A stretch of DNA of 64,000 nt from Mesostigma viride (lineage: Eukaryota; Streptophyta; Mesostigmatophyceae; Mesostigmatales; Mesostigmataceae): positions 1,744,086-1,808,085 of the forward strand of contig RPFO01000645.1 of NCBI GenBank assembly GCA_009746045.1, in the 5' to 3' direction. Made by a program: the position numbers and the translations under genes. Shown here one piece after another: positions 1-64,000 of the stretch. Each line of letters begins with the position of its first letter. The stretch's first letter is position 1. Under the pieces are notes generated by a model. It was not told where the DNA came from, ran no database searches, and was given only the letters and a program-made list of their open reading frames with translations.

Positions 1-578
1 AAAGGGATGGAAAGAAAGGGAAGGGAAGACAGGGGTGGGGTATCATGTGTGTGTCAGCACGGGGGCATGTTGCCCTGCGGTCATATCCTAAAGGTTGGTT
101 ACAGACGTACGCGGCAAACGGGTTGTATTGTGATAGAAGGTGCTACTATACTGTCAGGGTACTATACAAGGATGGGAAGGACAGTGTATGGACAGGTGGC
201 GCATGCAGCCATCACCGGCTGCAGTGGCTATTGCAGCTAATGATAGAGGTAATGTTCGCAGGCCCAATTTTAGTGACCACCTGACATGAAGGCTGCGTTG
301 AACCCAGCGCCTTCGATCAGCTTTGCACCCAAAGCGTCAAAACAGCTGGGAAGGACCTGCAAACCGACCGAATCAGGGATTGGGTCGTTACAATAGGAAA
401 TTAAAGGAAATTACATGCATGTGCACCACATGCTGACGAGTATATGCCATGGTTGTTACAAAAGATTGATCAGGCGGAGCCAATTTTCGGAAGAACCGTT
501 GGGTTCGCCAGAATTGGCGAAGCTTATAAGGCCGTACACGTGAGAAAATACATAGGAATAGGGGATAAAATCCGTCAA
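1..578. other. Gene-free flank, nothing recognised
   Basis: No open frame here has codon bias, a recognisable domain or splice context. I see ordinary mixed-composition sequence leading into a large satellite. Confidence 0.5.
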
Positions 579-1279
579 TCCATCCATACATCCATACATC
601 CATACATCCATACATCCATACATCCATACATCCATACATCCATACATCCATACATCCATACATCCATACATCCATACATCCATACATCCATACATCCATA
701 CATCCATACATCCATACATCCATACATCCATACATCCATACATCCATACATCCATACATCCATACATCCATACATCCATACATCCATACATCCATACATC
801 CATACATCCATACATCCATACATCCATACATCCATACATCCATACATCCATACATCCATACATCCATACATCCATACATCCATACATCCATACATCCATA
901 CATCCATACATCCATACATCCATACATCCATACATCCATACATCCATACATCCATACATCCATACATCCATACATCCATACATCCATACATCCATACATC
1001 CATACATCCATACATCCATACATCCATACATCCATACATCCATACATCCATACATCCATACATCCATACATCCATACATCCATACATCCATACATCCATA
1101 CATCCATACATCCATACATCCATACATCCATACATCCATACATCCATACATCCATACATCCATACATCCATACATCCATACATCCATACATCCATCCATC
1201 CATACATCCATACATCCATACATCCATACATCCATACATCCATACATCCATACATCCATACATCCATACATCCATCCAC
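579..1279. repeat. 8-bp tandem satellite (CATCCATA)n
   Basis: About 87 almost perfect copies of CATCCATA run for 700 bp. One visible interruption near 1192-1200 replaces a CATA by an extra CATC step. The repeat is open in all frames, giving artificial peptides such as the eight-residue YIHTSIHP period; these are not genes. The purity indicates recent expansion by slippage or unequal exchange. Confidence 0.97.
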
Positions 1280-2303
1280 CGAGTTTGTCCCTAATTTGCA
1301 AGCATAAGGATGAGGTTCTTCCGAAAATTGGCTCCGCCGTAGAGTTTCAACGGGCAAGTTGCAAGCACGCACGTTACTTGATGATTGATCATGTGTGCGG
1401 TATACTCACAATTATCTCAGGCCTTGACAGCAAAGCCCGCAATTTATCTGCAGCACTCCGATGCGCTCCGGATCCGGGTTCAACCTGCAGTTTTCAACGA
1501 GTCAGCAGCACATTCTGGCATGAACGGATGTCATCCTGCGATGGCTTTAACGTGGCAACTGGCATGAAAAACCGAAAGAAGCATGAGTTCTGCGCATTGG
1601 TTCTGTAGTATCCCTTACGGTTGGCCTTGCTAATGTATACATTAGTACAATTTTTATGTAAGAACCTGACAGTTCACGGGCAGCATGCACGTCCGCTTGA
1701 GTCGGGAGCAATTAGCTTTGGGGGGGGAAGACCATGACCAGCAAACAAAGATAGCTGTTTGGGCATTTGGAAAGTTCCAATGGCAGCCATTGGGATGGTT
1801 TAAATATCCAGTGACAATGGTTCAATTCCCTCTTGCAATTGGATCAAGTTGCGCGATAATAATACCAGCAAAATTCCCACGGAACGTAGTTGGTTTTTTG
1901 TTTTTCTTCTAAGCTAGGCTAAGACTAATTGCTGTTGCTTATTTCCTGTTTTAGCTTGCGTGCCGTAATTGAACGTTTTCTGGATGTCTGGACAAATGCG
2001 TGTACGTTATCCGCGCGTGAATGCAGTGCCGGAAAGCCAACCTGGTGGACGTCTTGCATGGCGGATATTGGCCCAAGGTCATCCTCAGTAGTCCAAGTGC
2101 ACTTGCGCACAGCATGCGACTTGCAGCAATTTATGTCACTGTCAGCACGCATTATTGCGGCCCGCGCCGCTGGCTGGCCCATGCAGTCCTGACGCCTGAG
2201 CCCTGACCCATTTATTAGGCCTTCTTGTTGACTTATTGCCCACGCAATTTATTAGGCCTAACCTGGGCCTAAGATGGTCACAAGAGATTTGACGTAAATA
2301 TCT
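1280..2303. other. No gene recognised
   Basis: Short open frames occur on both strands but none has a motif, convincing splice sites or compositional support. Confidence 0.4.
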
Positions 2304-2568
2304 AGTACTGTGTTGGTACAGGCATTCACGCCTTAAGTTGGGTTGGCTTAAGTTGTGTTCACGCCTTAAGTTGGGTCAAGTAGGGTTTCGGCATTCCAAG
2401 TTCAAAGCAGTTCAGAGTAGTATGTTTGAGTAACTTTAGCTCAAATTAGTAGAATTTAGTAGAATCATTCACGCCTTAAGTTTGTTTCACGCCTTAAGTT
2501 GGTTGGGTTGACCCCTCAAAAACCTCGAGCCCAACTTAAGGCGTGAATGCCTGTACCAGGACAGTACT
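2304..2568. mobile_element. MITE-like element with ~39-bp terminal inverted repeats
   Basis: The left arm (2304-2342) and right arm (about 2529-2568) are reverse complements with only two mismatches, sharing the core GGCATTCACGCCTTAAG. The motif TTCACGCCTTAAGTT also recurs as direct repeats just inside the arms (near 2360 and 2468-2500). There is no coding capacity in the ~265 bp. The structure fits a miniature inverted-repeat element. I could not identify a convincing target-site duplication, so the superfamily is unknown. Confidence 0.7.
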
Positions 2569-3251
2569 GGGCCAGTCATAGATATGTGTTCTTCCTGCTT
2601 TTAGTGATTAGGCTGTTAATTAAATAATAAAAATTGACTTGTCAGGCTCCGTTTTAGCCACTGACATCTTGATACCCTAGGCTAAGCAGGGATTAACTAT
2701 TGGATATATTTGGAATAAACGACGTACACCTATTTATCTGGAAATTTGACTTGTCAGTGTATCCTTATTCCTAATGGGGCTTAGCCGCTTAGGTATCCGC
2801 TACCTAACAAGTAAATAATACTGTAAACGTGGACATCCTATGTGGACATACTAACGATTGGTAACCATGCGTGATTGCCTGCAGCCTGATGGGCACCAGG
2901 CGAAGTTTGGCACTACAGTAGTGTGTTTGGCACAGTAGTGTGGCAACGTGGTGCGACCGGGCGTCCCTAGCGAGCGCACGCACTACGCAGGTCAGACAGC
3001 TCACTAGTGGGAACAAGGCGAGCCTTGCGTGATGCTTGCGGGCCAAACTTATTTCTTCCCATTTCAATTCATTTGCTGCCCAGTTGCCGGTGACGACCTC
3101 AAATTTTGCTTCCTCCACAGGTAGCGACGGTACATAACCAGAGCCTCCGGTATAGCGTCCTTTAAATGGAATAAGTTTGAGAGAGCGACTTAGCTAGCAA
3201 AGCGCGCCCACTGACAGTTTCCATCGAAATAATCTAAAACACATTGACAGT
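2569..3251. other. No gene recognised
   Basis: AT-richer sequence. A near-duplicated phrase around TTGACTTGTCAG occurs near 2634 and 2747. I see no coding support. Confidence 0.4.
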
Positions 3252-3314
3252 ATGAAGCTGGAAGGCCTAGCCAACCTTGGGTCAAGGGATGCCACATCGG
3301 AGGGGGACGTTAAG
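3252..3314 (+). CDS. Possible first exon of the ubiquitin-like gene (tentative)
   Basis: An ATG at 3252 opens 21 codons that end exactly at a consensus donor (AAG|GTAAGC) in phase 0. The next good exon (4972) also starts in phase 0. The peptide (MKLEGLANLG...) has no recognisable motif and would not supply the first two strands of a beta-grasp fold, so either an exon is missing between 3315 and 4971 or this is not part of the gene. The assignment rests only on the donor and the phase match. Confidence 0.22.
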
Positions 3315-4463
3315 GTAAGCGTATTTCGATCACGAAGGCTTCTGCTTGTAGGACGCCCCGAGTTTATATGGGTATGAAGGCTGCAGCTTATTGCCATTCT
3401 AAGCGCTGGCCAAGCGCGCCTGTTGACCTCCGTTTTATGGGTTCTGCTTCCCACTCTCGTCAACCGGGCTTTCCTACGACGTCACTTGCGCCTCTGATAT
3501 CGGCAGATCACATTGTCGCTGCCCGACGGCAAGCAGGAAGATCACACGGTAATGATCCATTGGCATGCCCGACCTACCATTTCTTTTGTGTCATTCCTAC
3601 GCTCCTGCATCCGAACTGACCGTCGTCTCTTGGGCGGTGCGGAGAGATTTTTCTTAAAGTGTCCGCCCTATACCATCTCGTTCATAATAGAACGCACCAT
3701 GCTGGATGCGTCACTAAGTCATTTCCCGCAGTTGGTTACGGACAAACGCTATCACCTACGATGGGCACGTCTGTAATAGCTTAATGTAACGCGGCACTAC
3801 ATCACAGAATGAGGTACTAGATTACTACCATATCCCATTTATCATACAAAGGCTGCGTCGTCACCTCCTTGTGCAAGCACCATATCTTTGTGCCTTTTGG
3901 TCGTAATGCAAGGCATCCCATGGTGGACCGGTCGTTCTCACGCCATCTGCATATGATTGAGTGCAATGCTGAGGGTACATGGAGGGTTATTCATGCCACT
4001 TAGTGAACAGGGATATAGCCGACAAAAAGCAGCTGCTGGTGCATTCGGTCGCCTCTCACTTGCTGGTGTCGTGGGGAAGTGCAAGTAGTCCACCCATCTA
4101 GACAGGGGCACCCATCTAGACAGGGGTGCAGATAGATTTTTGTTGTATTATAAAGACATGCACAGGATAATATTGTGCTGTTAGAAGCTGTTTTATATTT
4201 GTGAAAGCATTCGAATATGACAGCACGATATTCTGTGGGGGACCAAGTCTGGAGAAAAATGTACCTTTGTGACCCTTCACACCGTTTGTTACCCCACCAC
4301 ATCCTTGCCTTGGTCTGTAAGGTGGAGAAGGGAGAAAGCTAACACACAGGTCCAACATCCCCCCAAACCGTCCCCACAGCATGACGTCCTCAGATGGATA
4401 GCAAGCAACTGCGTGGACATGGGAGAAGGGTTGGATGACATGCTTGACAGGAAGCCAGATGTT
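3315..4463. other. No gene recognised; possible intron
   Basis: No convincing exon is seen. If the 3252 exon is real, this is intron that should still contain an exon for the N-terminal strands of the ubiquitin-like fold. Confidence 0.3.
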
Positions 4464-4646
4464 GGGAGCGAGGGAGCGAGGGAGGGAGGGAGGGAGGGAG
4501 GGAGGGAGGGAGGGAGGGAGGGAGGGAGGGAGGGAGGGAGGGAGGAGGGAGGGAGGGAGGGAGGGAGGGAGGGAGGGAGGGAGGGAGGGAGGGAGGGAGG
4601 GAGGGAGGGAGGGAGGGAGGGAGGGAGGGAGGGAGGGAGGGAGGGA
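4464..4646. repeat. (GAGG)n microsatellite
   Basis: About 180 bp of GGGA/GAGG tetranucleotide repeat with one 3-bp interruption near 4543-4546. It probably lies in an intron upstream of the ubiquitin-like exon at 4972. Long open frames across it are artefacts. Confidence 0.95.
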
Positions 4647-4971
4647 AGAATGCTGCATAGTGTGCATGTCTTATCGTGCGTCTGCTGAGGCGCCTACCGT
4701 GCCTCCCCCTTTGCCCTGTTAACTGCTCGTCCACCTCCCCGATGGCTCCCCCCTTTAGCCGCTCCCTGCCTTTTCTCATACCCTCCCGCCTGTCTCCCCC
4801 CCTTGCCCTGCTACTTGCGTATTCCCATCCCTGCCCGCCTGAGCTCCCCCCGTGCTCTGCTGCGTGCCTCCTCTCATGCCTGCCCACTCTCTTTCCCCCC
4901 TTAAGTTTATTAATGAAGTAAACGTTTCCTCCGTTTGATTGTATTTCCCCCTCTTTGCCTGTATTGCTCAG

Positions 4972-5046
4972 CTCAAGGAAGGGCACACGGTGGCGTATGT
5001 GAAGGCGCTGGTGGAGAAGAACCACGGCCTGCCTGCTGACCAACTG
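4972..5046 (+). CDS. Ubiquitin-like protein, internal exon (helix region)
   Basis: A 25-codon exon lies between an acceptor (TTGCTCAG|) and a donor (|GTATGC), phase 0 at both ends. The peptide reads GHTVAYVKALVEKNHGLPAD and continues with QL, which matches the first helix and turn of ubiquitin folds (the TIxxVKxxIxxxxGIPxxQ pattern). With the next exon (5829) it forms a contiguous beta-grasp segment. Codons are GC-rich at third positions, as in the glycosyltransferase gene at 50-56 kb. The family is only identified as ubiquitin-like; whether it is a conjugating modifier or a UBL domain of a larger protein is not visible. Confidence 0.62.
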
Positions 5047-5828
5047 GTATGCTGGCAAACGCACATGCAACCACAGGCATCCGCTTGCTAGCGGCCATGC
5101 AGGAGGCGGGCAATCCTGGGCATCGCCTGGGCAGTGCTATCTCCATGAAGCAACCACCCTCTGTGTATAAATAGGGAGGACGTAGCGTGAGCTATTAACA
5201 TCTCTCGAGATTGATCTTTCGAATCTACAGCATGGCCAGCACTGTGTGGTGCCAGCAGGGGATAGGGACAGGCGCGCATGCCATGCGGGGCGCTACACAT
5301 AAACCGGCCGTTGCCTCAAAGTGTGGCCGCCTATGCTGCTCTATCCACTGCCAGCTCCCACCTGCACAAGGAGCGAGGCATCTCAGGGCGTACGTCGCTT
5401 GATGCAGTGGTGCATCCGCGATCCAACAGCGCCGAATCTGATTCGGAAAGTGCATCGAACGGGCGTCGAATGTCATGCGACTTGTCGCCCCCTGTCTGCC
5501 ATCGCACACTAACTGTTGGCGGCGTGGCGCATGGCTATGCTGTTACCAGGATACCAGCAAGCAAAAATAAAATTGCCGATCCCGTGGTGGCCAGCCCTTG
5601 GGTGTGTGGCGATTATTGTGATCCCATCCATGGGAAGGGCAGTGTTGGCGGAATGCTAAACCCAGAATGGTCCCTCGCCTGCTCGATAGCAAGCCAAGCA
5701 CGACAATAGCCTAGAATATTTCTGGCCTTGCGGTAGTGGCCGTATAACATGCCATATTGTTGTAACAAATCGTGGCTGTGTCGTTATTATCCCTGGCCGG
5801 TCCCTTCTCCCCTTCTCCCCCCCCGCAG

Positions 5829-5933
5829 GTGCTGGAGCTGGGTGGCACGGTCATGATTGACCCCCTCACGCTGAGCGACTACCCGACCGTGCGCGGTGCT
5901 GTCATCACAGTAAAGAAGGTGTGCGATGGATGA
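5829..5933 (+). CDS. Ubiquitin-like protein, C-terminal beta-strand exon
   Basis: The exon follows a pyrimidine tract and CCCGCAG| acceptor and starts in phase 0. It encodes VLELGGTVMIDPLTLSDY and then PTVRGAVITVKK, matching ubiquitin's L-x-F-x-G-K-x-L-x-D-x-x-x-L-x-D-Y and last strand. Two endings are possible. Either the frame reads on through V-C-D-G to TGA at 5931-5933, or AAG|GTGTGC at 5918/5919 is a donor and the protein continues beyond the minisatellite. No C-terminal Gly-Gly is seen, so a classical conjugated modifier is unlikely on the first reading. The gene model is incomplete at the 5' side. Confidence 0.62.
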   Translation: MLELGGTVMIDPLTLSDYPTVRGAVITVKKVCDG

Positions 5934-5999
5934 CAGGATTATGGAACCGTGCCCCAGCACGCTGGCACTGGTGTGTGCTTGGCGCTGTGGCCTGCACAG

Positions 6000-6351
6000 G
6001 GAAGAAGCTGTTATGTATAGGAACAGGGAGGAAGCTGCTATGTATAGGAACCGGGAGGAAGCTGTTATGTATAGGAGCTGGGAGGAAGCTACTGTGTATA
6101 GGAACAGGGAGGAAGTTGCTATGTATAGGAACCGGGAGGAAGCTGCTGTGTATAGGAGCTGGGAGGATGCTGCTATGTATAGGCGTTGGGAGGAAGCTGC
6201 TGTGTATAGGAACAGGGAGGAAGCTGCTATGTATAGGAACTGGGAGGAAGCTGCTATGTATAGGAACTGGGAGGAAGCTGCTGTGTATAGGAACAGGGAG
6301 GAAGCTGCTATGTATAGGCGTTGGGAGGAAGCTGCTATGTACAGGAGCAGG
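6000..6351. repeat. 27-bp minisatellite, ~13 units
   Basis: Units of the form GAAGCTGCTATGTATAGGAA plus a variable seven bases repeat about 13 times with point variants. Because the period is a multiple of three, open frames of 9-residue repeats (EEAAMYRNR on plus, LYIAASSQF on minus) run through it. It begins within 70 bp of the ubiquitin-like exon, so it is either intron or 3' flank. I see no start or splice context supporting translation. Confidence 0.93.
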
Positions 6352-8317
6352 CCATGGACATGAGTGGCTGCTGGCGTACGCCTTGTTGTGTGTTGCTCCT
6401 CATGTGCGTGGTGGGAAAGGGCAGATGGGGCAAACGATGGTCCTTGTGTGGTAATTGCGCGCGTGACAGGATTCCGCGGGAATAACAAGTGGTTGATGGA
6501 GACATTGTGGGCAGGTATGGCTGCAGGTGGATGGTCTACAGGGATGGGGCAAAGGGGGGCTGATGCCTAGGGCGGTGCTACTATAGCACTTTGTTTGGTG
6601 CCATTCGGTTTTGGGTGGCAATCCAAATTCCATCTGACGCAGGTGACGTGTGGAGGGAAAGTGGAGCGGTACCTTGTCTCTTTGAGTAATGCTCGATGTT
6701 TTCTTCGAACATACGTTGTGTCCTGTTTGGAAACAAGATGCCTCATGATGGTTTGATGGCACATTTTGGCAATCATGCCTCGTGGTTTAAATTGGGTGGT
6801 TATGCGCAGTCTTGTACTGCTGTAGAAATTAGAATTTCCTCGTTCAGTGGGTACGAAAGCTGAAAATACGAATTTCATTGAGATTATACATAGTATAGTC
6901 TCAATGAAATATATAGTGCGGTGAGGCATGTACTCCGCTGTATATGTGGGCCGGTGCATCATGCAGTTGCCACGTGGCTGAAGTGGTCCATTTGTGTGCA
7001 TATTGAGCTGGAAAGTCGTGACGAATGATGATGGAGGAACCTGGCCATGACAGAGCACGTTTGGCGCGTACAGGTGCACGTTTTGGGAAAGCTACAAATT
7101 TTCAGATTGACATGCTTGACTACCCATCCCGTGGGAGTTTGACAGGTTTTCTTCATTAGGACAACCAAAGTAATTGCGTTGTATAATGGCAAGTGTGACG
7201 CTGTGTTGATTCTAGGAGGCAAAGCCCACCTAAAGTAGCAATTTTCGGTATCATGCTGTTTCGCATGAGCCCGAAAACTTGAAGCTAGCCATTTGCAGCT
7301 GTCCATAAACATGCCTTCTTTGCTTGGATTACTCATATTTCCATGCCTCGTCTATACATCTGGTTTTATCCATGTCTATTTATTGGGTGCAGGCCTAAAT
7401 GCTTGCGGTGCATCTTGCATGTATGCACTGGAATATCTGGGCTGAATCGGGTTGGAAAGCTTACATCCCGCAATACAAGTGCGCAGCGCGCCTCAGGACT
7501 GCCATGTGTCAGTCCCTGACCATGCCAAGTCAAGAGAGATGGCCTTTGTGGCCTAGTTGTGTATGCCATACAGCAATCTCAAGGAGCAATCTGTTTCTTG
7601 CTCGTCAAGAGCAGGCATGAATTTGCTCGCCCAGAGAAAAAGAAGGCATAAAGGCAACGCATGCACATCTGGTTGTCTCACGCCATGTGCCCAGGAATAG
7701 TTGTCTGGGGTACCGTATCAGGTGCCACCAGCCTGGCCAGCTGCAACCATCAGTAAAGGTTGTCGCCTTTGACCAGTCCACTTGCGCTACATTTAGAATC
7801 AGATCTGTACTTAGAATCTATAGCCTTCCTGCATGAGACTGACACATACATACATGTGAATACACCAATGTACAGATTCCCTGCATGTGCGTGCACTCCA
7901 TACGTGATGAATGTTCAAAGTTCTCACTCTCAGGATGATGGGATCTTGGACGCTGAAGTCAACATGAGTTGGTATACTGCCCTCGCTGCGTGGAATGTTG
8001 GAATTTAATTGAATAAATAATAAATGCTGGTTGTCTCCTTGATAAATAAGCACGTGACTGCGGCATGTGGGTGCCAATACAAAGTAATATGGAACCAATC
8101 TAACCCCTATACACAATGAGGAGGGAGGGCACCCACGCTAAGTAAGTAATTGCGTGTCATGAGCATGGGCATGCCCCGGAGTACTATGCTTTAATCTCAA
8201 TTCTCATTAGAAAAATAATTACATTAAAGTTACAGATATCGTCTGCATCATGCCCCAACCATATAGTCACTAGAGGGGGATATAATCCTAGCATCTAAGA
8301 GCTCTGTCCTATACTGT
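6352..8317. other. No gene recognised
   Basis: Nearly 2 kb without a convincing exon. The only structural feature I can support is the short hairpin at 6872-6910. Confidence 0.4.
6872..6910. repeat. Near-perfect 18-bp-stem hairpin
   Basis: The arms ATTTCATTGAGA (6872-6883) and its complement (6899-6910) pair fully. After one mismatch TATAC/GTATA extends the stem, leaving a 3-nt loop (ATA). It is AT-rich and about 39 nt overall. It could be a tiny palindromic element, a replication-slippage product or an RNA hairpin; nothing flanking it decides. Confidence 0.75.
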
Positions 8318-8400
8318 AATGGCAGACGAGGCGGTAGTGTAGCGGCTATCCTCAGGGGCAATAACCTCCACCTGAGGCTGACGATCGATCTACCCTAGCT
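8318..8400 (+). ncRNA. tRNA-like sequence (SINE head or decayed tRNA)
   Basis: TAGTGTAGCGG (8335-8345) resembles a tRNA A box. CCTCAGG/CCTGAGG (8350-8356 and 8371-8377) forms a 7-bp stem where an anticodon arm would lie. CGATCGATCTA (8382-8392) matches the B box GGTTCGAATCC at 8 of 11 positions. No complete acceptor stem is seen. It abuts a 5'-truncated LINE, so a tRNA-derived SINE or a dead tRNA gene are both possible. Confidence 0.35.
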
Positions 8401-8404
8401 GTGC

Positions 8405-9522
8405 ACATTCTATACCATGCAATGGGCCGGGGGGCCCGTGGGGAGAAAACAGGAGCATGCTCCACAGAAGGGAGTGTGGCAGGGCTGCGTGCTGTCGCCC
8501 TACCTGTTCATTATTGTGGTCGAATACGTAATGATTCAGGCGCGCAAGCGATTTGCCCGCATCGTGGGGAGGGAACCAGGGGTGCAGGTTGCTAACAAAT
8601 TCTGGCATGGCGGTGCGGACACGGAGATTCGGCTGGCCGACATCATCTACGCAGACGACACCACCCTCTTCGAGGACACTGGGCACGTGCAGACATGGCT
8701 TGACTGCCTGGCTATCGAGGCCCGTGCGGTGGGGCTTGAGGTCAGCAAGAAGACAGAGGCCCTGGCGGTTGGGCTCACCCACTCACCGCCGCCCCTCTAT
8801 CTCCTCGACGGCTCTCAAGTCCTGTATCGGGACCGCGTCAAGCTGCTGGGCAGCCTGCTCCCCAGCTGCGAGGTTGATGTGGACCATCGCATCTCCCTCG
8901 CCTGGCACGCTCTACGCCAGTACCGGGCCCTGTGGCGCAAGCCCCTGGGCAAGATCGAGAAACAGGACCTGTTCTCGTCCTTCCTGTTCTCACGTATGGG
9001 GCCGAGACGTGGACCCTCACCGCCGACCTGGCCCGCAAGCTGGACGGCGCGGTCACCAACATGCTGCGTTCCATTTTCAGAGTAGGATATGCTGCTCATG
9101 TCCGCAATGAGGACCTGTACCAGGGCATGCCGTATATCACCAGCACCATTAAGCAGCGACGCCTGCAGCTAGTAGGGCACCTAGCTCGCACCAACCAGGT
9201 AGACACCTCACGTGGCCCCCCCGCAGGACTGCGCCCGGCAGCTCAGCCTGGCCGGCACCTCCTGACGTGGGCTGGGCCCAGTGATGTTAGACGCCGCAAG
9301 GCCCGCACCTTCAAAGAACAGCTAGTAGAGGACATGGGGGGCCTAGGCCTCTCCGTGATTTGGAAAAAGATGATGGACAAGGCCAAGTGGGCCCAGGTGA
9401 TAGGGGACAACGAGCCCCCCCCAGTGGGGAAGCGCTCGCGTGTGCAAACCCGTGGGAGGCACGCCAGACAGATCCCCTGTACTAGGGCAGCGTGCAGCTG
9501 TCTAGATAGATGTTGTAGTTAG
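8405..9522 (+). pseudogene. Truncated YADD-type LINE (family 3), reverse transcriptase and C-terminal region
   Basis: The reading begins inside the reverse transcriptase at the GVWQGCVLSPYLF motif, followed by LADIIYADDTTL with the catalytic YADD. It then runs through the conserved 'QTWLDCLAIEARAVGLEV' segment, LTYGAETWTL and a C-terminal RRLQLVGHLART block. Two overlapping frames (8417-9085, then 8932-9522) show a single-base frameshift around 8970-8990. Everything upstream of the RT core is missing, as in a 5'-truncated retroposition. It is closely related to the minus-strand copy at 57.5-58.4 and 63.1-64.0 kb. The C-terminal block is of the kind seen in endonuclease-plus-RT LINE proteins. 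It is inactive as read. Confidence 0.88.
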
Positions 9523-9660
9523 AATGCTGTTAGATAGATGTCGTAGATAGCTGATGTAGATCGATAGATTAGACCGGTAGGACTGTTTGCACCCATCCAT
9601 CCATCCATCGCGGGGTTAATGCTCCGTGACTCCCCAACGGGAGCACGAGTCTAATTAATT
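9523..9660 (+). mobile_element. 3' UTR and terminal hairpin of the family-3 LINE
   Basis: After the stop the sequence carries GATAGAT-like repeats, a short (CCAT)n tract at about 9592-9609, then the terminal motif TGCTCCGTGACTCCCCAACG...GGAGCACGAGT followed by TTAATTAA-type repeats. The same ordered parts occur inverted at 46569-47200, where the (CCAT)n tract has expanded to ~550 bp. The bare terminal motif also occurs at 19870 and 47421. Confidence 0.75.
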
Positions 9661-9761
9661 AATTAATTGAGCACCGAATTTAGTCGTGAATATCACAATC
9701 GCTTCGTCTTTCTAAGACGCACATGCTGATATAATTTTCCGACGCTATTACGCAATATACG

Positions 9762-10394
9762 ATGAGCAAACGCCCATCGACGCAACGCAGCCTGACGGCT
9801 GCGCTCGGCAATGGAAATCCGTCTGCAGCTCTGGCTGCAGCTTCGCCATCAGGGCCGGAAGGCAGTGGTGACACTAGTCGCGCACTGGTGGTCGCCCAGA
9901 ACCCTCCCGGGCTCTCCTCGCCCTCTGCATCGCCTGACCCAAAGCGCAGTCGCCCAGGCGAACCTGGCTGGTCTGAGCGTGATTTTGACGTCGATAGGCT
10001 CTTTACCACCTTCGACGCCAACAGGCCTGCCTTTTTCGACATGCCACCCATCAAGATACTGGAGCTCGTGTTTTACGGGTCACACGCCTCACTGCTGGCC
10101 CTGTGCCAGCAACTCCATTTCAACACCCACTTTTTTCGCAACGGAGTTGACGGCCGGTTTTCCCACCGCGTATATCAGACGTCCCTTCTTCGACCAACCT
10201 GGCCGGCTGGTCTCGCCCCCGCCTTCAGCTCGCAGCTCTCTTTACCCTCACTAAGCGCGCTCGGCCGAGGACCTTCTGCTCCCCGCCCCCATTACCGAAT
10301 CCACCTTCATCCACCACCTCCACGCCGCCCTCTCACAGCACGTGACGCCCATTGCTGCAGATGTGGCGGCAATTGGCGGCACGCTGGCTGCTGA
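9762..10394 (+). pseudogene. ORF1-like protein, N-terminal part (frameshifted)
   Basis: The frame starts MSKRPSTQRSLTAALG and matches the start of the copy at 45458 (MTSKRLSTQRSLADALA), then GSGDTSRALV and the NPPGL/ASPDPKR block shared by both. Identity in this frame fades beyond about 10200, where indels move the reading among frames. The region is Ala/Pro/Ser-rich and low-complexity, as expected of an ORF1 N-terminus. Role: probable nucleic-acid chaperone or coat protein of the element. Broken as read. Confidence 0.6.
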
Positions 10395-10650
10395 GCTCCC
10401 CACCATCCCCACCGCCACCGGCGGCCGCCCTCCTCGCCTCCCCCCCCCCCCCCCCTCCGCCTCCACCGACTCCATGCATCACCGCCCAGCTCCGCGACAT
10501 CGACCAGCATCTTAAGGACAACGCCATTGCTATCGAGGTTCTGCAGAACACCGCAGGCCTCACCGCCCAGGCGGTGAAGGACATTGCCGCCAAGCCAGCC
10601 CCGGCTGGCCTGGCCGCGGCGATGCTCCTCCCATCACCACCTGGGCGGAC

Positions 10651-11208
10651 ATGCTTAAGCAACACACCACCTCCACCACCTCCGCCGTCGCAGCCCAGCT
10701 TCAACGGCAGACGCTTGACCTTCGCGAGGAGGCCGAGCTCGCCAAGCGCAGCCTCAACGTCATTGTCAAAAATCTCAAGATGGAGGAAGGTGAGAATTCC
10801 GAGAAGCTTGCGCGTGCTTTTGAGAGAGAAATCCTTGATCGCATGGGCCTTACTGGTGAGATCGAGCTGGCCGCCCACCGCCTTCCCCGCGCGCGGGGTA
10901 AGGCAGGGCCGCCCCCGCTCCTTCTCACCTTTAAGACCCCGGCGGACAAGATTTCCTTTCTCAGACGCCACAAGCGGCTCGAGAAGACTCTCTTCACCCT
11001 TGATGACGACTTGATGAGCAACTACAACGGCGACGGGAGCTATATGGCCGACCTACCTCCAGCTCCGGCAGACCAAGGCGGGCCAGCCGGTGTACTGGAA
11101 GGGGGCGGCCATCTACGTCGGTCACAAGCCCTGGCAGGCGACCCCCGCGGCCCCAGCGACTCCAGACGCCCCAGCTTAGGGGAATACAGCAGCAGTAGTG
11201 TAGAATAG
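10651..11208 (+). pseudogene. ORF1-like protein, coiled-coil and RRM-like C-terminal part
   Basis: A heptad-like stretch with LDLREEAELAKRS is followed by LNVIVKNLKMEEGE, AHRLPRARGK, LLLTFKTPADKISFL and LFTLDDDL. This order (beta-strand, acidic loop, 'hRlgr', 'ilvkF', final 'eDl') is that of the RRM domain in L1-type ORF1 proteins (the Transposase_22 class). The inverted copy has the same blocks in frames at 44088-44497. Function: RNA binding in the retrotransposition particle. The joint to the N-terminal frame is disrupted around 10250-10650. Confidence 0.6.
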
Positions 11209-11616
11209 ATAGACCGTGGCCATGTACATGTACGCCTCCTAGTAGAGGCCCTATCCCAGCTAAGCCACGCGGTTAATCATGTACATCAGTGTGCCTATGA
11301 TGAGCCACACTCCAGATGATGTCTAGCTTTATTTAGTTTAATGTTGTGCCCATGCAGGGAGTAACTCTCTGCTGAGACGCCATTGAAGCCCTCGCTTCTT
11401 TGTATAGCTATGCTGATCTTCCCCCCCATGACAGGCTCCCCCTTCGCTGGGCATAGCTTGAAGATCATGGGGACGCACGTGCCCTGGTGCACCTAGAGCA
11501 AGGGTCCTTTACATCCCCAACCGGCCTTGCAGGAAGTAGCTTAGGATGTATGATAGGCCATATGCCCCCTCTCAAGGGCTATGTGCTACTACATATACTC
11601 CCAACGGAGTTATGTT
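11209..11616 (+). other. 3' UTR of ORF1-only element
   Basis: This stretch has no coding signal. It aligns with the inverted sequence at 43720-44080, sharing blocks such as CCCTGGTGCACCTAGAGCAA and GGAAGTAGCTTAGGATGTAT. It is best read as a conserved 3' untranslated region. Confidence 0.6.
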
Positions 11617-11667
11617 ACAATTCAATTCAATTCAATTCAAAGCCAACGCTAACAAGCTAATTAATTA

Positions 11668-11728
11668 TCAACATCACTCCGTCGGGAGTCAATGTAGCAC
11701 ATATCCCTGAGAAGGGGCATATATGGCC
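11668..11728 (-). repeat. Inverted duplicate of the retroelement 3' tail
   Basis: These 60 bp are the near-exact reverse complement of 11556-11616, the hairpin tail of the ORF1-only element. They include ATCACTCCGTCGGGAGT and TAGCACATAT. The intervening ~50 bp holds the (ATTCA)n tail and TTAATTAAT-like sequence. It looks like a severely 5'-truncated minus-strand insertion of the same tail. Confidence 0.75.
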
Positions 11729-11734
11729 CATATA

Positions 11735-14140
11735 TATTCATTGAGAATGATAGATTACGGAGGTGAGATAGGCATGCAACATAAGGAAAAACCCGATAAC
11801 TGGGAGAATAACCCGGAAGAAATTAATAGTAATCTGACACAGACATCCAAGGATCACGCCAGCGGCACAAGGTACAACTAACTAGACAGCACAAAACTAC
11901 ACGCAGCAACAGCGCTGCCGGCCCACCATGCAGGCCTGGAAGGGATCTAGACCGCATGGGTCGCGACAAAGTCGGCCCGGGTGCGGCGGAATAACACATC
12001 AGCCACGGTGCGAGTGAGGGCGAGTGACAGACGCTGCCGCCAATACGAGGACCACGTGCGGGCCGACCACGGGGCGGTCTGACCCTCGAGGTCGAGGCGG
12101 TCTTCACGGCGCTGGCAGCACTCGTGGAAAAACTCCGCTGTCTTGGGGCCCATGGCCCCGAACTCCTCAAGGACAAAGGGGATGACCCGGTGGGGCCCCA
12201 CATTGCCGTAGGAGGCAAACTTGTCGCGCTCAGCCACAGCGGCAGCAGCGCCGGCATCCACAGCCGCCCGGAGGATGTGGCGACCGGAAAGCGGCCGAGC
12301 CACGGAGACATCGATGAGCAGGTGGCAACCCTGCCCGTCGTAGTCAAGCACGGTAATGTCGGGGCGGTGGTTGGGTGAGTAGAGGGCGGCCCCATCCGCG
12401 TCCTCGCACTTAATGGTGGAGTGGGGAAAGACCGACCGAACCATGGCACACACCACCCGGAGGAGAGCGGTATGGAGATAGAGGAACCAGTTCTGGTTCT
12501 GCTGGCCACCCATGCACGCGATGTAGTGCGTCCCAGTAGTATCCAGAGCAAGCCCGCAGCTGCCGCAGGACGCACCCGCCGTGATGAGAGGTTGCGGGGC
12601 AAAGAGCTGGTGGCGGAGAGCGATGGCGTAAAGGGCCGGAACCAGCGTGAACAAAGGGCTCATGGGGAGGGCGCGCAGGAATGCGGACCCCACGCTCCCC
12701 TCAAGGGAAACGGAGTGAAGCCAAGCCTTCCCCTGATCGTTCAAGCTCGCATGCAGACCCATCCAGTCGGCACAGTGTAGTATACCCGCGTAGGTCTTTT
12801 GTTGTTTTTCATGAACGCAGGCAGGGAAGACACTAGGACTGACGACAGTAGACACGCCGGGCGTGCCCCGGGGCAGGCGACGGTGGACGGCCTGAGCGGG
12901 GCGGACGAGGTCGCAAGCCTGCTGGATCCCGAGGTAAGAATCCTGCACAGCCTGCACAAAGGGGAAGGGGGATGGGGTGACCAAGTCGGGAATGGCGCTG
13001 ACGGCGCTGGGGACCAACCGGCGGATCTCCGCCCAGGCCTGAGCAACAGAGCCAAGGAATTAAGGCGGCGGGGGCGAGGCGGGCGGCGCGGGTGAGCCCA
13101 CACCCGCCCATGCGGCAGGGGAGGGTGGCCAAGCGCATGGAGTGAGCTGGCAGGCTAGGGCCGGGGAGGAGCACCTGCAAGGCGGCCTGAATGCGCTCGT
13201 CATGGCCTTCCGCGGCAAGCCGCACCAAGTGGGGGGAGCGCCACGGAGCCAGTGAACCACCCGCGGGTGGGCGCAAAACCACAGGAGGAGCCCTTTGGTC
13301 TGGGGGTCCTTGAGGCGCGCCCAAGTCTCGAGGACATGGGTGCGCTGTTCCACGGTGGCCCGGAGCTCCTCTGCGACGTAGTCAGGGTCACCCACAGGGA
13401 CGCCTAGGCACGAGAAACCACGCGCCCGCGCCAATGCCCCCGGGATAGCCGCGGGGAAGCCAGAGCAGTCCCTTTGGGGCGAAAAGACTGCACACTTGGG
13501 GAGGGTGAGCCGAAGGTTGATGGCCGCCATGGCCACTTCAAGGGCAGCCAGGGCGGCAACCACAGCGTCGGCCGGGCCAAGGGCATGGATATCGTCCATA
13601 TAGGCGAGGAGCACGACATCCGGGTGCGCAGCGTGGACACCTTGGAGAGCCTTGTGCATGCAGCGGGGCAGACAGGTAAAAGGGGCCGAGGGGGTCACCT
13701 TGCTGGGTTCCCGTGCGGGAAGCGATGTCGGCGAACGTCCCATCCTCCATGAGGAAGGAGAGTTGAGTGGGGACCGTCGCCGTAGCAGGCTGCTGTCCAC
13801 GCAAGAAGGTCAGGGAACGCCTCGCCGACGGCCTCAAAGATGCTAGCCTTGGTGACAGCATTGAACGCATTGTGGCAATCCACCTTCAGCGCCACATGGG
13901 TCGGATGCGTCTCGAGGTAGGCCTAGCTTAACTGTGTGCACGATGATGTCGCTGCCCCCTTTGGTGGCGACACCAAGCTGGGCCGCGACGGACTCCTCAG
14001 TATCACTCCGGTTGGGGCAGAAGTAGGCGCGAAACTCGGGGGCCTTCTGGCGACAAATGACCTTACTCACCAGCTTGCGTAGGACGTCGCCGCAAGCAAT
14101 GGGACGAACGCGGCCAGCAGGCGGGGGGACGTTGGACATC
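11735..14140 (-). pseudogene. Family-1 RLE LINE, decayed copy A (5'-truncated)
   Basis: Collinear with ORF2 of the family-1 LINEs at 21.8-27.5 and 38.06-43.7 kb, from the mid-RT region to the 3' end. Its C-terminal 356-residue frame (11947-13017) retains the CCHC finger (CGSCG...THYIAC) and the RLE signature (HRPDITVLDY...LLIDVSV). Upstream the RT (LAYMDDIHALG near 13590) is scattered over several frames by indels. Against copy D these include four net +4-bp changes (near 13055, 13655, 13775 and 13930) and one -1 in a G run near 13242. The 5' truncation point (~14140) abuts the 3' end of another LINE. Inactive. Confidence 0.9.
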
Positions 14141-14149
14141 TTATGGGAT

Positions 14150-15011
14150 ATATATTATAATAATATAATTACTTATACAGCAGAGTGAAATCACTCAAAC
14201 CAAAGCAAACGCCCAGCTATAAACCTCTATACAGAGCCATGTCAAATCTCTATACTAGGATAAGACCAATGGAAACTCCTAACGGGAGGAACCTAATAGC
14301 CCTGCTGCACCGCAAAATCAGCCCGCGTACGGCGGAGCATGATGTCAGCCATGGCCCGAGTCAGCGCCACCGACAAGCGCTGACGCCAATATGACGTCCA
14401 GGTCCGCGCGCGCCGACCATGAGGCCCGCTGGCCCTCCAGGTCCAGCCGGTCCTCCCGGAGCCGGCAACACTCCTTGAAGAAGGCGGAGGTCAGGGGCCC
14501 CATGGCCCCAAACTCCTCCAGGACAAAGGGCACCACACGATGGTGCCCGACGTCGCCGTAGGCCAGGAGCTTGGCCCGCTCCGCCCGGTCCGCCGTGTAA
14601 CCTGCCGTGAGGGAGGCCCCAGCCACGTGGCTAAGAGCCAAGGGCCGCGCCACCGAAACGTCGATAAGCAGATGCCGGCCACCCCCCTCAAAGTCCAGCA
14701 CCACGATGTCAGGCCGGTGGTTGGGGGAATAGAAGGCAGCGCCATCCGCATCCTCGGACCGGATGTTCGCGTGGGGGAAAACCGACCGAATCATGGCGAG
14801 CACCACCGTCAGGAGGACAGTGTGCAAATACAAATACCAATTCTGATTCTGTTGGCCCCCCATGCAGGAAAGGTAGTGAGTCCCCGTGGGATCCAGCGGC
14901 TGCCCACAGCTACCACAAGGCCGCCCGGCCGGAACAAGAGGCTGCGGGGCAAATAGCTGGTGCCGGAGCGCCACCGAGTAGTGGCTGGGAGCCAAGGCGA
15001 ATGGGGGGGCC
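14150..15011 (-). pseudogene. Family-2 RLE LINE copy B, C-terminal half
   Basis: This is the 3' part of an ORF2 nearly identical to that at 27640-28356. It has the CCHC finger (CGSCGQPLDPTGTHYLSC), the RLE motif ([12 protein letters not shown]...LLIDVSV) and the family-2 3' UTR (14150-14345). A net +4-bp change (GCGC duplicated, near 14410) shifts the last ~25 codons. The coding sequence stops dead at 15013, where the CACTA-type element begins, and resumes at 20618. Joined, the flanks match the uninterrupted sequence at 28340-28370. Confidence 0.92.
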
Positions 15012-15013
15012 AT

Positions 15014-15400
15014 CACTAGAAAAGCATATGACCGGGCGGTAACACGCCCGGTAACACGAACGAACCCGGTAACGGGGCCGGTAACATGCACGGACCCATG
15101 TTACCGGCCGGTAACAGGGTCCGTTCCGGTTACGGCCGCAGTTACCGGAACGTGCCCGGTAACGTGAACGTGGCCACGTTCGGGTTACCGGGCAATAACC
15201 AGAACAAGCCCGGTAACAAGGCCTTGTTATCGGGCCGGTTCAGGTTACCGCCCGGTAACCGGAACTAGACCACGTTCACGTTATTGCCCGGTAACAAGGC
15301 CTTGTTACCGGGCTGGTTCAGGTTACCGCCCGGTAAACGTTCAGGTTACCGGTCAGGTTATGGGGTCCGTTTACTGTACGATCCCGGTATTCGTCCCGTA
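15014..15400. repeat. Left subterminal CCGGTAAC repeat array
   Basis: Many direct and inverted copies of a 10-12-bp motif based on CCCGGTAACA/TGTTACCGGG occupy the first ~390 bp of the element. Such arrays are transposase-binding sites in known CACTA elements; that function is inferred here. Confidence 0.85.
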
Positions 15401-16067
15401 GGTTACGACGTCGTATGCTTCTCGCGTAAACTACCGGTACTACAATCATGTCGTTATGTCGTTCTGAATTGCAGTCACCAGGATGTCACTTTAGAATTTC
15501 ACTTAGCATTTCGGTCAACCTAACCCCTAACACCCATTTACCCGGGGGAAAAAAAAAATGAATGGGATTTGCAGCAAGGCTCATGCAAGACGAGTTTCAT
15601 TTTCATAAAACATTTCATTATTACATGCAGGATTACATGTCATGCACAAAAATCCAACGCCTTCACAGAAAGAAGCATATCAAGTCAACATCAAATTCGT
15701 GGCTTCTCTTCGTGGCTTGAAATACTGTTTCCATGCGGTGCTTAGGACAGATCCGGGGATGTCGGCACCGCACAGAAGCTCCATCCGGGAGCAAGTGCGC
15801 CGGGGGAAGATGTTGTACATCCAGAGCTCGATATGTACGGGAAGCCGTCGTGTTGGAAACCGAGGTGTCTCCACCGAATTCCGCGCGCAGGCAGCTTGTG
15901 CCTTTATGGGGGAAGACCTGCGACACAAAAACCGTGTCCGGACAAAGCAATACGGAGAAATGGCAACGGCAGATGGAGCCGGCAAAGGCCGCTTGTAAGG
16001 AAAGTGATTTTTAATGCACGAATCAATGTATAATGCATGCTACATCGCCATCGCTTGGGCGGTGAAA
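15401..16067. other. Interior of CACTA-type element, no gene recognised
   Basis: Overlapping open frames of 60-118 codons occur on both strands at 15640-16030, with no recognisable domain. A captured exon is possible but unsupported. Confidence 0.35.
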
Positions 16068-16350
16068 AGACAAGGACCAAGCACATGCACCCACCTAGCC
16101 TTCGTGCCTCCCTCCCTTGACGAGGACCAACCACATGCCCCCACCTACCCTTCGTCCATCCCGCCCTTGACGAGGCACAACCATGTGCCCCCACCTACCC
16201 TTCGTGCATCCCTCCCTTGACAAGAAACAAGCACGTGCACCTACCTAACCTTTGCATGTGCATCCCTCCCTTGGCAAGGAACAAGCACACCCACCCACCT
16301 ACTCCACATGCATCCCTCCCTTGACAAGGAACAAGCACGATCACCCTGCT
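16068..16350. repeat. ~55-60-bp minisatellite, ~5 units
   Basis: Degenerate units contain ACCTACCCTTCGTGCATCCC and TCCCTTGACAAGGAACAAGC. They lie inside the CACTA-type element. Confidence 0.85.
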
Positions 16351-16865
16351 ACCCACTAGCATGCTAGCAAGGCAGACCTTACAATTGCATGTGATGTTTA
16401 TCGGTAGAAACTGTTAGACAACTAGCAAACGAGCCAGCCGGTGAAGAGCAAGGCACGCATGCAAGGAATTTGTCGCTGCCTATGTCTACCCTTGTGTTTG
16501 TCACTGCAGTTGATGGAAAAAGAGTGCTTAGAAAGCAAGAATGCTTTAACGTTGGTAATAGCAGAGGTGGCGGCAGCAAAAACACTGCGGATGGTTTCCA
16601 GCACTAATGTGGATAGTGATAATGCATGCCACTTTACGGGACCATACAAACCACAACAAGGATAAATCGTGAGAGCAAAAACAGGGGAGTAAAAAATGGC
16701 CGGCTTACCTAGCAACAAAAAAAAAATTGCATGAAAAACGAGACAACTCACCTTTGTCGCAGCAGTGACCATATCAGACAGCTCACAAAAACTTGTTGAT
16801 CCTTGAAACTTCCTGCTTGAAGGCAGCCACCAACGGTGTGGAGTTTTCACCCCAGTCCTTCTCAA
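16351..16865. other. Interior of CACTA-type element, no gene recognised
   Basis: Unassigned sequence between two minisatellites. Short frames on both strands have no motif. Confidence 0.35.
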
Positions 16866-17597
16866 CAGCCAAGGGAAAGGGAAAGAGAGAGGAGGGGTGC
16901 GGGAGGAACAAGAGAGCGGGGGTGGGAAGGGGGAGAGAGAGGGAGAGAGAGGGGGAGAGAGGGGGAGCGAGGGGCAGCGAGGGGGGCGAGGGGGGCGAGG
17001 GGGGCGAGGGGGGCGAGGGGGAGCGAGGGGGAGCGAGGGGGAGCGAGGGGAGGCGAGGGGGGCGAGGGGGGCGAGGGGGGCGAGGGGGGCAAGGGGGAGC
17101 GAGGGGAGCGAGGGGGAGCGAGGGGAGCGAGGGGAGCGAGGGGGAGCGAGGGGGAGCGAGGGGGAGCGAGGGGAGCGAGGGGGAGAGGGGAGAGAGAGGG
17201 GAGAGAGAGGGGAGAGAGGGGGCGAGGGCAGCGAGGGGAGCGAGGGGGAGCGAGGGGGAACGAGGCGAGGGGCAGCGAGGGGGAGCGAGGGGAGCGAGGG
17301 GCAGCGAGGGGGAGCGAGGGGAGCGAGGGGGAGCGAGGGGAGCGAGGGGGAGCGAGGGGCAGCGAGGGGGAGCGAGGGGAGCGAGGGGCAGCGAGGGGGC
17401 GAGGGGGAGCGAGGGGAGCGAGGGGAGCGAGGGGGGCGAGGGGGGCGAGGGGGGCGAGGGGGGGCGAGGGGGGGCGAGGGGGGGCGAGGGGGGGCGAGGG
17501 GGAGCGAGGGGGAGCGAGGGGGAGCGAGGGGGAGCGAGGGGGAGAGAGAGGAGAGAGAGAGGGGAGAGAGAGGGGAGAGAGACGGGGGAGAGAGGGC
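16866..17597. repeat. G-rich minisatellite (GGGGGAGCGAG-type)
   Basis: Over 700 bp of 9-11-bp units (GGGGAGCGAG, GGGGGGCGAG and similar) with extreme strand asymmetry: the plus strand is almost all G with A and C. Open frames of Gly/Arg/Glu/Ser repeats are artefacts. Runs of four to seven Gs recur every ~10 bp, so G-quadruplex formation is plausible. Confidence 0.95.
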
Positions 17598-18310
17598 TAC
17601 TAAAATTCACCAAGCAAGCATGCAAGGAAGCAAGGCCGGACTAACCGAGGAAGCAAGGGACTAATTAAATTCAGCAAGCAAGCAAGAGTGGCTAACCAAG
17701 GAAGCAAAGGCCTAACCAAGGAAGCAAGGGACTAATTGAATTCAGCAAGCAAGCGTACATGCGCGCAAGGAAGAGTGGCTAAAAAAGGAAGCAAGGGCCT
17801 AACAAAGGAATCAAGGGACTAATGAAATTCAGCAAGCAAGCAATTGCAAGCATGCAAGGAAGAGGGGCTAACAAAGGAAGCAACGGCCTAACAAAGGAAT
17901 CAGGGGACTGCTTCCATTCAGCAAGTGGTCAAGCATGCAGGGAAGGAACGGCCTAACCAAGTAGGCAGGGTCATATCAAAGGAAGCAAGGCATTAATTAA
18001 ATTCAGCAAGCATGCAAGGAAGAGTGGCTGACAAAGGAAGCATGGGAATAACCAAGAAAGCAAGGGACTGATTACATTCAGGAAGCACGCATGCAAGGAA
18101 GCAAGGGAATAAAGCAAGGAACTAATCAAATTCAGCAAGCGACTATACAACGAAGCAAGGGCCTAATCAAGGAAGAAAGCAACCACGCAAAGAAGCAAGC
18201 AAGCAGGCAAAAACGGAAACAAGCATGCAAGGAAGCAAGGGTTTATCAAAATCAGCAAGAAAGCAAGCATGCAAGGAAGCAAGGAGCAAGTGAGGGACCA
18301 AGGGACTAAT
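17598..18310. repeat. Degenerate tandem repeat (GCAAGGAAGCAAGG...AAATTCAGCAAGC)
   Basis: About ten irregular units of 60-80 bp combine GCAAGGAAGCAAGG, GACTAATTAAATTCAGCAAG and AGCATGCAAGGAAG. Inside the CACTA-type element. Confidence 0.85.
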
Positions 18311-20138
18311 CAACTTTATGACACTTACCACGCAGAAGGGACAACCTCATGGCCGCGGAGAAGATAACACTCCGTCCCTCCTGTTGCGATTGCAAACGGG
18401 AGAAAGAATAGTGGTGATGTGAGGAATGAATTCCAGTGCAAAATTAGGAAAATACCTTCAATAACAAAGCTAGTAAGTAGGTAAGGTAATTAAAAAGTAG
18501 GTAGCAAACTGATGACAACACGCACATACTCACGCATGGACCAACCAAGTTAGTATCTAATCAACTATGTGGCTTATGAGGAAGCACCATGAAACATTTG
18601 ACCTTACTGGCTTCATCAAAACACGTCTAGATGCTTTTCCTTTGCAAAGATAGTCGCAATTGACGCTTGGGGCCTGCATGGGATTCAGGTCTGCATGGAC
18701 GTGCTTTGACAACAAACGGGCACGTACGCACGAAAATGCCAAGGACGGTACTTCATGATGGTCATCTTCATGAAATTGACCACGCATATAAGAAGAAAAG
18801 AAATCAAGAATTCAGAGTTCATGCTATACCAAGCAACCAGCTTTTGCTCAGAATGCCGCTTTTGCGGTCTATGGGCCTTCCCATGCAACCTGCCAAGCAA
18901 TTCTCATAAGTATCCTTGCTCAGCTACGCCGTTGCTCATTTTCCAAGCTCAATTCCTCTTCGATCACAGCCTGTCCATGACGGCCTTGTAGGTTTTGGAT
19001 AGCTCCAGAATCTCGCTCTGCTTATTCTTCGTTACTTATGTCACTCACATGTCGTCGCTACTAGAACCGCTTCTAGTGCGGTTCTCGCTGCCACCCCTGC
19101 TGCCATGCGGTCTGCACTGCAGCTCATCGCTCCATTTACCGCTCGAGTTCTCTTGAATTGCTACCCCTGCATACTTCCGGATTCGGGAGAGGCCTCCAGG
19201 ATTGGCTCCTCGTCGGTGCTGTCGTGGAAATACAACTGCGGCTGACGTCCTAGCTACCTAACAAGAGGCACTGTGTACGTAGTGGGAATCACCATCCTTA
19301 GCTCATTTGAGCAATTCTTGACAAACTGCCAGGCCGCATTGAAAAAACAACCAGAATTACATCGAATTTCTCCAGGCATACTCGGTTACGGACCTACATC
19401 TAAACTGTATGTGGAAACTCTCTGAACTTCGCTGAGAGTTTTCCGTGCTGGCAATCCTTCTTTTCCCGACCTTAACGGTCCACCATTCCTGCCAGACGAA
19501 TTGTGCCATGTCAACCCTATCTTGTCCCGAGCCAGCACTGTCACAAGCGCTGGCGTACTGGCCAGCGGCGATAATGTTTCCGCCCGTCGCCATTCATGGC
19601 TTTCGTCAGTTCCGTGTCCGCCGACCGCCATCCCCGCCCCTGGTCTTCTAACGTCTTTCTTTGGAGGTAACAACCCGTTCCCCAAATTTGAAATCCGCGC
19701 GGCGAAAGTTTTGTGCCAGGCGTTAGTACGCGCAGTACATATCTGTGCTTCGAACCGTACATCAATGTGCCTCGTACTGAACGGTGCAACGTACGGCAAG
19801 CAAAACGGACTGGAAGGACACTTTCTAGTATCCCGTACATAGGCAACGAACGCAAGATGTTAATTAATATGCTCCATGACTCCCTAACGGGAGCACGAGT
19901 TTAATTAATAACGAGTTTAATTATGTAATATCAAAGAGAGTCAACCATGCAGCACCGCGACATGTCATTTATCAAGGAGACAACCAGCGCAGGCCAGAAA
20001 TCGGGAGAATCCTGACCATGGTAGCTCGAGCCTGCCGTTATCTTGTCCGCGTTGGCGAGTCCGGTTCATGATGATGAATATGAATGGAGATGGAAATGTG
20101 TAGCCTTACATGCGTTGAAATTATGGCTGGCTTACGTG
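18311..20138. other. Interior of CACTA-type element, no gene recognised
   Basis: About 1.8 kb of unassigned sequence with short frames on both strands. The only recognisable item is a 31-bp LINE terminal motif at about 19870-19900. Confidence 0.4.
19859..19911 (+). repeat. Solo LINE 3' terminal motif flanked by a direct repeat
   Basis: The motif TGCTCCATGACTCCCTAACG...GGAGCACGAGT matches the family-3 LINE terminus at 9620-9650. It lies between two copies of TTAATTAATA, as would a retroposed copy truncated to its last ~31 bp with a 10-bp target duplication. Since the LINE tail itself is TTAATTAA-like, one of the two repeats may belong to the element. Confidence 0.6.
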
Positions 20139-20617
20139 TAGAGTAACATGAACATGCCCGGTAACCGGCAACGTACCATGAACGTGCCCGGTAACACGCC
20201 CAGTAACACGAACATGCCCGGTAACCGGCCCGGTAACACGCACTAGCCCGGTAACATGAACATGCCCGGTAACAGGCATCGTAACATGAACGTACCCGGT
20301 AACACGCCCGGTAACACGAACATGCCCGGTAACCGGCCCGGTAACACGAACTGGCCCGGTAACATGAACATGCCCGGTAACAGGCATCGTAGCATGAACG
20401 TGCCCGGTAACACGCCCGGTAACACGAACGAACCCGGTAACCGGCCCGGTAACACGAACTGGCCCGGTAACATGAACGGACCCATGTTACCGCCCGGTAA
20501 CATGAACGGACCCTTGTTACCGTCCGGTAACATGGGTCCGTTCATGTTACCGGGCATGTTACCGGGTTCGTTCGTGTTACCGGGCGTGTTACCGCCCGGT
20601 CATCTCCTTTTCTAGTG
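20139..20617. repeat. Right subterminal CCGGTAAC repeat array
   Basis: More than twenty copies of CCCGGTAACA-type motifs, mostly direct and reversing orientation near 20490-20540. They mirror the left array of the same element. Confidence 0.85.
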
Positions 20618-21176
20618 ATGGGAAGAGCACGAAGGTACGCCGAGCCCACACTCCGCAAGGAAAGCGAGAACAGCCACGCACGTCCCTGGGCGTTGAGGTC
20701 CGCGAAAAGAGCAATCCAATCAGCCGTGTGCAGAATACCCGCGTAGGTTTTCTGGTGTTTATCGATGACGCGAGCAGGGAATGCGGCGGGAGATTGAACG
20801 GAGGCGACCGAGGGAGTGCCACGAGGGAGGTGGCGCTGTACCGCCTGAGCGGCACGGACGGGAGAACAGGCCTGCTGGATCTCAGCATAGGCCTCCTGGA
20901 TGGCAGTGACGAAGGGCAAGGGGTTGCTGGGGTCCAGGAGGTCAGGCGCTGCCGTTGCCAAAAGGGGCAGGAGCCGGCAGCTTTCCGCCCACGACTGAGC
21001 GACGGAGCCCAAAAATGCTGCTGGGGCCAGCCGGGCGGCACGAGTCAGACCACAGCCACCCATCCGTGCAGGCAGGGAGGCAATGCGAATAGCATGTGGT
21101 GGGAGGTCGGGGCCCGGGACCAGCTGCGCCAAGGCCGACTGGATGCGTTCGTCGTGGCCCTCGGCGGCCAGCCGCA
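20618..21176 (-). pseudogene. Family-2 RLE LINE copy B, middle part of ORF2
   Basis: The frame running in from 21176 matches the family-2 ORF2 downstream of the RT core (RLAAEGHDERIQSALAQL ... LRSVGSAYLRALP). It then runs into the CACTA-type element's GGTAAC repeats. It is the upstream partner of 14150-15013. At 21176 the LINE sequence ends abruptly against ATATATA-containing sequence, so this copy is 5'-truncated or cut by the fold-back elements beyond. Confidence 0.9.
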
Positions 21177-21206
21177 TATATATGAATGCGGCTTTCCCGT
21201 TAGAGT

Positions 21207-21410
21207 TAGGTTAAATAGTGCCGGAACCTTTTGCCCACTGAGGCAAATCGGTCCGTCACACTATTTTGCCCGGAATAACCACTTCCGAGCACCCAAGTTA
21301 ATTCGGCCAACGTGGCGCGGAATTGATGCCGGCGAGTGGTTTTCGCCGGATAAATAGTGACGGACCTAATTGCCAAGTGGCAAAAAGGTTCCGTCACTAT
21401 TTATAATAAC
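21207..21410. mobile_element. Fold-back MITE, copy 1 (diverged left arm)
   Basis: The right arm (21320-21410) is nearly identical to the right arm of copy 2 at 21726-21820. The left arm (from ~21213, AAATAGTGCCGGAACCTTTT...) is a diverged inverted version. It carries the internal motif AAATAGTGACGG...CCGTCACTATTT, itself an inverted repeat. Confidence 0.7.
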
Positions 21411-21610
21411 TAAGACCTCGTAAGTCGGGGGTTCGAATCCCTGTGGTGACACGGGTATTTCCGAATACCGGAAGGAATTGATTCCAGAAGGCCAAACGAA
21501 AGTGCCAGAAGGGAAAATATGCCCGGTTGGAATATCGTTAAGGCGAGATTCGGTACTGCAGTAGGCATCAGCGGTACGATAGATATCGGCCCCCACACTA
21601 CGACGTTTTA
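21411..21610. other. Spacer between fold-back MITEs with a tRNA-like T-arm
   Basis: GGGGGTTCGAATCCCTG at about 21427-21443 carries a perfect B box (GGTTCGAATCC) with a partly paired stem around it. No matching A box or acceptor stem is found upstream, because the MITE arm ends at 21410. It could be the 3' half of a tRNA or tRNA-derived SINE interrupted by the MITE. Confidence 0.4.
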
Positions 21611-21820
21611 GTTATTATAAATAGTGACGGAACCTTTTTGCCACTTGGCAATTAGGTCCGTCACTATTTATCCGGCGAAAACCACTCGCCGGCATCAATT
21701 CCGCGCCACGTTCACGTGAACTTAACGCGGAATAGATGCCGGCGAGTGGTTTTCGCCGGATAAATAGTGACGGACCTAATTGCCAAGTGGCAAAAAGGTT
21801 CCGTCACTATTTATAATAAC
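21611..21820. mobile_element. Fold-back MITE, copy 2 (210-bp near-perfect palindrome)
   Basis: The left arm 21611-21705 and right arm 21726-21820 are inverted copies with very few mismatches, separated by ~20 bp. Both begin GTTATTATAAATAGTGACGG. Within each arm AAATAGTGACGG and CCGTCACTATTT form a second, nested stem. There is no coding capacity. Confidence 0.85.
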
Positions 21821-22077
21821 TGTTAGTTGTGGCTCCACCGCTCCAGTTTTCTAGGCTGACATGATGAACCGACGGGGGTTCCTGGATTGAGACACGTTTT
21901 TTTCTCCATGCACAGCTGAAAAAACCTGCGCCGAGGTGCGGCACCGCGGCCGCCCCGCGTTGGGGGGCTGCCGCCCCCCAAACCCCCCGCTTGGGGGGCA
22001 CGCCCCCCAAACCCCCCGCGTCCGCATCTCGCTCTCCCCCCCGCGCTTCCGGTTCCGTTGTTTTACGCACCTCCCCC

Positions 22078-23349
22078 ATGCCTCCTTCACGACGCCGCAC
22101 CTCCCGGGCGCGGGATGCGCTGCCTAGTGGCGCCCCTGCGCCGCGTCGGTCCTTACGCATCGCGGCGCACCTGCAGGAGATGGGCGACCTGGACGACGGC
22201 GGTCGTGGCGCCCCTGTGCCACTCTCGCTTGTGTGCGAGGTCTGCCACAGTGGTGAGGATGCCCCCCGTCTCCTTGTGTGTGATTCGTGCCAATGCGGCT
22301 GGCACACGCGCTGCTTGGTCCCGCCCCTCTTCCGGCTGCCTCCCCCGGGTCCTTGGGCGTGCCCTCATTGCGTGGCCCCGCCTCGGCCGTCCCTAGGCTC
22401 CCGACGCGCGGCCGTGTCGACCCCGGGATCCCATTCGGCCCGCGCCCCCTCCCGCAGCCCCTCGCTGGACCCTCTCCTGGGCCTTGCGGCCCTCGTGGAG
22501 GGTTCCACACCGTGCTCCCGCTCTCCCCGCGCCGTCACGTCCGGCCCCTCCGCGGGGTCCCCTGGCCCTGCCCCGCCTAGCTCTGGGGATCCACCTCCGG
22601 CCAGCACGGCGGTGGCCACTGACCTGCGTCCTCCTGTGCTTGAGGGGTCCCTGGCGGCTCTCCTCCCTGAGGCTGTGGGACACCCTGCGGCGACTCCTGT
22701 GGTGGGCCCCTGGTCGGCCGCGCTTGGGTCCCACGACTTCTCCGTTTGGCCCCCCACCAACATTGCGGGCGTCAGCGCGCTCCGGCACGCCACGTTCTCT
22801 TGGCTGTATTGCCCCTTGCTGTTGGACGCTGTCGGCTTGCACGCGGCGTTTCCTACGCTCCCACGGCCCCCTGAATTTAGTGCCCTTGTGGTTCGTGTCC
22901 GGCACATGCTGCAGGCAGCCTCCCCCCCTGTCCTTGCCTCCACGCTTTGGGGGTTTGTCCTCGAGGACTACCATGCCGGCGGCCGCCTGCCTTGGCACCT
23001 GCCCGCGGTGCGCCAAGAATGGCTCCTGAATCTGGACGCTCAAGTGGCGCAGGCGGTGGTGCTCTTTGCTACAGGGCTTGCCGTGCAGGCCCAGCAGGCC
23101 GCCCGTGCGACATATCTCGCTGGGGGGGCCACCGACCACGCCTTGCTCGATCGCCCTCAGCTGCACACGTTTCTTGCCTCTGCCGGGCCCGGCTCGGCCG
23201 GCCTTGTTGCGCAGGCCCACGGGCGCTTGACTACGGCGGTCACCCCAGCGCAAGCCGCCCGCCTGCGCGTTGACTTCGGGGCTCCTGTCACCGTGCACGC
23301 CGGCGACCTGGTTCTGTACGATGCGGGGGGGGGCGTGTTCTTGAGCTGA
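22078..23349 (+). CDS. LINE family-1 ORF1 protein with PHD finger
   Basis: A 423-residue frame from ATG 22078. I chose this start because copy D has the same Met, and an upstream in-frame Met (21991) lies in the repetitive 5' UTR. Residues 53-98 form a PHD finger: C53-x2-C56-x11-C68-x2-C71-x4-H76-x2-C79-x15-C95-x2-C98 with the Trp before the last pair (WACPHC). The rest is Pro/Ser/Ala-rich (100-215), then a conserved globular part (~220-420). PHD fingers bind histone H3 tails or other peptides, and PHD-bearing ORF1 proteins are known in some CR1-like LINEs. A role in chromatin targeting is inferred. The stop at 23347-23349 overlaps the open ORF2 frame. Confidence 0.88.
   Translation: MPPSRRRTSRARDALPSGAPAPRRSLRIAAHLQEMGDLDDGGRGAPVPLSLVCEVCHSGEDAPRLLVCDSCQCGWHTRCLVPPLFRLPPPGPWACPHCVAPPRPSLGSRRAAVSTPGSHSARAPSRSPSLDPLLGLAALVEGSTPCSRSPRAVTSGPSAGSPGPAPPSSGDPPPASTAVATDLRPPVLEGSLAALLPEAVGHPAATPVVGPWSAALGSHDFSVWPPTNIAGVSALRHATFSWLYCPLLLDAVGLHAAFPTLPRPPEFSALVVRVRHMLQAASPPVLASTLWGFVLEDYHAGGRLPWHLPAVRQEWLLNLDAQVAQAVVLFATGLAVQAQQAARATYLAGGATDHALLDRPQLHTFLASAGPGSAGLVAQAHGRLTTAVTPAQAARLRVDFGAPVTVHAGDLVLYDAGGGVFLS
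23328..23334 (+). promoter_or_regulatory. Candidate -1 frameshift heptamer G_GGG_GGC joining ORF1 to ORF2
   Basis: ORF1 reads GCG-GGG-GGG-GGC-GTG at 23323-23337, giving the slippery pattern X_XXY_YYZ five codons before the ORF1 stop. A -1 shift enters the ORF2 frame (CGT GTT CTT GAG CTG...), which is open through to the RING domain. ORF2 has no AUG near its start. Copy D has the same 9-G run. A stimulatory RNA structure was not assessed. Confidence 0.5.
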
Positions 23350-23363
23350 GCGCGGGTGCGGCC

Positions 23364-26300
23364 GTGCCCGCCATCTTGCACGATGTGCTCGAGCTTGCGG
23401 GCATCCCCCATGTCTGGCACCCTGCTGGTCCGCGCCGCCGTCTTCTCTCCGCCGATGAGATCGCCCGACTGCCGAGCTGGGAGCTGGGGTGGGACGCGGC
23501 GCCCGCCCACTACGGGCCGGCCCACTTGGTGGATGTCACTGCCAGCGGCCCCTCCTGCCCCATCTGCTTGGACCTGCCTCGCCCTGGTGACGGTCTCTGC
23601 CGCCTCCCTGCTTGCGGCCACGTCTTCCATCAAGCTTGCATCGCCACGAGCTTGCACACGACCTCCGCCACCTGCCCCCTTTGCCGGGCCGCGGTCCTTT
23701 CCCCCTTGCCTCCTGGCGTTCTCCCGCTGGGGCCCTCGCCCGTGTCCGTGCGCCGCCAGTCCCACGCGCCTGCCCCGACACCTGCCTCCCCTGTGCGTGG
23801 TCGTGGGTCGCGCGCCGGCTTGGCTGCCTCCTCCAGCGCCCCCCTCCCGGCCGTGGGGGCCGTCCCCGCGCCGGTCTTGTCCTCGGCTGCCACGAGCCCT
23901 GCTGACCGCCCGGCGGCCGGCCCCGCCCTGGGTTCCGCTGCAGCTGTAGTTCCTCTGGCTGAGGGTGCTCCCGACCCCTCCCCCTCTCGACCCGGGCCGG
24001 CCCAACCGGGTGGGCGCACCCCCTCAGATGGCTTCCATTATTGCCAAGTCGATGGTCCCCTTGGTGACCCGTGTGGCGCGCGCCTGCCCAACCGGAATTC
24101 GTTGCTGGTGCACATTCGGGCTTCCCACCCCCACATCACGGAGGCCGCCATGCGCGCCATGGACTGCTACCGCTGCCCGGCAGCCCATTGCCAGCGGATT
24201 TTTTCGATCCACGGGCGGTACCAGCATGAGCGGCAGTGCCGCCGCCAAACCCCCCAGAACGGCCTGCCCGGCGGCCCGGCGGCCGCACCGGCCTCCCGGT
24301 CCGGGGCGGCCCCTCGGTCGGCCCCTGCCCCTCCACCGGCATCGCAGGGTACGAGCGATCCGGGGGACCTCTCGGCAGGCTGGGCATTCCTGGCCACGCT
24401 CCCTTTTGCCGCCTGTGCGCGCAACCCTTGCATGACGCTCCCGGACGTCCCTCACCGCGCCCGGAGCTTGTTTACGCGCTGCGCCCTGCTTTCCCTGGCC
24501 CGGATGCATAGTCACCCTCTCGACGAACTCGGCCACAAGCTGTTTCTCGTCACCCCCCGGCTCCTCTTAGCGCCGTTGGAGCGGGGCGTGCGTGGCGTAC
24601 AGGGTGCGGTCATCGCTCGCTGCCGGCGGTTCCTCCTCGGGGATTGGGAAGGGCTGTGGGCGCTGCAGCCTCCGGCCTCCACCCGGGTGTCGGGGGCCGC
24701 CTCCTTTGCCCGGGTGGAAGCTGACGTCATGCGGTTGGTGAAGGTAGGTGAATTGAGCCGGGCCATGCAAAAGCTTGAACTGACCGCGTTGGCTCCCTCC
24801 ACTCCCCCGACCCTGCAGGCTTTGCGCGACCTTCACCCCGACGAACCGGCCTTTGCGGTGCCCGCCCCGGCCACCCCCCCGCCCCCGCCTATTGTCCTGG
24901 ACCTGGACATCTTCACGGCTGTGCTGAAGGATCTGCCGAACGCCTCCTCCACCGGCCCCTCAGGCTGGCGCTACGAGCACCTCTCCGTGATGGCGGGCCA
25001 TGGCGGGGCGACCGCACTCTTTGAGGCTGCCGCCGACTTGGCCGCGGGGTCCCTGGCCCCCGCGGCGCGCCCTTGGCTGGCTGGGGCACGCCTCATTGCC
25101 CTCCTGAAAGACGACGTCCCCCCGCCTGCTGGCCGCGTTCGTCCCATTGCTTGCGGCGAGGTCCTACGCAAGCTGGTGAGTAAGGTCATTTGTCGCCAAA
25201 AGGCCCCCGAGTTTCGCGCCTACTTCTGCCCCAACCGGAGTGATACTGAGGAGTCCGTCGCGGCCCAGCTTGGCGTCGCCACCAAAGGGGGCAGCGACAT
25301 CATCGTGCACACAGTTCAGGCCTACCTCGAGACGCATCCGACCCATGTGGCGCTGAAGGTGGATTGCCACAATGCGTTCAATGCTGTCACCAAGGCTAGC
25401 ATCTTTGAGGCCGTCGGCGAGGCGTTCCCTGACCTTCTTGCGTGGACAGCAGCCTGCTACGGCGAACCCACTCAACTCTCCTTCCTCATGGAGGATGGGA
25501 CGTTCGCCGACATCGCTTCCCGCACGGGAACCCAGCAAGGTGACCCCCTCGGCCCCTTTTACCTGTCTGCCCCGCTGCACAAGGCTCTCCAAGGTGTCCA
25601 CGCTGCGCACCCGGATGTCGTGCTCCTCGCCTATATGGACGATATCCATGCCCTTGGCCCGGCCGACGCTGTGGTTGCCGCCCTGGCTGCCCTTGAAGTG
25701 GCCATGGCGGCCATCAACCTTCGGCTCACCCTCCCCAAGTGTGCAGTCTTTTCGCCCCAGGGGGACTGCTCTGGCTTCCCCGCGGCTATCCCGGGGGCAT
25801 TGGCGCGGGCGCGTGGTTTCTCGTGCCTGGGCGTCCCTGTGGGTGACCCTGACTACGTCGAAGAGGAGCTCCGGGCCACCGTGGAACAGCGCACCCATGT
25901 CCTGAGACTTGGGCGCGCCTCAAGGACCCCCAGACCAAAGGGCTCCTCCTGTGGTTTTGCGCCCACCCGCGGGTGGTTCACTGGCTCCGTGGCGCTCCCC
26001 CCCACTTGGTGCGGCTTGCCGCGGAAGGCCATGACGAGCGCATTCAGGCCGCCTTGCAGGTGCTCCTCCCCGGCCCTAGCCTGCCAGCTCACTCCATGCG
26101 CTTGGCCACCCTCCCCTGCCGCATGGGCGGGTGTGGGCTCACCCGCGCCGCCCGCCTCGCCCCCGCCGCCTTCCTTGGCTCTGTTGCTCAGGCCTGGGCG
26201 GAGATCCGCCGGTTGGTCCCCAGCGCCGTCAGCGCCATTCCCGACTTGGTCACCCCATCCCCCTTCCCCTTTGTGCAGGCTGTGCAGGATTCTTACCTCG

Positions 26301-27282
26301 GGATCCAGCAGGCTTGCGACCTCGTCCGCCCCGCTCAGGCCGTCCACCGTCGCCTGCCCCGGGGCACGCCCGGCGTGTCCACTGTCGTCAGTCCTAGTGT
26401 CTTCCCTGCCTGCGTTCATGAAAAACAACAAAAGACCTACGCGGGTATACTACACTGTGCCGACTGGATGGGTCTGCATGCGAGCTTGAACGATCAGGGG
26501 AAGGCTTGGCTTCACTCCGTTTCCCTTGAGGGGAGCGTGGGGTCCGCATTCCTGCGCGCCCTCCCCATGAGCCCTTTGTTCACACTGGTTCCGGCCCTTT
26601 ACGCCATCGCTCTCCGCCACCAGCTCTTTGCCCCGCAACCTCTCATCACGGCGGGTGCGTCCTGCGGCAGCTGCGGGCTTGCTCTGGATACTACTGGGAC
26701 GCACTACATCGCGTGCATGGGTGGCCAGCAGAACCAGAACTGGTTCCTCTATCTCCATACCGCTCTCCTCCGGGTGGTGTGTGCCATGGTTCGGTCGGTC
26801 TTTCCCCACTCCACCATAAGTGCGAGGACGCGGATGGGGCCGCCCTCTACTCACCCAACCACCGCCCCGACATTACCGTGCTTGACTACGACGGGCAGGG
26901 TTGCCACCTGCTCATCGATGTCTCCGTGGCTCGGCCGCTTTCCGGTCGCCACATCCTCCGGGCGGCTGTGGATGCCGGCGCTGCTGCCGCTGTGGCTGAG
27001 CGCGACAAGTTTGCCTCCTACGGCAATGTGGGGCCCCACCGGGTCATCCCCTTTGTCCTTGAGGAGTTCGGGGCCATGGGCCCCAAGACAGCGGAGTTTT
27101 TCCACGAGTGCTGCCAGCGCCGTGAAGACCGCCTCGACCTCGAGGGTCAGACCGCCCCGTGGTCGGCCCGCACGTGGTCCTCGTATTGGCGGCAGCGTCT
27201 GTCACTCGCCCTCACTCGCACCGTGGCTGATGTGTTATTCCGCCGCACCCGGGCCGACTTTGTCGCGACCCATGCGGTCTAG
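23364..27282 (+). pseudogene. LINE family-1 ORF2: RING-H2, zinc fingers, reverse transcriptase, CCHC, RLE
   Basis: Numbered from GTG 23364. Residues 65-107 form a RING-H2 finger (C65, C68, C84, H86, H89, C92, C104, C107). Two more finger-like motifs follow (CQVDG...VHIRASH and YRCPAAHC...HERQC). The RT has VDCHNAFN, TQQGDPLGP and the catalytic YMDD at 25632-25643. The C-terminus has a CCHC knuckle (near 26661-26720) and the RLE motif HRPDITVLDY...LLIDVSV. Two single-base deletions against copy D (a T near 25903 and a T near 26817) split the frame, so this copy is inactive as read. Copy D is intact at both sites. RING domains usually act as ubiquitin E3 ligases; that activity is inferred. Confidence 0.92.
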
Positions 27283-27639
27283 ATCCTTCCAGGCCTGCAT
27301 GGTGGGCCGGCAGCGCTGTTGCTGCGTGTAGTTTTGTGATGTATAGTTAGTTGTACCTTGTGCCGCTGGCGTGATCCTTGGATGTCTGTGTCAGATTACT
27401 ATTAATTTCTTCAGGGTTATTCTCCCAGTTATCGGGTTTTTCCTTATGTTGCATGCCTATCTCACCTCCGTAATCTATCATTCTCAATGAATATATATAT
27501 ATATATTAAAAATATAATTACTTACAGCAGAGTGAAATCACTCAAACCAAAGCAAACGCCCAGCTATAAACCTATATACAGAGCCATGTCAAAGCTCTAT
27601 ACTACGATAAGACCAATGGAAACGCCTAACGGGAGGAAC

Positions 27640-30232
27640 CTAATAGCCCTGCTGCACCGCAAAATCAGCCCGCGTACGGCGGAGCATGATGTCAGCCATG
27701 GCCCGAGTCAGCGCCACCGACAAGCGCTGACGCCAATATGACGTCCAGGTCCGCGCCGACCATGGGGCCCGCTGGCCCTCCAGGTCCAGCCGGTCCTCCC
27801 GGAGCCGGCAACACTCCTTGAAGAAGGCGGAGGTCAGGGGCCCCATGGCCCCAAACTCCTCCAGGACAAAGGGCACCACACGATGGTGCCCGACGTCGCC
27901 GTAGGCCAGGAGCTTGGCCCGCTCCGCCCGGTCCGCCGTGTAACCTGCCGTGAGGGAGGCCCCAGCCACGTGGCTAAGAGCCAAGGGCCGCGCCACCGAA
28001 ACGTCAATAAGCAGATGCCGGCCACCCCCCTCAAAGTCCAGCACCACGATGTCAGGCCGGTGGTTGGGGGAATAGAAGGCAGCGCCATCCGCATCCTCGG
28101 ACCGGATGTTCGCGTGGGGGAAAACCGACCGAATCATGGCGAGCACCACCGTCAGGAGGACAGTGTGCAAATACAAATACCAATTCTGATTCTGTTGGCC
28201 CCCCATGCAGGCAAGGTAGTGAGTCCCCGTGGGATCCAGCGGCTGCCCACAGCTACCACAAGGCCGCCCGGCCGGAACAAGAGGCTGCGGGGCAAATAGC
28301 TGGTGCCGGAGCGCCACCGAGTAGTGGCTGGGAGCCAAGGCGAATGGGGGGGCCATGGGAAGAGCACGAAGGTACGCCGAGCCCACACTCCGCAAGGAAA
28401 GCGAGAACAGCCACGCACGTCCCTGGGCGTTGAGGTCCGCGAAAAGAGCAATCCAATCAGCCGTGTGCAGAATACCCGCGTAGGTTTTCTGGTGTTTATC
28501 GATGACGCGAGCAGGGAATGCGGCGGGAGATTGAACGGAGGCGACCGAGGGAGTGCCGCGAGGGAGGTGGCGCTGTACCGCCTGAGCGGCACGGACGGGA
28601 GAACAGGCCTGCTGGATCTCAGCATAGGCCTCCTGGATGGCGGTGACGAAGGGCAAAGGGCTGCTGGGGTCCAGGAGGTCAGGCGCTGCCGTTGCCAAAA
28701 GGGGCAGGAGCCGGCAGCTTTCCGCCCACGACTGAGCGACGGAGCCCAAAAATGCTGCTGGGGCCAGCCGGGCGGCACGAGTCAGACCGCAGCCACCCAT
28801 CCGTGCAGGCAGGGAGGCAATGCGAATAGCATGTGGCGGGAGGTCGGGGCCCGGGACCAGCTGCGCCAAGGCCGACTGGATGCGTTCGTCGTGGCCCTCG
28901 GCGGCCAGCCGGACCTGAGCCGGAAGAGCGCCCCGGAGCCAGTGAACGACGCGAGGGTGAGCGCAAAACCACAGAAGCAGACCCTTGGTCTGCGAATCAT
29001 GAAGGCGCGCAATCAAGGGCAGTACCTCAGTGCGTGCCTCGAGGGCGGCCCGCAGAGCATCGATGACAAACGCGGGGTCGCCAACCGGAACGCCGAGGAC
29101 ATCCAACCCATGGAGGCGCTCGTCCCGGCCCAAGAGCTGGGGCGGAAAGCCGGAGCAATCACCTTGGGGCGAGTACACCGCGCACTTGGCCAGGGTCAAC
29201 TGGAGGTTGATGTCGGCCACCGCGGTCTGCAGTGCCAGCAGAGCCGCGGTGGTGTCCGGCACAGGGCCCAGAAGGTAGATATCATCCAAGTAGGCCTGAA
29301 TAGCGACCGCCGGGTGGGCAGCATGGACCGCTTGGAGGCAACCCTGGAGGGGGGCGGCAAAGTACAGGGGTCCCAGGGGGTCCCCTTGCTGGGTGCCCGA
29401 CCGCGACAGCAGGCCGCCGCGAGTGCCGTCCTCCATGATGTGAACCAGTTGGCCGGGCTGGCCGTAGCACACGGCTGTCCAAGCGTACAAGTCCTCGAAG
29501 GACTCCATGACGGCCGCAAACATGCTGGCGCGGGACAGACTGTTGAACGCGTTGTGGCAGTCGACCTTGACGACAGCGTGGGTGGGGTGGGCCTCGAGGT
29601 AGGCCTGCACCGAATGGATGAGGATATCCGCCCCGCCTGGAGTCGTCACCCCCAGCTGGGCCGCCACCGAGGTCTCACCCGCTGCGAGGGGCGGGCAGAA
29701 AAAGGCACGGAGCTCGGGCGCCTTTTGGCGGCAGATCACTTTGCCCACGAGCTTGCGGAGCACCTCACCGCAGGCGATCGGGCGCACCTTGCCCTCAGGG
29801 GGGGGCAAGACACCCTTGAGCAGAGCGAGGAGGCGAGCGCCCGCTAACCACTCGCGCGCAGCGGGAGGAACGCGACCAGCCGCCAGGTCAATGAGGGTGT
29901 CAAAGAGAATGTCCTCGCCCCCATGCCCCACCAGGACCTCCAAGTGCTCGTAGCGCCAGCCCGACGGCCCGGTAGAGGAAGCCCGCGGGACCGCACGCAT
30001 CACCTCCAGGAAGCAGTCGCGGTCCAGCCGGAGGGGGGCCGGCAGGGGGTCCGGCACGGGCAGCTGGAATCCGGGCTCCGCAGGGTGAAGAGCCTCCAAG
30101 GCCGCCAGGGTAGCCGCATTGGCGGGGGCCAGCTTGGCCATTTCCAAGCGGGTCATGGCCCGGCTGAGCTGCCCCTCGCGGACGAGGCGGATGACGTCGG
30201 CGGCCACCCGCTCGAAGTTGACCTCCCCCGAC
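27640..30232 (-). CDS. LINE family-2 ORF2: reverse transcriptase to RLE (interrupted at its 5' side)
   Basis: A continuous ~860-codon frame. Order: linker with GQLSRAMTRLEMAKLAP, RT with VDCHNAFNSL, GTQQGDPLGPLY and the catalytic YLDD (near 29282-29293), a long middle region (HDERIQSALAQLVPGPDLPP), CCHC finger CGSCGQPLDPTGTHYLAC, and RLE nuclease [12 protein letters not shown]...[11 protein letters not shown]. It is clearly homologous to family 1 throughout but diverged, and copy B belongs to the same family. The RLE would nick the target and the RT would prime from it (target-primed reverse transcription; family knowledge). No frameshift is seen in this segment, so the element was probably intact until the copia insertion cut it at 30232/30233. 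Confidence 0.93.
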
Positions 30233-30860
30233 AGTTAACGAAACTGTGGCTGAACTGTGGTTCAGCCTGCACTGATTAATATCTACAGAGGAAGTAGTTA
30301 TATTAATCAATAGGTTTACGTTGCTGGTTATGGTTACCAGCACAGAACGCACGAGGCACGTGAGAACCGTCGCCGAAGGTGCGAGGACACAGGTGCAGGG
30401 AAAGTGGTGCTACCAAGTGGCAGCGTCCTGCTCGTTATATACTAATTGTGACGCAGTCACATCCAGATGACTGATAGGACAGATCATCTCACAATATTGC
30501 TGTCCTTCACTCTGGACCAGCAGATCTCGACTCGTTATCCATAAATAGTCACATCAGTGTCCTGTCGCACAAGTCCTGTCACTATTTGTTACGTCTAATC
30601 AATAGCATTGAATAGACCGCAGTGTCGGAGACTAAATGTCCTATCGTACACTGTGACAAGACGCCGTATGCCACGCGTCACTTGAAGAACCACCGTAGAA
30701 TCACCGAATCCAAGTAGAATGTAGTAGAACAGTATCTTGCTCATATCTCGAGCAATACTCATCAGAATGAACCCGTTTCTGGATTGTAGTAACCGGAAGT
30801 AGAATCTCTACAAGCCAAGTAGCTTAGTAGAATAATATTGCTTGCCAGGCAATATTAACT
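30233..30860 (-). repeat. 3' LTR of copia-type element (628 bp)
   Basis: Same length as, and by reading identical to, 37077-37704. Begins AGTTAACGAAACTG and ends AATATTAACT, giving a 6-bp terminal inverted repeat AGTTAA/TTAACT. Confidence 0.95.
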
Positions 30861-30940
30861 CCAGCCCTTTCTTCTCTTTTAGAGCTTGGACATAACAGCC
30901 ATATTAACTCCAGCCCTTTCTTTCTTTTAGAGCTGTTAGG
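30861..30940 (-). promoter_or_regulatory. Polypurine tract, tandemly duplicated
   Basis: On the minus strand the bases just before the 3' LTR read AAAAGAGAAGAAAGGGCTGG, a typical plus-strand priming tract. A second copy of LTR end plus tract (ATATTAACTCCAGCCCTTTC...) lies ~50 bp further in (about 30902-30932). Confidence 0.7.
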
Positions 30941-31636
30941 CTTGGCAACACATATATAGAAACAACATGCATAGCACTTGACATCCCTCCCAGCTCTCTG
31001 TAGTCTCTGCTCGGGATTAATCAAGCACCAGATCACAACACATCTCAGCCATGACGAATTACAATGAATTCCCTATCCACTGGAAGTAGAAAGCCAAGTG
31101 TTTGGAATAGCAGCTTGTGGCTAACCAGAATAATGACCAAAATGGAATCATCACCATAATGGCTCCTGATTGGAACCCCACAAGTTACCCACAAGACCTT
31201 ATCAGGTAGACATTGATAGTTATCAGAACTGGCGCCCACCATGGACTGAGAAATAGCACATCACAAAATATATTAAGCACATGACAAACTACATTCCTCT
31301 GTCTGGGACAAAACTAGGGGGACCTGTCGCCACCTCACCAGCAAGGTTGATGGGCCAGCCAATCCGGGAAAATCCGCCTAAGCAGCCCCAGGGAATCGAA
31401 CCCTGCCCTATAAAATCCCTTTGGTTGAGACAAACCTCAAACTGAGGACAAACCCCCAACCAACATCATGCTCCATGACTGAGCATTACATAGAATACAG
31501 TATTATACACATATGTACACAGAGCATTACTGCCCTCAGAGCATCACAGCTCTCAGCATAACAGAGCCCAGCTCTATGTTAGCTCTTCTCACCCAATCAG
31601 TCACCAAACTCAAAGCTCCAACTGGAATTGCTCAAC
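30941..31636. other. Noncoding 3' region of the copia-type element
   Basis: No frame extends beyond pol. On the minus strand CAGGGTTCGATTCCCTG (about 31389-31405) is a perfect tRNA T-arm look-alike (B box with paired stem), but no A box or acceptor stem accompanies it. Confidence 0.5.
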
Positions 31637-34600
31637 TCACACAGAGGAGCTCATCAGCTTGTAAAGAAGCTTATATTGCTCAGCAGACTTGTGAGGTAAC
31701 TTGGTCAAGGCATCAGCAGGATTCTCAGAACCTGGAAGATGTTGAATATCCACCAGACCTGCCAACTCCTTCAACAGGAGATAATCCAGATCTCTGCTCC
31801 TGGCCAACTGCTTGTGCACAAACTGGACCATGCCCATGTTATCTGAAAGGATCAAGGTTTCCATCTGAAGAGTATGAGGAGTCACTGAAGCCATAGCTAG
31901 CAACAGCTCCTTGATGTACAAACTGGACTGAATCCCTTCACAAATGGCTCTGCACTCAGAGACATCTGAACTCACAGCAACCCTTCTTTGAAGACGACTG
32001 TACCAGGCCACAAGACTAGGCCTATGTTGCTGAAGCACAAACAAGCCAGCTGACCTGCCTCTGACCTTAGAAACTTGCCTGCTATCCATGGAGCTATCAA
32101 CATAGATATCCAAGGAAAATGGCAAAGACAAATCAATCCCAGCTAAAGTAATACCAGGAGACTTGTTAACATGTGCAATAATCTGGGAAGGCTCCTCCAG
32201 AATTAGCACATCATCAGGGGATCTGCTATGGACCATCATGTCAGGCCCACAAATGCTGCCATACCAGGCCAACTTGCCTTTCAGCTCAGGTGCAATGGAT
32301 GACGTCATGACCTCTGGAACAGATTGAAGAATGGTACTCTTGTAGTCATTGCCCGCCTGCAGCTTAATCAGCCACTGACTCCCCTCCTGAACCAATGTAG
32401 CCTGCATTCCACAGAACGTGACAGCCTCTCCAGGCTTCTGCCACAATTCTTTTCCCAAAGGAAATGCATCATTAATGATGGGCACAAACTGACTCAACCA
32501 CTTAGTGGGAGCAATCAAGTGCAAGTCATCACCATGCAGGCTAGCATACACAGGTAAATCATGCCACCTACCCAGCAATAAACATGGGTCCACAGATGAC
32601 ACCTTCAACCCACAGTGTTTAGTCAAGAAGTCTTCCAAGGTGAGCCTCCAAATGATGGGACTGGACCTGAGACCTTCTAGACCCTTCAGAATCAGCAGGT
32701 AGCTAGACTGGAGCTCTGCCTGCCAGGCTACAGGAACTGGCACATGAAATGGAGTTTCACAATGCCACACCTGCTGAGCCACACTGGGATCACCCTTCAG
32801 AAATGCTCTCTTGAAATCTAGCAGAACTGAAGACATATCAGCACCCTGGTTCAGCATACCGACATACAGGCACAATAAAATACGCCATGTATCATGTAGC
32901 ATCCCAGGTGTATACAACTCCTCGCCCAGAAGATCCCCAGTACCACGGTATTCATTGAGAACTGGACGCACATGGGGAACAGACACCCCCTCCACCTCCT
33001 TCCGCTTGATGACGAATCTGAGCTTCAACCGTGTACTGTATGGGGGAACTTCATTCACAGGCTGACAGCAGTCAAACTGCAACCACTCCTCTAGAGCCTT
33101 GGCAAATGCTAGCCTCCAGGCCTCAAACATTAGAGGAGAACTCATTTCCTGGACAAGCTGATCATAGCTAAGAGGAGAATGAGCAGCCAGTGATCTCTTA
33201 GTAATACCAATACTGCTAGGGTGTAGAGCAGCTGGCATAACAAGACTGGAAGCCACAGGAATCTGATTCTCAGGCCACTGCACATTCTTGATCGCTTTCA
33301 CAGAATTAAATACACTGGCAAGGGAGGTTTTAAAATTGACCAAGGGTATGCTACCCCAGCCAAACTTTCTCAGCTTATCAGATGCCACAACAATTCTAGG
33401 AGAGCTCAGAAAATTTTGACCCAAGATGATAGGGCCATCATAATCTTCAAGCACAAGAAATGTGACATCCTCACCCATGAAGGGTACCAGCACCTCTCCC
33501 AATACCATAATGTGTGTCCTGCCACTAAAGTCAGACACCCAAGCACAACTAGGCGAAAGCACCTGCCGTTGACCTGTATGTTGAGATCCCATAACAGAAA
33601 CCTCAGCATTGGTATCTACCTCTAGGACAGCATCCTCGGACTCCTCCAACTGGCTGAGCTTGGACACCCGAGGTCCTTGCTTGGCTTTTTGCATAGCCAG
33701 CACCACATCTTTCAGGCCCACACCTCTATGCTTAGTGAGGCTAGAGGGGACCACATCTGCCTGTCCTAAGGATGGAAAGTTAACCGATCCAGGGGTCTGG
33801 CCAGGACTTACCCGGGGATTACTTCCAGCTTGAACGTGATGATCAGGGATGACGTCATGACCAACTGGCAAGGTTGTCACATCAGGAGCTACTGCCTCTG
33901 CTTCAGCACCCCTTAGACGTACATATGACCACGACAGACGGTGCACATTCTGGGGAGGATCCTCCATCTTCACCCAGCACTTGTGCCCAGCTAGTTCCAC
34001 CCTGGTCACTACTCCAGGGTGCCAGCTACCACGCTTGCCTGCAAGCTTGGGCTCTTTCCACACAATTACCCTCTGGCCAACAACAGGTTTCAGAACACTC
34101 CAGCCCTTGTCTTTCTGCCTCAACTTGGCAAACTTGAACATAAGGCTATCTTTCCAGGCTTGCTCAACCTCAGTAGGGAGCTCCCGAAGATGCAATGATA
34201 ATGGAGTCACAGGGACCTCTCCAACATACATGGATGCCCTGACATTCAATCTGTCCTCAACTGACCTTAACCAGGCCGTCTTGATAATAGCTGGAACCAA
34301 TCTTGGAATCTTCTTCTCCGTCAGCAGAATAGTCTTGAGTTCTCTGATTGTCCTCTCCACCACGCCTTGACTGCCATGGGACTCCCTGTGTACAATAAAT
34401 AACTCAGGGAGGTCTTCATTCCCCATGCAGCACTCAAATTCTAAATCACACTGCAGCTGGATCACTGGTTTCATTCTGGATCTGATAGCCTGGAGCCCAG
34501 CCACCAAACATGGCTTAGACTTGTCTTGCAACAGCTCCAGCACCTTGTACTTGGTATATCTATCAACACCAACCAACAAAATCAGTTTCCTGATTTCTTG

Positions 34601-35233
34601 GATATCACATTGTACATATCCAGGCTGCAACACAGGTTGTCTGACATGAGACTTCTTAGGCTTGGGAGCAACCAGCCTACAGGAACAAGCCTCAGCAACC
34701 TGTTTTACTGCATTAAACAAAGATGTCCCTCCCAGCCTCCTTGCAAACTGGAGTGCCTGGGCAGCATGACCAAACATGTGATGCAATCTCAATGCAATGT
34801 TTGACACAAGAGACATTTTATTAAATACAGGTGAGGTGCTGGGAACAGCACGCTCACTTACAACCATGCTCCCCATTGCATCATTCAGGCCATCAGCCTC
34901 ACCCTCCTCCTCTAGAGGAGCTTCCTGCCCTAAGGCAGGACTTCCACGCTCCAACATTGAAGGAGTACGCAAACTACCTCCAAGAGCCATGTGGGAACGT
35001 TGTTGCCTTGTGGTAACTGCTTTCACCATGGTGACGTGGGAAGACCCAGTCACTACCCCATTGTGTTCTTCCTCCATGGATGCACCCTCAACCTGTGCAG
35101 GGGGACTCTCAACCTTAAGTGGGAGACTCTCAACCTGTGCAGGGAGCAAATCAACTTCATCCAGAGTAATGGGGGGGTCACTCTTAGCCCCCTCCCTGGC
35201 GGACCCTAGCAAGCCCAGGGAAGGCTGAGCCCG
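31637..35233 (-). CDS. pol: Copia-type pol: integrase, protease-like segment, reverse transcriptase, RNase H
   Basis: An open frame of ~1,198 codons directly after UGA 35236-35234, numbered here from the TTG at 35212. Integrase (140-430): HH..CxC zinc site (LHHMFGH...ACSC), D203, D256 and E286 (VVERTIREL). A retropepsin-like segment (525-615) follows, with VDTNAEVSV and GPIILGQNFL; the usual DTG/DSG is DTN. RT (690-950): LLDFKRAFLKG and catalytic SLHGDDLHLI, i.e. GDD instead of YVDD. RNase H (1030-1180): DIYVDSS, SDVSECRAI, LSDNMGM, and the copia ADALTKLP tail. No AUG occurs until residue 46, so pol is probably made by read-through or frameshift. The protease position after integrase departs from the usual gag-PR-INT-RT order. 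Confidence 0.9.
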   Translation of the reverse strand, partial: RAQPSLGLLGSAREGAKSDPPITLDEVDLLPAQVESLPLKVESPPAQVEGASMEEEHNGVVTGSSHVTMVKAVTTRQQRSHMALGGSLRTPSMLERGSPALGQEAPLEEEGEADGLNDAMGSMVVSERAVPSTSPVFNKMSLVSNIALRLHHMFGHAAQALQFARRLGGTSLFNAVKQVAEACSCRLVAPKPKKSHVRQPVLQPGYVQCDIQEIRKLILLVGVDRYTKYKVLELLQDKSKPCLVAGLQAIRSRMKPVIQLQCDLEFECCMGNEDLPELFIVHRESHGSQGVVERTIRELKTILLTEKKIPRLVPAIIKTAWLRSVEDRLNVRASMYVGEVPVTPLSLHLRELPTEVEQAWKDSLMFKFAKLRQKDKGWSVLKPVVGQRVIVWKEPKLAGKRGSWHPGVVTRVELAGHKCWVKMEDPPQNVHRLSWSYVRLRGAEAEAVAPDVTTLPVGHDVIPDHHVQAGSNPRVSPGQTPGSVNFPSLGQADVVPSSLTKHRGVGLKDVVLAMQKAKQGPRVSKLSQLEESEDAVLEVDTNAEVSVMGSQHTGQRQVLSPSCAWVSDFSGRTHIMVLGEVLVPFMGEDVTFLVLEDYDGPIILGQNFLSSPRIVVASDKLRKFGWGSIPLVNFKTSLASVFNSVKAIKNVQWPENQIPVASSLVMPAALHPSSIGITKRSLAAHSPLSYDQLVQEMSSPLMFEAWRLAFAKALEEWLQFDCCQPVNEVPPYSTRLKLRFVIKRKEVEGVSVPHVRPVLNEYRGTGDLLGEELYTPGMLHDTWRILLCLYVGMLNQGADMSSVLLDFKRAFLKGDPSVAQQVWHCETPFHVPVPVAWQAELQSSYLLILKGLEGLRSSPIIWRLTLEDFLTKHCGLKVSSVDPCLLLGRWHDLPVYASLHGDDLHLIAPTKWLSQFVPIINDAFPLGKELWQKPGEAVTFCGMQATLVQEGSQWLIKLQAGNDYKSTILQSVPEVMTSSIAPELKGKLAWYGSICGPDMMVHSRSPDDVLILEEPSQIIAHVNKSPGITLAGIDLSLPFSLDIYVDSSMDSRQVSKVRGRSAGLFVLQQHRPSLVAWYSRLQRRVAVSSDVSECRAICEGIQSSLYIKELLLAMASVTPHTLQMETLILSDNMGMVQFVHKQLARSRDLDYLLLKELAGLVDIQHLPGSENPADALTKLPHKSAEQYKLLYKLMSSSV

Positions 35234-36306
35234 TCAGGTTGGGTTGTTATACCCACCTTGGCCCCTTTGCTTACGCCAGCTAGGGCAGTCCTTACGGATG
35301 TGGCCCTGCTGGTGACAGAAATAACATGTGATACGAGGTGTCCCCACCCCAGGTGGTCCCCGCTGGGACCCCACCCTGTTGAAATCAAATCTGGGACGCT
35401 GAGCCGCTGGCTGCTCCTGGGAAGGACCTCCACGACGCTTGAAGCCACTGAAGCCCTTGGCCTGGAAGCCCCCCCGCTTGGAAGGCCCTGACCTTGGTGG
35501 ACCATAACCGTTGGAGGGCTGCCCCCCCATTGGTTGCCCTTGACCTTGGGAACACTGCCCCCTGCTGCAGCTGCCATATCCACCTTATCCTTCTCCTTCT
35601 GCTTCTCCCTGGCCTTGTCTGCCTCCTTCTTGCCTCCCACATACTTGCCCCTGAAATAATCCTTGATCTTGGCCACCATAGCAGCCCAGGTGGTGCATGT
35701 ACGCATGTGCACCTGCAGGTTATCCAAGGTGACCTCATCCAATCCCAGGCTACCTAGGAAATCATCCATGGCAATCTCATCTGACACTACATACCCCTTG
35801 CCAGCACAATTGTGCCTGAGCTCCTGAAAATCCTCAAATGCCTGCAGAATCAGACCCTCAGCCTTGAAATCAATGTACTCCTTCTTCCAAAAGGAGCCAT
35901 CACTAGCCCTCTTATCATCTAGGAACACCTCAAACTCAGCTATAAAAACCTCCCAGGAATCTCCATCCTCAAACTTGTCATTTACATACTTCTGCACCCT
36001 CTTGGGACACTTAAGAAGGTACTGTGACATACACAGCACCTGCAGAGGATTGTTACCATTATATAAGCCCTTATATCCCTTAAGGTGCCTAATGGTAATA
36101 TCCTTATCCTTAACAGTCCAGTGCTCCTTGAGACTGGGAAGCTGGTTAAGAATAGCAAAGCCCTCCTGGGCCTTGGCTCTGCGGGGCTGCTCTGCTGCTG
36201 CTGGGCGATTAAAATTCTGATTAAAATTCTGACCCCGCAGCATTTGTTCGCCGCGTATCTCGCCGTCTTCCAAACCCTGCATGGTCGCTGCGAATGCCGA
36301 TGACAA
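35207..36306 (-). CDS. gag: Copia-type Gag, with zinc knuckle in the -1 frame
   Basis: A frame from ATG 36306 encodes a Gag-like protein. Its helical capsid-like core (~70-240: YLLKCPKRVQKYVNDKFEDG, EYIDFKAEGLILQAFEDFQE, NLQVHMRTCTTWAAMVAKI) resembles copia Gag of the UBN2 type. It ends in a basic linker. In this frame the C-terminus after ~260 looks like noise and stops at 35207. The proper continuation lies in the -1 frame (35530-35237): Gly/Arg-rich sequence with the CCHC knuckle CYFCHQQGHIRKDC, ending at UGA. The join lies at a 7-G run, either a -1 frameshift site or a lost base. Gag packages element RNA in the cytoplasm. Confidence 0.85.
35234..35236 (-). promoter_or_regulatory. In-frame UGA between zinc knuckle and pol (candidate read-through)
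   Basis: The zinc-knuckle frame ends ...NNPT-UGA-CGG and the same frame continues open into pol with no AUG for ~50 codons. A stop followed by C is a common leaky context. Read-through would yield a Gag-Pol fusion. Confidence 0.45.
35521..35527 (-). promoter_or_regulatory. Candidate -1 frameshift heptamer G_GGG_GGC in gag
   Basis: In the Gag frame the codons are CAA-TGG-GGG-GGC, so the slippery heptamer sits in the correct phase. A -1 shift gives CAG-CCC-TCC... and leads straight to the zinc knuckle. A one-base contraction of an 8-G run would look the same. Confidence 0.45.
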
Positions 36307-36431
36307 CTGTCGATGCCGATGCCGATGCTGAAGAAAGAATACTGCTGGGGAATTAATAAATTAATCCCTTAAGCTCTGGAACCACGAAAAAATTTTCCTG
36401 AATTAATTCTCTGTTAATTATAACAGAAAAT

Positions 36432-37028
36432 TTAATCCAGCCGCATATCGTCGCGCGGAAACTGCAATACGTTATCCAAAATCTGCTGCACAATACTCGG
36501 ATATAAATCAGGAAGCCCCTCGCTGTTTTCACCTGGCTCCTCAGCGTTTGATTGCCGCTGAATCGAAGCAGCGACGTTTATGATACCGTTGACTGACGAC
36601 GCCCACCCGTTGTTGCTAACCGGAACTGCGACAGTCGGAAGAGTCGCCGAAATTCCAGACCACGCTGTCGCCAACGCCAGAACACCCAAGCCGTAGGTGC
36701 GAAGCGCCGAAATTACTTGAGCTTGCTCGTCTGATCCCGACGCTGCAAGCCTTCGGAAAATATGGGAATTTTCCGACAGGATTTCCAAATCTTGAGTAAG
36801 GTCGTCGACGAACTGATGCAGATCGTTAGAAACTGGCGGCCGGCTGACGAGCGCTTGAGACAGCGAAGGTTGAACAGCACGCGAATGCAGCGCAGCAGTT
36901 GACGCCGTACGTTGAACGTTGAAATTAAAGCCTGAAGACGATGGAGCCGACGCACGCTCGGGAGATGGCTCACGATATTCACGCGTGTTTCCCATATAAT
37001 GGAAAAACACCGTAAAAATTGCCGACAC
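36432..37028 (-). CDS. Extra ORF upstream of gag in the copia-type element
   Basis: A 198-codon frame between the 5' LTR (ends 37077) and gag (starts 36306). The likely start is the Met at 36995 (MGNTREYREPSPERAS). The N-terminal third is Ser/Pro/Ala-rich, followed by an acidic helical part (NDLHQFVDDLTQDLEILSEN), a hydrophobic stretch around GLGVLALATAWSGISATL, and an acidic tail. Reading-frame length, AUG context and position suggest a real product, but I recognise no domain. Such an ORF is not part of the standard copia layout. It could be a split-off Gag N-terminus or an accessory gene. Confidence 0.6.
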   Translation of the reverse strand: MSAIFTVFFHYMGNTREYREPSPERASAPSSSGFNFNVQRTASTAALHSRAVQPSLSQALVSRPPVSNDLHQFVDDLTQDLEILSENSHIFRRLAASGSDEQAQVISALRTYGLGVLALATAWSGISATLPTVAVPVSNNGWASSVNGIINVAASIQRQSNAEEPGENSEGLPDLYPSIVQQILDNVLQFPRDDMRLD

Positions 37029-37076
37029 CAGAAATCAATGCCGTAATCAGTAGATTACGAACTCGCTTGTAATTCG

Positions 37077-37704
37077 AGTTAACGAAACTGTGGCTGAACT
37101 GTGGTTCAGCCTGCACTGATTAATATCTACAGAGGAAGTAGTTATATTAATCAATAGGTTTACGTTGCTGGTTATGGTTACCAGCACAGAACGCACGAGG
37201 CACGTGAGAACCGTCGCCGAAGGTGCGAGGACACAGGTGCAGGGAAAGTGGTGCTACCAAGTGGCAGCGTCCTGCTCGTTATATACTAATTGTGACGCAG
37301 TCACATCCAGATGACTGATAGGACAGATCATCTCACAATATTGCTGTCCTTCACTCTGGACCAGCAGATCTCGACTCGTTATCCATAAATAGTCACATCA
37401 GTGTCCTGTCGCACAAGTCCTGTCACTATTTGTTACGTCTAATCAATAGCATTGAATAGACCGCAGTGTCGGAGACTAAATGTCCTATCGTACACTGTGA
37501 CAAGACGCCGTATGCCACGCGTCACTTGAAGAACCACCGTAGAATCACCGAATCCAAGTAGAATGTAGTAGAACAGTATCTTGCTCATATCTCGAGCAAT
37601 ACTCATCAGAATGAACCCGTTTCTGGATTGTAGTAACCGGAAGTAGAATCTCTACAAGCCAAGTAGCTTAGTAGAATAATATTGCTTGCCAGGCAATATT
37701 AACT
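37077..37704 (-). repeat. 5' LTR of copia-type element (628 bp)
   Basis: Upstream LTR relative to the minus-strand genes, followed by the CCGAC target duplication at 37705-37709. It should hold the element's promoter; a TATA-like ATATATA is not obvious. Confidence 0.95.
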
Positions 37705-38050
37705 CCGACAGCCGGGCCGTGCGCGGGGGCGGCACGCCAAACAGCCCCTCCCAGTCCCCCTGCAGAAAGCGTCGGCAACGGGCAATAACCGCACCCTGGA
37801 GGCCGCGCACACCACGCCCGAGAGGGGTGAGGAGCAGGCGGGGGGTCACCATGTGCAGTTTAAAGCCCAGCGGGTCGTCCGGAGCGGCGTGCATGCGCCG
37901 GAGAGAAACGATTGCACATTGCGCGAAAAGGCTACGCGCGCGGTGGGGGAGGTCGGTCAGGGTAGACGTCGGGTTGATGGCGCATGCATCCCAGGGAACC
38001 GTGTCAAGCCAACGCCAACTGGCCGAGTAGTCGGGCGGCGGGGGCTGGGA
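37705..38050 (-). pseudogene. LINE family-2 ORF2, upstream fragment beyond the copia insertion
   Basis: Minus-strand frame reading HRARSLFAQCAIVSLRRMH, VTPRLLLTPLGRGVRGLQGA and VIARCRRFLQGDWEGLFGVP, homologous to the segment between the finger motifs and the RT in family 1. It joins to 30232 across the LTR element, with the shared TSD. The frame ends at ~38050 because the LINE is 5'-truncated. Confidence 0.88.
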
Positions 38051-38275
38051 GCCGGTGGATATATATTCATTGAGAATGATAGATTACGAAGGTGAGATAG
38101 GCATGCAACATAAGGAAAAAACCGATGACTGGGAGAATAACCCTGAAGAAATTAATAGTAATCTGACACAGACATCCAAGGATCACGCCAGCGGCACAAG
38201 GTACAACTAACTATACATCACAAAACTACACGCAGCAACAGCGCTGCCGGCCCACCATGCAGGCCTGGAAGGAAT

Positions 38276-40402
38276 CTAGACCGCGTGGGTCGCGACAAAG
38301 TCGGCCCGGGTGCGGCGGAATAACACATCAGCCACGGTGCGAGTGAGGGCGAGTGACAGACGCTGCCGCCAATACGAGGACCACGTGCGGGCCGACCACG
38401 GGGCGGTCTGACCCTCGAGGTCGAGGCGGTCTTCACGGCGCTGGCAGCACTCGTGGAAAAACTCCGCTGTCTTGGGGCCCATGGCCCCGAACTCCTCAAG
38501 GACAAAGGGGATGACCCGGTGGGGCCCCACATTGCCGTAGGAGGCAAACTTGTCGCGCTCAGCCACAGCGGCAGCAGCGCCGGCATCCACAGCCGCCCGG
38601 AGGATGTGGCGACCGGAAAGCGGCCGAGCCACGGAGACATCGATGAGCAGGTGGCAACCCTGCCCGTCGTAGTCAAGCACGGTAATGTCGGGGCGGTGGT
38701 TGGGTGAGTAGAGGGCGGCCCCATCCGCGTCCTCGCACTTAATGGTGGAGTGGGGAAAGACCGACCGAACCATGGCACACACCACCCGGAGGAGAGCGGT
38801 ATGGAGATAGAGGAACCAGTTCTGGTTCTGCTGGCCACCCATGCACGCGATGTAGTGCGTCCCAGTAGTATCCAGAGCAAGCCCGCAGCTGCCGCAGGAC
38901 GCACCCGCCGTGATGAGAGGTTGCGGGGCAAAGAGCTGGTGGCGGAGAGCGATGGCGTAAAGGGCCGGAACCAGTGTGAACAAAGGGCTCATGGGGAGGG
39001 CGCGCAGGAATGCGGACCCCACGCTCCCCTCAAGGGAAACGGAGTGAAGCCAAGCCTTCCCCTGATCGTTCAAGCTCGCATGCAGACCCATCCAGTCGGC
39101 ACAGTGTAGTATACCCGCGTAGGTCTTTTGTTGTTTTTCATGAACGCAGGCAGGGAAGACACTAGGACTGACGACAGTGGACACGCCGGGCGTGCCCCGG
39201 GGCAGGCGACGGTGGACGGCCTGAGCGGGGCGGACGAGGTCGCAAGCCTGCTGGATCCCGAGGTAAGAATCCTGCACAGCCTGCACAAAGGGGAAGGGGG
39301 ATGGGGTGACCAAGTCGGGAATGGCGCTGACGGCGCTGGGGACCAACCGGCGGATCTCCGCCCAGGCCTGAGCAACAGAGCCAAGGAAGGCGGCGGGGGC
39401 GAGGCGGGCGGCGCGGGTGAGCCCACACCCGCCCATGCGGCAGGGGAGGGTGGCCAAGCGCATGGAGTGAGCTGGCAGGCTAGGGCCGGGGAGGAGCACC
39501 TGCAAGGCGGCCTGAATGCGCTCGTCATGGCCTTCCGCGGCAAGCCGCACCAAGTGGGGGGGAGCGCCACGGAGCCAGTGAACCACCCGCGGGTGGGCGC
39601 AAAACCACAGGAGGAGCCCTTTGGTCTGGGGGTCCTTGAGGCGCGCCCAAGTCTCAAGGACATGGGTGCGCTGTTCCACGGTGGCCCGGAGCTCCTCTTC
39701 GACGTAGTCAGGGTCACCCACAGGGACGCCCAGGCACGAGAAACCACGCGCCCGCGCCAAGGCCCCCGGGATAGCCGCGGGGAAGCCAGAGCAGTCCCCC
39801 TGGGGCGAAAAGACTGCACACTTGGGGAGGGTGAGCCGAAGGTTGATGGCCGCCATGGCCACTTCAAGGGCAGCCAGGGCGGCAACCACAGCGTCGGCCG
39901 GGCCAAGGGCATGGATATCGTCCATGTAGGCGAGGAGCACGACATCCGGGTGCGCAGCGTGGACACCTTGGAGAGCCTTGTGCAGCGGGGCAGACAGGTA
40001 AAAGGGGCCGAGGGGGTCACCTTGCTGGGTTCCCGTGCGGGAAGCGATGTCGGCGAACGTCCCATCCTCCATGAGGAAGGAGAGTTGAGTGGGTTCGCCG
40101 TAGCAGGCTGCTGTCCACGCAAGAAGGTCAGGGAACGCCTCGCCGACGGCCTCAAAGATGCTAGCCTTGGTGACAGCATTGAACGCATTGTGGCAATCCA
40201 CCTTCAGCGCCACATGGGTCGGATGCGTCTCGAGGTAGGCCTGAACTGTGTGCACGATGATGTCGCTGCCCCCTTTGGTGGCGACGCCAAGCTGGGCCGC
40301 GACGGACTCCTCAGTATCACTCCGGTTGGGGCAGAAGTAGGCGCGAAACTCGGGGGCCTTTTGGCGACAAATGACCTTACTCACCAGCTTGCGTAGGACT
40401 CG
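38276..40402 (-). CDS. LINE family-1 copy D ORF2, RT to RLE part
   Basis: A continuous frame (~700 codons in homologous register) covering the RT from VLRKLVSKVICRQKAP through YMDD (LLAYMDDIHALG), the conserved middle region, the CCHC knuckle CGSCGLALDTTGTHYIAC and the RLE nuclease (HRPDITVLDY...LLIDVSV), ending ...RRTRADFVATHAV. It is separated from the upstream ORF2 frame only by a missing C near 40399 (GGACTCG where copy C has GGACCTCG). Confidence 0.9.
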   Translation of the reverse strand, partial: RVLRKLVSKVICRQKAPEFRAYFCPNRSDTEESVAAQLGVATKGGSDIIVHTVQAYLETHPTHVALKVDCHNAFNAVTKASIFEAVGEAFPDLLAWTAACYGEPTQLSFLMEDGTFADIASRTGTQQGDPLGPFYLSAPLHKALQGVHAAHPDVVLLAYMDDIHALGPADAVVAALAALEVAMAAINLRLTLPKCAVFSPQGDCSGFPAAIPGALARARGFSCLGVPVGDPDYVEEELRATVEQRTHVLETWARLKDPQTKGLLLWFCAHPRVVHWLRGAPPHLVRLAAEGHDERIQAALQVLLPGPSLPAHSMRLATLPCRMGGCGLTRAARLAPAAFLGSVAQAWAEIRRLVPSAVSAIPDLVTPSPFPFVQAVQDSYLGIQQACDLVRPAQAVHRRLPRGTPGVSTVVSPSVFPACVHEKQQKTYAGILHCADWMGLHASLNDQGKAWLHSVSLEGSVGSAFLRALPMSPLFTLVPALYAIALRHQLFAPQPLITAGASCGSCGLALDTTGTHYIACMGGQQNQNWFLYLHTALLRVVCAMVRSVFPHSTIKCEDADGAALYSPNHRPDITVLDYDGQGCHLLIDVSVARPLSGRHILRAAVDAGAAAAVAERDKFASYGNVGPHRVIPFVLEEFGAMGPKTAEFFHECCQRREDRLDLEGQTAPWSARTWSSYWRQRLSLALTRTVADVLFRRTRADFVATHAV

Positions 40403-42195
40403 CCGCAAGCAATGGGACGAACGCGGCCAGCAGGCGGGGGGAGGTCGTCTTTCAGGAGGGCAATGAGGCGTGCCCCAGCCAGCCAAGGGCGCGCCGCGGG
40501 GGCCAGGGACCCCGCGGCCAAGTCGGCGGCAGCCTCAAAGAGTGCGGTCGCCCCGCCATGGCCCGCCATCACGGAGAGGTGCTCGTAGCGCCAGCCTGAG
40601 GGGCCGGTGGAGGAGGCGTTCGGCAGATCCTTCAGCACAGCCGTGAAGATGTCCAGGTCCAGGACAATAGGCGGGGGCGGGGGGGTGGCCGGGGCGGGCA
40701 CCGCAAAGGCCGGTTCGTCGGGGTGAAGGTCGCGCAAAGCCTGCAGGGTCGGGGGAGTGGAGGGAGCCAACGCGGTCAGTTCAAGCTTTTGCATGGCCCG
40801 GCTCAATTCACCTACCTTCACCAACCGCATGACGTCAGCTTCCACCCGGGCAAAGGAGGCGGCCCCCGACACCCGGGTGGAGGCCGGAGGCTGCAGCGCC
40901 CACAGCCCTTCCCAATCCCCGAGGAGGAACCGCCGGCAGCGAGCGATGACCGCACCCTGTACGCCACGCACGCCCCGCTCCAACGGCGCTAAGAGGAGCC
41001 GGGGGGTGACGAGAAACAGCTTGTGGCCGAGTTCGTCGAGAGGGTGACTATGCATCCGGGCCAGGGAAAGCAGGGCGCAGCGCGTAAACAAGCTCCGGGC
41101 GCGGTGAGGGACGTCCGGGAGCGTCATGCAAGGGTTGCGCGCACAGGCGGCAAAAGGGAGCGTGGCCAGGAATGCCCAGCCTGCCGAGAGGTCCCCCGGA
41201 TCGCTCGTACCCTGCGATGCCGGTGGAGGGGCAGGGGCCGACCGAGGGGCCGCCCCGGACCGGGAGGCCGGTGCGGCCGCCGGGCCGCCGGGCAGGCCGT
41301 TCTGGGGGGTTTGGCGGCGGCACTGCCGCTCATGCTGGTACCGCCCGTGGATCGAAAAAATCCGCTGGCAATGGGCTGCCGGGCAGCGGTAGCAGTCCAT
41401 GGCGCGCATGGCGGCCTCCGTGATGTGGGGGTGGGAAGCCCGAATGTGCACCAGCAACGAATTCCGGTTGGGCAGGCGCGCGCCACACGGGTCACCAAGG
41501 GGACCATCGACTTGGCAATAATGGAAGCCATCTGAGGGGGTGCGCCCACCCGGTTGGGCCGGCCCGGGTCGAGAGGGGGAGGGGTCGGGAGCACCCTCAG
41601 CCAGAGGAACTACAGCTGCAGCGGAACCCAGGGCGGGGCCGGCCGCCGGGCGGTCAGCAGGGCTCGTGGCAGCCGAGGACAAGACCGGCGCGGGGACGGC
41701 CCCCACGGCCGGGAGGGGGGCGCTGGAGGAGGCAGCCAAGCCGGCGCGCGACCCACGACCACGCACAGGGGAGGCAGGTGTCGGGGCAGGCGCGTGGGAC
41801 TGGCGGCGCACGGACACGGGCGAGGGCCCCAGCGGGAGAACGCCAGGAGGCAAGGGGGAAAGGACCGCGGCCCGGCAAAGGGGGCAGGTGGCGGAGGTCG
41901 TGTGCAAGCTCGTGGCGATGCAAGCTTGATGGAAGACGTGGCCGCAAGCAGGGAGGCGGCAGAGACCGTCACCAGGGCGAGGCAGGTCCAAGCAGATGGG
42001 GCAGGAGGGGCCGCTGGCAGTGACATCCACCAAGTGGGCCGGCCCGTAGTGGGCGGGCGCCGCGTCCCACCCCAGCTCCCAGCTCGGCAGTCGGGCGATC
42101 TCATCGGCGGAGAGAAGACGGCGGCGCGGACCAGCAGGGTGCCAGACATGGGGGATGCCCGCAAGCTCGAGCACATCGTGCAAGATGGCGGGCAC
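40398..42195 (-). CDS. LINE family-1 copy D ORF2, RING and zinc-finger part
   Basis: This frame equals the N-terminal ~600 residues of copy C ORF2: RING-H2 (CPICLDLPRPGDG...CGHVFHQAC...CPLC), Pro/Ala-rich linker, the two additional finger motifs, and the start of the RT region (ASSTGPSGWRYEHL, RVRPIACGE). It then goes off frame at the 1-bp deletion. As in copy C there is no AUG near the beginning, and the ORF1 G-run lies just upstream (complement of about 42225-42233). Confidence 0.9.
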
Positions 42196-42209
42196 GGCCG
42201 CACCCGCGC

Positions 42210-43481
42210 TCAGCTCAAGAACACGCCCCCCCCCGCATCGTACAGAACCAGGTCGCCGGCGTGCACGGTGACAGGAGCCCCGAAGTCAACGCGCAGGCGG
42301 GCGGCTTGCGCTGGGGTGACCGCCGTAGTCAAGCGCCCGTGGGCCTGCGCAACAAGGCCGGCCGAGCCGGGCCCGGCAGAGGCAAGAAACGTGTGCAGCT
42401 GAGGGCGATCGAGCAAGGCGTGGTCGGTGGCCCCCCCAGCGAGATATGTCGCACGGGCGGCCTGCTGGGCCTGCACGGCAAGCCCTGTAGCAAAGAGCAC
42501 CACCGCCTGCGCCACTTGAGCGTCCAGATTCAGGAGCCATTCTTGGCGCACCGCGGGCAGGTGCCAAGGCAGGCGGCCGCCGGCATGGTAGTCCTCGAGG
42601 ACAAACCCCCAAAGCGTGGAGGCAAGGACAGGGGGGGAGGCTGCCTGCAGCATGTGCCGGACACGAACCACAAGGGCACTAAATTCAGGGGGCCGTGGGA
42701 GCGTAGGAAACGCCGCGTGCAAGCCGACAGCGTCCAACAGCAAGGGGCAATACAGCCAAGAGAACGTGGCGTGCCGGAGCGCGCTGACGCCCGCAATGTT
42801 GGTGGGGGGCCAAACGGAGAAGTCGTGGGACCCAAGCGCGGCCGACCAGGGGCCCACCACAGGAGTCGCCGCAGGGTGTCCCACAGCCTCAGGGAGGAGA
42901 GCCGCCAGGGACCCCTCAAGCACAGGAGGACGCAGGTCAGTGGCCACCGCCGTGCTGGCCGGAGGTGGATCCCCAGAGCTAGGCGGGGCAGGGCCAGGGG
43001 ACCCCGCGGAGGGGCCGGACGTGACGGCGCGGGGAGAGCGGGAGCACGGTGTGGAACCCTCCACGAGGGCCGCAAGGCCCAGGAGAGGGTCCAGCGAGGG
43101 GCTGCGGGAGGGGGCGCGGGCCGAATGGGATCCCGGGGTCGACACGGCCGCGCGTCGGGAGCCTAGGGACGGCCGAGGCGGGGCCACGCAATGAGGGCAC
43201 GCCCAAGGACCCGGGGGAGGCAGCCGGAAGAGGGGCGGGACCAAGCAGCGCGTGTGCCAGCCGCATTGGCACGAATCACACACAAGGAGACGGGGGGCAT
43301 CCTCACCACTGTGGCAGACCTCGCACACAAGCGAGAGTGGCACAGGGGCGCCACGACCGCCGTCGTCCAGGTCGCCCATCTCCTGCAGGTGCGCCGCGAT
43401 GCGTAAGGACCGACGCGGCGCAGGTGCGCCGCTAGGCAGCGCATCCCGCGCCCGGGAGGTGCGTCGTCGTGAAGGAGGCAT
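42210..43481 (-). CDS. LINE family-1 copy D ORF1 protein with PHD finger
   Basis: Same 423-residue protein as 22078-23349, from the Met at 43481 (MPPSRRRTSR). The C4HC3 PHD finger residues are all conserved. No frameshift is visible. Same GC-rich 5' UTR with repeated CCCCCCAA hairpins upstream (43500-43620). Confidence 0.88.
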   Translation of the reverse strand: MPPSRRRTSRARDALPSGAPAPRRSLRIAAHLQEMGDLDDGGRGAPVPLSLVCEVCHSGEDAPRLLVCDSCQCGWHTRCLVPPLFRLPPPGPWACPHCVAPPRPSLGSRRAAVSTPGSHSARAPSRSPSLDPLLGLAALVEGSTPCSRSPRAVTSGPSAGSPGPAPPSSGDPPPASTAVATDLRPPVLEGSLAALLPEAVGHPAATPVVGPWSAALGSHDFSVWPPTNIAGVSALRHATFSWLYCPLLLDAVGLHAAFPTLPRPPEFSALVVRVRHMLQAASPPVLASTLWGFVLEDYHAGGRLPWHLPAVRQEWLLNLDAQVAQAVVLFATGLAVQAQQAARATYLAGGATDHALLDRPQLHTFLASAGPGSAGLVAQAHGRLTTAVTPAQAARLRVDFGAPVTVHAGDLVLYDAGGGVFLS

Positions 43482-44087
43482 GGGGAAGGTGCGTAAAACA
43501 ACGGAACCGGAAGCGCGGGGGGAAGAGCGAGATGCGGACGCGGGGGGTTTGGGGGGCGTGCCCCCCAAGCGGGGGGTTTGGGGGGCGGCAGCCCCCCAAC
43601 GCGGGGCGGCCGCGGTGCCGCACCTCGGCGCAGGTTTTTTCAGCTGTGCATGAAGAAAAAAACGTGTCTCAATCCAGGAACCCCCGTCGGTTCATCATGT
43701 CAGCCTAGAAAACTGGAGCGGCCCATATACATCCTAGGCTACTTCCTGCAAGGGTGGGAATGTAAGCGACCCTTGCTCTAGGTGCACCAGGGCACCTGCA
43801 CCCTCATAATCTTCACACTATGCCCAGCTAAGGGGGAGTATGTTATGTGGGGGAAGATCATCATGGCTATACAAGAGCTAGGGCATGGCTTCTCGACAGA
43901 GAGCATCTCTCTGCATGGCATAGCATGGCTAAATTCTTAATGCAACATCCATGGGGGTCCCATTATTATAGGCATGGCTTGGCTAAGTTCTGAAGGCAAC
44001 ATCCATGGGGGCCATTGTGGGCGCACATGCGCGTGGGCCACATGCTAGGCTAAGCCTTACTAATCTACACTAATGGTATATTTATTC

Positions 44088-44718
44088 CTAGTCTGAGGTG
44101 GCAGGAGGGGGCTGCCAGGGCTTGTGGTCAACGTGGATGACCGCCCCCCTCCAGTATACCGGCTTCCCCCTTGCGCTCTGCCGGAGCTGAAGGTAGGTCG
44201 GCCATAACTCGCGTCGCCGCTGTTGCTGGGCCAGGGTCAAGTCGTCGTCCAGCGTGAAGCGAGTCTCCGAGAGCTTCTTGCGGCATTTAAGGAACGCCAG
44301 CTTGTCCGCCATGTACTTAAAGGTGAGGAGCACGGGTGCCGGGCCAGCCTTCGATCCCCGCGCGCGGGGGAGGCGGACAGCCGACATGTCCAGCTCACCA
44401 GTGAGTAACATGGGGGCAAGAATGGCGCGCTTAAATGCCTCAAGAAGGCTCGTGGAGGTCTCACCTGCCGGCTGGTCGAAGTGCTTGACGATGACATTGT
44501 GGCTGCGCCGGGCGATGTCGGCTTCCTCGATCGCGAAGGTCGAGGGCTTGTTGCTTGAGTTGTGCCGAGATGGTGGAGGTGGTGGCTGGAGGTGGTATAT
44601 GATGCTTAAGCAAGTCCGCCCAGGTGCATGGAGGGAACATATTCACTGGCCGGGCCAGCAGGTGCCGGCTGGGCAGCGATTTCCTGCACCGCTTGGGCGG
44701 TGAGGCCGGCGGTGTCAT
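44088..44718 (-). pseudogene. ORF1-like protein, RRM-like C-terminal part, copy 2
   Basis: Overlapping frames (44461-44718 and 44088-44497) give LKQQALDLRD, then TGELDMSAVRLPRARG, PVLLTFKYMADKLAFLK and TRFTLDDDL. They end with QLRQSARGKPVYWRGAVIHV, a segment that also exists, frameshifted, in copy 1 (11060-11140). The blocks match the L1-type ORF1 RRM. At least one frameshift separates them. Confidence 0.58.
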
Positions 44719-45458
44719 GCATGCAAGCTCTCGAGGGCGGTGGCGGTGGCTTGAAGGCGTTGGTCGAGGTCGATGAGCTGGGCTTTGATGTCGGCAGTGA
44801 AGGCGGAAACGGCGGTGGAGGTGGAGGCGGCGGCGGTGGAAATGTGAGGAAGTTCAGCAGTCAGCGTGCCGCGGATTGCTGAAATGTCGGCAGCAAGGGG
44901 GGTCACGTGCTGCTGGAAGGCTTCCGTCAGGATGGAACGGAGGGTGGGGGCGGAGATGGATGGAGCCCAGATCTCGCCGTCAGAGCGCTGGAGAAGGGAG
45001 TTGAGGATGGCGTGCTGGAGACGGGGGCGTGGGGAGCCGAAAACCATGCTGACGTTGTGCCAGCGGTTGCCGTCAGCGCAGAGGAGGCGGCTGGTGGCGT
45101 GGAGATGGAGGCACAGGTCGTAAAGCGAGGCGTAGTCCCCATAGAAGATGCAGTGCATAGCACGATCCGGGGACATGTTGGTCCAGTCGTGATCATCGAC
45201 CTGGAAAGGTTGGAGCCGAAAGCGCGGTTCTGAGGGGTGTGAAGACCCTCCTGTTTGGTCGGCAGGGCGGGCGCGTTTAGGGTCAGGCGATGCCGATGGC
45301 GAGGCATTGAGCCCGGGAGGGTTCGAGGCGAGCACCAGTGCGCGACTAGTGTCACCGCTGCCGTCCGGATCTGGCGAGGCTGCAGCCGCAGCTGCCGCAT
45401 TTTCATGGGCGAGCGCATCCGCCAAACTGCGTTGCGTCGACAGGCGTTTGCTCGTCAT
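44715..45458 (-). CDS. ORF1-like protein, N-terminal part, copy 2
   Basis: A 247-codon frame from MTSKRLSTQRSLADALA. It has a low-complexity N-terminus with GSGDTSRALVLASNPPGL, then a more globular stretch (MHCIFYGDYASLYDLCLHLH, NVSMVFGSPRPRLQHAIL) and a helical C-terminal part with heptad spacing (FTADIKAQLIDLDQRLQATA). Copy 1 preserves FYGSHASLLALCQQLHFNTH at the equivalent place. Likely the ORF1 coiled-coil multimerisation module. Function inferred from the C-terminal RRM blocks nearby. Confidence 0.6.
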   Translation of the reverse strand: MTSKRLSTQRSLADALAHENAAAAAAASPDPDGSGDTSRALVLASNPPGLNASPSASPDPKRARPADQTGGSSHPSEPRFRLQPFQVDDHDWTNMSPDRAMHCIFYGDYASLYDLCLHLHATSRLLCADGNRWHNVSMVFGSPRPRLQHAILNSLLQRSDGEIWAPSISAPTLRSILTEAFQQHVTPLAADISAIRGTLTAELPHISTAAASTSTAVSAFTADIKAQLIDLDQRLQATATALESLHA

Positions 45459-45589
45459 ATATTGCGTTTTAGATTCGGAAAATTATATCAGCATGTGCGT
45501 CTTAGAAAGACCAAGCGATAGTGATATTCACGGCTAAATTCGGTGCTCAAACGTGAATTAAGTTATGAGCTCCGACAGCCATGGCTACC

Positions 45590-45800
45590 TCGTGGCTCGT
45601 GGCTCGTGGCTCGTGGCTCGTGGCTCGTGGCTCGTGGGATACAACGACAAACAACAATAACAAGGGATACCACGACAAAATAACTACAACTAGCCGGCAT
45701 GGGACACTCCACACCGCGGAATGAAGTAAAACAGCCTAATAACCATGCTGCGCCGCATGCAAAGTCAGCCCGCGTGCGGCGGAGCAAGATGTCAGCCATT
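45590..45800 (-). pseudogene. Family-2-like LINE 3' fragment with (CTCGTGG)n tail
   Basis: The minus-strand frame starts MADILLRRTRADFACGAA, matching the end of family-2 ORF2 (MADIMLRRTRADFAVQQG). It continues into a short 3' region that ends in seven copies of the 7-mer CTCGTGG (45590-45637). A 5'-truncated remnant of roughly 210 bp. Confidence 0.7.
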
Positions 45801-46540
45801 AAATTCAATTAAATTCAATTAAATATATAACATGACTCCGTCGGGAGCTTCATGTAGTGCTCACATATTCCTTGCTGGATGGGTGGAGGTGGGCGAAGCC
45901 GCGTAATCGAACTAACCTAACTCTAAGCTATCTAGTCTAGAAAATCCTAACTATATGTACACTACTGAGCAAAAGCGGTGGCGATGTCAGCCATAGCCCG
46001 GGTAAGCGCTACCGAAAGGCGTTGGCGCCAGTATGACGTCCAGGTCCGCGCCGACCAATTAGGGGCCCGCTGGCCTAGCTCCAGGTCCAGGCGGTCCTCC
46101 CGGTTACTAGCCCAGCCGGTAGCACTCCTTACAGAAGCCGGCGGTCAGGGTCCCCATGGCCCCGAACTCCTCCAAGACAAAGGGCACCACCCGGTGGTGC
46201 CCGACGTCGCCATATGCGCCGTGAGCTCAAGTGGCCCGCTCAGCCGGCCCGATCCGCCGTGTAGCCCGCCGCCTGGGATGCATAACCACAAGAGCCAGGG
46301 CGGGGCAAGCCACAGAAACGTCAATGAGCAAGTGCCGGCCACCTCCCTCAAAGTCCAAAACCACGATGTCAGGTCGGTGGTTGGGGGAGTAGAAAGCCGC
46401 GCCGTCCGCATCCTCAGACCGGATGTTTGCGTGGGGGAAAACGGACCGGACCACGGCAAGCACCACCGGACGTCAGGAGGACCCTGGGTGTTGAGGTCAT
46501 CAAAAAGAGCCATCCAATCCGCCGTGTGCAGAACGCAGTG
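45801..46540 (-). pseudogene. Chimeric LINE remnant: family-2-like ORF2 end with family-3-like 3' UTR
   Basis: 45971-46540 encodes, with several indels, the family-2-like C-terminus ([56 protein letters not shown]; ends ALTRAMADI). It is followed at 45801-45970 by a 3' UTR that aligns with 57431-57548 of the family-3 LINE (AGTTAGGATTTTCTAGA..., the GATGG box, and the hairpin ATGACTCCGTCGGGAG). Multiple insertions, several of 3-4 bp, have destroyed the frame. Confidence 0.7.
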
Positions 46541-46568
46541 TGCGGTACTATGTATGCATGTAGCATTA

Positions 46569-47400
46569 ATTAATGAAACTCGTGCTCCCGTTGGGGAGTC
46601 ACCGATCATTAACCCCGATGGATGGATGGATGGATGGATGGATGGATGGATGGATGGATGGATGGATGGATGGATGGATGGATGGATGGATGGATGGATG
46701 GATGGATGGATGGATGGATGGATGGATGGATGGATGGATGGATGGATGGATGGATGGATGGATGGATGGATGGATGGATGGATGGATGGATGGATGGATG
46801 GATGGATGGATGGATGGATGGATGGATGGATGGATGGATGGATGGATGGATGGATGGATGGATGGATGGATGGATGGATGGATGGATGGATGGATGGATG
46901 GATGGATGGATGGATGGATGGATGGATGGATGGATGGATGGATGGATGGATGGATGGATGGATGGATGGATGGATGGATGGATGGATGGATGGATGGATG
47001 GATGGATGGATGGATGGATGGATGGATGGATGGATGGATGGATGGATGGATGGATGGATGGATGGATGGATGGATGGATGGATGGATGGATGGATGGATG
47101 GATGGATGGATGGATGGATGGATGGATGGATGGATGGATGGATGGATGGATGGATGGATGGATGGATGGGGACACGCAATCCTACCGGTTTAATCTATCT
47201 ACAACATCAAGCCAACTCTATTATATCTAAGCTCTTGACCCTAGGGGTCCCATGTAGCATACTAGCATGCACTAGCTTTTCGCACTGCCACAAGTACGTG
47301 TGCAGCCCACATGCTGCGGAAGCTAGCTCTAGGTCTCCGCATCATGGTGCGGGCAGACCTTCCGGTGGGCAATACAACAATAGGTATATAGGTTGACGCA
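46569..47400 (-). mobile_element. Family-3 LINE 3' end with expanded (CATC)n tract
   Basis: Inverted version of the 3' end at 9560-9660: terminal hairpin motif at 46569-46600, GGTTAAT, the tetranucleotide tract, then CCTACCGGT and TAATCTATCTAC as in the plus-strand copy. The coding part is absent, so this is a truncated insertion whose internal short repeat has grown enormously. Confidence 0.75.
46617..47170. repeat. (GATG)n microsatellite, ~138 units
   Basis: About 550 bp of perfect GATG repeat. It corresponds to the CCAT tract of only ~4 units in the related LINE tail at 9592-9609. All frames are open through it; none is a gene. Confidence 0.97.
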
Positions 47401-47420
47401 TAGCAGATGGAAGCACTTCG

Positions 47421-47459
47421 GTGCTCCGTGACTCCCCACAGGAGCACGAGTTTAATTAA
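47421..47459 (+). repeat. Family-3 LINE terminal motif, additional copy
   Basis: TGCTCCGTGACTCCCCACAG...GAGCACGAGTTTAATTAA, plus orientation, matching 9620-9660 with a small change in the loop. Confidence 0.7.
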
Positions 47460-49944
47460 CCCATGGGTTATATAATTAATAAATAGCATATGGGTGAGCT
47501 AGGCGGGCTGAAGACGCAGGCTAAGGCGCAAGCTGACATCTGGCCACAAGGAGCACAACAGCTGATCTAAGTTGATATGATGCTGAGCTAATTAATGTCA
47601 TTCCATTGTACATGCTATCATGCGTAAGCTGTCCCATTTCAATTGGCCCCACATAGACAACTTGCTTGAATGCTCTATCCCGGGGGAGCCCGGGGGGCCG
47701 TTCCACGGTTCGTTGTTGACATACAGGTCTCTGGCACCCCGCGAGTGAACCTGGGGCTTCTCGGGGCTGGTCTTGTGGTGGATGTAGTCGGGACACTGGT
47801 CGTGGCCCTGCCCTTGTACGCCAGCGTCACGATGGGCACCTGCCTCCGGAAGAGCCGCAGAAAAAAGTTGTCCATCCTATGGCTGCCTATCTTGGCTCTT
47901 GCTCTAGTGTCTACCTGGTGCTGCGTGTGTGGCATGCACTGGCCAGGACAAGGAGCTGTTACCAGCAACCTTGCCATGCACCTACATGCGCCCAAGCAGC
48001 TAGAGTGCTCCCTTGAACCGACCGATGCAGATGCACAGATGCATAGATGCATAGACGCGGCACGGTGGATGGGGGCTGTCGGATGGGGGAGGAGTTGTCC
48101 GCAACGAGGGGAGACGGGGGTCGGGGTAAGGGTGGCGCTAGCCACCGGCTGTGGCGGGGGAGGCCCAGTGTCACAGCGCACTGGTGGCAGAAGCATGCAG
48201 AGTGGGCAGGTCGGAGGACCGATGGATGAGCAACAGCATACGCTTGAAATCTATGTGTGCTTATGCTTGTGAGTGGCCTGCTACCGTGTGCCGGGTAATC
48301 ACATGGATGGATAGATGGGTGGTGAGGTGGCTGGGTGGATTCGCACTGCCAAAAGCTCCTTACAAGTTGCTTTCCAAATACAACCGCCCATCTCACCTCC
48401 GTATTTTCCATGCTACTGAGCTGCAATGCCGTTTCAAAGCAGAAATCCCTAGTGCACAGATCACCTTGAATCGTGGGACACAGTGACGGTATCACCGAAA
48501 TTGTTCCTGCCATGGGTACCATACCTGCCGTCTCTCGCAAGCTTTGCTGCCACGGCAAAGGAAAACCGGGCGATGACCTGGTCAGCTCGCATTCAAGATT
48601 TCTGGTTCCCGGAATGGATGGCTCTTTGGGGTCTGCCTGGGGCGGGGAAGAGGCTAAAAATTGCGAGACACCCAATCCATGTAGCTGTCAGGCCTCCTGG
48701 ACTCGCACCTGCAAAGCCTTCATAATGATCGTAATTCCCATAGCACTCCTACGCACGTCAGTCCTTATCCAGCCCTTCATGAAGGACGTGTTCGGCTTTC
48801 ACACTCGACGCAAGTGCCTACAGTGCTTGATTTGGTAGTCGAAAAGCTGTATCGAGGAGACTAATGACGTAGAAAACGATCTGCACGAACCGCACAGGGA
48901 AGCGGGAAAAAAAAAAAAAGAAAAAAAAGATCAGCACTGCACAGATACAGCCGAAACGCTGGACGGTATAAAGGCACAATTCACTAAATTTACCTAATAG
49001 TGGCGAATCGGGCCTCGCAGACTGCCCAAACTCTAAAGGTAAATAAAGTAGGACCAACTTGCTATCTAAAGGTCCCACTGGGCGAAAGACGCTTGTGCGG
49101 GTTTCGTTAACTTTCTACATAGGAAACCTTTTGGATCAAAGAAAATAAACCCATTTACACGAGGATTTACATTGAACGAAACATGTGGTGCGGGCTAACC
49201 CTCGGCTAATAGCAAAACCTATTTTCCCGGGAAAACATTTGGTGGTGGCCAACATGCAGTTTGATTTTATTGAGTTCACTTTACTTTTAAGTGGTGCCCC
49301 CAACCGGCCCAACATCTTTCAACTTTCAATTCTTACACCCATGTATTAAACTCTGCACACCCCATGGCCATTGCAGGCAGGTTTGACTTTTAGGGACGAC
49401 GTTTCGGCAATCCGACAGCGCGCGGGGGAATCTTGCTCCACGTGTCACATTATTGGCGGTTTGGAGGGTCTTGGGACCGGATCAACGCGCGCTATCCAAG
49501 GTGGCAGCTTTGTTTAGTCGAATTAGAAGAGGGCGCCCCGAAGCGAGCTTAAAAGAAACATGCGATGCATGCCTGTAGTGTAACCTCGGCTTGCCTGAGG
49601 AACTGTTCCGCGCTCTCGACGCAGCATTACCCTCGCCTTCGGACTTATCTTTCCTCGTTACCGACGACATGACAGGCATACTATGGGCCACCCACCCTCG
49701 AAATACTGCATGGCTTACGGCTTATGCCGGCGCCTGCTATGCTTCCCTCGTTTATAAAGTCGCCCGCTCGCGAGCTCGTTAAGGTATAAGATGATGATTT
49801 TGTCTCGACAATGTCGTCGGCCTCGCCGTATGTACTGGCGACAAGCACGGTATGGCACGCCCTGACAAGGTATTTCCGTTCCATGGCCTTACCAGAGGTA
49901 ATCAATCGCGACGCTATTTTTCCTATGATCATCAAAGTATAAAT
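47460..49944. other. No gene recognised
   Basis: Frames up to ~240 codons occur on both strands (for example 47670-48272 plus and 47959-48675 minus), with no domain, splice pair or codon bias that I can defend. On the minus strand 47560-47800 reads protein-like in patches (FKQVVYVGPIEMGQLTHDS), which may be a decayed gene or element. An A-rich run lies at 48909-48930. Confidence 0.35.
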
Positions 49945-50446
49945 ATGAGAGGAGCACGTGCCATCGCGGCAAGATTTTGCTTAGGCTTTTTTGGCCTTTG
50001 CATGGTCGCGGCTTGGATTGCAGGCGTGCCGACGTCAGAGCTGCCTCCTAGTTATGCCGCTATCAGCAGGCGCAAGCTGTTATTGTCGCCCAATAGCACC
50101 CATCTCGCTATCTCATCTCAGTTGCTCACTTCCGCCCTTACGTCCAACCTAACCCACTTATCCCGGGACGCATCCTCCTGCCGGTGGCAGACGCGCGGTG
50201 GCAACGCCCGGTGGCCCCAGGAGGTTCCCCCGACCAGTAAAAGCCATGTCCTTTCGTCCATTGACGCTGCGGCAAGCGAACCAGATATCTGCGTCTTGGA
50301 TATCTCCAGCATGTTTAGAGACTATCCTGTGGTGACCAAGTATGCAGATGCCATCGGATTCGGCGACGGGGTCTGCAAAACTGCAGCGATTCGTCAGAAT
50401 GCGATCGAGTCAGGGGTGCCCCCCGGCGGGGCGGACTTCTTGGGCG
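49945..50446 (+). CDS. Glycosyltransferase (GT61-type) gene, first exon: membrane anchor and stem
   Basis: I chose ATG 49945 over the in-frame ATG 49852 because it gives a type II signal anchor: MRGARAIAARF followed by CLGFFGLCMVAAWIAGV. A Ser/Asn-rich stem with possible N-glycosylation sites (NSTH, NLTH) follows, then a conserved-looking CVLDISSMF...VVTKYADAIGFGDGVC. The exon probably ends at G|GTATGT (50446/50447), phase 1. The next exon I can place (53348) needs phase 2, so a further exon is missing or another donor is used. Linkage to the exons at 53-56 kb is by orientation, proximity and protein type; it is not proven. Confidence 0.5.
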
Positions 50447-52816
50447 GTATGTTCAGCAGATCCAGAGGTAGAGAATGCTTTTTCCTGCCAAAGTCTGCGT
50501 TTAATGGAGGATGTTCGTGCTGAGTCCCACCTGTTGGCGGGAGCTAGGAGAAAAGCTGCTGCTGCATTCTCATCCCACAAATGTAGAGCGACCCTGGCAC
50601 TTGCTTGGACTCATCGGAAAACCTCTCTGTGCATGTCTCTGTAGCGTGTCACTGTAGCACACCCCGGTAGCTTATCACCGTAGCATGACGCTGCAGCAAG
50701 ACACTATAGCATGATACTGTAGCATGTCATGGTGGAACATCCCTGTTGCATCCCACTGCATCATGCCCACTGTATCATCCATGTTTAGTGCACTTGTCGC
50801 GCCCGCACGGCGCCCCCGGCCGTGGCAATGGCCTACAAAGGCGCACAGCCCATGTTTCCCTCACCCGTTTCTTTGTTCCGACGTATGCACGTTCCAAGGC
50901 GGTTGCCTAGTCAGTACCCGCATGGCTGGTAGCCTACCATGCTGATGACATTGTGAGCTGTCCCTCCTTCCGTAGGCTAGAAAGAGGAGCAAGGCCCTCC
51001 GTGCTGGCGGTTTTCCCCGCTTCCTTTGGCACCCCGTCCGCCGCTCTGGGAAAGCTTTCCTTGTCATCACCTCCGCTACAGGTATGCACCAGGGTTGGCA
51101 CCATCATCTACAGGTACTACCCCTCAACACGGGTATCAGTACGATACTTAAACAGCAAAGAGACAACCAGCGCAGAACAATACTTATACATTTTTATACT
51201 ATATAATATAATAATGTAATTGTGGTAGTTCAGTGAGTGGTACTGCATTTAGTGGGGAGACAGGCCGTGTTGGCCCCATACCGGTATCGGCACGGGTTAC
51301 TGAGTAGACCGTTCATGTCAAATAGTGTGTGTAACTATATTTGCAAACTCACACTGATGTTTTTGTAACAGTACATGACATGGACGGGCACTTCCCGGAA
51401 CTTACTTTCCGGTACCCGTGCGGCCAAACTCGGTACCTGCGCCCACCCTAGTCTGCACTGGGCATGCACGCACCAGAGCTGAGATCCCACACAACAGGAT
51501 CTGGGCCGCAGTCGTTGGTGGTTGCGTGGCAGCTTGGGGCCGGCATGCGCCATGGCCTTGCAGCAGCACAGTGTGTAGGCTGGCTGCTGGTATCTGTCAC
51601 ATGTATTTGTGGCAATTGGCGTGCTTATTAATCAACAATTTAAATCGTGGCGATGGACTTGCCCTGGCCATGCACCAGCTGTCATGGGGCAACATGTTCT
51701 ATCGCAGGACGTCGGGTCAGTAGCTCGCGCTCCAGCGATGACGCCAACGTGGCGCCAATATCGTTGTATCACATCAACATGGCGGCAACATGCTCGCAGC
51801 TGGTGTCGCTCGCATGTCGCAACTTGCGACGGCACGCGATCATGCGGCATGCGGTCACGATTCACGTGCCATGACCTGCTTCTTGCGACCTGATGCATTC
51901 GCCCTCCAGGCAAGCATATCCGTTCCTGTCATTGAAAATGGTTGTTCCTTTAACACGCTGCTTCTTCCTTGTGGGTGGTGGCCATCGCTTGCTTCGAGCT
52001 GGACACCGTGCGTTGTGTGCATGCTTGTGTGCGGGGGGCTGGACGTGGGGGTGGAGGTGTCGGGGGCGGGGGGGGGAGGGGGCGGCATGTCCCAGGTCTG
52101 GCCACGGAATGTGAAGATGTTTGTCACGGCACCTGCAGGTGGTGCCAAACCTCGGAGGACAGCCCTTGCAAACGCAAAGCAGACTACGACCACTGCGGCG
52201 GTTGGCAAAGGTGCGGGTGGGCATTATCTGTGCCGGATCGCCGACACCCGAAGCCTTGCTCACCTCCATCCTTGCAGTATGGATATTTTTCTAGTTATGA
52301 TGTGTTTTTTTTCTGGGTAAAGGTCAGTACAGTGAGCTCGTGTGCAGTATACACCTCACCATGAGTCATGCCGTCTGGCAGTACTGCATGGCAGGAGCTT
52401 GCAACTGTTTGTAGTGCTTGCAAGCCATTTTTCACTTGTCTGCAGCAGGTCTGCACTTTCAAGGTTTCCTGGCCTGCTGCCTGATGTTACCTTACACAAA
52501 TTATAGTGGTGTACGATGTGACCTCATGCCAATACATTTTATGTTGCTAATAATGAATTCAAGTGTAAACAATCTTGGCTTCTGGATGGCTTGGGTTCCC
52601 CTCTTCTTGCGCACCGGTCAGAGTAGCGTGTTAGGTGTTACACAATCCTATCTACATGTCATACTGTATGTAAGCATCAAATATGAAAGATTTCCCTACC
52701 TACATCACACGTGACCTGTTTTGATGCTCGCTTAGCATGGCCAACGTGTGCCTGACCGCATGGGTGACCACCGCCAACAACAACAACAACAATAGCGACA
52801 GCAACAGCAACAGCGC

Positions 52817-52887
<71 letters not shown>

Positions 52888-53347
52888 CCACAAACACAAA
52901 CACAAACACAAACACAAACACAAACACAAACACAAACACAAACACAAACACAAACACAAACACAAACACAAACACAAACACAAACACAAACACAAACACA
53001 AACACAAACACAAACTGAAACACCACCACCACCACCACCACCACCACCACCACCACCACCACCACCACCACCACCACCACCACCACCACCACCACCACCA
53101 CCACCACCACCACCACCACCACCACCACCACCACCACCACCACCACCACCACCAGCAGCAGCGCCAGCAGCAGCCGCCGAAGTAGCAGCAGTGTCATGTG
53201 CCGCCCTCAATATGCGGTCTGTTAGGCATCGGCCTGGTTGGACATGAAGTGTCCTGCCCTCCCTTGGGCCCTAGCCCATGCCAGCTGTACTCCCCTTGCC
53301 TGACATGTGCCTGTGCTGCCACGCCACACACGCCTCCCCCTGCGCAG
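50447..53347. other. Putative intron region of the GT61-type gene
   Basis: No further exon could be defended, though the phase mismatch between exons demands one. It contains degenerate CACTGTAGCATG-type short repeats at 50640-50740, a G-rich patch at 52040-52085, and a compound microsatellite at 52775-53181. Confidence 0.4.
52775..53181. repeat. Compound microsatellite (CAACAG)n(CACAAA)n(CCA)n(CAG)n
   Basis: Four successive perfect tracts: CAACAG units to ~52886, CACAAA units to ~53016, CCA units 53021-53154, then a short CAG-rich tract. It ends ~165 bp before the acceptor of the 53348 exon, so it is intronic if the gene model holds. Confidence 0.95.
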
Positions 53348-53429
53348 CCCCTGCGGCGGCTACATGGAGAGTGCCGACACACCCAACCTGGTGATGGCGT
53401 TTGACGCGTTCGTCACGCAGGATGGGCAG
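53348..53429 (+). CDS. GT61-type glycosyltransferase gene, internal exon
   Basis: Between CTGCGCAG| and CAG|GTGGGG. After one leading base it encodes PCGGYMESADTPNLVMAFDA and then FVTQDGQ, ending in phase 0. It fits an N-terminal catalytic-domain segment, and the next exon continues in phase 0. The identification depends on the neighbouring exons. Confidence 0.6.
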
Positions 53430-53952
53430 GTGGGGCGCAGCGGGGGCACACGTAGGGGTGCCAACATGCATGGTCATGGGGGGGGGAGGACAGAAAGTGC
53501 ACGCAAAGGAAGTATGCACCAAAGTGTTGGAGGACTGCGAGTTGTGTTGGGGTGACTGGGGAGGCAAAAAGCTCCTCATGCCCACCAGACAGTGCAGGAC
53601 GCTATTAGGTTTGCATTACCGGTTGGTAGCAGGGTGGCCATCCGATCTTTATTAGAGTGGAAAGCACCTGGTTTTACACATTAGCAATTGTGGCAATGTG
53701 CTGCTCAGTTACCCCGAAATCGTCATCTGCGGCATCCATCCATTTTCCCTCTCTGCTGCTGTCAGCATATAACAGTATGTCACATGCTTTTCAGGCAATG
53801 CGTGTGTTTCCTTGCTTACGCTCCCTGGCTACGCATAAAGAAAAAGGACGCGTGATTATCTGCTCGCGTCTGTAACCCCTGCCTCACAACCCTTGTCTGC
53901 CACAAATGCCTGCCTGTGGTGCATGCCCTATATTGCGCCACATCAACGCCAG

Positions 53953-54081
53953 GTGTACACGGACAAGTACCTGTTCCTGCCGCCGGGCGCGTGTGCGGTG
54001 GCCAGGTTGCCGTTGCCGCCCATTTCGTTGCAGAAGGCAGCAGCAAACATATTCCCCGTCATGTTCGTCATTGATTCGGTG
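53953..54081 (+). CDS. GT61-type glycosyltransferase gene, internal exon
   Basis: A 43-codon exon between AACGCCAG| and GTG|GTATGC, phase 0 at both ends. It encodes VYTDKYLFLPPGACAVARLP and continues ...ANIFPVMFVIDSV. It reads directly into the next exon (YWGPFHSLIDSIS), which together gives the 'hh...YWGPFHSLID' start typical of the catalytic region of family-61 enzymes. Confidence 0.68.
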
Positions 54082-55432
54082 GTATGCGGGGGTGCAGGGT
54101 ACCTGGGTGTGACCTTGGCTAATATGGTGCAGGAGTTTGTCAGTCATTTTTTTGCAGGGTTTTTTTTGGGGGGGGAGGTCACTGGGTGGGTGTTGAGGGG
54201 CAGCACATTAGCCATTGCTTTCATCCACCAGGTATTAAGTTTGCACAGTAGCTTGAAACCATGTTTTCCTAGTCAGGTTCCACAGCCTGGATGTGAAAGA
54301 TGTGGTTTGGAAGGAAGATAGAGAGAGTAGTTTGATAGGGTAGGCCATGGTGATCTGTACAAGTGATGCGTGAGGTTGGAGCTTTGTTGCCAGAGCAACG
54401 TGGTTTGGATCTGCATTAATGCTCTTAATTTTTTGATGAAATGCTGCATTTAGCTGCATTTTTTTGTGACTGCTGCAAAAGAAATAGGCCAGCACAATAA
54501 CTGGGCAGAGGAGCTCGGTGGAGTGTGGATGATCATGCAGGCCACGGTTTTCCTTAATTTTGGTAATGCATGGGGTGGGGTTGAGTACGGGGATATTGCA
54601 TGCGCCAATCTGCCCCTAGGGAACTTATGCAGAGAATATCCGCTATTATGTTTACAACAGCAGGCAGTTGGGGAGTTATATGATGCGAAGCTCTTATGCT
54701 GGCCTTTGTAGCATTTGTGGGGTGCATGCATGCATTTGTGATCAAGCGCCTTGATAGACAGCATCCTATAAATGGCGACTCAGGAGTGAGAGGAAAGTCT
54801 ATTCTCTTCTTTCCTGTATCATAAATGGCACCGGCCCAGCTGTCAGCTATGCTCCGTGCCAGGTTCTGTGCATGTAACAACCTAGCTAGCAGTAGCCTAT
54901 CGTCAGAGCCTGCTCACGCTGGATGTTTTGGATTCTTCTAGAGAGCTCCCTACTTACTGATAAGCATGTGGACAGTTAGCTAAACAATCATATACTACTA
55001 TGAGTAGCTGCTGGAATTGAGTATTTGTTGAATGGTTGCATCCACCGTTGAAAAACAGGCAATATAACACATGATAGTTTGCGTCGGATTTCTGGCGTAC
55101 GTTTGCTATCCCATCAACGCGGCCACATGGCGCCACCAACCCTTTCGTGAGCATGCTCTGCTGCTATTGAATTCGTGATCTGCTACAGTTTAAATTGGGT
55201 AACTATTCATTATTAACGATACCAAGATTGCGGTATGTAATTAAGGTTAAACTATAACGCTAGACGCTAATTCATCACACATGTGCATGTGGTGACTCCT
55301 GAGTCGCTGCTGCTTCGGCATTGCCCATCACCCTTCACCCTCCGCCCTGCACACTCCCCCCTCACGCTTCCCCCCTCCCCCCTGCTCCTTCCACCCTCTA
55401 CTCCACGCACCAATACTTGCCCATGCATGCAG
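54082..55432. other. Putative intron of the GT61-type gene
   Basis: About 1.35 kb without coding signal between two phase-0 splice sites. The last 100 bp is a long pyrimidine-rich tract (CCCTTCACCCTCC-like) leading to the acceptor ATGCATGCAG|. Confidence 0.6.
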
Positions 55433-56632
55433 TACTGGGGCCCCTTCCACTCGCTCATCGACTCCATATCACGCATGATGCCGTTCGCACAACTGCTAGC
55501 ACGCGCGCCCCACGTGGCCATCCACGCCAGCGAGAACAGCACCTACGTGCGTGAGTCCCTGGCGTTCTTCGGGGTCGACCCCGCCCGCCTGGTCACGGGC
55601 GATGCTGGTGCACGCGTGGTCCTTGTCCCCGAACGCGTCTGCACCGACAGCCGCACGGGCAACGCCGCGCGGTACCTGCGCATGATGCGGCGAACGATCG
55701 CGCGCCGGCTGGCAAGGGAGGACGCGCACGTGCGCCAGCTGTGCGCCCGTAAGAAGACCACGTGGAAGCTGCCGTCGTCTTCCTTTGTCATTGATTGCCG
55801 GCATCATCCCCATGGCCCTGTGCGGTGGTGGTCACGGCCCGCTCCCCCCATGGACGCCTCGAGGCTCAGCGCGGCGCAGATGCAGGCGGAGGAGGACCGC
55901 ATTCTCCTGGGGATGCCGCCCGACACTGCAATCAGGTTGCCTGAGACGTCCACCCTGTCCTCGGAAGCAAACCATGCCACGGCGAAACCCCGCGTAGTTC
56001 CCGTGGTGCCAGCCGTCACCCCGATGCATCTCTGCCCGTACGCCCCGCTGGAGCAGTTCAACCAGCGCATGGTGGCGGCGGCAGCCGAGCGCGCGTCTGG
56101 CCAGGGTCCCTGGCCAAAATGGAGCGGGCGGGGCACCCTGCTGGTGTTCCACCGCACGCACGTGCGCGGGGTGGCCAACCACGGCGAGCTCATGTCGGCG
56201 CTGGCCTCGTGCTTCCCTTCGTTCGAGCTGGTGGAGCTGGCAGACGACGGGCCCATGCACGTCGCAGACATATTCCGGCGGGTGCATGACGCAGCCGTGA
56301 TCGTGGCACCACATGGCGCCGGGTTGAGCAACGTGGTGGCGGCGCGCCGTGGCGCGCTGGTGCTCGAGTTCCTCAAGCCGTGGCTGCCAGGCATAGAGGA
56401 CGTGTCGGCGATGAACATGGTGTACAGAGAGATCAGCATGGCGATGGGGATCAAGCACTACACAATGGTGCCCCACTACCAGGCCCCGGGAGAGGAGGGT
56501 GAGCCAGCGGGGAGCAATGTTGCGGTGACGGCTGCCAGGGAAACACGGTACTCGCGGCTGGGCCAGTTCCACCTGGACGTCGCGCAGATCGTGCGTTATC
56601 TGGCGTCAATGCTGTACGAGGAGATGCGATGA
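55433..56632 (+). CDS. Family-61-type glycosyltransferase, main catalytic (last) exon
   Basis: A 399-codon terminal exon from the acceptor at 55432 to TGA 56630-56632. It begins YWGPFHSLIDSISRMMPFAQ and includes LLVFHRTHVRGVANHGELMS, a region around FPSFELVELAD, and the family hallmark VIVAPHGAGLSNVVAARRGA followed by LVLEFLKPW, as in DUF563/GT61 enzymes (plant beta-1,2-xylosyltransferases, EGF O-GlcNAc transferases). Such enzymes are ER/Golgi type II membrane proteins that transfer sugars to glycoproteins or polysaccharides; donor and acceptor cannot be told from sequence. Third positions are strongly GC-biased. An insert (~residues 145-190, including HHPHGPVRWWSRP) separates two conserved parts. 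Confidence 0.85.
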   Translation, partial: YWGPFHSLIDSISRMMPFAQLLARAPHVAIHASENSTYVRESLAFFGVDPARLVTGDAGARVVLVPERVCTDSRTGNAARYLRMMRRTIARRLAREDAHVRQLCARKKTTWKLPSSSFVIDCRHHPHGPVRWWSRPAPPMDASRLSAAQMQAEEDRILLGMPPDTAIRLPETSTLSSEANHATAKPRVVPVVPAVTPMHLCPYAPLEQFNQRMVAAAAERASGQGPWPKWSGRGTLLVFHRTHVRGVANHGELMSALASCFPSFELVELADDGPMHVADIFRRVHDAAVIVAPHGAGLSNVVAARRGALVLEFLKPWLPGIEDVSAMNMVYREISMAMGIKHYTMVPHYQAPGEEGEPAGSNVAVTAARETRYSRLGQFHLDVAQIVRYLASMLYEEMR

Positions 56633-57054
56633 GGGGCGCCCTGCTCTAGATTCTTTATAGGGACAATAGTTGCCGTGTGGCATGTGCACAGGTGAATGTG
56701 CAAGAGAGGTTAGAGGTCACCGAATGTCAAACAACATGCGTGGGCTATTTGCGTGTGACACTGCTCATATGCAAGTCTTGAGGGCATGCCGCAGAACTGA
56801 GACTGCTATGACAGTATGCAAGTCTGCACTGCACTTGCGCGTTGAGCACGTGACCATGATGACGCCTTAACGCATGAGCCTGGATCGAATTAAGCAAGGG
56901 TGTACACATGCACGGACACGGGACAGAGGGGCCGGGAGTTAGTTTGGGGACATGAGCAGCTAGTGACACCGTTCCGTAAGTGCAAAACTGTTGCAGTTTT
57001 GCTTTATAAATATTAGCAATCAAGGTAATTTAGTATCTCTGCAGTAGCTCTTCT
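56633..57054. other. 3' flank of the glycosyltransferase gene
   Basis: Probable 3' UTR and spacer. I could not place a polyadenylation signal with confidence. Confidence 0.5.
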
Positions 57055-57430
57055 TGCATGCGTGTGTCGAGTAGGGCGGCGTGTGCATCAGAGGCCTGCG
57101 CCGCGGTCTGCAGCGCCATGAGCTGAGGTTGGAGCTTGGTTGCGATCTTGGTTTCCGCATTGGAGACCTGGGCCTAGCTCCACCGTGTTGAGCGTCGTGG
57201 TCAGCGTTGTCAGCTTCTCCGCCAGCGGTCAGGTCACGTGCTCCTCCAGCACTGTGCGGATGGCGTCGATATACTTGGAGAGGGAGGGAGCCGGTGTGGC
57301 TGCAGGCGTGGGGGCTGGGTTTCGAGGCCGGAGCGCTCGTAGCGATAAGATTGTGTTCGCTGAGCTGAAAGTAGCTGGTAAGGATACAGAGGCGATGGTA
57401 CGCCTCTGACGTGTTGAGCAGCCACTCCAT
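57055..57430 (-). pseudogene. Possible ORF1 coiled-coil fragment
   Basis: On the minus strand the sequence reads, across frames, SLSKYIDAIRTVLEEHVT, a stop, then PLAEKLTTLTTTLNTVE. The spacing resembles the ORF1 helix LRSILTEAFQQHVTPLAADI at 44.9 kb. Frameshifts and a stop are present. It lies directly beyond the 3' terminus of the family-3 LINE. Similarity is weak. Confidence 0.3.
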
Positions 57431-58405
57431 GTTAAATTATAACATGCCTCCGTGGGAAGGTCATGTAGCACATATTTCATGATGGATGGGGTGGAGGAAG
57501 CCGCGTGATCGAACTATCCTAACTCTATCTAGAAAATCCTAACTGCGCTACTCATCAAAACGCCTCCTCCGCTTGGGGGGAGGTGGCTTGCCCACAGGGT
57601 CGGGCGTGTGCGCCTTGACAATCTTCTTCCACCGCGTCTTGTCCTGCATGGCAGTCCAAAGACGGGAGAGAGAGTGGATGCGGTGCTCAAACTGGGCTGG
57701 GACCACAAGGTCGTCCAGCAGCATCTGAACGTAGTTGGTGACAGGTTTCCCTACCCTTTTGGGAATGTCCTTGGGGCCAGGCCAGGTCAGAATGTGCCGC
57801 CCTGGCTGTCCAAGCCGCTGGGGGCCGGCCAGACCAAGGGTGGTGTCGACCTGGCTGGTGCGGGCAAGGTGTCCTACAAATGCTATCCTACGCTGTCTAA
57901 TCTCGTCCGAAACACGAGGCATGCCATGATACAGAGACTCTGATGACGGACGCTCGGAAAAACCTACATTAAGGACCTGCCGGAGCATCCTGTAAACTGT
58001 GCCGTCGAGCCGAGCTGCCAGTTTGGGGGGGAGGGTCCACGCCTCGGCGCCATACGTGAGCACCGTGAGGACGAGGACCTTGAAGAGCATGCGCTTGCGG
58101 TGCCCGTTCAGGCCCTTCGAGCGCCAGTAGGGTGTGAGCGAACGGAGCTTGGCCCAGGCAAGGCCGATGCGGGTGTCCACATCGTCGGCGGTGTCAGGAA
58201 GCCAGCTCCCCAACAGCTTGAAGCGGTCGCGGAACGGGACCTCCGTCCCGTCGAGCAGGCGCGGCAGCGGTGGTTTACTGGATGCTCCTATCACCATCGC
58301 CTCAGTTTTGACACTAATCTCCAGCCCCACCGCCCGCGCCTCCAGGCCCAGGCAGTCCAGCCAGGTCTGAATGTGCTCGGGGCTCTCGATGAGGGTGGTA
58401 TCATC
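57431..58405 (-). pseudogene. Family-3 LINE, 3' part: RT after the catalytic box, C-terminus, 3' UTR
   Basis: The coding part 58405-57548 begins exactly with the Asp-Asp of the YADD box (DDTTLIESPEH) and continues through QTWLDCLGLEARAVGLEIS, LTYGAEAWTL, RRIAFVGHLARTSQVDT to a basic C-terminus. The 3' UTR (57547-57431) ends in the hairpin around GCCTCCGTGGGAAGG and TTATAATTTAA. Upstream it is cut by the element 58406-63130; its missing 5' part lies at 63131-64000. The frame itself is intact across ~286 codons, so the element was likely functional when cut. Confidence 0.92.
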
Positions 58406-58447
58406 CACATCACCTAAAATCGGTCCGTCCGGTTACATGAGATCCTG

Positions 58448-59196
58448 GGAATTTTGGCGCGAACGCGTCGCGTTGAGGACGACGGGACCAGAAAAATTCC
58501 ACCTCGCATGGCTGTCGACCCTATGTCCGCCGGAATATCAGTCGAAAGTCAATTATGCATGTTAAGTCGCTGCGATGGATGCAAACGACGCGTAAACTCT
58601 CCTGCTTTGCGATGATGCATGGTAGATATTATTCGCGTATGTTCATGCGTCAAAATAATTCGCAAACTGAGACGCTGATTTTTTGTGTCGGCCAGATCTG
58701 GAATTGGCAGCGAAAATGCATGTTTATTAATTGTGGGGGAAACTTTTTTGTTGGAAGCTCACAATTCCCAAAAGGTGGAATCCGAATGGGCTTCAAGTCT
58801 ACTTTCACGAGCGCTAATCAGTTTTTCGAGAAACGAATCACATTTTCCAGGCTGTCGCATTACCTGCCGGCAGGTCAGATTTTGCTGTTTTCAGTGACGT
58901 TTACGACCGTCCTTGCTTGATGCGTTTCTTCCTTTTTTTCGGCTCACGGCATGGCGGGGCTTGTTCCAACATGCCTGCGGAGATGTAAGCTGTGTAGCCA
59001 TGATTTAAAAGTCACATATTGCTCTCGCGCCACCATCTGTTACTGCTCGACACTGCAAGAAACACTGGTTGCCTGCTCGCAACGCAAGCACAAGCACGAC
59101 AACGGTGCCCTGATCCACATCCAGGCGTGTATTTCCGAGAAAAACTTCAGGCTTTTGTCGCGGCATACCTTCGGTGTTCCAAGCCGTTCACCGCTC
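58448..59196. other. Interior of the TIR element, left part, no gene recognised
   Basis: A plus-strand frame of 121 codons (58555-58920) has no recognisable domain. Confidence 0.35.
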
Positions 59197-59204
59197 CCCG
59201 AAAT

Positions 59205-60519
59205 CCGGGTTGGCAAATACGGGTACGGGGTATAATACGCGGACCTAAAATACGCGTATTATACGTGGGGGGTGTAAAATACGCGGCGGTAAAATACGCG
59301 ACAGTTTTTGTGGTCCAATTGTCAGTCACCCAATTAGCACGCTCCTTGATGATGGTCATGCAGTTATTGCAACTGAAATTTGGTGTATATGCTTATTTAT
59401 TAACATCTTCCATTAATTTATGCCCTGCAATCCTATCTGATTATGATTTGTTAAATGCTGGGGGGAGCAGACTGCAACGGGAACTGTAAGGAATCAATTA
59501 ATTAGTTAATTGTAAGGAAAGCCATCCACTATATAATGCATGAGAGGACATAAGACACAACTAAGGACCATGCTCTCAAGGATCCCACATGAACAAGCTC
59601 CTTTGCAGTACTGGATCATGCCGGCCACCATCTGCTTGAAAGAGGCGCTCTCAGCCGCATTGAAGGCAATGCCGTTCTCGATAAAAAATTCGGCAGCCAG
59701 CAGCTGGACACCTTGTTCGTCGACGGGAACCAGCCCTTTGGTGATGCTCAGCTGGCCTTTGCTGGGAACCGACGACAAGTCAGCCGGCGCAGCCCCTCCC
59801 ATCTCCGCCATTGCCCTGTTCAAATTGTGATGCTTCTTGGCGTCTGACTTCTGCAACTTGTTGTTAGCAATCCTGAGAAACCTGCTCCGGATATTCGGTG
59901 GAATTTTGTCGCAGGGTAACATCCCTTCCCCTGCGATTCCGGCAAAGTGTGCACGGACTCGGAATACGCTGATTGGCCCCGCCTTGTAGGAGAAGTTCTT
60001 GTTGCAAAATGAGCAGAACATCCTCGACACATACTGCGTTGTGTTACTACTAACAGCATCTGTGACTGCTTCTTTCTTCTCGACAACGAAATCCCATTCA
60101 GGCCCTTTCTTCGGCATGGCTGCAAATCGAAAATGGCTGCACACTATCGCACAGTCGCACTGGCCTCGTCGTCGCTATATTGCATTACACCGTCAGTAGC
60201 ACAGCTGGCATTTGCTGGCATTATGCGTTATGTACCTAGTCCTAGCTGTCTCCTACCGGCCAAAGATTTTGCAAGGCTTGCGCTTTATGGAAAGAACTGT
60301 ACGCATCTACTTCTAGTAGTAAAAATCTCAAATGTGCAGTGAACGCGCCGCGCCCAGAACCTGGGCACCGCGCCAGTGCCCGCTGCCCGCTGGTACCCCC
60401 GAAAAATTCTAAGTCCAAACCGCGTATTCTGAAGTAAAGTACGCGTATATACGGCGGAGGCCTTCAGTGTACGTTTTCCCGTATTTTTGCGGCTCCGTAC
60501 GGCGTACTGACCAACCCGG
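59205..60519. mobile_element. hAT-type DNA transposon, internally deleted, nested
   Basis: The termini CCGGGTTGG (59205) and CCAACCCGG (ending 60519) extend imperfectly for ~40 bp. A perfect 8-bp target duplication CCCGAAAT flanks it (59197-59204 and 60520-60527), as expected for hAT elements. AATACGCG-type subterminal motifs are repeated at both ends (59235-59300; inverted near 60420-60450). It carries only the N-terminal part of a hAT transposase on the minus strand, so it is non-autonomous. Confidence 0.92.
59506..60144 (-). pseudogene. hAT transposase, N-terminal BED-finger fragment
   Basis: The likely start is Met 60117 (MPKKGPEWDF). A BED-type zinc finger begins CSFCNKNFSYKAG and continues RVRAHFAGIAGEG...LPC. 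After a basic linker comes LLAAEFFIENGIAFNAAESA and SFKQMVAGMIQY, the 'ffienGipFnvvesp.F..l' signature found at the start of the hAT catalytic region. The frame ends there, without the catalytic DDE core or the C-terminal dimerisation domain. It could act as a DNA-binding repressor, or simply be dead. Confidence 0.82.
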
Positions 60520-60527
60520 CCCGAAAT

Positions 60528-63088
60528 AGTCTTATGACTCGCTTTTATAGCATTGTGGGTTCGCGTCCGCCATCTCCGCCGGGTGCTGACACGAGATGTT
60601 CGCGCTGAACTTGGACTGCGCAAGGTCGCCCGCTACCGGTTAGCTGTACGTGTTTAGCAAGCTCTGGATGATATTGTCATGGTTTTGGTGCAGGAAGGTG
60701 CTGTGGGGGGGTCTATCTCACCTCTTTACCTAGCTTTCCTCCTCCTAGCTTGACAGCTAAGTTTGCATCAGGAAGTCATGCTTGTTGACAAAGCTCGATG
60801 GATATAAACCTTGGGATGTGCTGTGAAGGTGTTAGCATGCTTGCTTGAAGAATTGAATGCGTATTTGTGCAAGCCATGGACATTTTTTATTAAGGGCAGT
60901 AGGTAGCAGCCACGTTCTTATTCAATTGTGTCAGGACGTCTATGTTGCCTTTACTGCACTCTGTCCTAGAGGAGTTTGATGCCACTGTAGATGACTATGA
61001 CCAGTGGGGTGGTGAGGATGGGCCGGTGTGCTGGGGTGAGCCTGAAGGGCACCTTGGATCACGTGACCCTTAGGCAATCATGCCAGGCTGTGCAGTTTAT
61101 GGCTTGTGATGTATGGATGCAGCGGGTGAAGCAGGTTGTCGTTGCCGTGGCCTGTGTTAGTGAACTCTATCGTCTTTTAGCTTACCCAAAGCCCCCCTAG
61201 ACCTAAACTGCCTCGCCTTCTTTGAGGGGTGGCCTTCTTTGAGGAGTGCTATGTCTTGAAAGGTTTGTTGGGGCCCTGGCCTTTCAGAGTAGGTTGAGGT
61301 GGAGAGGGGTGGCACACTGCTAGGTGATGGCAGGGCCATCAATGTGATGCACCTTACGTTGGGATGGGGGCCATGCATTTGTTCTTGTTGCTAGCATGGG
61401 CAGGGTGAGCGGCTGGGAGTAAGGTGTAAGTGCTACTTGTGCCACTGTCCAAAAGGGGAGCTCCATGCGGTGGGCAAACAGCGTTGCAAGCGTACACTTA
61501 ACACAAATGTGGTCTGATGCACTCAGCTGACCTGCCATTTCTCTTGATGCACCAAACCACACTAAAGGCTTGATATAGCCGGTAGGAAATGCATGTGCAT
61601 GCAGTGTCAAAAGCAGAGAGGGACACTGTTAGCACATGAGTGTGATTGTAAACCGATGAGTGTGAGCCTCCCCGTGCCATCCCATGCATTTTACACCTAT
61701 TTTCGGCAAGCCCCCATCATGCCGCAGTTATGCACCACCTATATGCAAGGGGGATGAATAGACAGTTATAGGTGTGTTGAGGGATGAGATAAGGGTAAAC
61801 ATGAGGAGCCATGCAGGCTAAAACGGAAGGGCGATGTCAACAGTGTGTTTGCCCAGATTTTGATGTCAGGAGGGGCTGAAAGATCAGTGGCCACGATAAA
61901 CCTAGGTGGATTACATGAGAGATGACACGACCATGAGAGGGTGGTAGATGAGTTCAACTGAGAAGAGCTAGCATTACATGCACAGATTCTTAATGACCTA
62001 TGGACTGTCCAAGGGTTGGAGTTCAGTGCACGTTCCAAAGACTATGATGAGCATGACGATGATGGCAAGGGGGCGGGGGGGCGCAATTAGGACAGGCACT
62101 GATGCAGAATTATGTTGTACAGCAGCTAGGTGCTGAGCTCAATTGAATAGCAGCCCAAGCCACTGCTGTCCTTGATTGCGCTTTGTATTTCCATGTAGCA
62201 GAGAGGCACCTGGCAGATATATATTTGGATTAGCTGCTATAAGACACGCACAGCAGGGGTGCCCAGCAGAGTGGGCCAAGTACTGCAAAGGAGATTGTGT
62301 GTGCTGCCGAGCGGGGCCCGTTTAGAAAAGAGACTGGTCAGCCGACAGGCACGACTGGTCAGCCAAGCTCCCCTTCTTGAGGCTTGTAGGCACTATGGTG
62401 CTTGTTCCGAATGCCAGCATCTACTGTGATTGATGGTGATTTTATCCCTTGATGATCGCTTTTTTAGTCTGTGTTGGCTAATGTATCCAGCCCCAGTGGC
62501 ATGTATATGAATCCCATGACAGCCATGACGATAATTGAGTGAAGAATGCAAAGTTTTCCAAGACAATGGCGCAGAATATGGAGTATTTTTGCAAAAATCG
62601 CTCTATTTCTGCTTGCATCCGTCACTTTTAGTGGGCCGGCAGTGGTCCTAATATGTCCAACTTGTGTTCTAGTGTAAATTCAAGTATTGTGCTATTAATG
62701 TGACGAATTCTGGCATGATTGGGCCGCATATGTGCTGGCAGGGGCTTCATAAGTTTGAAAATAATGCACTAAAACGGTGTTTTGGCTCATGTATGCCAGA
62801 ATTATAGCACATAGTTTGGTCCTACATTGCATACTTAAGGGCGGTTTTTGTCTTTGGATATAAATTAATAAGCATGACCATTTCCAGCTGAATTGGACTA
62901 CATTTACTACTTGTGTGTGGCTGCTATGCCTCCTTATGCCTGGAAAACATCGTTTTTTGCACTTTTCCACGTCACGGTTTGATGCTAAAAATAGGTCAGT
63001 TGGCCCCCCAATTTATGTGATGTGAACAGGGTCCTAGGGGGACCTTCAGTCCAGAAAGGCACCCCGATCTGACTATATGTGTGGGAGA
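60528..63088. other. Interior of the TIR element, right part, no gene recognised
   Basis: About 2.5 kb with only short frames. No domain, splice pair or repeat that I can support. Confidence 0.4.
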
Positions 63089-63130
63089 TATGACCCCATG
63101 TAACAAAAAAGGCCGTTTTTAGGTGATGTG

Positions 63131-64000
63131 CGCATAAATCAGGTCGGCAAGGCGGTAACCAGGTCTAACCCCGCCGTGCTCTTTCACGTTAAGGATGTCC
63201 AAGCCTGGCTCGAACCCCTTAAGAGCAGTAAAGCGCGCACGTGCTCGGCGCATGACGTGATCCACGACAATAATGAACAGGTATGGGGACAGGACACAAC
63301 CTTGCCACACCCCGTGGTGAAGGGGGAATGGTGGAGTGGTGCCCTCCGCAGTCCGCACTACTGCCTGTGAACCCTCATACAGACGGCGAATGGCAGCAAT
63401 AAACGCAGGTGGTACCCGATCCAGAGCTAGGATGGCCCAAAGAGCCTCCCAGAGAACCGTGTCAAAGGCCTTGATATAGTCAACAAAAATGAAGACCAGC
63501 GGCAAACTGTCAGGGGGAAGTCGACGCACCTCCTCCATCAACCGGCGCGCGACAAACACAGCCATGACAGTGTTACGACCACGACGGAAACCCATCTGAG
63601 ACTCACCCAGGTGTGGGTCCAGCGCGGCGCGGAGCCTGTGCAGCATCATGCGCATGAAGACCTTCAGCGCGGCGCTCTGGAGGCAGACACCCCGGTAGTT
63701 ACCGGGGTCAGCAGCAGAGCCCTTCTTGTACAGCATGACGCGGATGGCCGTCTGCCACTCAGCAGGCGGAGGCTCGTCAGAGAGCAGGACACGGTTGCAG
63801 AACGCCAGCAGAAGATCCCTAACCGCCAGATCAGGGGTCTTCAGCAGCTCAGCAGAAAGGTGGTCGGCACCGACCGCCGCATCGTACCGCAGGCGAGCAA
63901 GGGCGCCGTCCAATTCCTTCAAAGTGACTCCATGTTGTCGTAGTCTAAATCCACCCCCGTGGGCAAAACAATCTTGCTTCAGTCCCGTGTGCTATAAGTA
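63131..64000 (-). pseudogene. Family-3 LINE, 5' part: reverse transcriptase up to Tyr-Ala of YADD
   Basis: The minus-strand frame is open from ~63990 to the insertion. It contains AAVGADHLSAELLK, WQTAIRVMLYKKGS, NYRGVCLQSAALKVFMR (RT block), GFRRGRNT, FVDYIKAFDTV (the first catalytic Asp), GVWQGCVLSPYLFIIVV, and ends RLADLIYA exactly where the TIR element starts. Its continuation is 58405-57548. A stop lies in frame near 63991. Any endonuclease domain would lie beyond the window. Confidence 0.92.

Follow-up and report, generated by a model that had tools for sequence, protein, structure and literature searches.

Current tools for RNA-templated gene insertion derive from LINEs with a restriction-like endonuclease (RLE). 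R2 and its relatives combine a reverse transcriptase (RT), a CCHC knuckle and an RLE with a displaced catalytic lysine with N-terminal zinc fingers, usually in one ORF, and insert at a specific target (PMC5678591, in the part available). The RLE of LINEs is described there as a C-terminal variant of PD-(D/E)XK with its catalytic lysine in KX2KY. Some RLE LINEs have additional N-terminal modules: NeSL of nematodes and one Utopia carry an N-terminal Ulp1-like cysteine protease (PMC4640811, in the part available). According to the same text Utopia targets U2 snRNA genes, while Togen, which targets (TG)n, and some HERO families are RLE LINEs with simple-repeat targets. The available text makes no mention of PHD or RING in Togen or HERO, and the words "RING" and "PHD" are absent from the main text as available. 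In CR1/L2 LINEs a PHD finger in ORF1 is well described, in some subgroups within a single ORF, and a functional study of that PHD is absent from the available part of PMC4120745. Dualen/RandI are LINEs of Chlamydomonas and green algae (PMC8226300, in part), and Dualen has an RNase H (PMC4640811).

The 64-kb stretch of DNA analysed here (the window) contains an RLE-type LINE that appears to be active or to have been so very recently. Like R2 it has an RT, RLE motifs, N-terminal C2H2-type fingers and a sequence-specific target; unlike R2 it inserts at (AT)n rather than in rDNA, has a PHD finger, a domain of about 270 aa and a RING finger before the C2H2-type fingers, and carries tandem monomers at its 5' end. 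NeSL and Utopia are also RLE LINEs with additional N-terminal modules, and Ulp1 likewise acts in a ubiquitin-like pathway, although their module is a protease and that of the present element a RING; the Ulp1-like proteases appear to be the nearest functional parallel. The copies studied lie at ATATAT, whereas Utopia lies in U2 snRNA genes. Togen and HERO share microsatellite targeting with the element, but the repeat differs. The N-terminal PHD finger is shared with CR1/L2 LINEs, which are APE-type, whereas no APE was found in the element.

PHD fingers in CR1/L2 LINEs and Ulp1 proteases in NeSL and Utopia were thus already known. New here are the near-identical copies, the 230/231-bp 5' monomers, insertion at ATATAT with 11-17 bp duplications and an ORF split that depends on a single G9 tract. 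An earlier note on this DNA had stated that PHD fingers occur in ORF1 of some CR1-like LINEs and that RLE LINEs normally carry C2H2 fingers, not a RING. The second statement agrees with the available parts of PMC5678591 and PMC4640811, and the element has C2H2/C2HC fingers too, between RING and RT. No LINE with a RING finger was found in the open-access papers searched. Matches to "ring finger" in the available text of PMC5678591 were discarded, as the words describe part of a hand model of the RT and not a RING domain.

Copies in the window

Two families of the element are present. The body of the first family-1 copy spans 21822-27498 on the forward strand, a larger extent than the 22078-27282 given in the earlier note. 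Its start lies within the last 5' monomer; the array is otherwise lost. The second copy lies at 38059-43721 on the reverse strand, with its RING pattern starting at 42003 and its PHD pattern at 43325. The three longest inverted blocks between these two copies (3323, 915 and 743 nt) are each 100% complementary, in agreement with the two near-identical inverted copies noted earlier. A third copy (11730-14132, reverse strand) is 5'-truncated, lacks PHD and RING, and lies within the (AT)n tail of a family-2 copy.

All family-2 sequences in the window are on the reverse strand. The 3' part of one element (27499-30233) is open from RT to RLE over 864 aa (P0006) and continues past an LTR-element insertion at 37706-38038. 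The (AT)n at the 3' end of the first family-1 copy (27491-27506) is common to the tail of this family-2 copy on the opposite strand. Fragments are found at 14176-15061, 20614-21188 and 45983-46466. The last of these was considered as a distinct third family and rejected, being degenerate family 2.

Copies across the genome and the target site

The RT-RLE part of the second window copy was searched against the 440-Mb, 2243-contig assembly and detected family 1 in at least 60 places at 98-100% identity. Among the 60 matches listed, the open frame is exactly 1336 aa long in 21, and three longer frames (1359, 1666 and 1718 aa) are found at other places than those 21. Twenty family-1 copies were fetched, mostly chosen for long frames; they match the window body (21822-27498) at 99.5-99.9%, and in 16 of them RING, RT and RLE share one frame. 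Family 1 is a young, repeated element. The assembly has rbcL on several contigs, and among PDB structures a 309-residue piece of it comes closest to form I rubisco of the green lineage, including 1gk8 from Chlamydomonas; the host is accordingly taken to be a green alga. Pattern searches for relatives in a virus collection (viral_contigs) gave 34 and 46 matches, none confirmed; genome_contigs gave 41, none confirmed, and phage records none, these being prokaryote and virus collections which say little about eukaryotes.

A tandem monomer of 230/231 bp (239 in L013) precedes 12 of the 20 fetched copies in 2-10 units, the number being a minimum for two arrays that extend beyond the fetched piece (L009, L017). 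With a 14-base key the monomer was not seen in the other eight. Tandem units are likewise present in the two family-2 copies that retain a 5' part (173 bp in L037, 170 bp in L038), and the blastn matches of the family-1 monomer to these copies are only short and weak.

The target site was analysed in 18 fetched and 3 window copies, 21 in all, for which both ends were available; because their arrays overrun the piece, L009 and L017 were excluded. In every one of the 21 the 3' end is CAATGA followed by ATATAT. At the 5' end, 14 of 21 copies have ATATAT or TATATA at most 30 nt from the junction, whereas either motif is present in 0.9% of random 30-nt stretches taken from the window and in 2.0% of those from 3' flanks; in the other seven copies ATATAT is absent over this distance. 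Six of the 21 (L010, L011, L016, L021, L023, L028) show direct repeats of 11-17 bp, which start with ATATAT and end 0-3 bases ahead of the 5' junction. The longest flank-to-flank match averages 8.0 in true pairs versus 6.4 in re-paired flanks (maximum 7.1 in 200).

The 3' end of family 2 is TTTTTAATATATAT. With L033 as the reference for family-2 junctions (its own junction is not informative), L030 shows by eye a 17-bp duplication starting with ATATAT, the 5' junction of L031 and of L034 carries (AT)n, and that of L036 has none. The element therefore inserts at ATATAT and produces target duplications of 11-17 bp. The duplications and the 5' truncation point to target-primed reverse transcription into ATATAT microsatellites. 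The first window copy shares its (AT)n with a family-2 tail, the tail of the second adjoins a 5'-truncated family-2 copy, and the third lies within such a tail; the (AT)n tails of the elements are therefore themselves targets.

Domains of the element

Family 1 is one LINE family with a PHD finger, a RING-H2 finger, two C2H2/C2HC-type fingers, an RT, a knuckle and an RLE motif. The complete C4HC3 PHD finger lies at 22234-22371 and is supported by its ligand pattern and by Pfam (PF00628, E=3.2e-7; 30.7 bits, the cut-off being 24). The complete RING-H2 finger at 23556-23684 is likewise supported by its C3H2C3 ligands and by zf-RING_2 (PF13639, E=4.9e-10; 40 bits against 27.3). Between RING and RT a C2H2 finger (CX9CX12HX4H, 24042-24128), with the same spacing in family 2, and a C2HC finger (CX4CX11HX3C, 24165-24239), also conserved there, were recognised by eye; neither has a Pfam match in family 1 or 2. 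The RT (RVT_1, PF00078, E=1e-12) occupies 25128-25835. A Pfam search proposed in the earlier note thus placed PHD, RING and RVT_1 of family 1 above the curated cut-offs, and the complete PHD finger, the complete RING-H2 and the two further fingers upstream of the RT that it had described were all recovered. These features, and those that follow, are on the forward strand in the first window copy.

Strict regular expressions for PHD and for RING each match twice in the six frames of the 64-kb window, once per copy. Neither pattern arose in 2000 shuffles of the joined ORF1 and ORF2 translation. A chance match as the source of the two fingers was rejected on these shuffles and on conservation in family 2. 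Among the 20 fetched and 2 window copies examined, the PHD pattern is complete in all 17 that hold its core string, and the RING pattern in all 19 that hold its own.

Downstream of the RT a CCHC knuckle pattern is found at 26663-26716. Its spacing, CX2CX9HX3C, differs by one position from the CX2-3CX7-8HX4C given in the available part of PMC5678591. The RLE catalytic motifs, RPD and D followed by K-X3-Y, lie at 26860-27024 and are present in both families. Judging by these residues, the element would fit the LINE variant of PD-(D/E)XK. In a profile search of the PDB with the RT-RLE part, R2 proteins came first (E=8.9e-4 and 1.3e-3) and human L1 ORF2p reached 0.5. The RLE part alone gave no R2 match in this search, and phmmer of one element protein returned weak retroviral RT matches and no R2. 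The relation to R2 thus appears to rest on E-values of about 1e-3 together with the motifs. The RVT_1 match, the RLE motifs and the R2 proteins at the top of the PDB matches bear out the earlier classification as an RLE-type LINE.

Dualen carries an APE in addition to its RLE. In the element protein P0011 no Pfam family of APE or of RNase H was detected at E<=1, whereas Dualen has both; the element is therefore neither Dualen nor CR1/L2. The middle domain of about 270 aa between PHD and RING matches no Pfam family. Predicted models of a 276-residue piece of it (mean pLDDT 50.5) and of the RT-RLE (mean pLDDT 30.5) were too poor, and neither entered a fold search.

A second family and selection

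Family 2, from the same window and genome, has 60-67% protein identity to family 1 and retains every one of its domains: PHD, RING, fingers, RT and RLE. Pfam recognised PHD (E=3.3e-10), RING (4.5e-11) and RVT_1 (1.2e-10) in pieces of it. dN/dS was computed between the families segment by segment, with one pair of copies per value and synonymous sites saturated (dS about 1-3), so that only the contrast between segments counts. For L009 against L033 it was 0.16 in the RING, 0.16 in the RT, 0.14 in the thumb-linker, 0.11 in CCHC and RLE, 0.21 in the zinc fingers, 0.25 in the pre-RT segment and 0.36 and 0.40 in linkers. For L021 against L037 the values were 0.13 (PHD), 0.18 (middle domain), 0.14 (RING), 0.18 (zinc fingers), 0.43 (RING-zinc finger linker), 0.66 (PHD-proximal linker) and 0.14 (a 36-codon linker stretch). 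Three of four linkers therefore range from 0.36 to 0.66, against 0.13 in the PHD and 0.14-0.16 in the RING. By this measure PHD and RING appear to be constrained as strongly as the RT.

Since they are kept in family 2 and are under constraint, PHD and RING are selected parts that serve the element. That they are captured host-gene passengers in decay is very improbable. The N-termini of LINEs do swap domains, and several CR1/L2 ORF1 types contain a PHD (PMC4120745, in the part available), yet every ligand is intact in both families at 60-73% identity and dN/dS is 0.13-0.16, and decay was rejected on the dN/dS values.

Possible functions of the PHD and RING fingers

The solved structures nearest to the element's PHD in a profile search are KDM5B (7.2e-10) and KDM5A, and for the family-2 PHD alone CHD4 (8.3e-16), WSTF and ATXR5; the solved PHDs closest to that of the element are chromatin readers. 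The element's PHD lacks a Trp at the position typical of K4me3 readers, and presumably it would prefer unmodified H3.

Among solved structures the RINGs of both families score best against E3 ligases: family 1 is closest to RNF4 (2.8e-11), and the neighbours of family 2 are EL5 and Arkadia. Many RINGs hold the E2 via a Trp. In both element families this position is a Ser (CIATSL, CIARSL). In the alignment with the family-1 RING, RNF4 also has a Ser there, so that the loss of the Trp does not exclude E3 activity. The CPIC/CPLC-R features, which we take to be E2-contact features, are retained in the element RINGs. Compared with these relatives, the two fingers would fit histone reading and ubiquitin ligation.

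The resulting mechanism would begin with the RLE nicking (AT)n and the RT copying the RNA from the nick by target-primed reverse transcription. The PHD finger would bind the histone H3 tail and keep the integration complex on chromatin. The RING would recruit a ubiquitin-charged E2 and thereby modify either the complex of the element itself or a protein of chromatin or of host defence. For the whole mechanism, that is nicking, H3 docking and ubiquitin transfer, the probability is put at roughly one half, the main doubt being the RING step and its substrate.

A less likely reading is that the RING is a zinc scaffold for dimerisation, RNA or DNA binding, or docking, without ubiquitin transfer. 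The PHD would then only dock, and the two together would replace the bigger N-terminal finger set of other RLE LINEs. The absence of the E2-contact Trp in both families speaks for it, as does the binding of targets by RLE LINEs via N-terminal zinc fingers (PMC5678591 and PMC4640811, in the parts available). However, the usual DNA-binding fingers are also present in the element, both RINGs score best against E3 ligases, the family-1 RING best against RNF4, which likewise does without the Trp, and the CPIC/CPLC-R features are kept.

Within the preferred mechanism, a more specific form is only tentatively suggested: a LINE-encoded chromatin-reading ubiquitin ligase, whose PHD would dock on H3 beside (AT)n while its RING would ubiquitylate nucleosomes or a silencing factor, so that integration would take place in freshly opened chromatin. 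If true, this would be the first LINE known with its own E3. An RLE LINE equipped with both a histone reader and a RING would place chromatin access or counter-silencing within the element's own protein. Alongside the Ulp1 protease of NeSL and Utopia, the RING would be a second case of an N-terminal module of RLE LINEs that uses ubiquitin-like pathways, in the opposite sense.

Reading frames and the G tract

The ORF1 frame (21868-23349, forward strand) comprises 493 aa from stop to stop, with the first in-frame ATG at 22078. The ORF2 frame of the first window copy as it stands (23274-26489, forward strand, 1071 aa) departs from the true frame near 25903. Frame changes near 25903 and 26817 in this copy and near 40399 in the second leave neither window copy with a single open ORF2. 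Relative to ORF1, the ORF2 of family 1 is shifted to the -1 frame at a G tract (G9, 23324-23332, forward strand), and the ORF2 frame has no ATG upstream of the RING.

Both window copies have G9, as do 15 of the 17 fetched copies spanning the tract; L014 and L021 have G10. L021 encodes PHD, RING, RT and RLE in one frame of 1718 aa; in L014 a further indel splits off the PHD. One-base indels among the copies fall in runs of at least 4 bases in 25 of 28 cases, and such runs make up 10% of the body. In the family-2 copies L037 and L038, the middle domain, with which the family-1 ORF1 ends, shares its frame with the RING, and a -1 shift lies between PHD and middle domain. The frame break thus separates middle domain and RING in family 1 but PHD and middle domain in family 2, and is therefore not homologous between the families. 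The earlier description of PHD in ORF1 and RING in ORF2 applies to most family-1 copies, split at G9, and fails for L021, with its single frame, and for family 2, which joins the middle domain to the RING.

The element probably encodes one large protein with the order PHD, domain of about 270 aa, RING-H2, C2H2/C2HC fingers, RT, CCHC knuckle and RLE. It is read here as an ancestral polyprotein whose frame is now set by homopolymer slippage (ribosomal or transcriptional) or by assembly misreading. Less probable is a pair of proteins as in two-ORF LINEs, with ORF1p (PHD and middle domain) an RNA-binding or chromatin-docking partner and ORF2p (RING, zinc fingers, RT and RLE) the enzyme. Such a pair would agree with family 1, where 15 of 17 fetched copies and 2 of 2 window copies have a stop and the -1 frame, and with family 2, whose PHD and RT frames are likewise separated by a -1 shift. 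Against it, the differing break positions leave no common homologous boundary between the families, the family-1 ORF2 frame would have to do without an ATG upstream of the RING, L021 joins PHD through RLE, and the concentration of indels in short runs is as expected of slippage or assembly errors.

For the single protein, the -1 shift at G9 in most family-1 copies would be bridged by slippage, or would partly be an assembly error. Two questions of expression arise, one from the G9 tract and one from the 5' monomer arrays. In family 2, L041 covers 311 bases of the linker between PHD and middle domain and has the same sequence there as L037.

Tandem 5' units and the PHD-RING interval

Both RLE-type LINE families, which encode PHD, RING-H2, RT and RLE, possess tandem 5' units that can be likened to the promoter monomers of mouse L1. 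Among the family-1 copies L009-L025 the unit is 230/231 bp and lies upstream of the body, while the family-2 units are 173 bp in copy L037 (L037:1541-2085) and 170 bp in copy L038 (reverse complement, 1495-2096). Also common to both families is a ~30-bp hairpin-like G/C tandem, GGGGGGC...GCCCCCC, found close to the start of the PHD frame (family 1: window 21953-22021; family 2: L038, reverse complement, 2125-2189). Copy 1, the family-1 element of the window, is immediately preceded by a cluster of direct and inverted repeats, each ~103-123 nt long (21309-21821).

The interval between PHD and RING contains a ~270-aa domain (residues 195-470 of the family-1 copy L021; L021:6045-6872, minus strand). 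Between family 1 and family 2 it is 58% identical, with a dN/dS of 0.18. A Pfam search with this domain gave no match.

Other elements and repeats in the window

The family-2 copy in the window was the insertion site of an LTR retrotransposon (30233-37376, minus strand), whose terminal repeats (30233-30532 and 37077-37376) are identical over at least 300 bp. Judged solely by a weak Pfam match to RVT_2 (E=0.076), the element may be Copia-like.

Two further family-2 fragments (14176-15061 and 20614-21188) are split apart by a ~5.6-kb interval (15010-20621). It has 110-nt inverted repeats at both bounds, which are 93% complementary and adjoined by GTAACA-rich tandem repeats, and may be a DNA transposon. 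The 64-kb window also contains long, pure simple-repeat tracts of CATCCATA x 87 (581-1275) and GATG x 138 (46617-47169).
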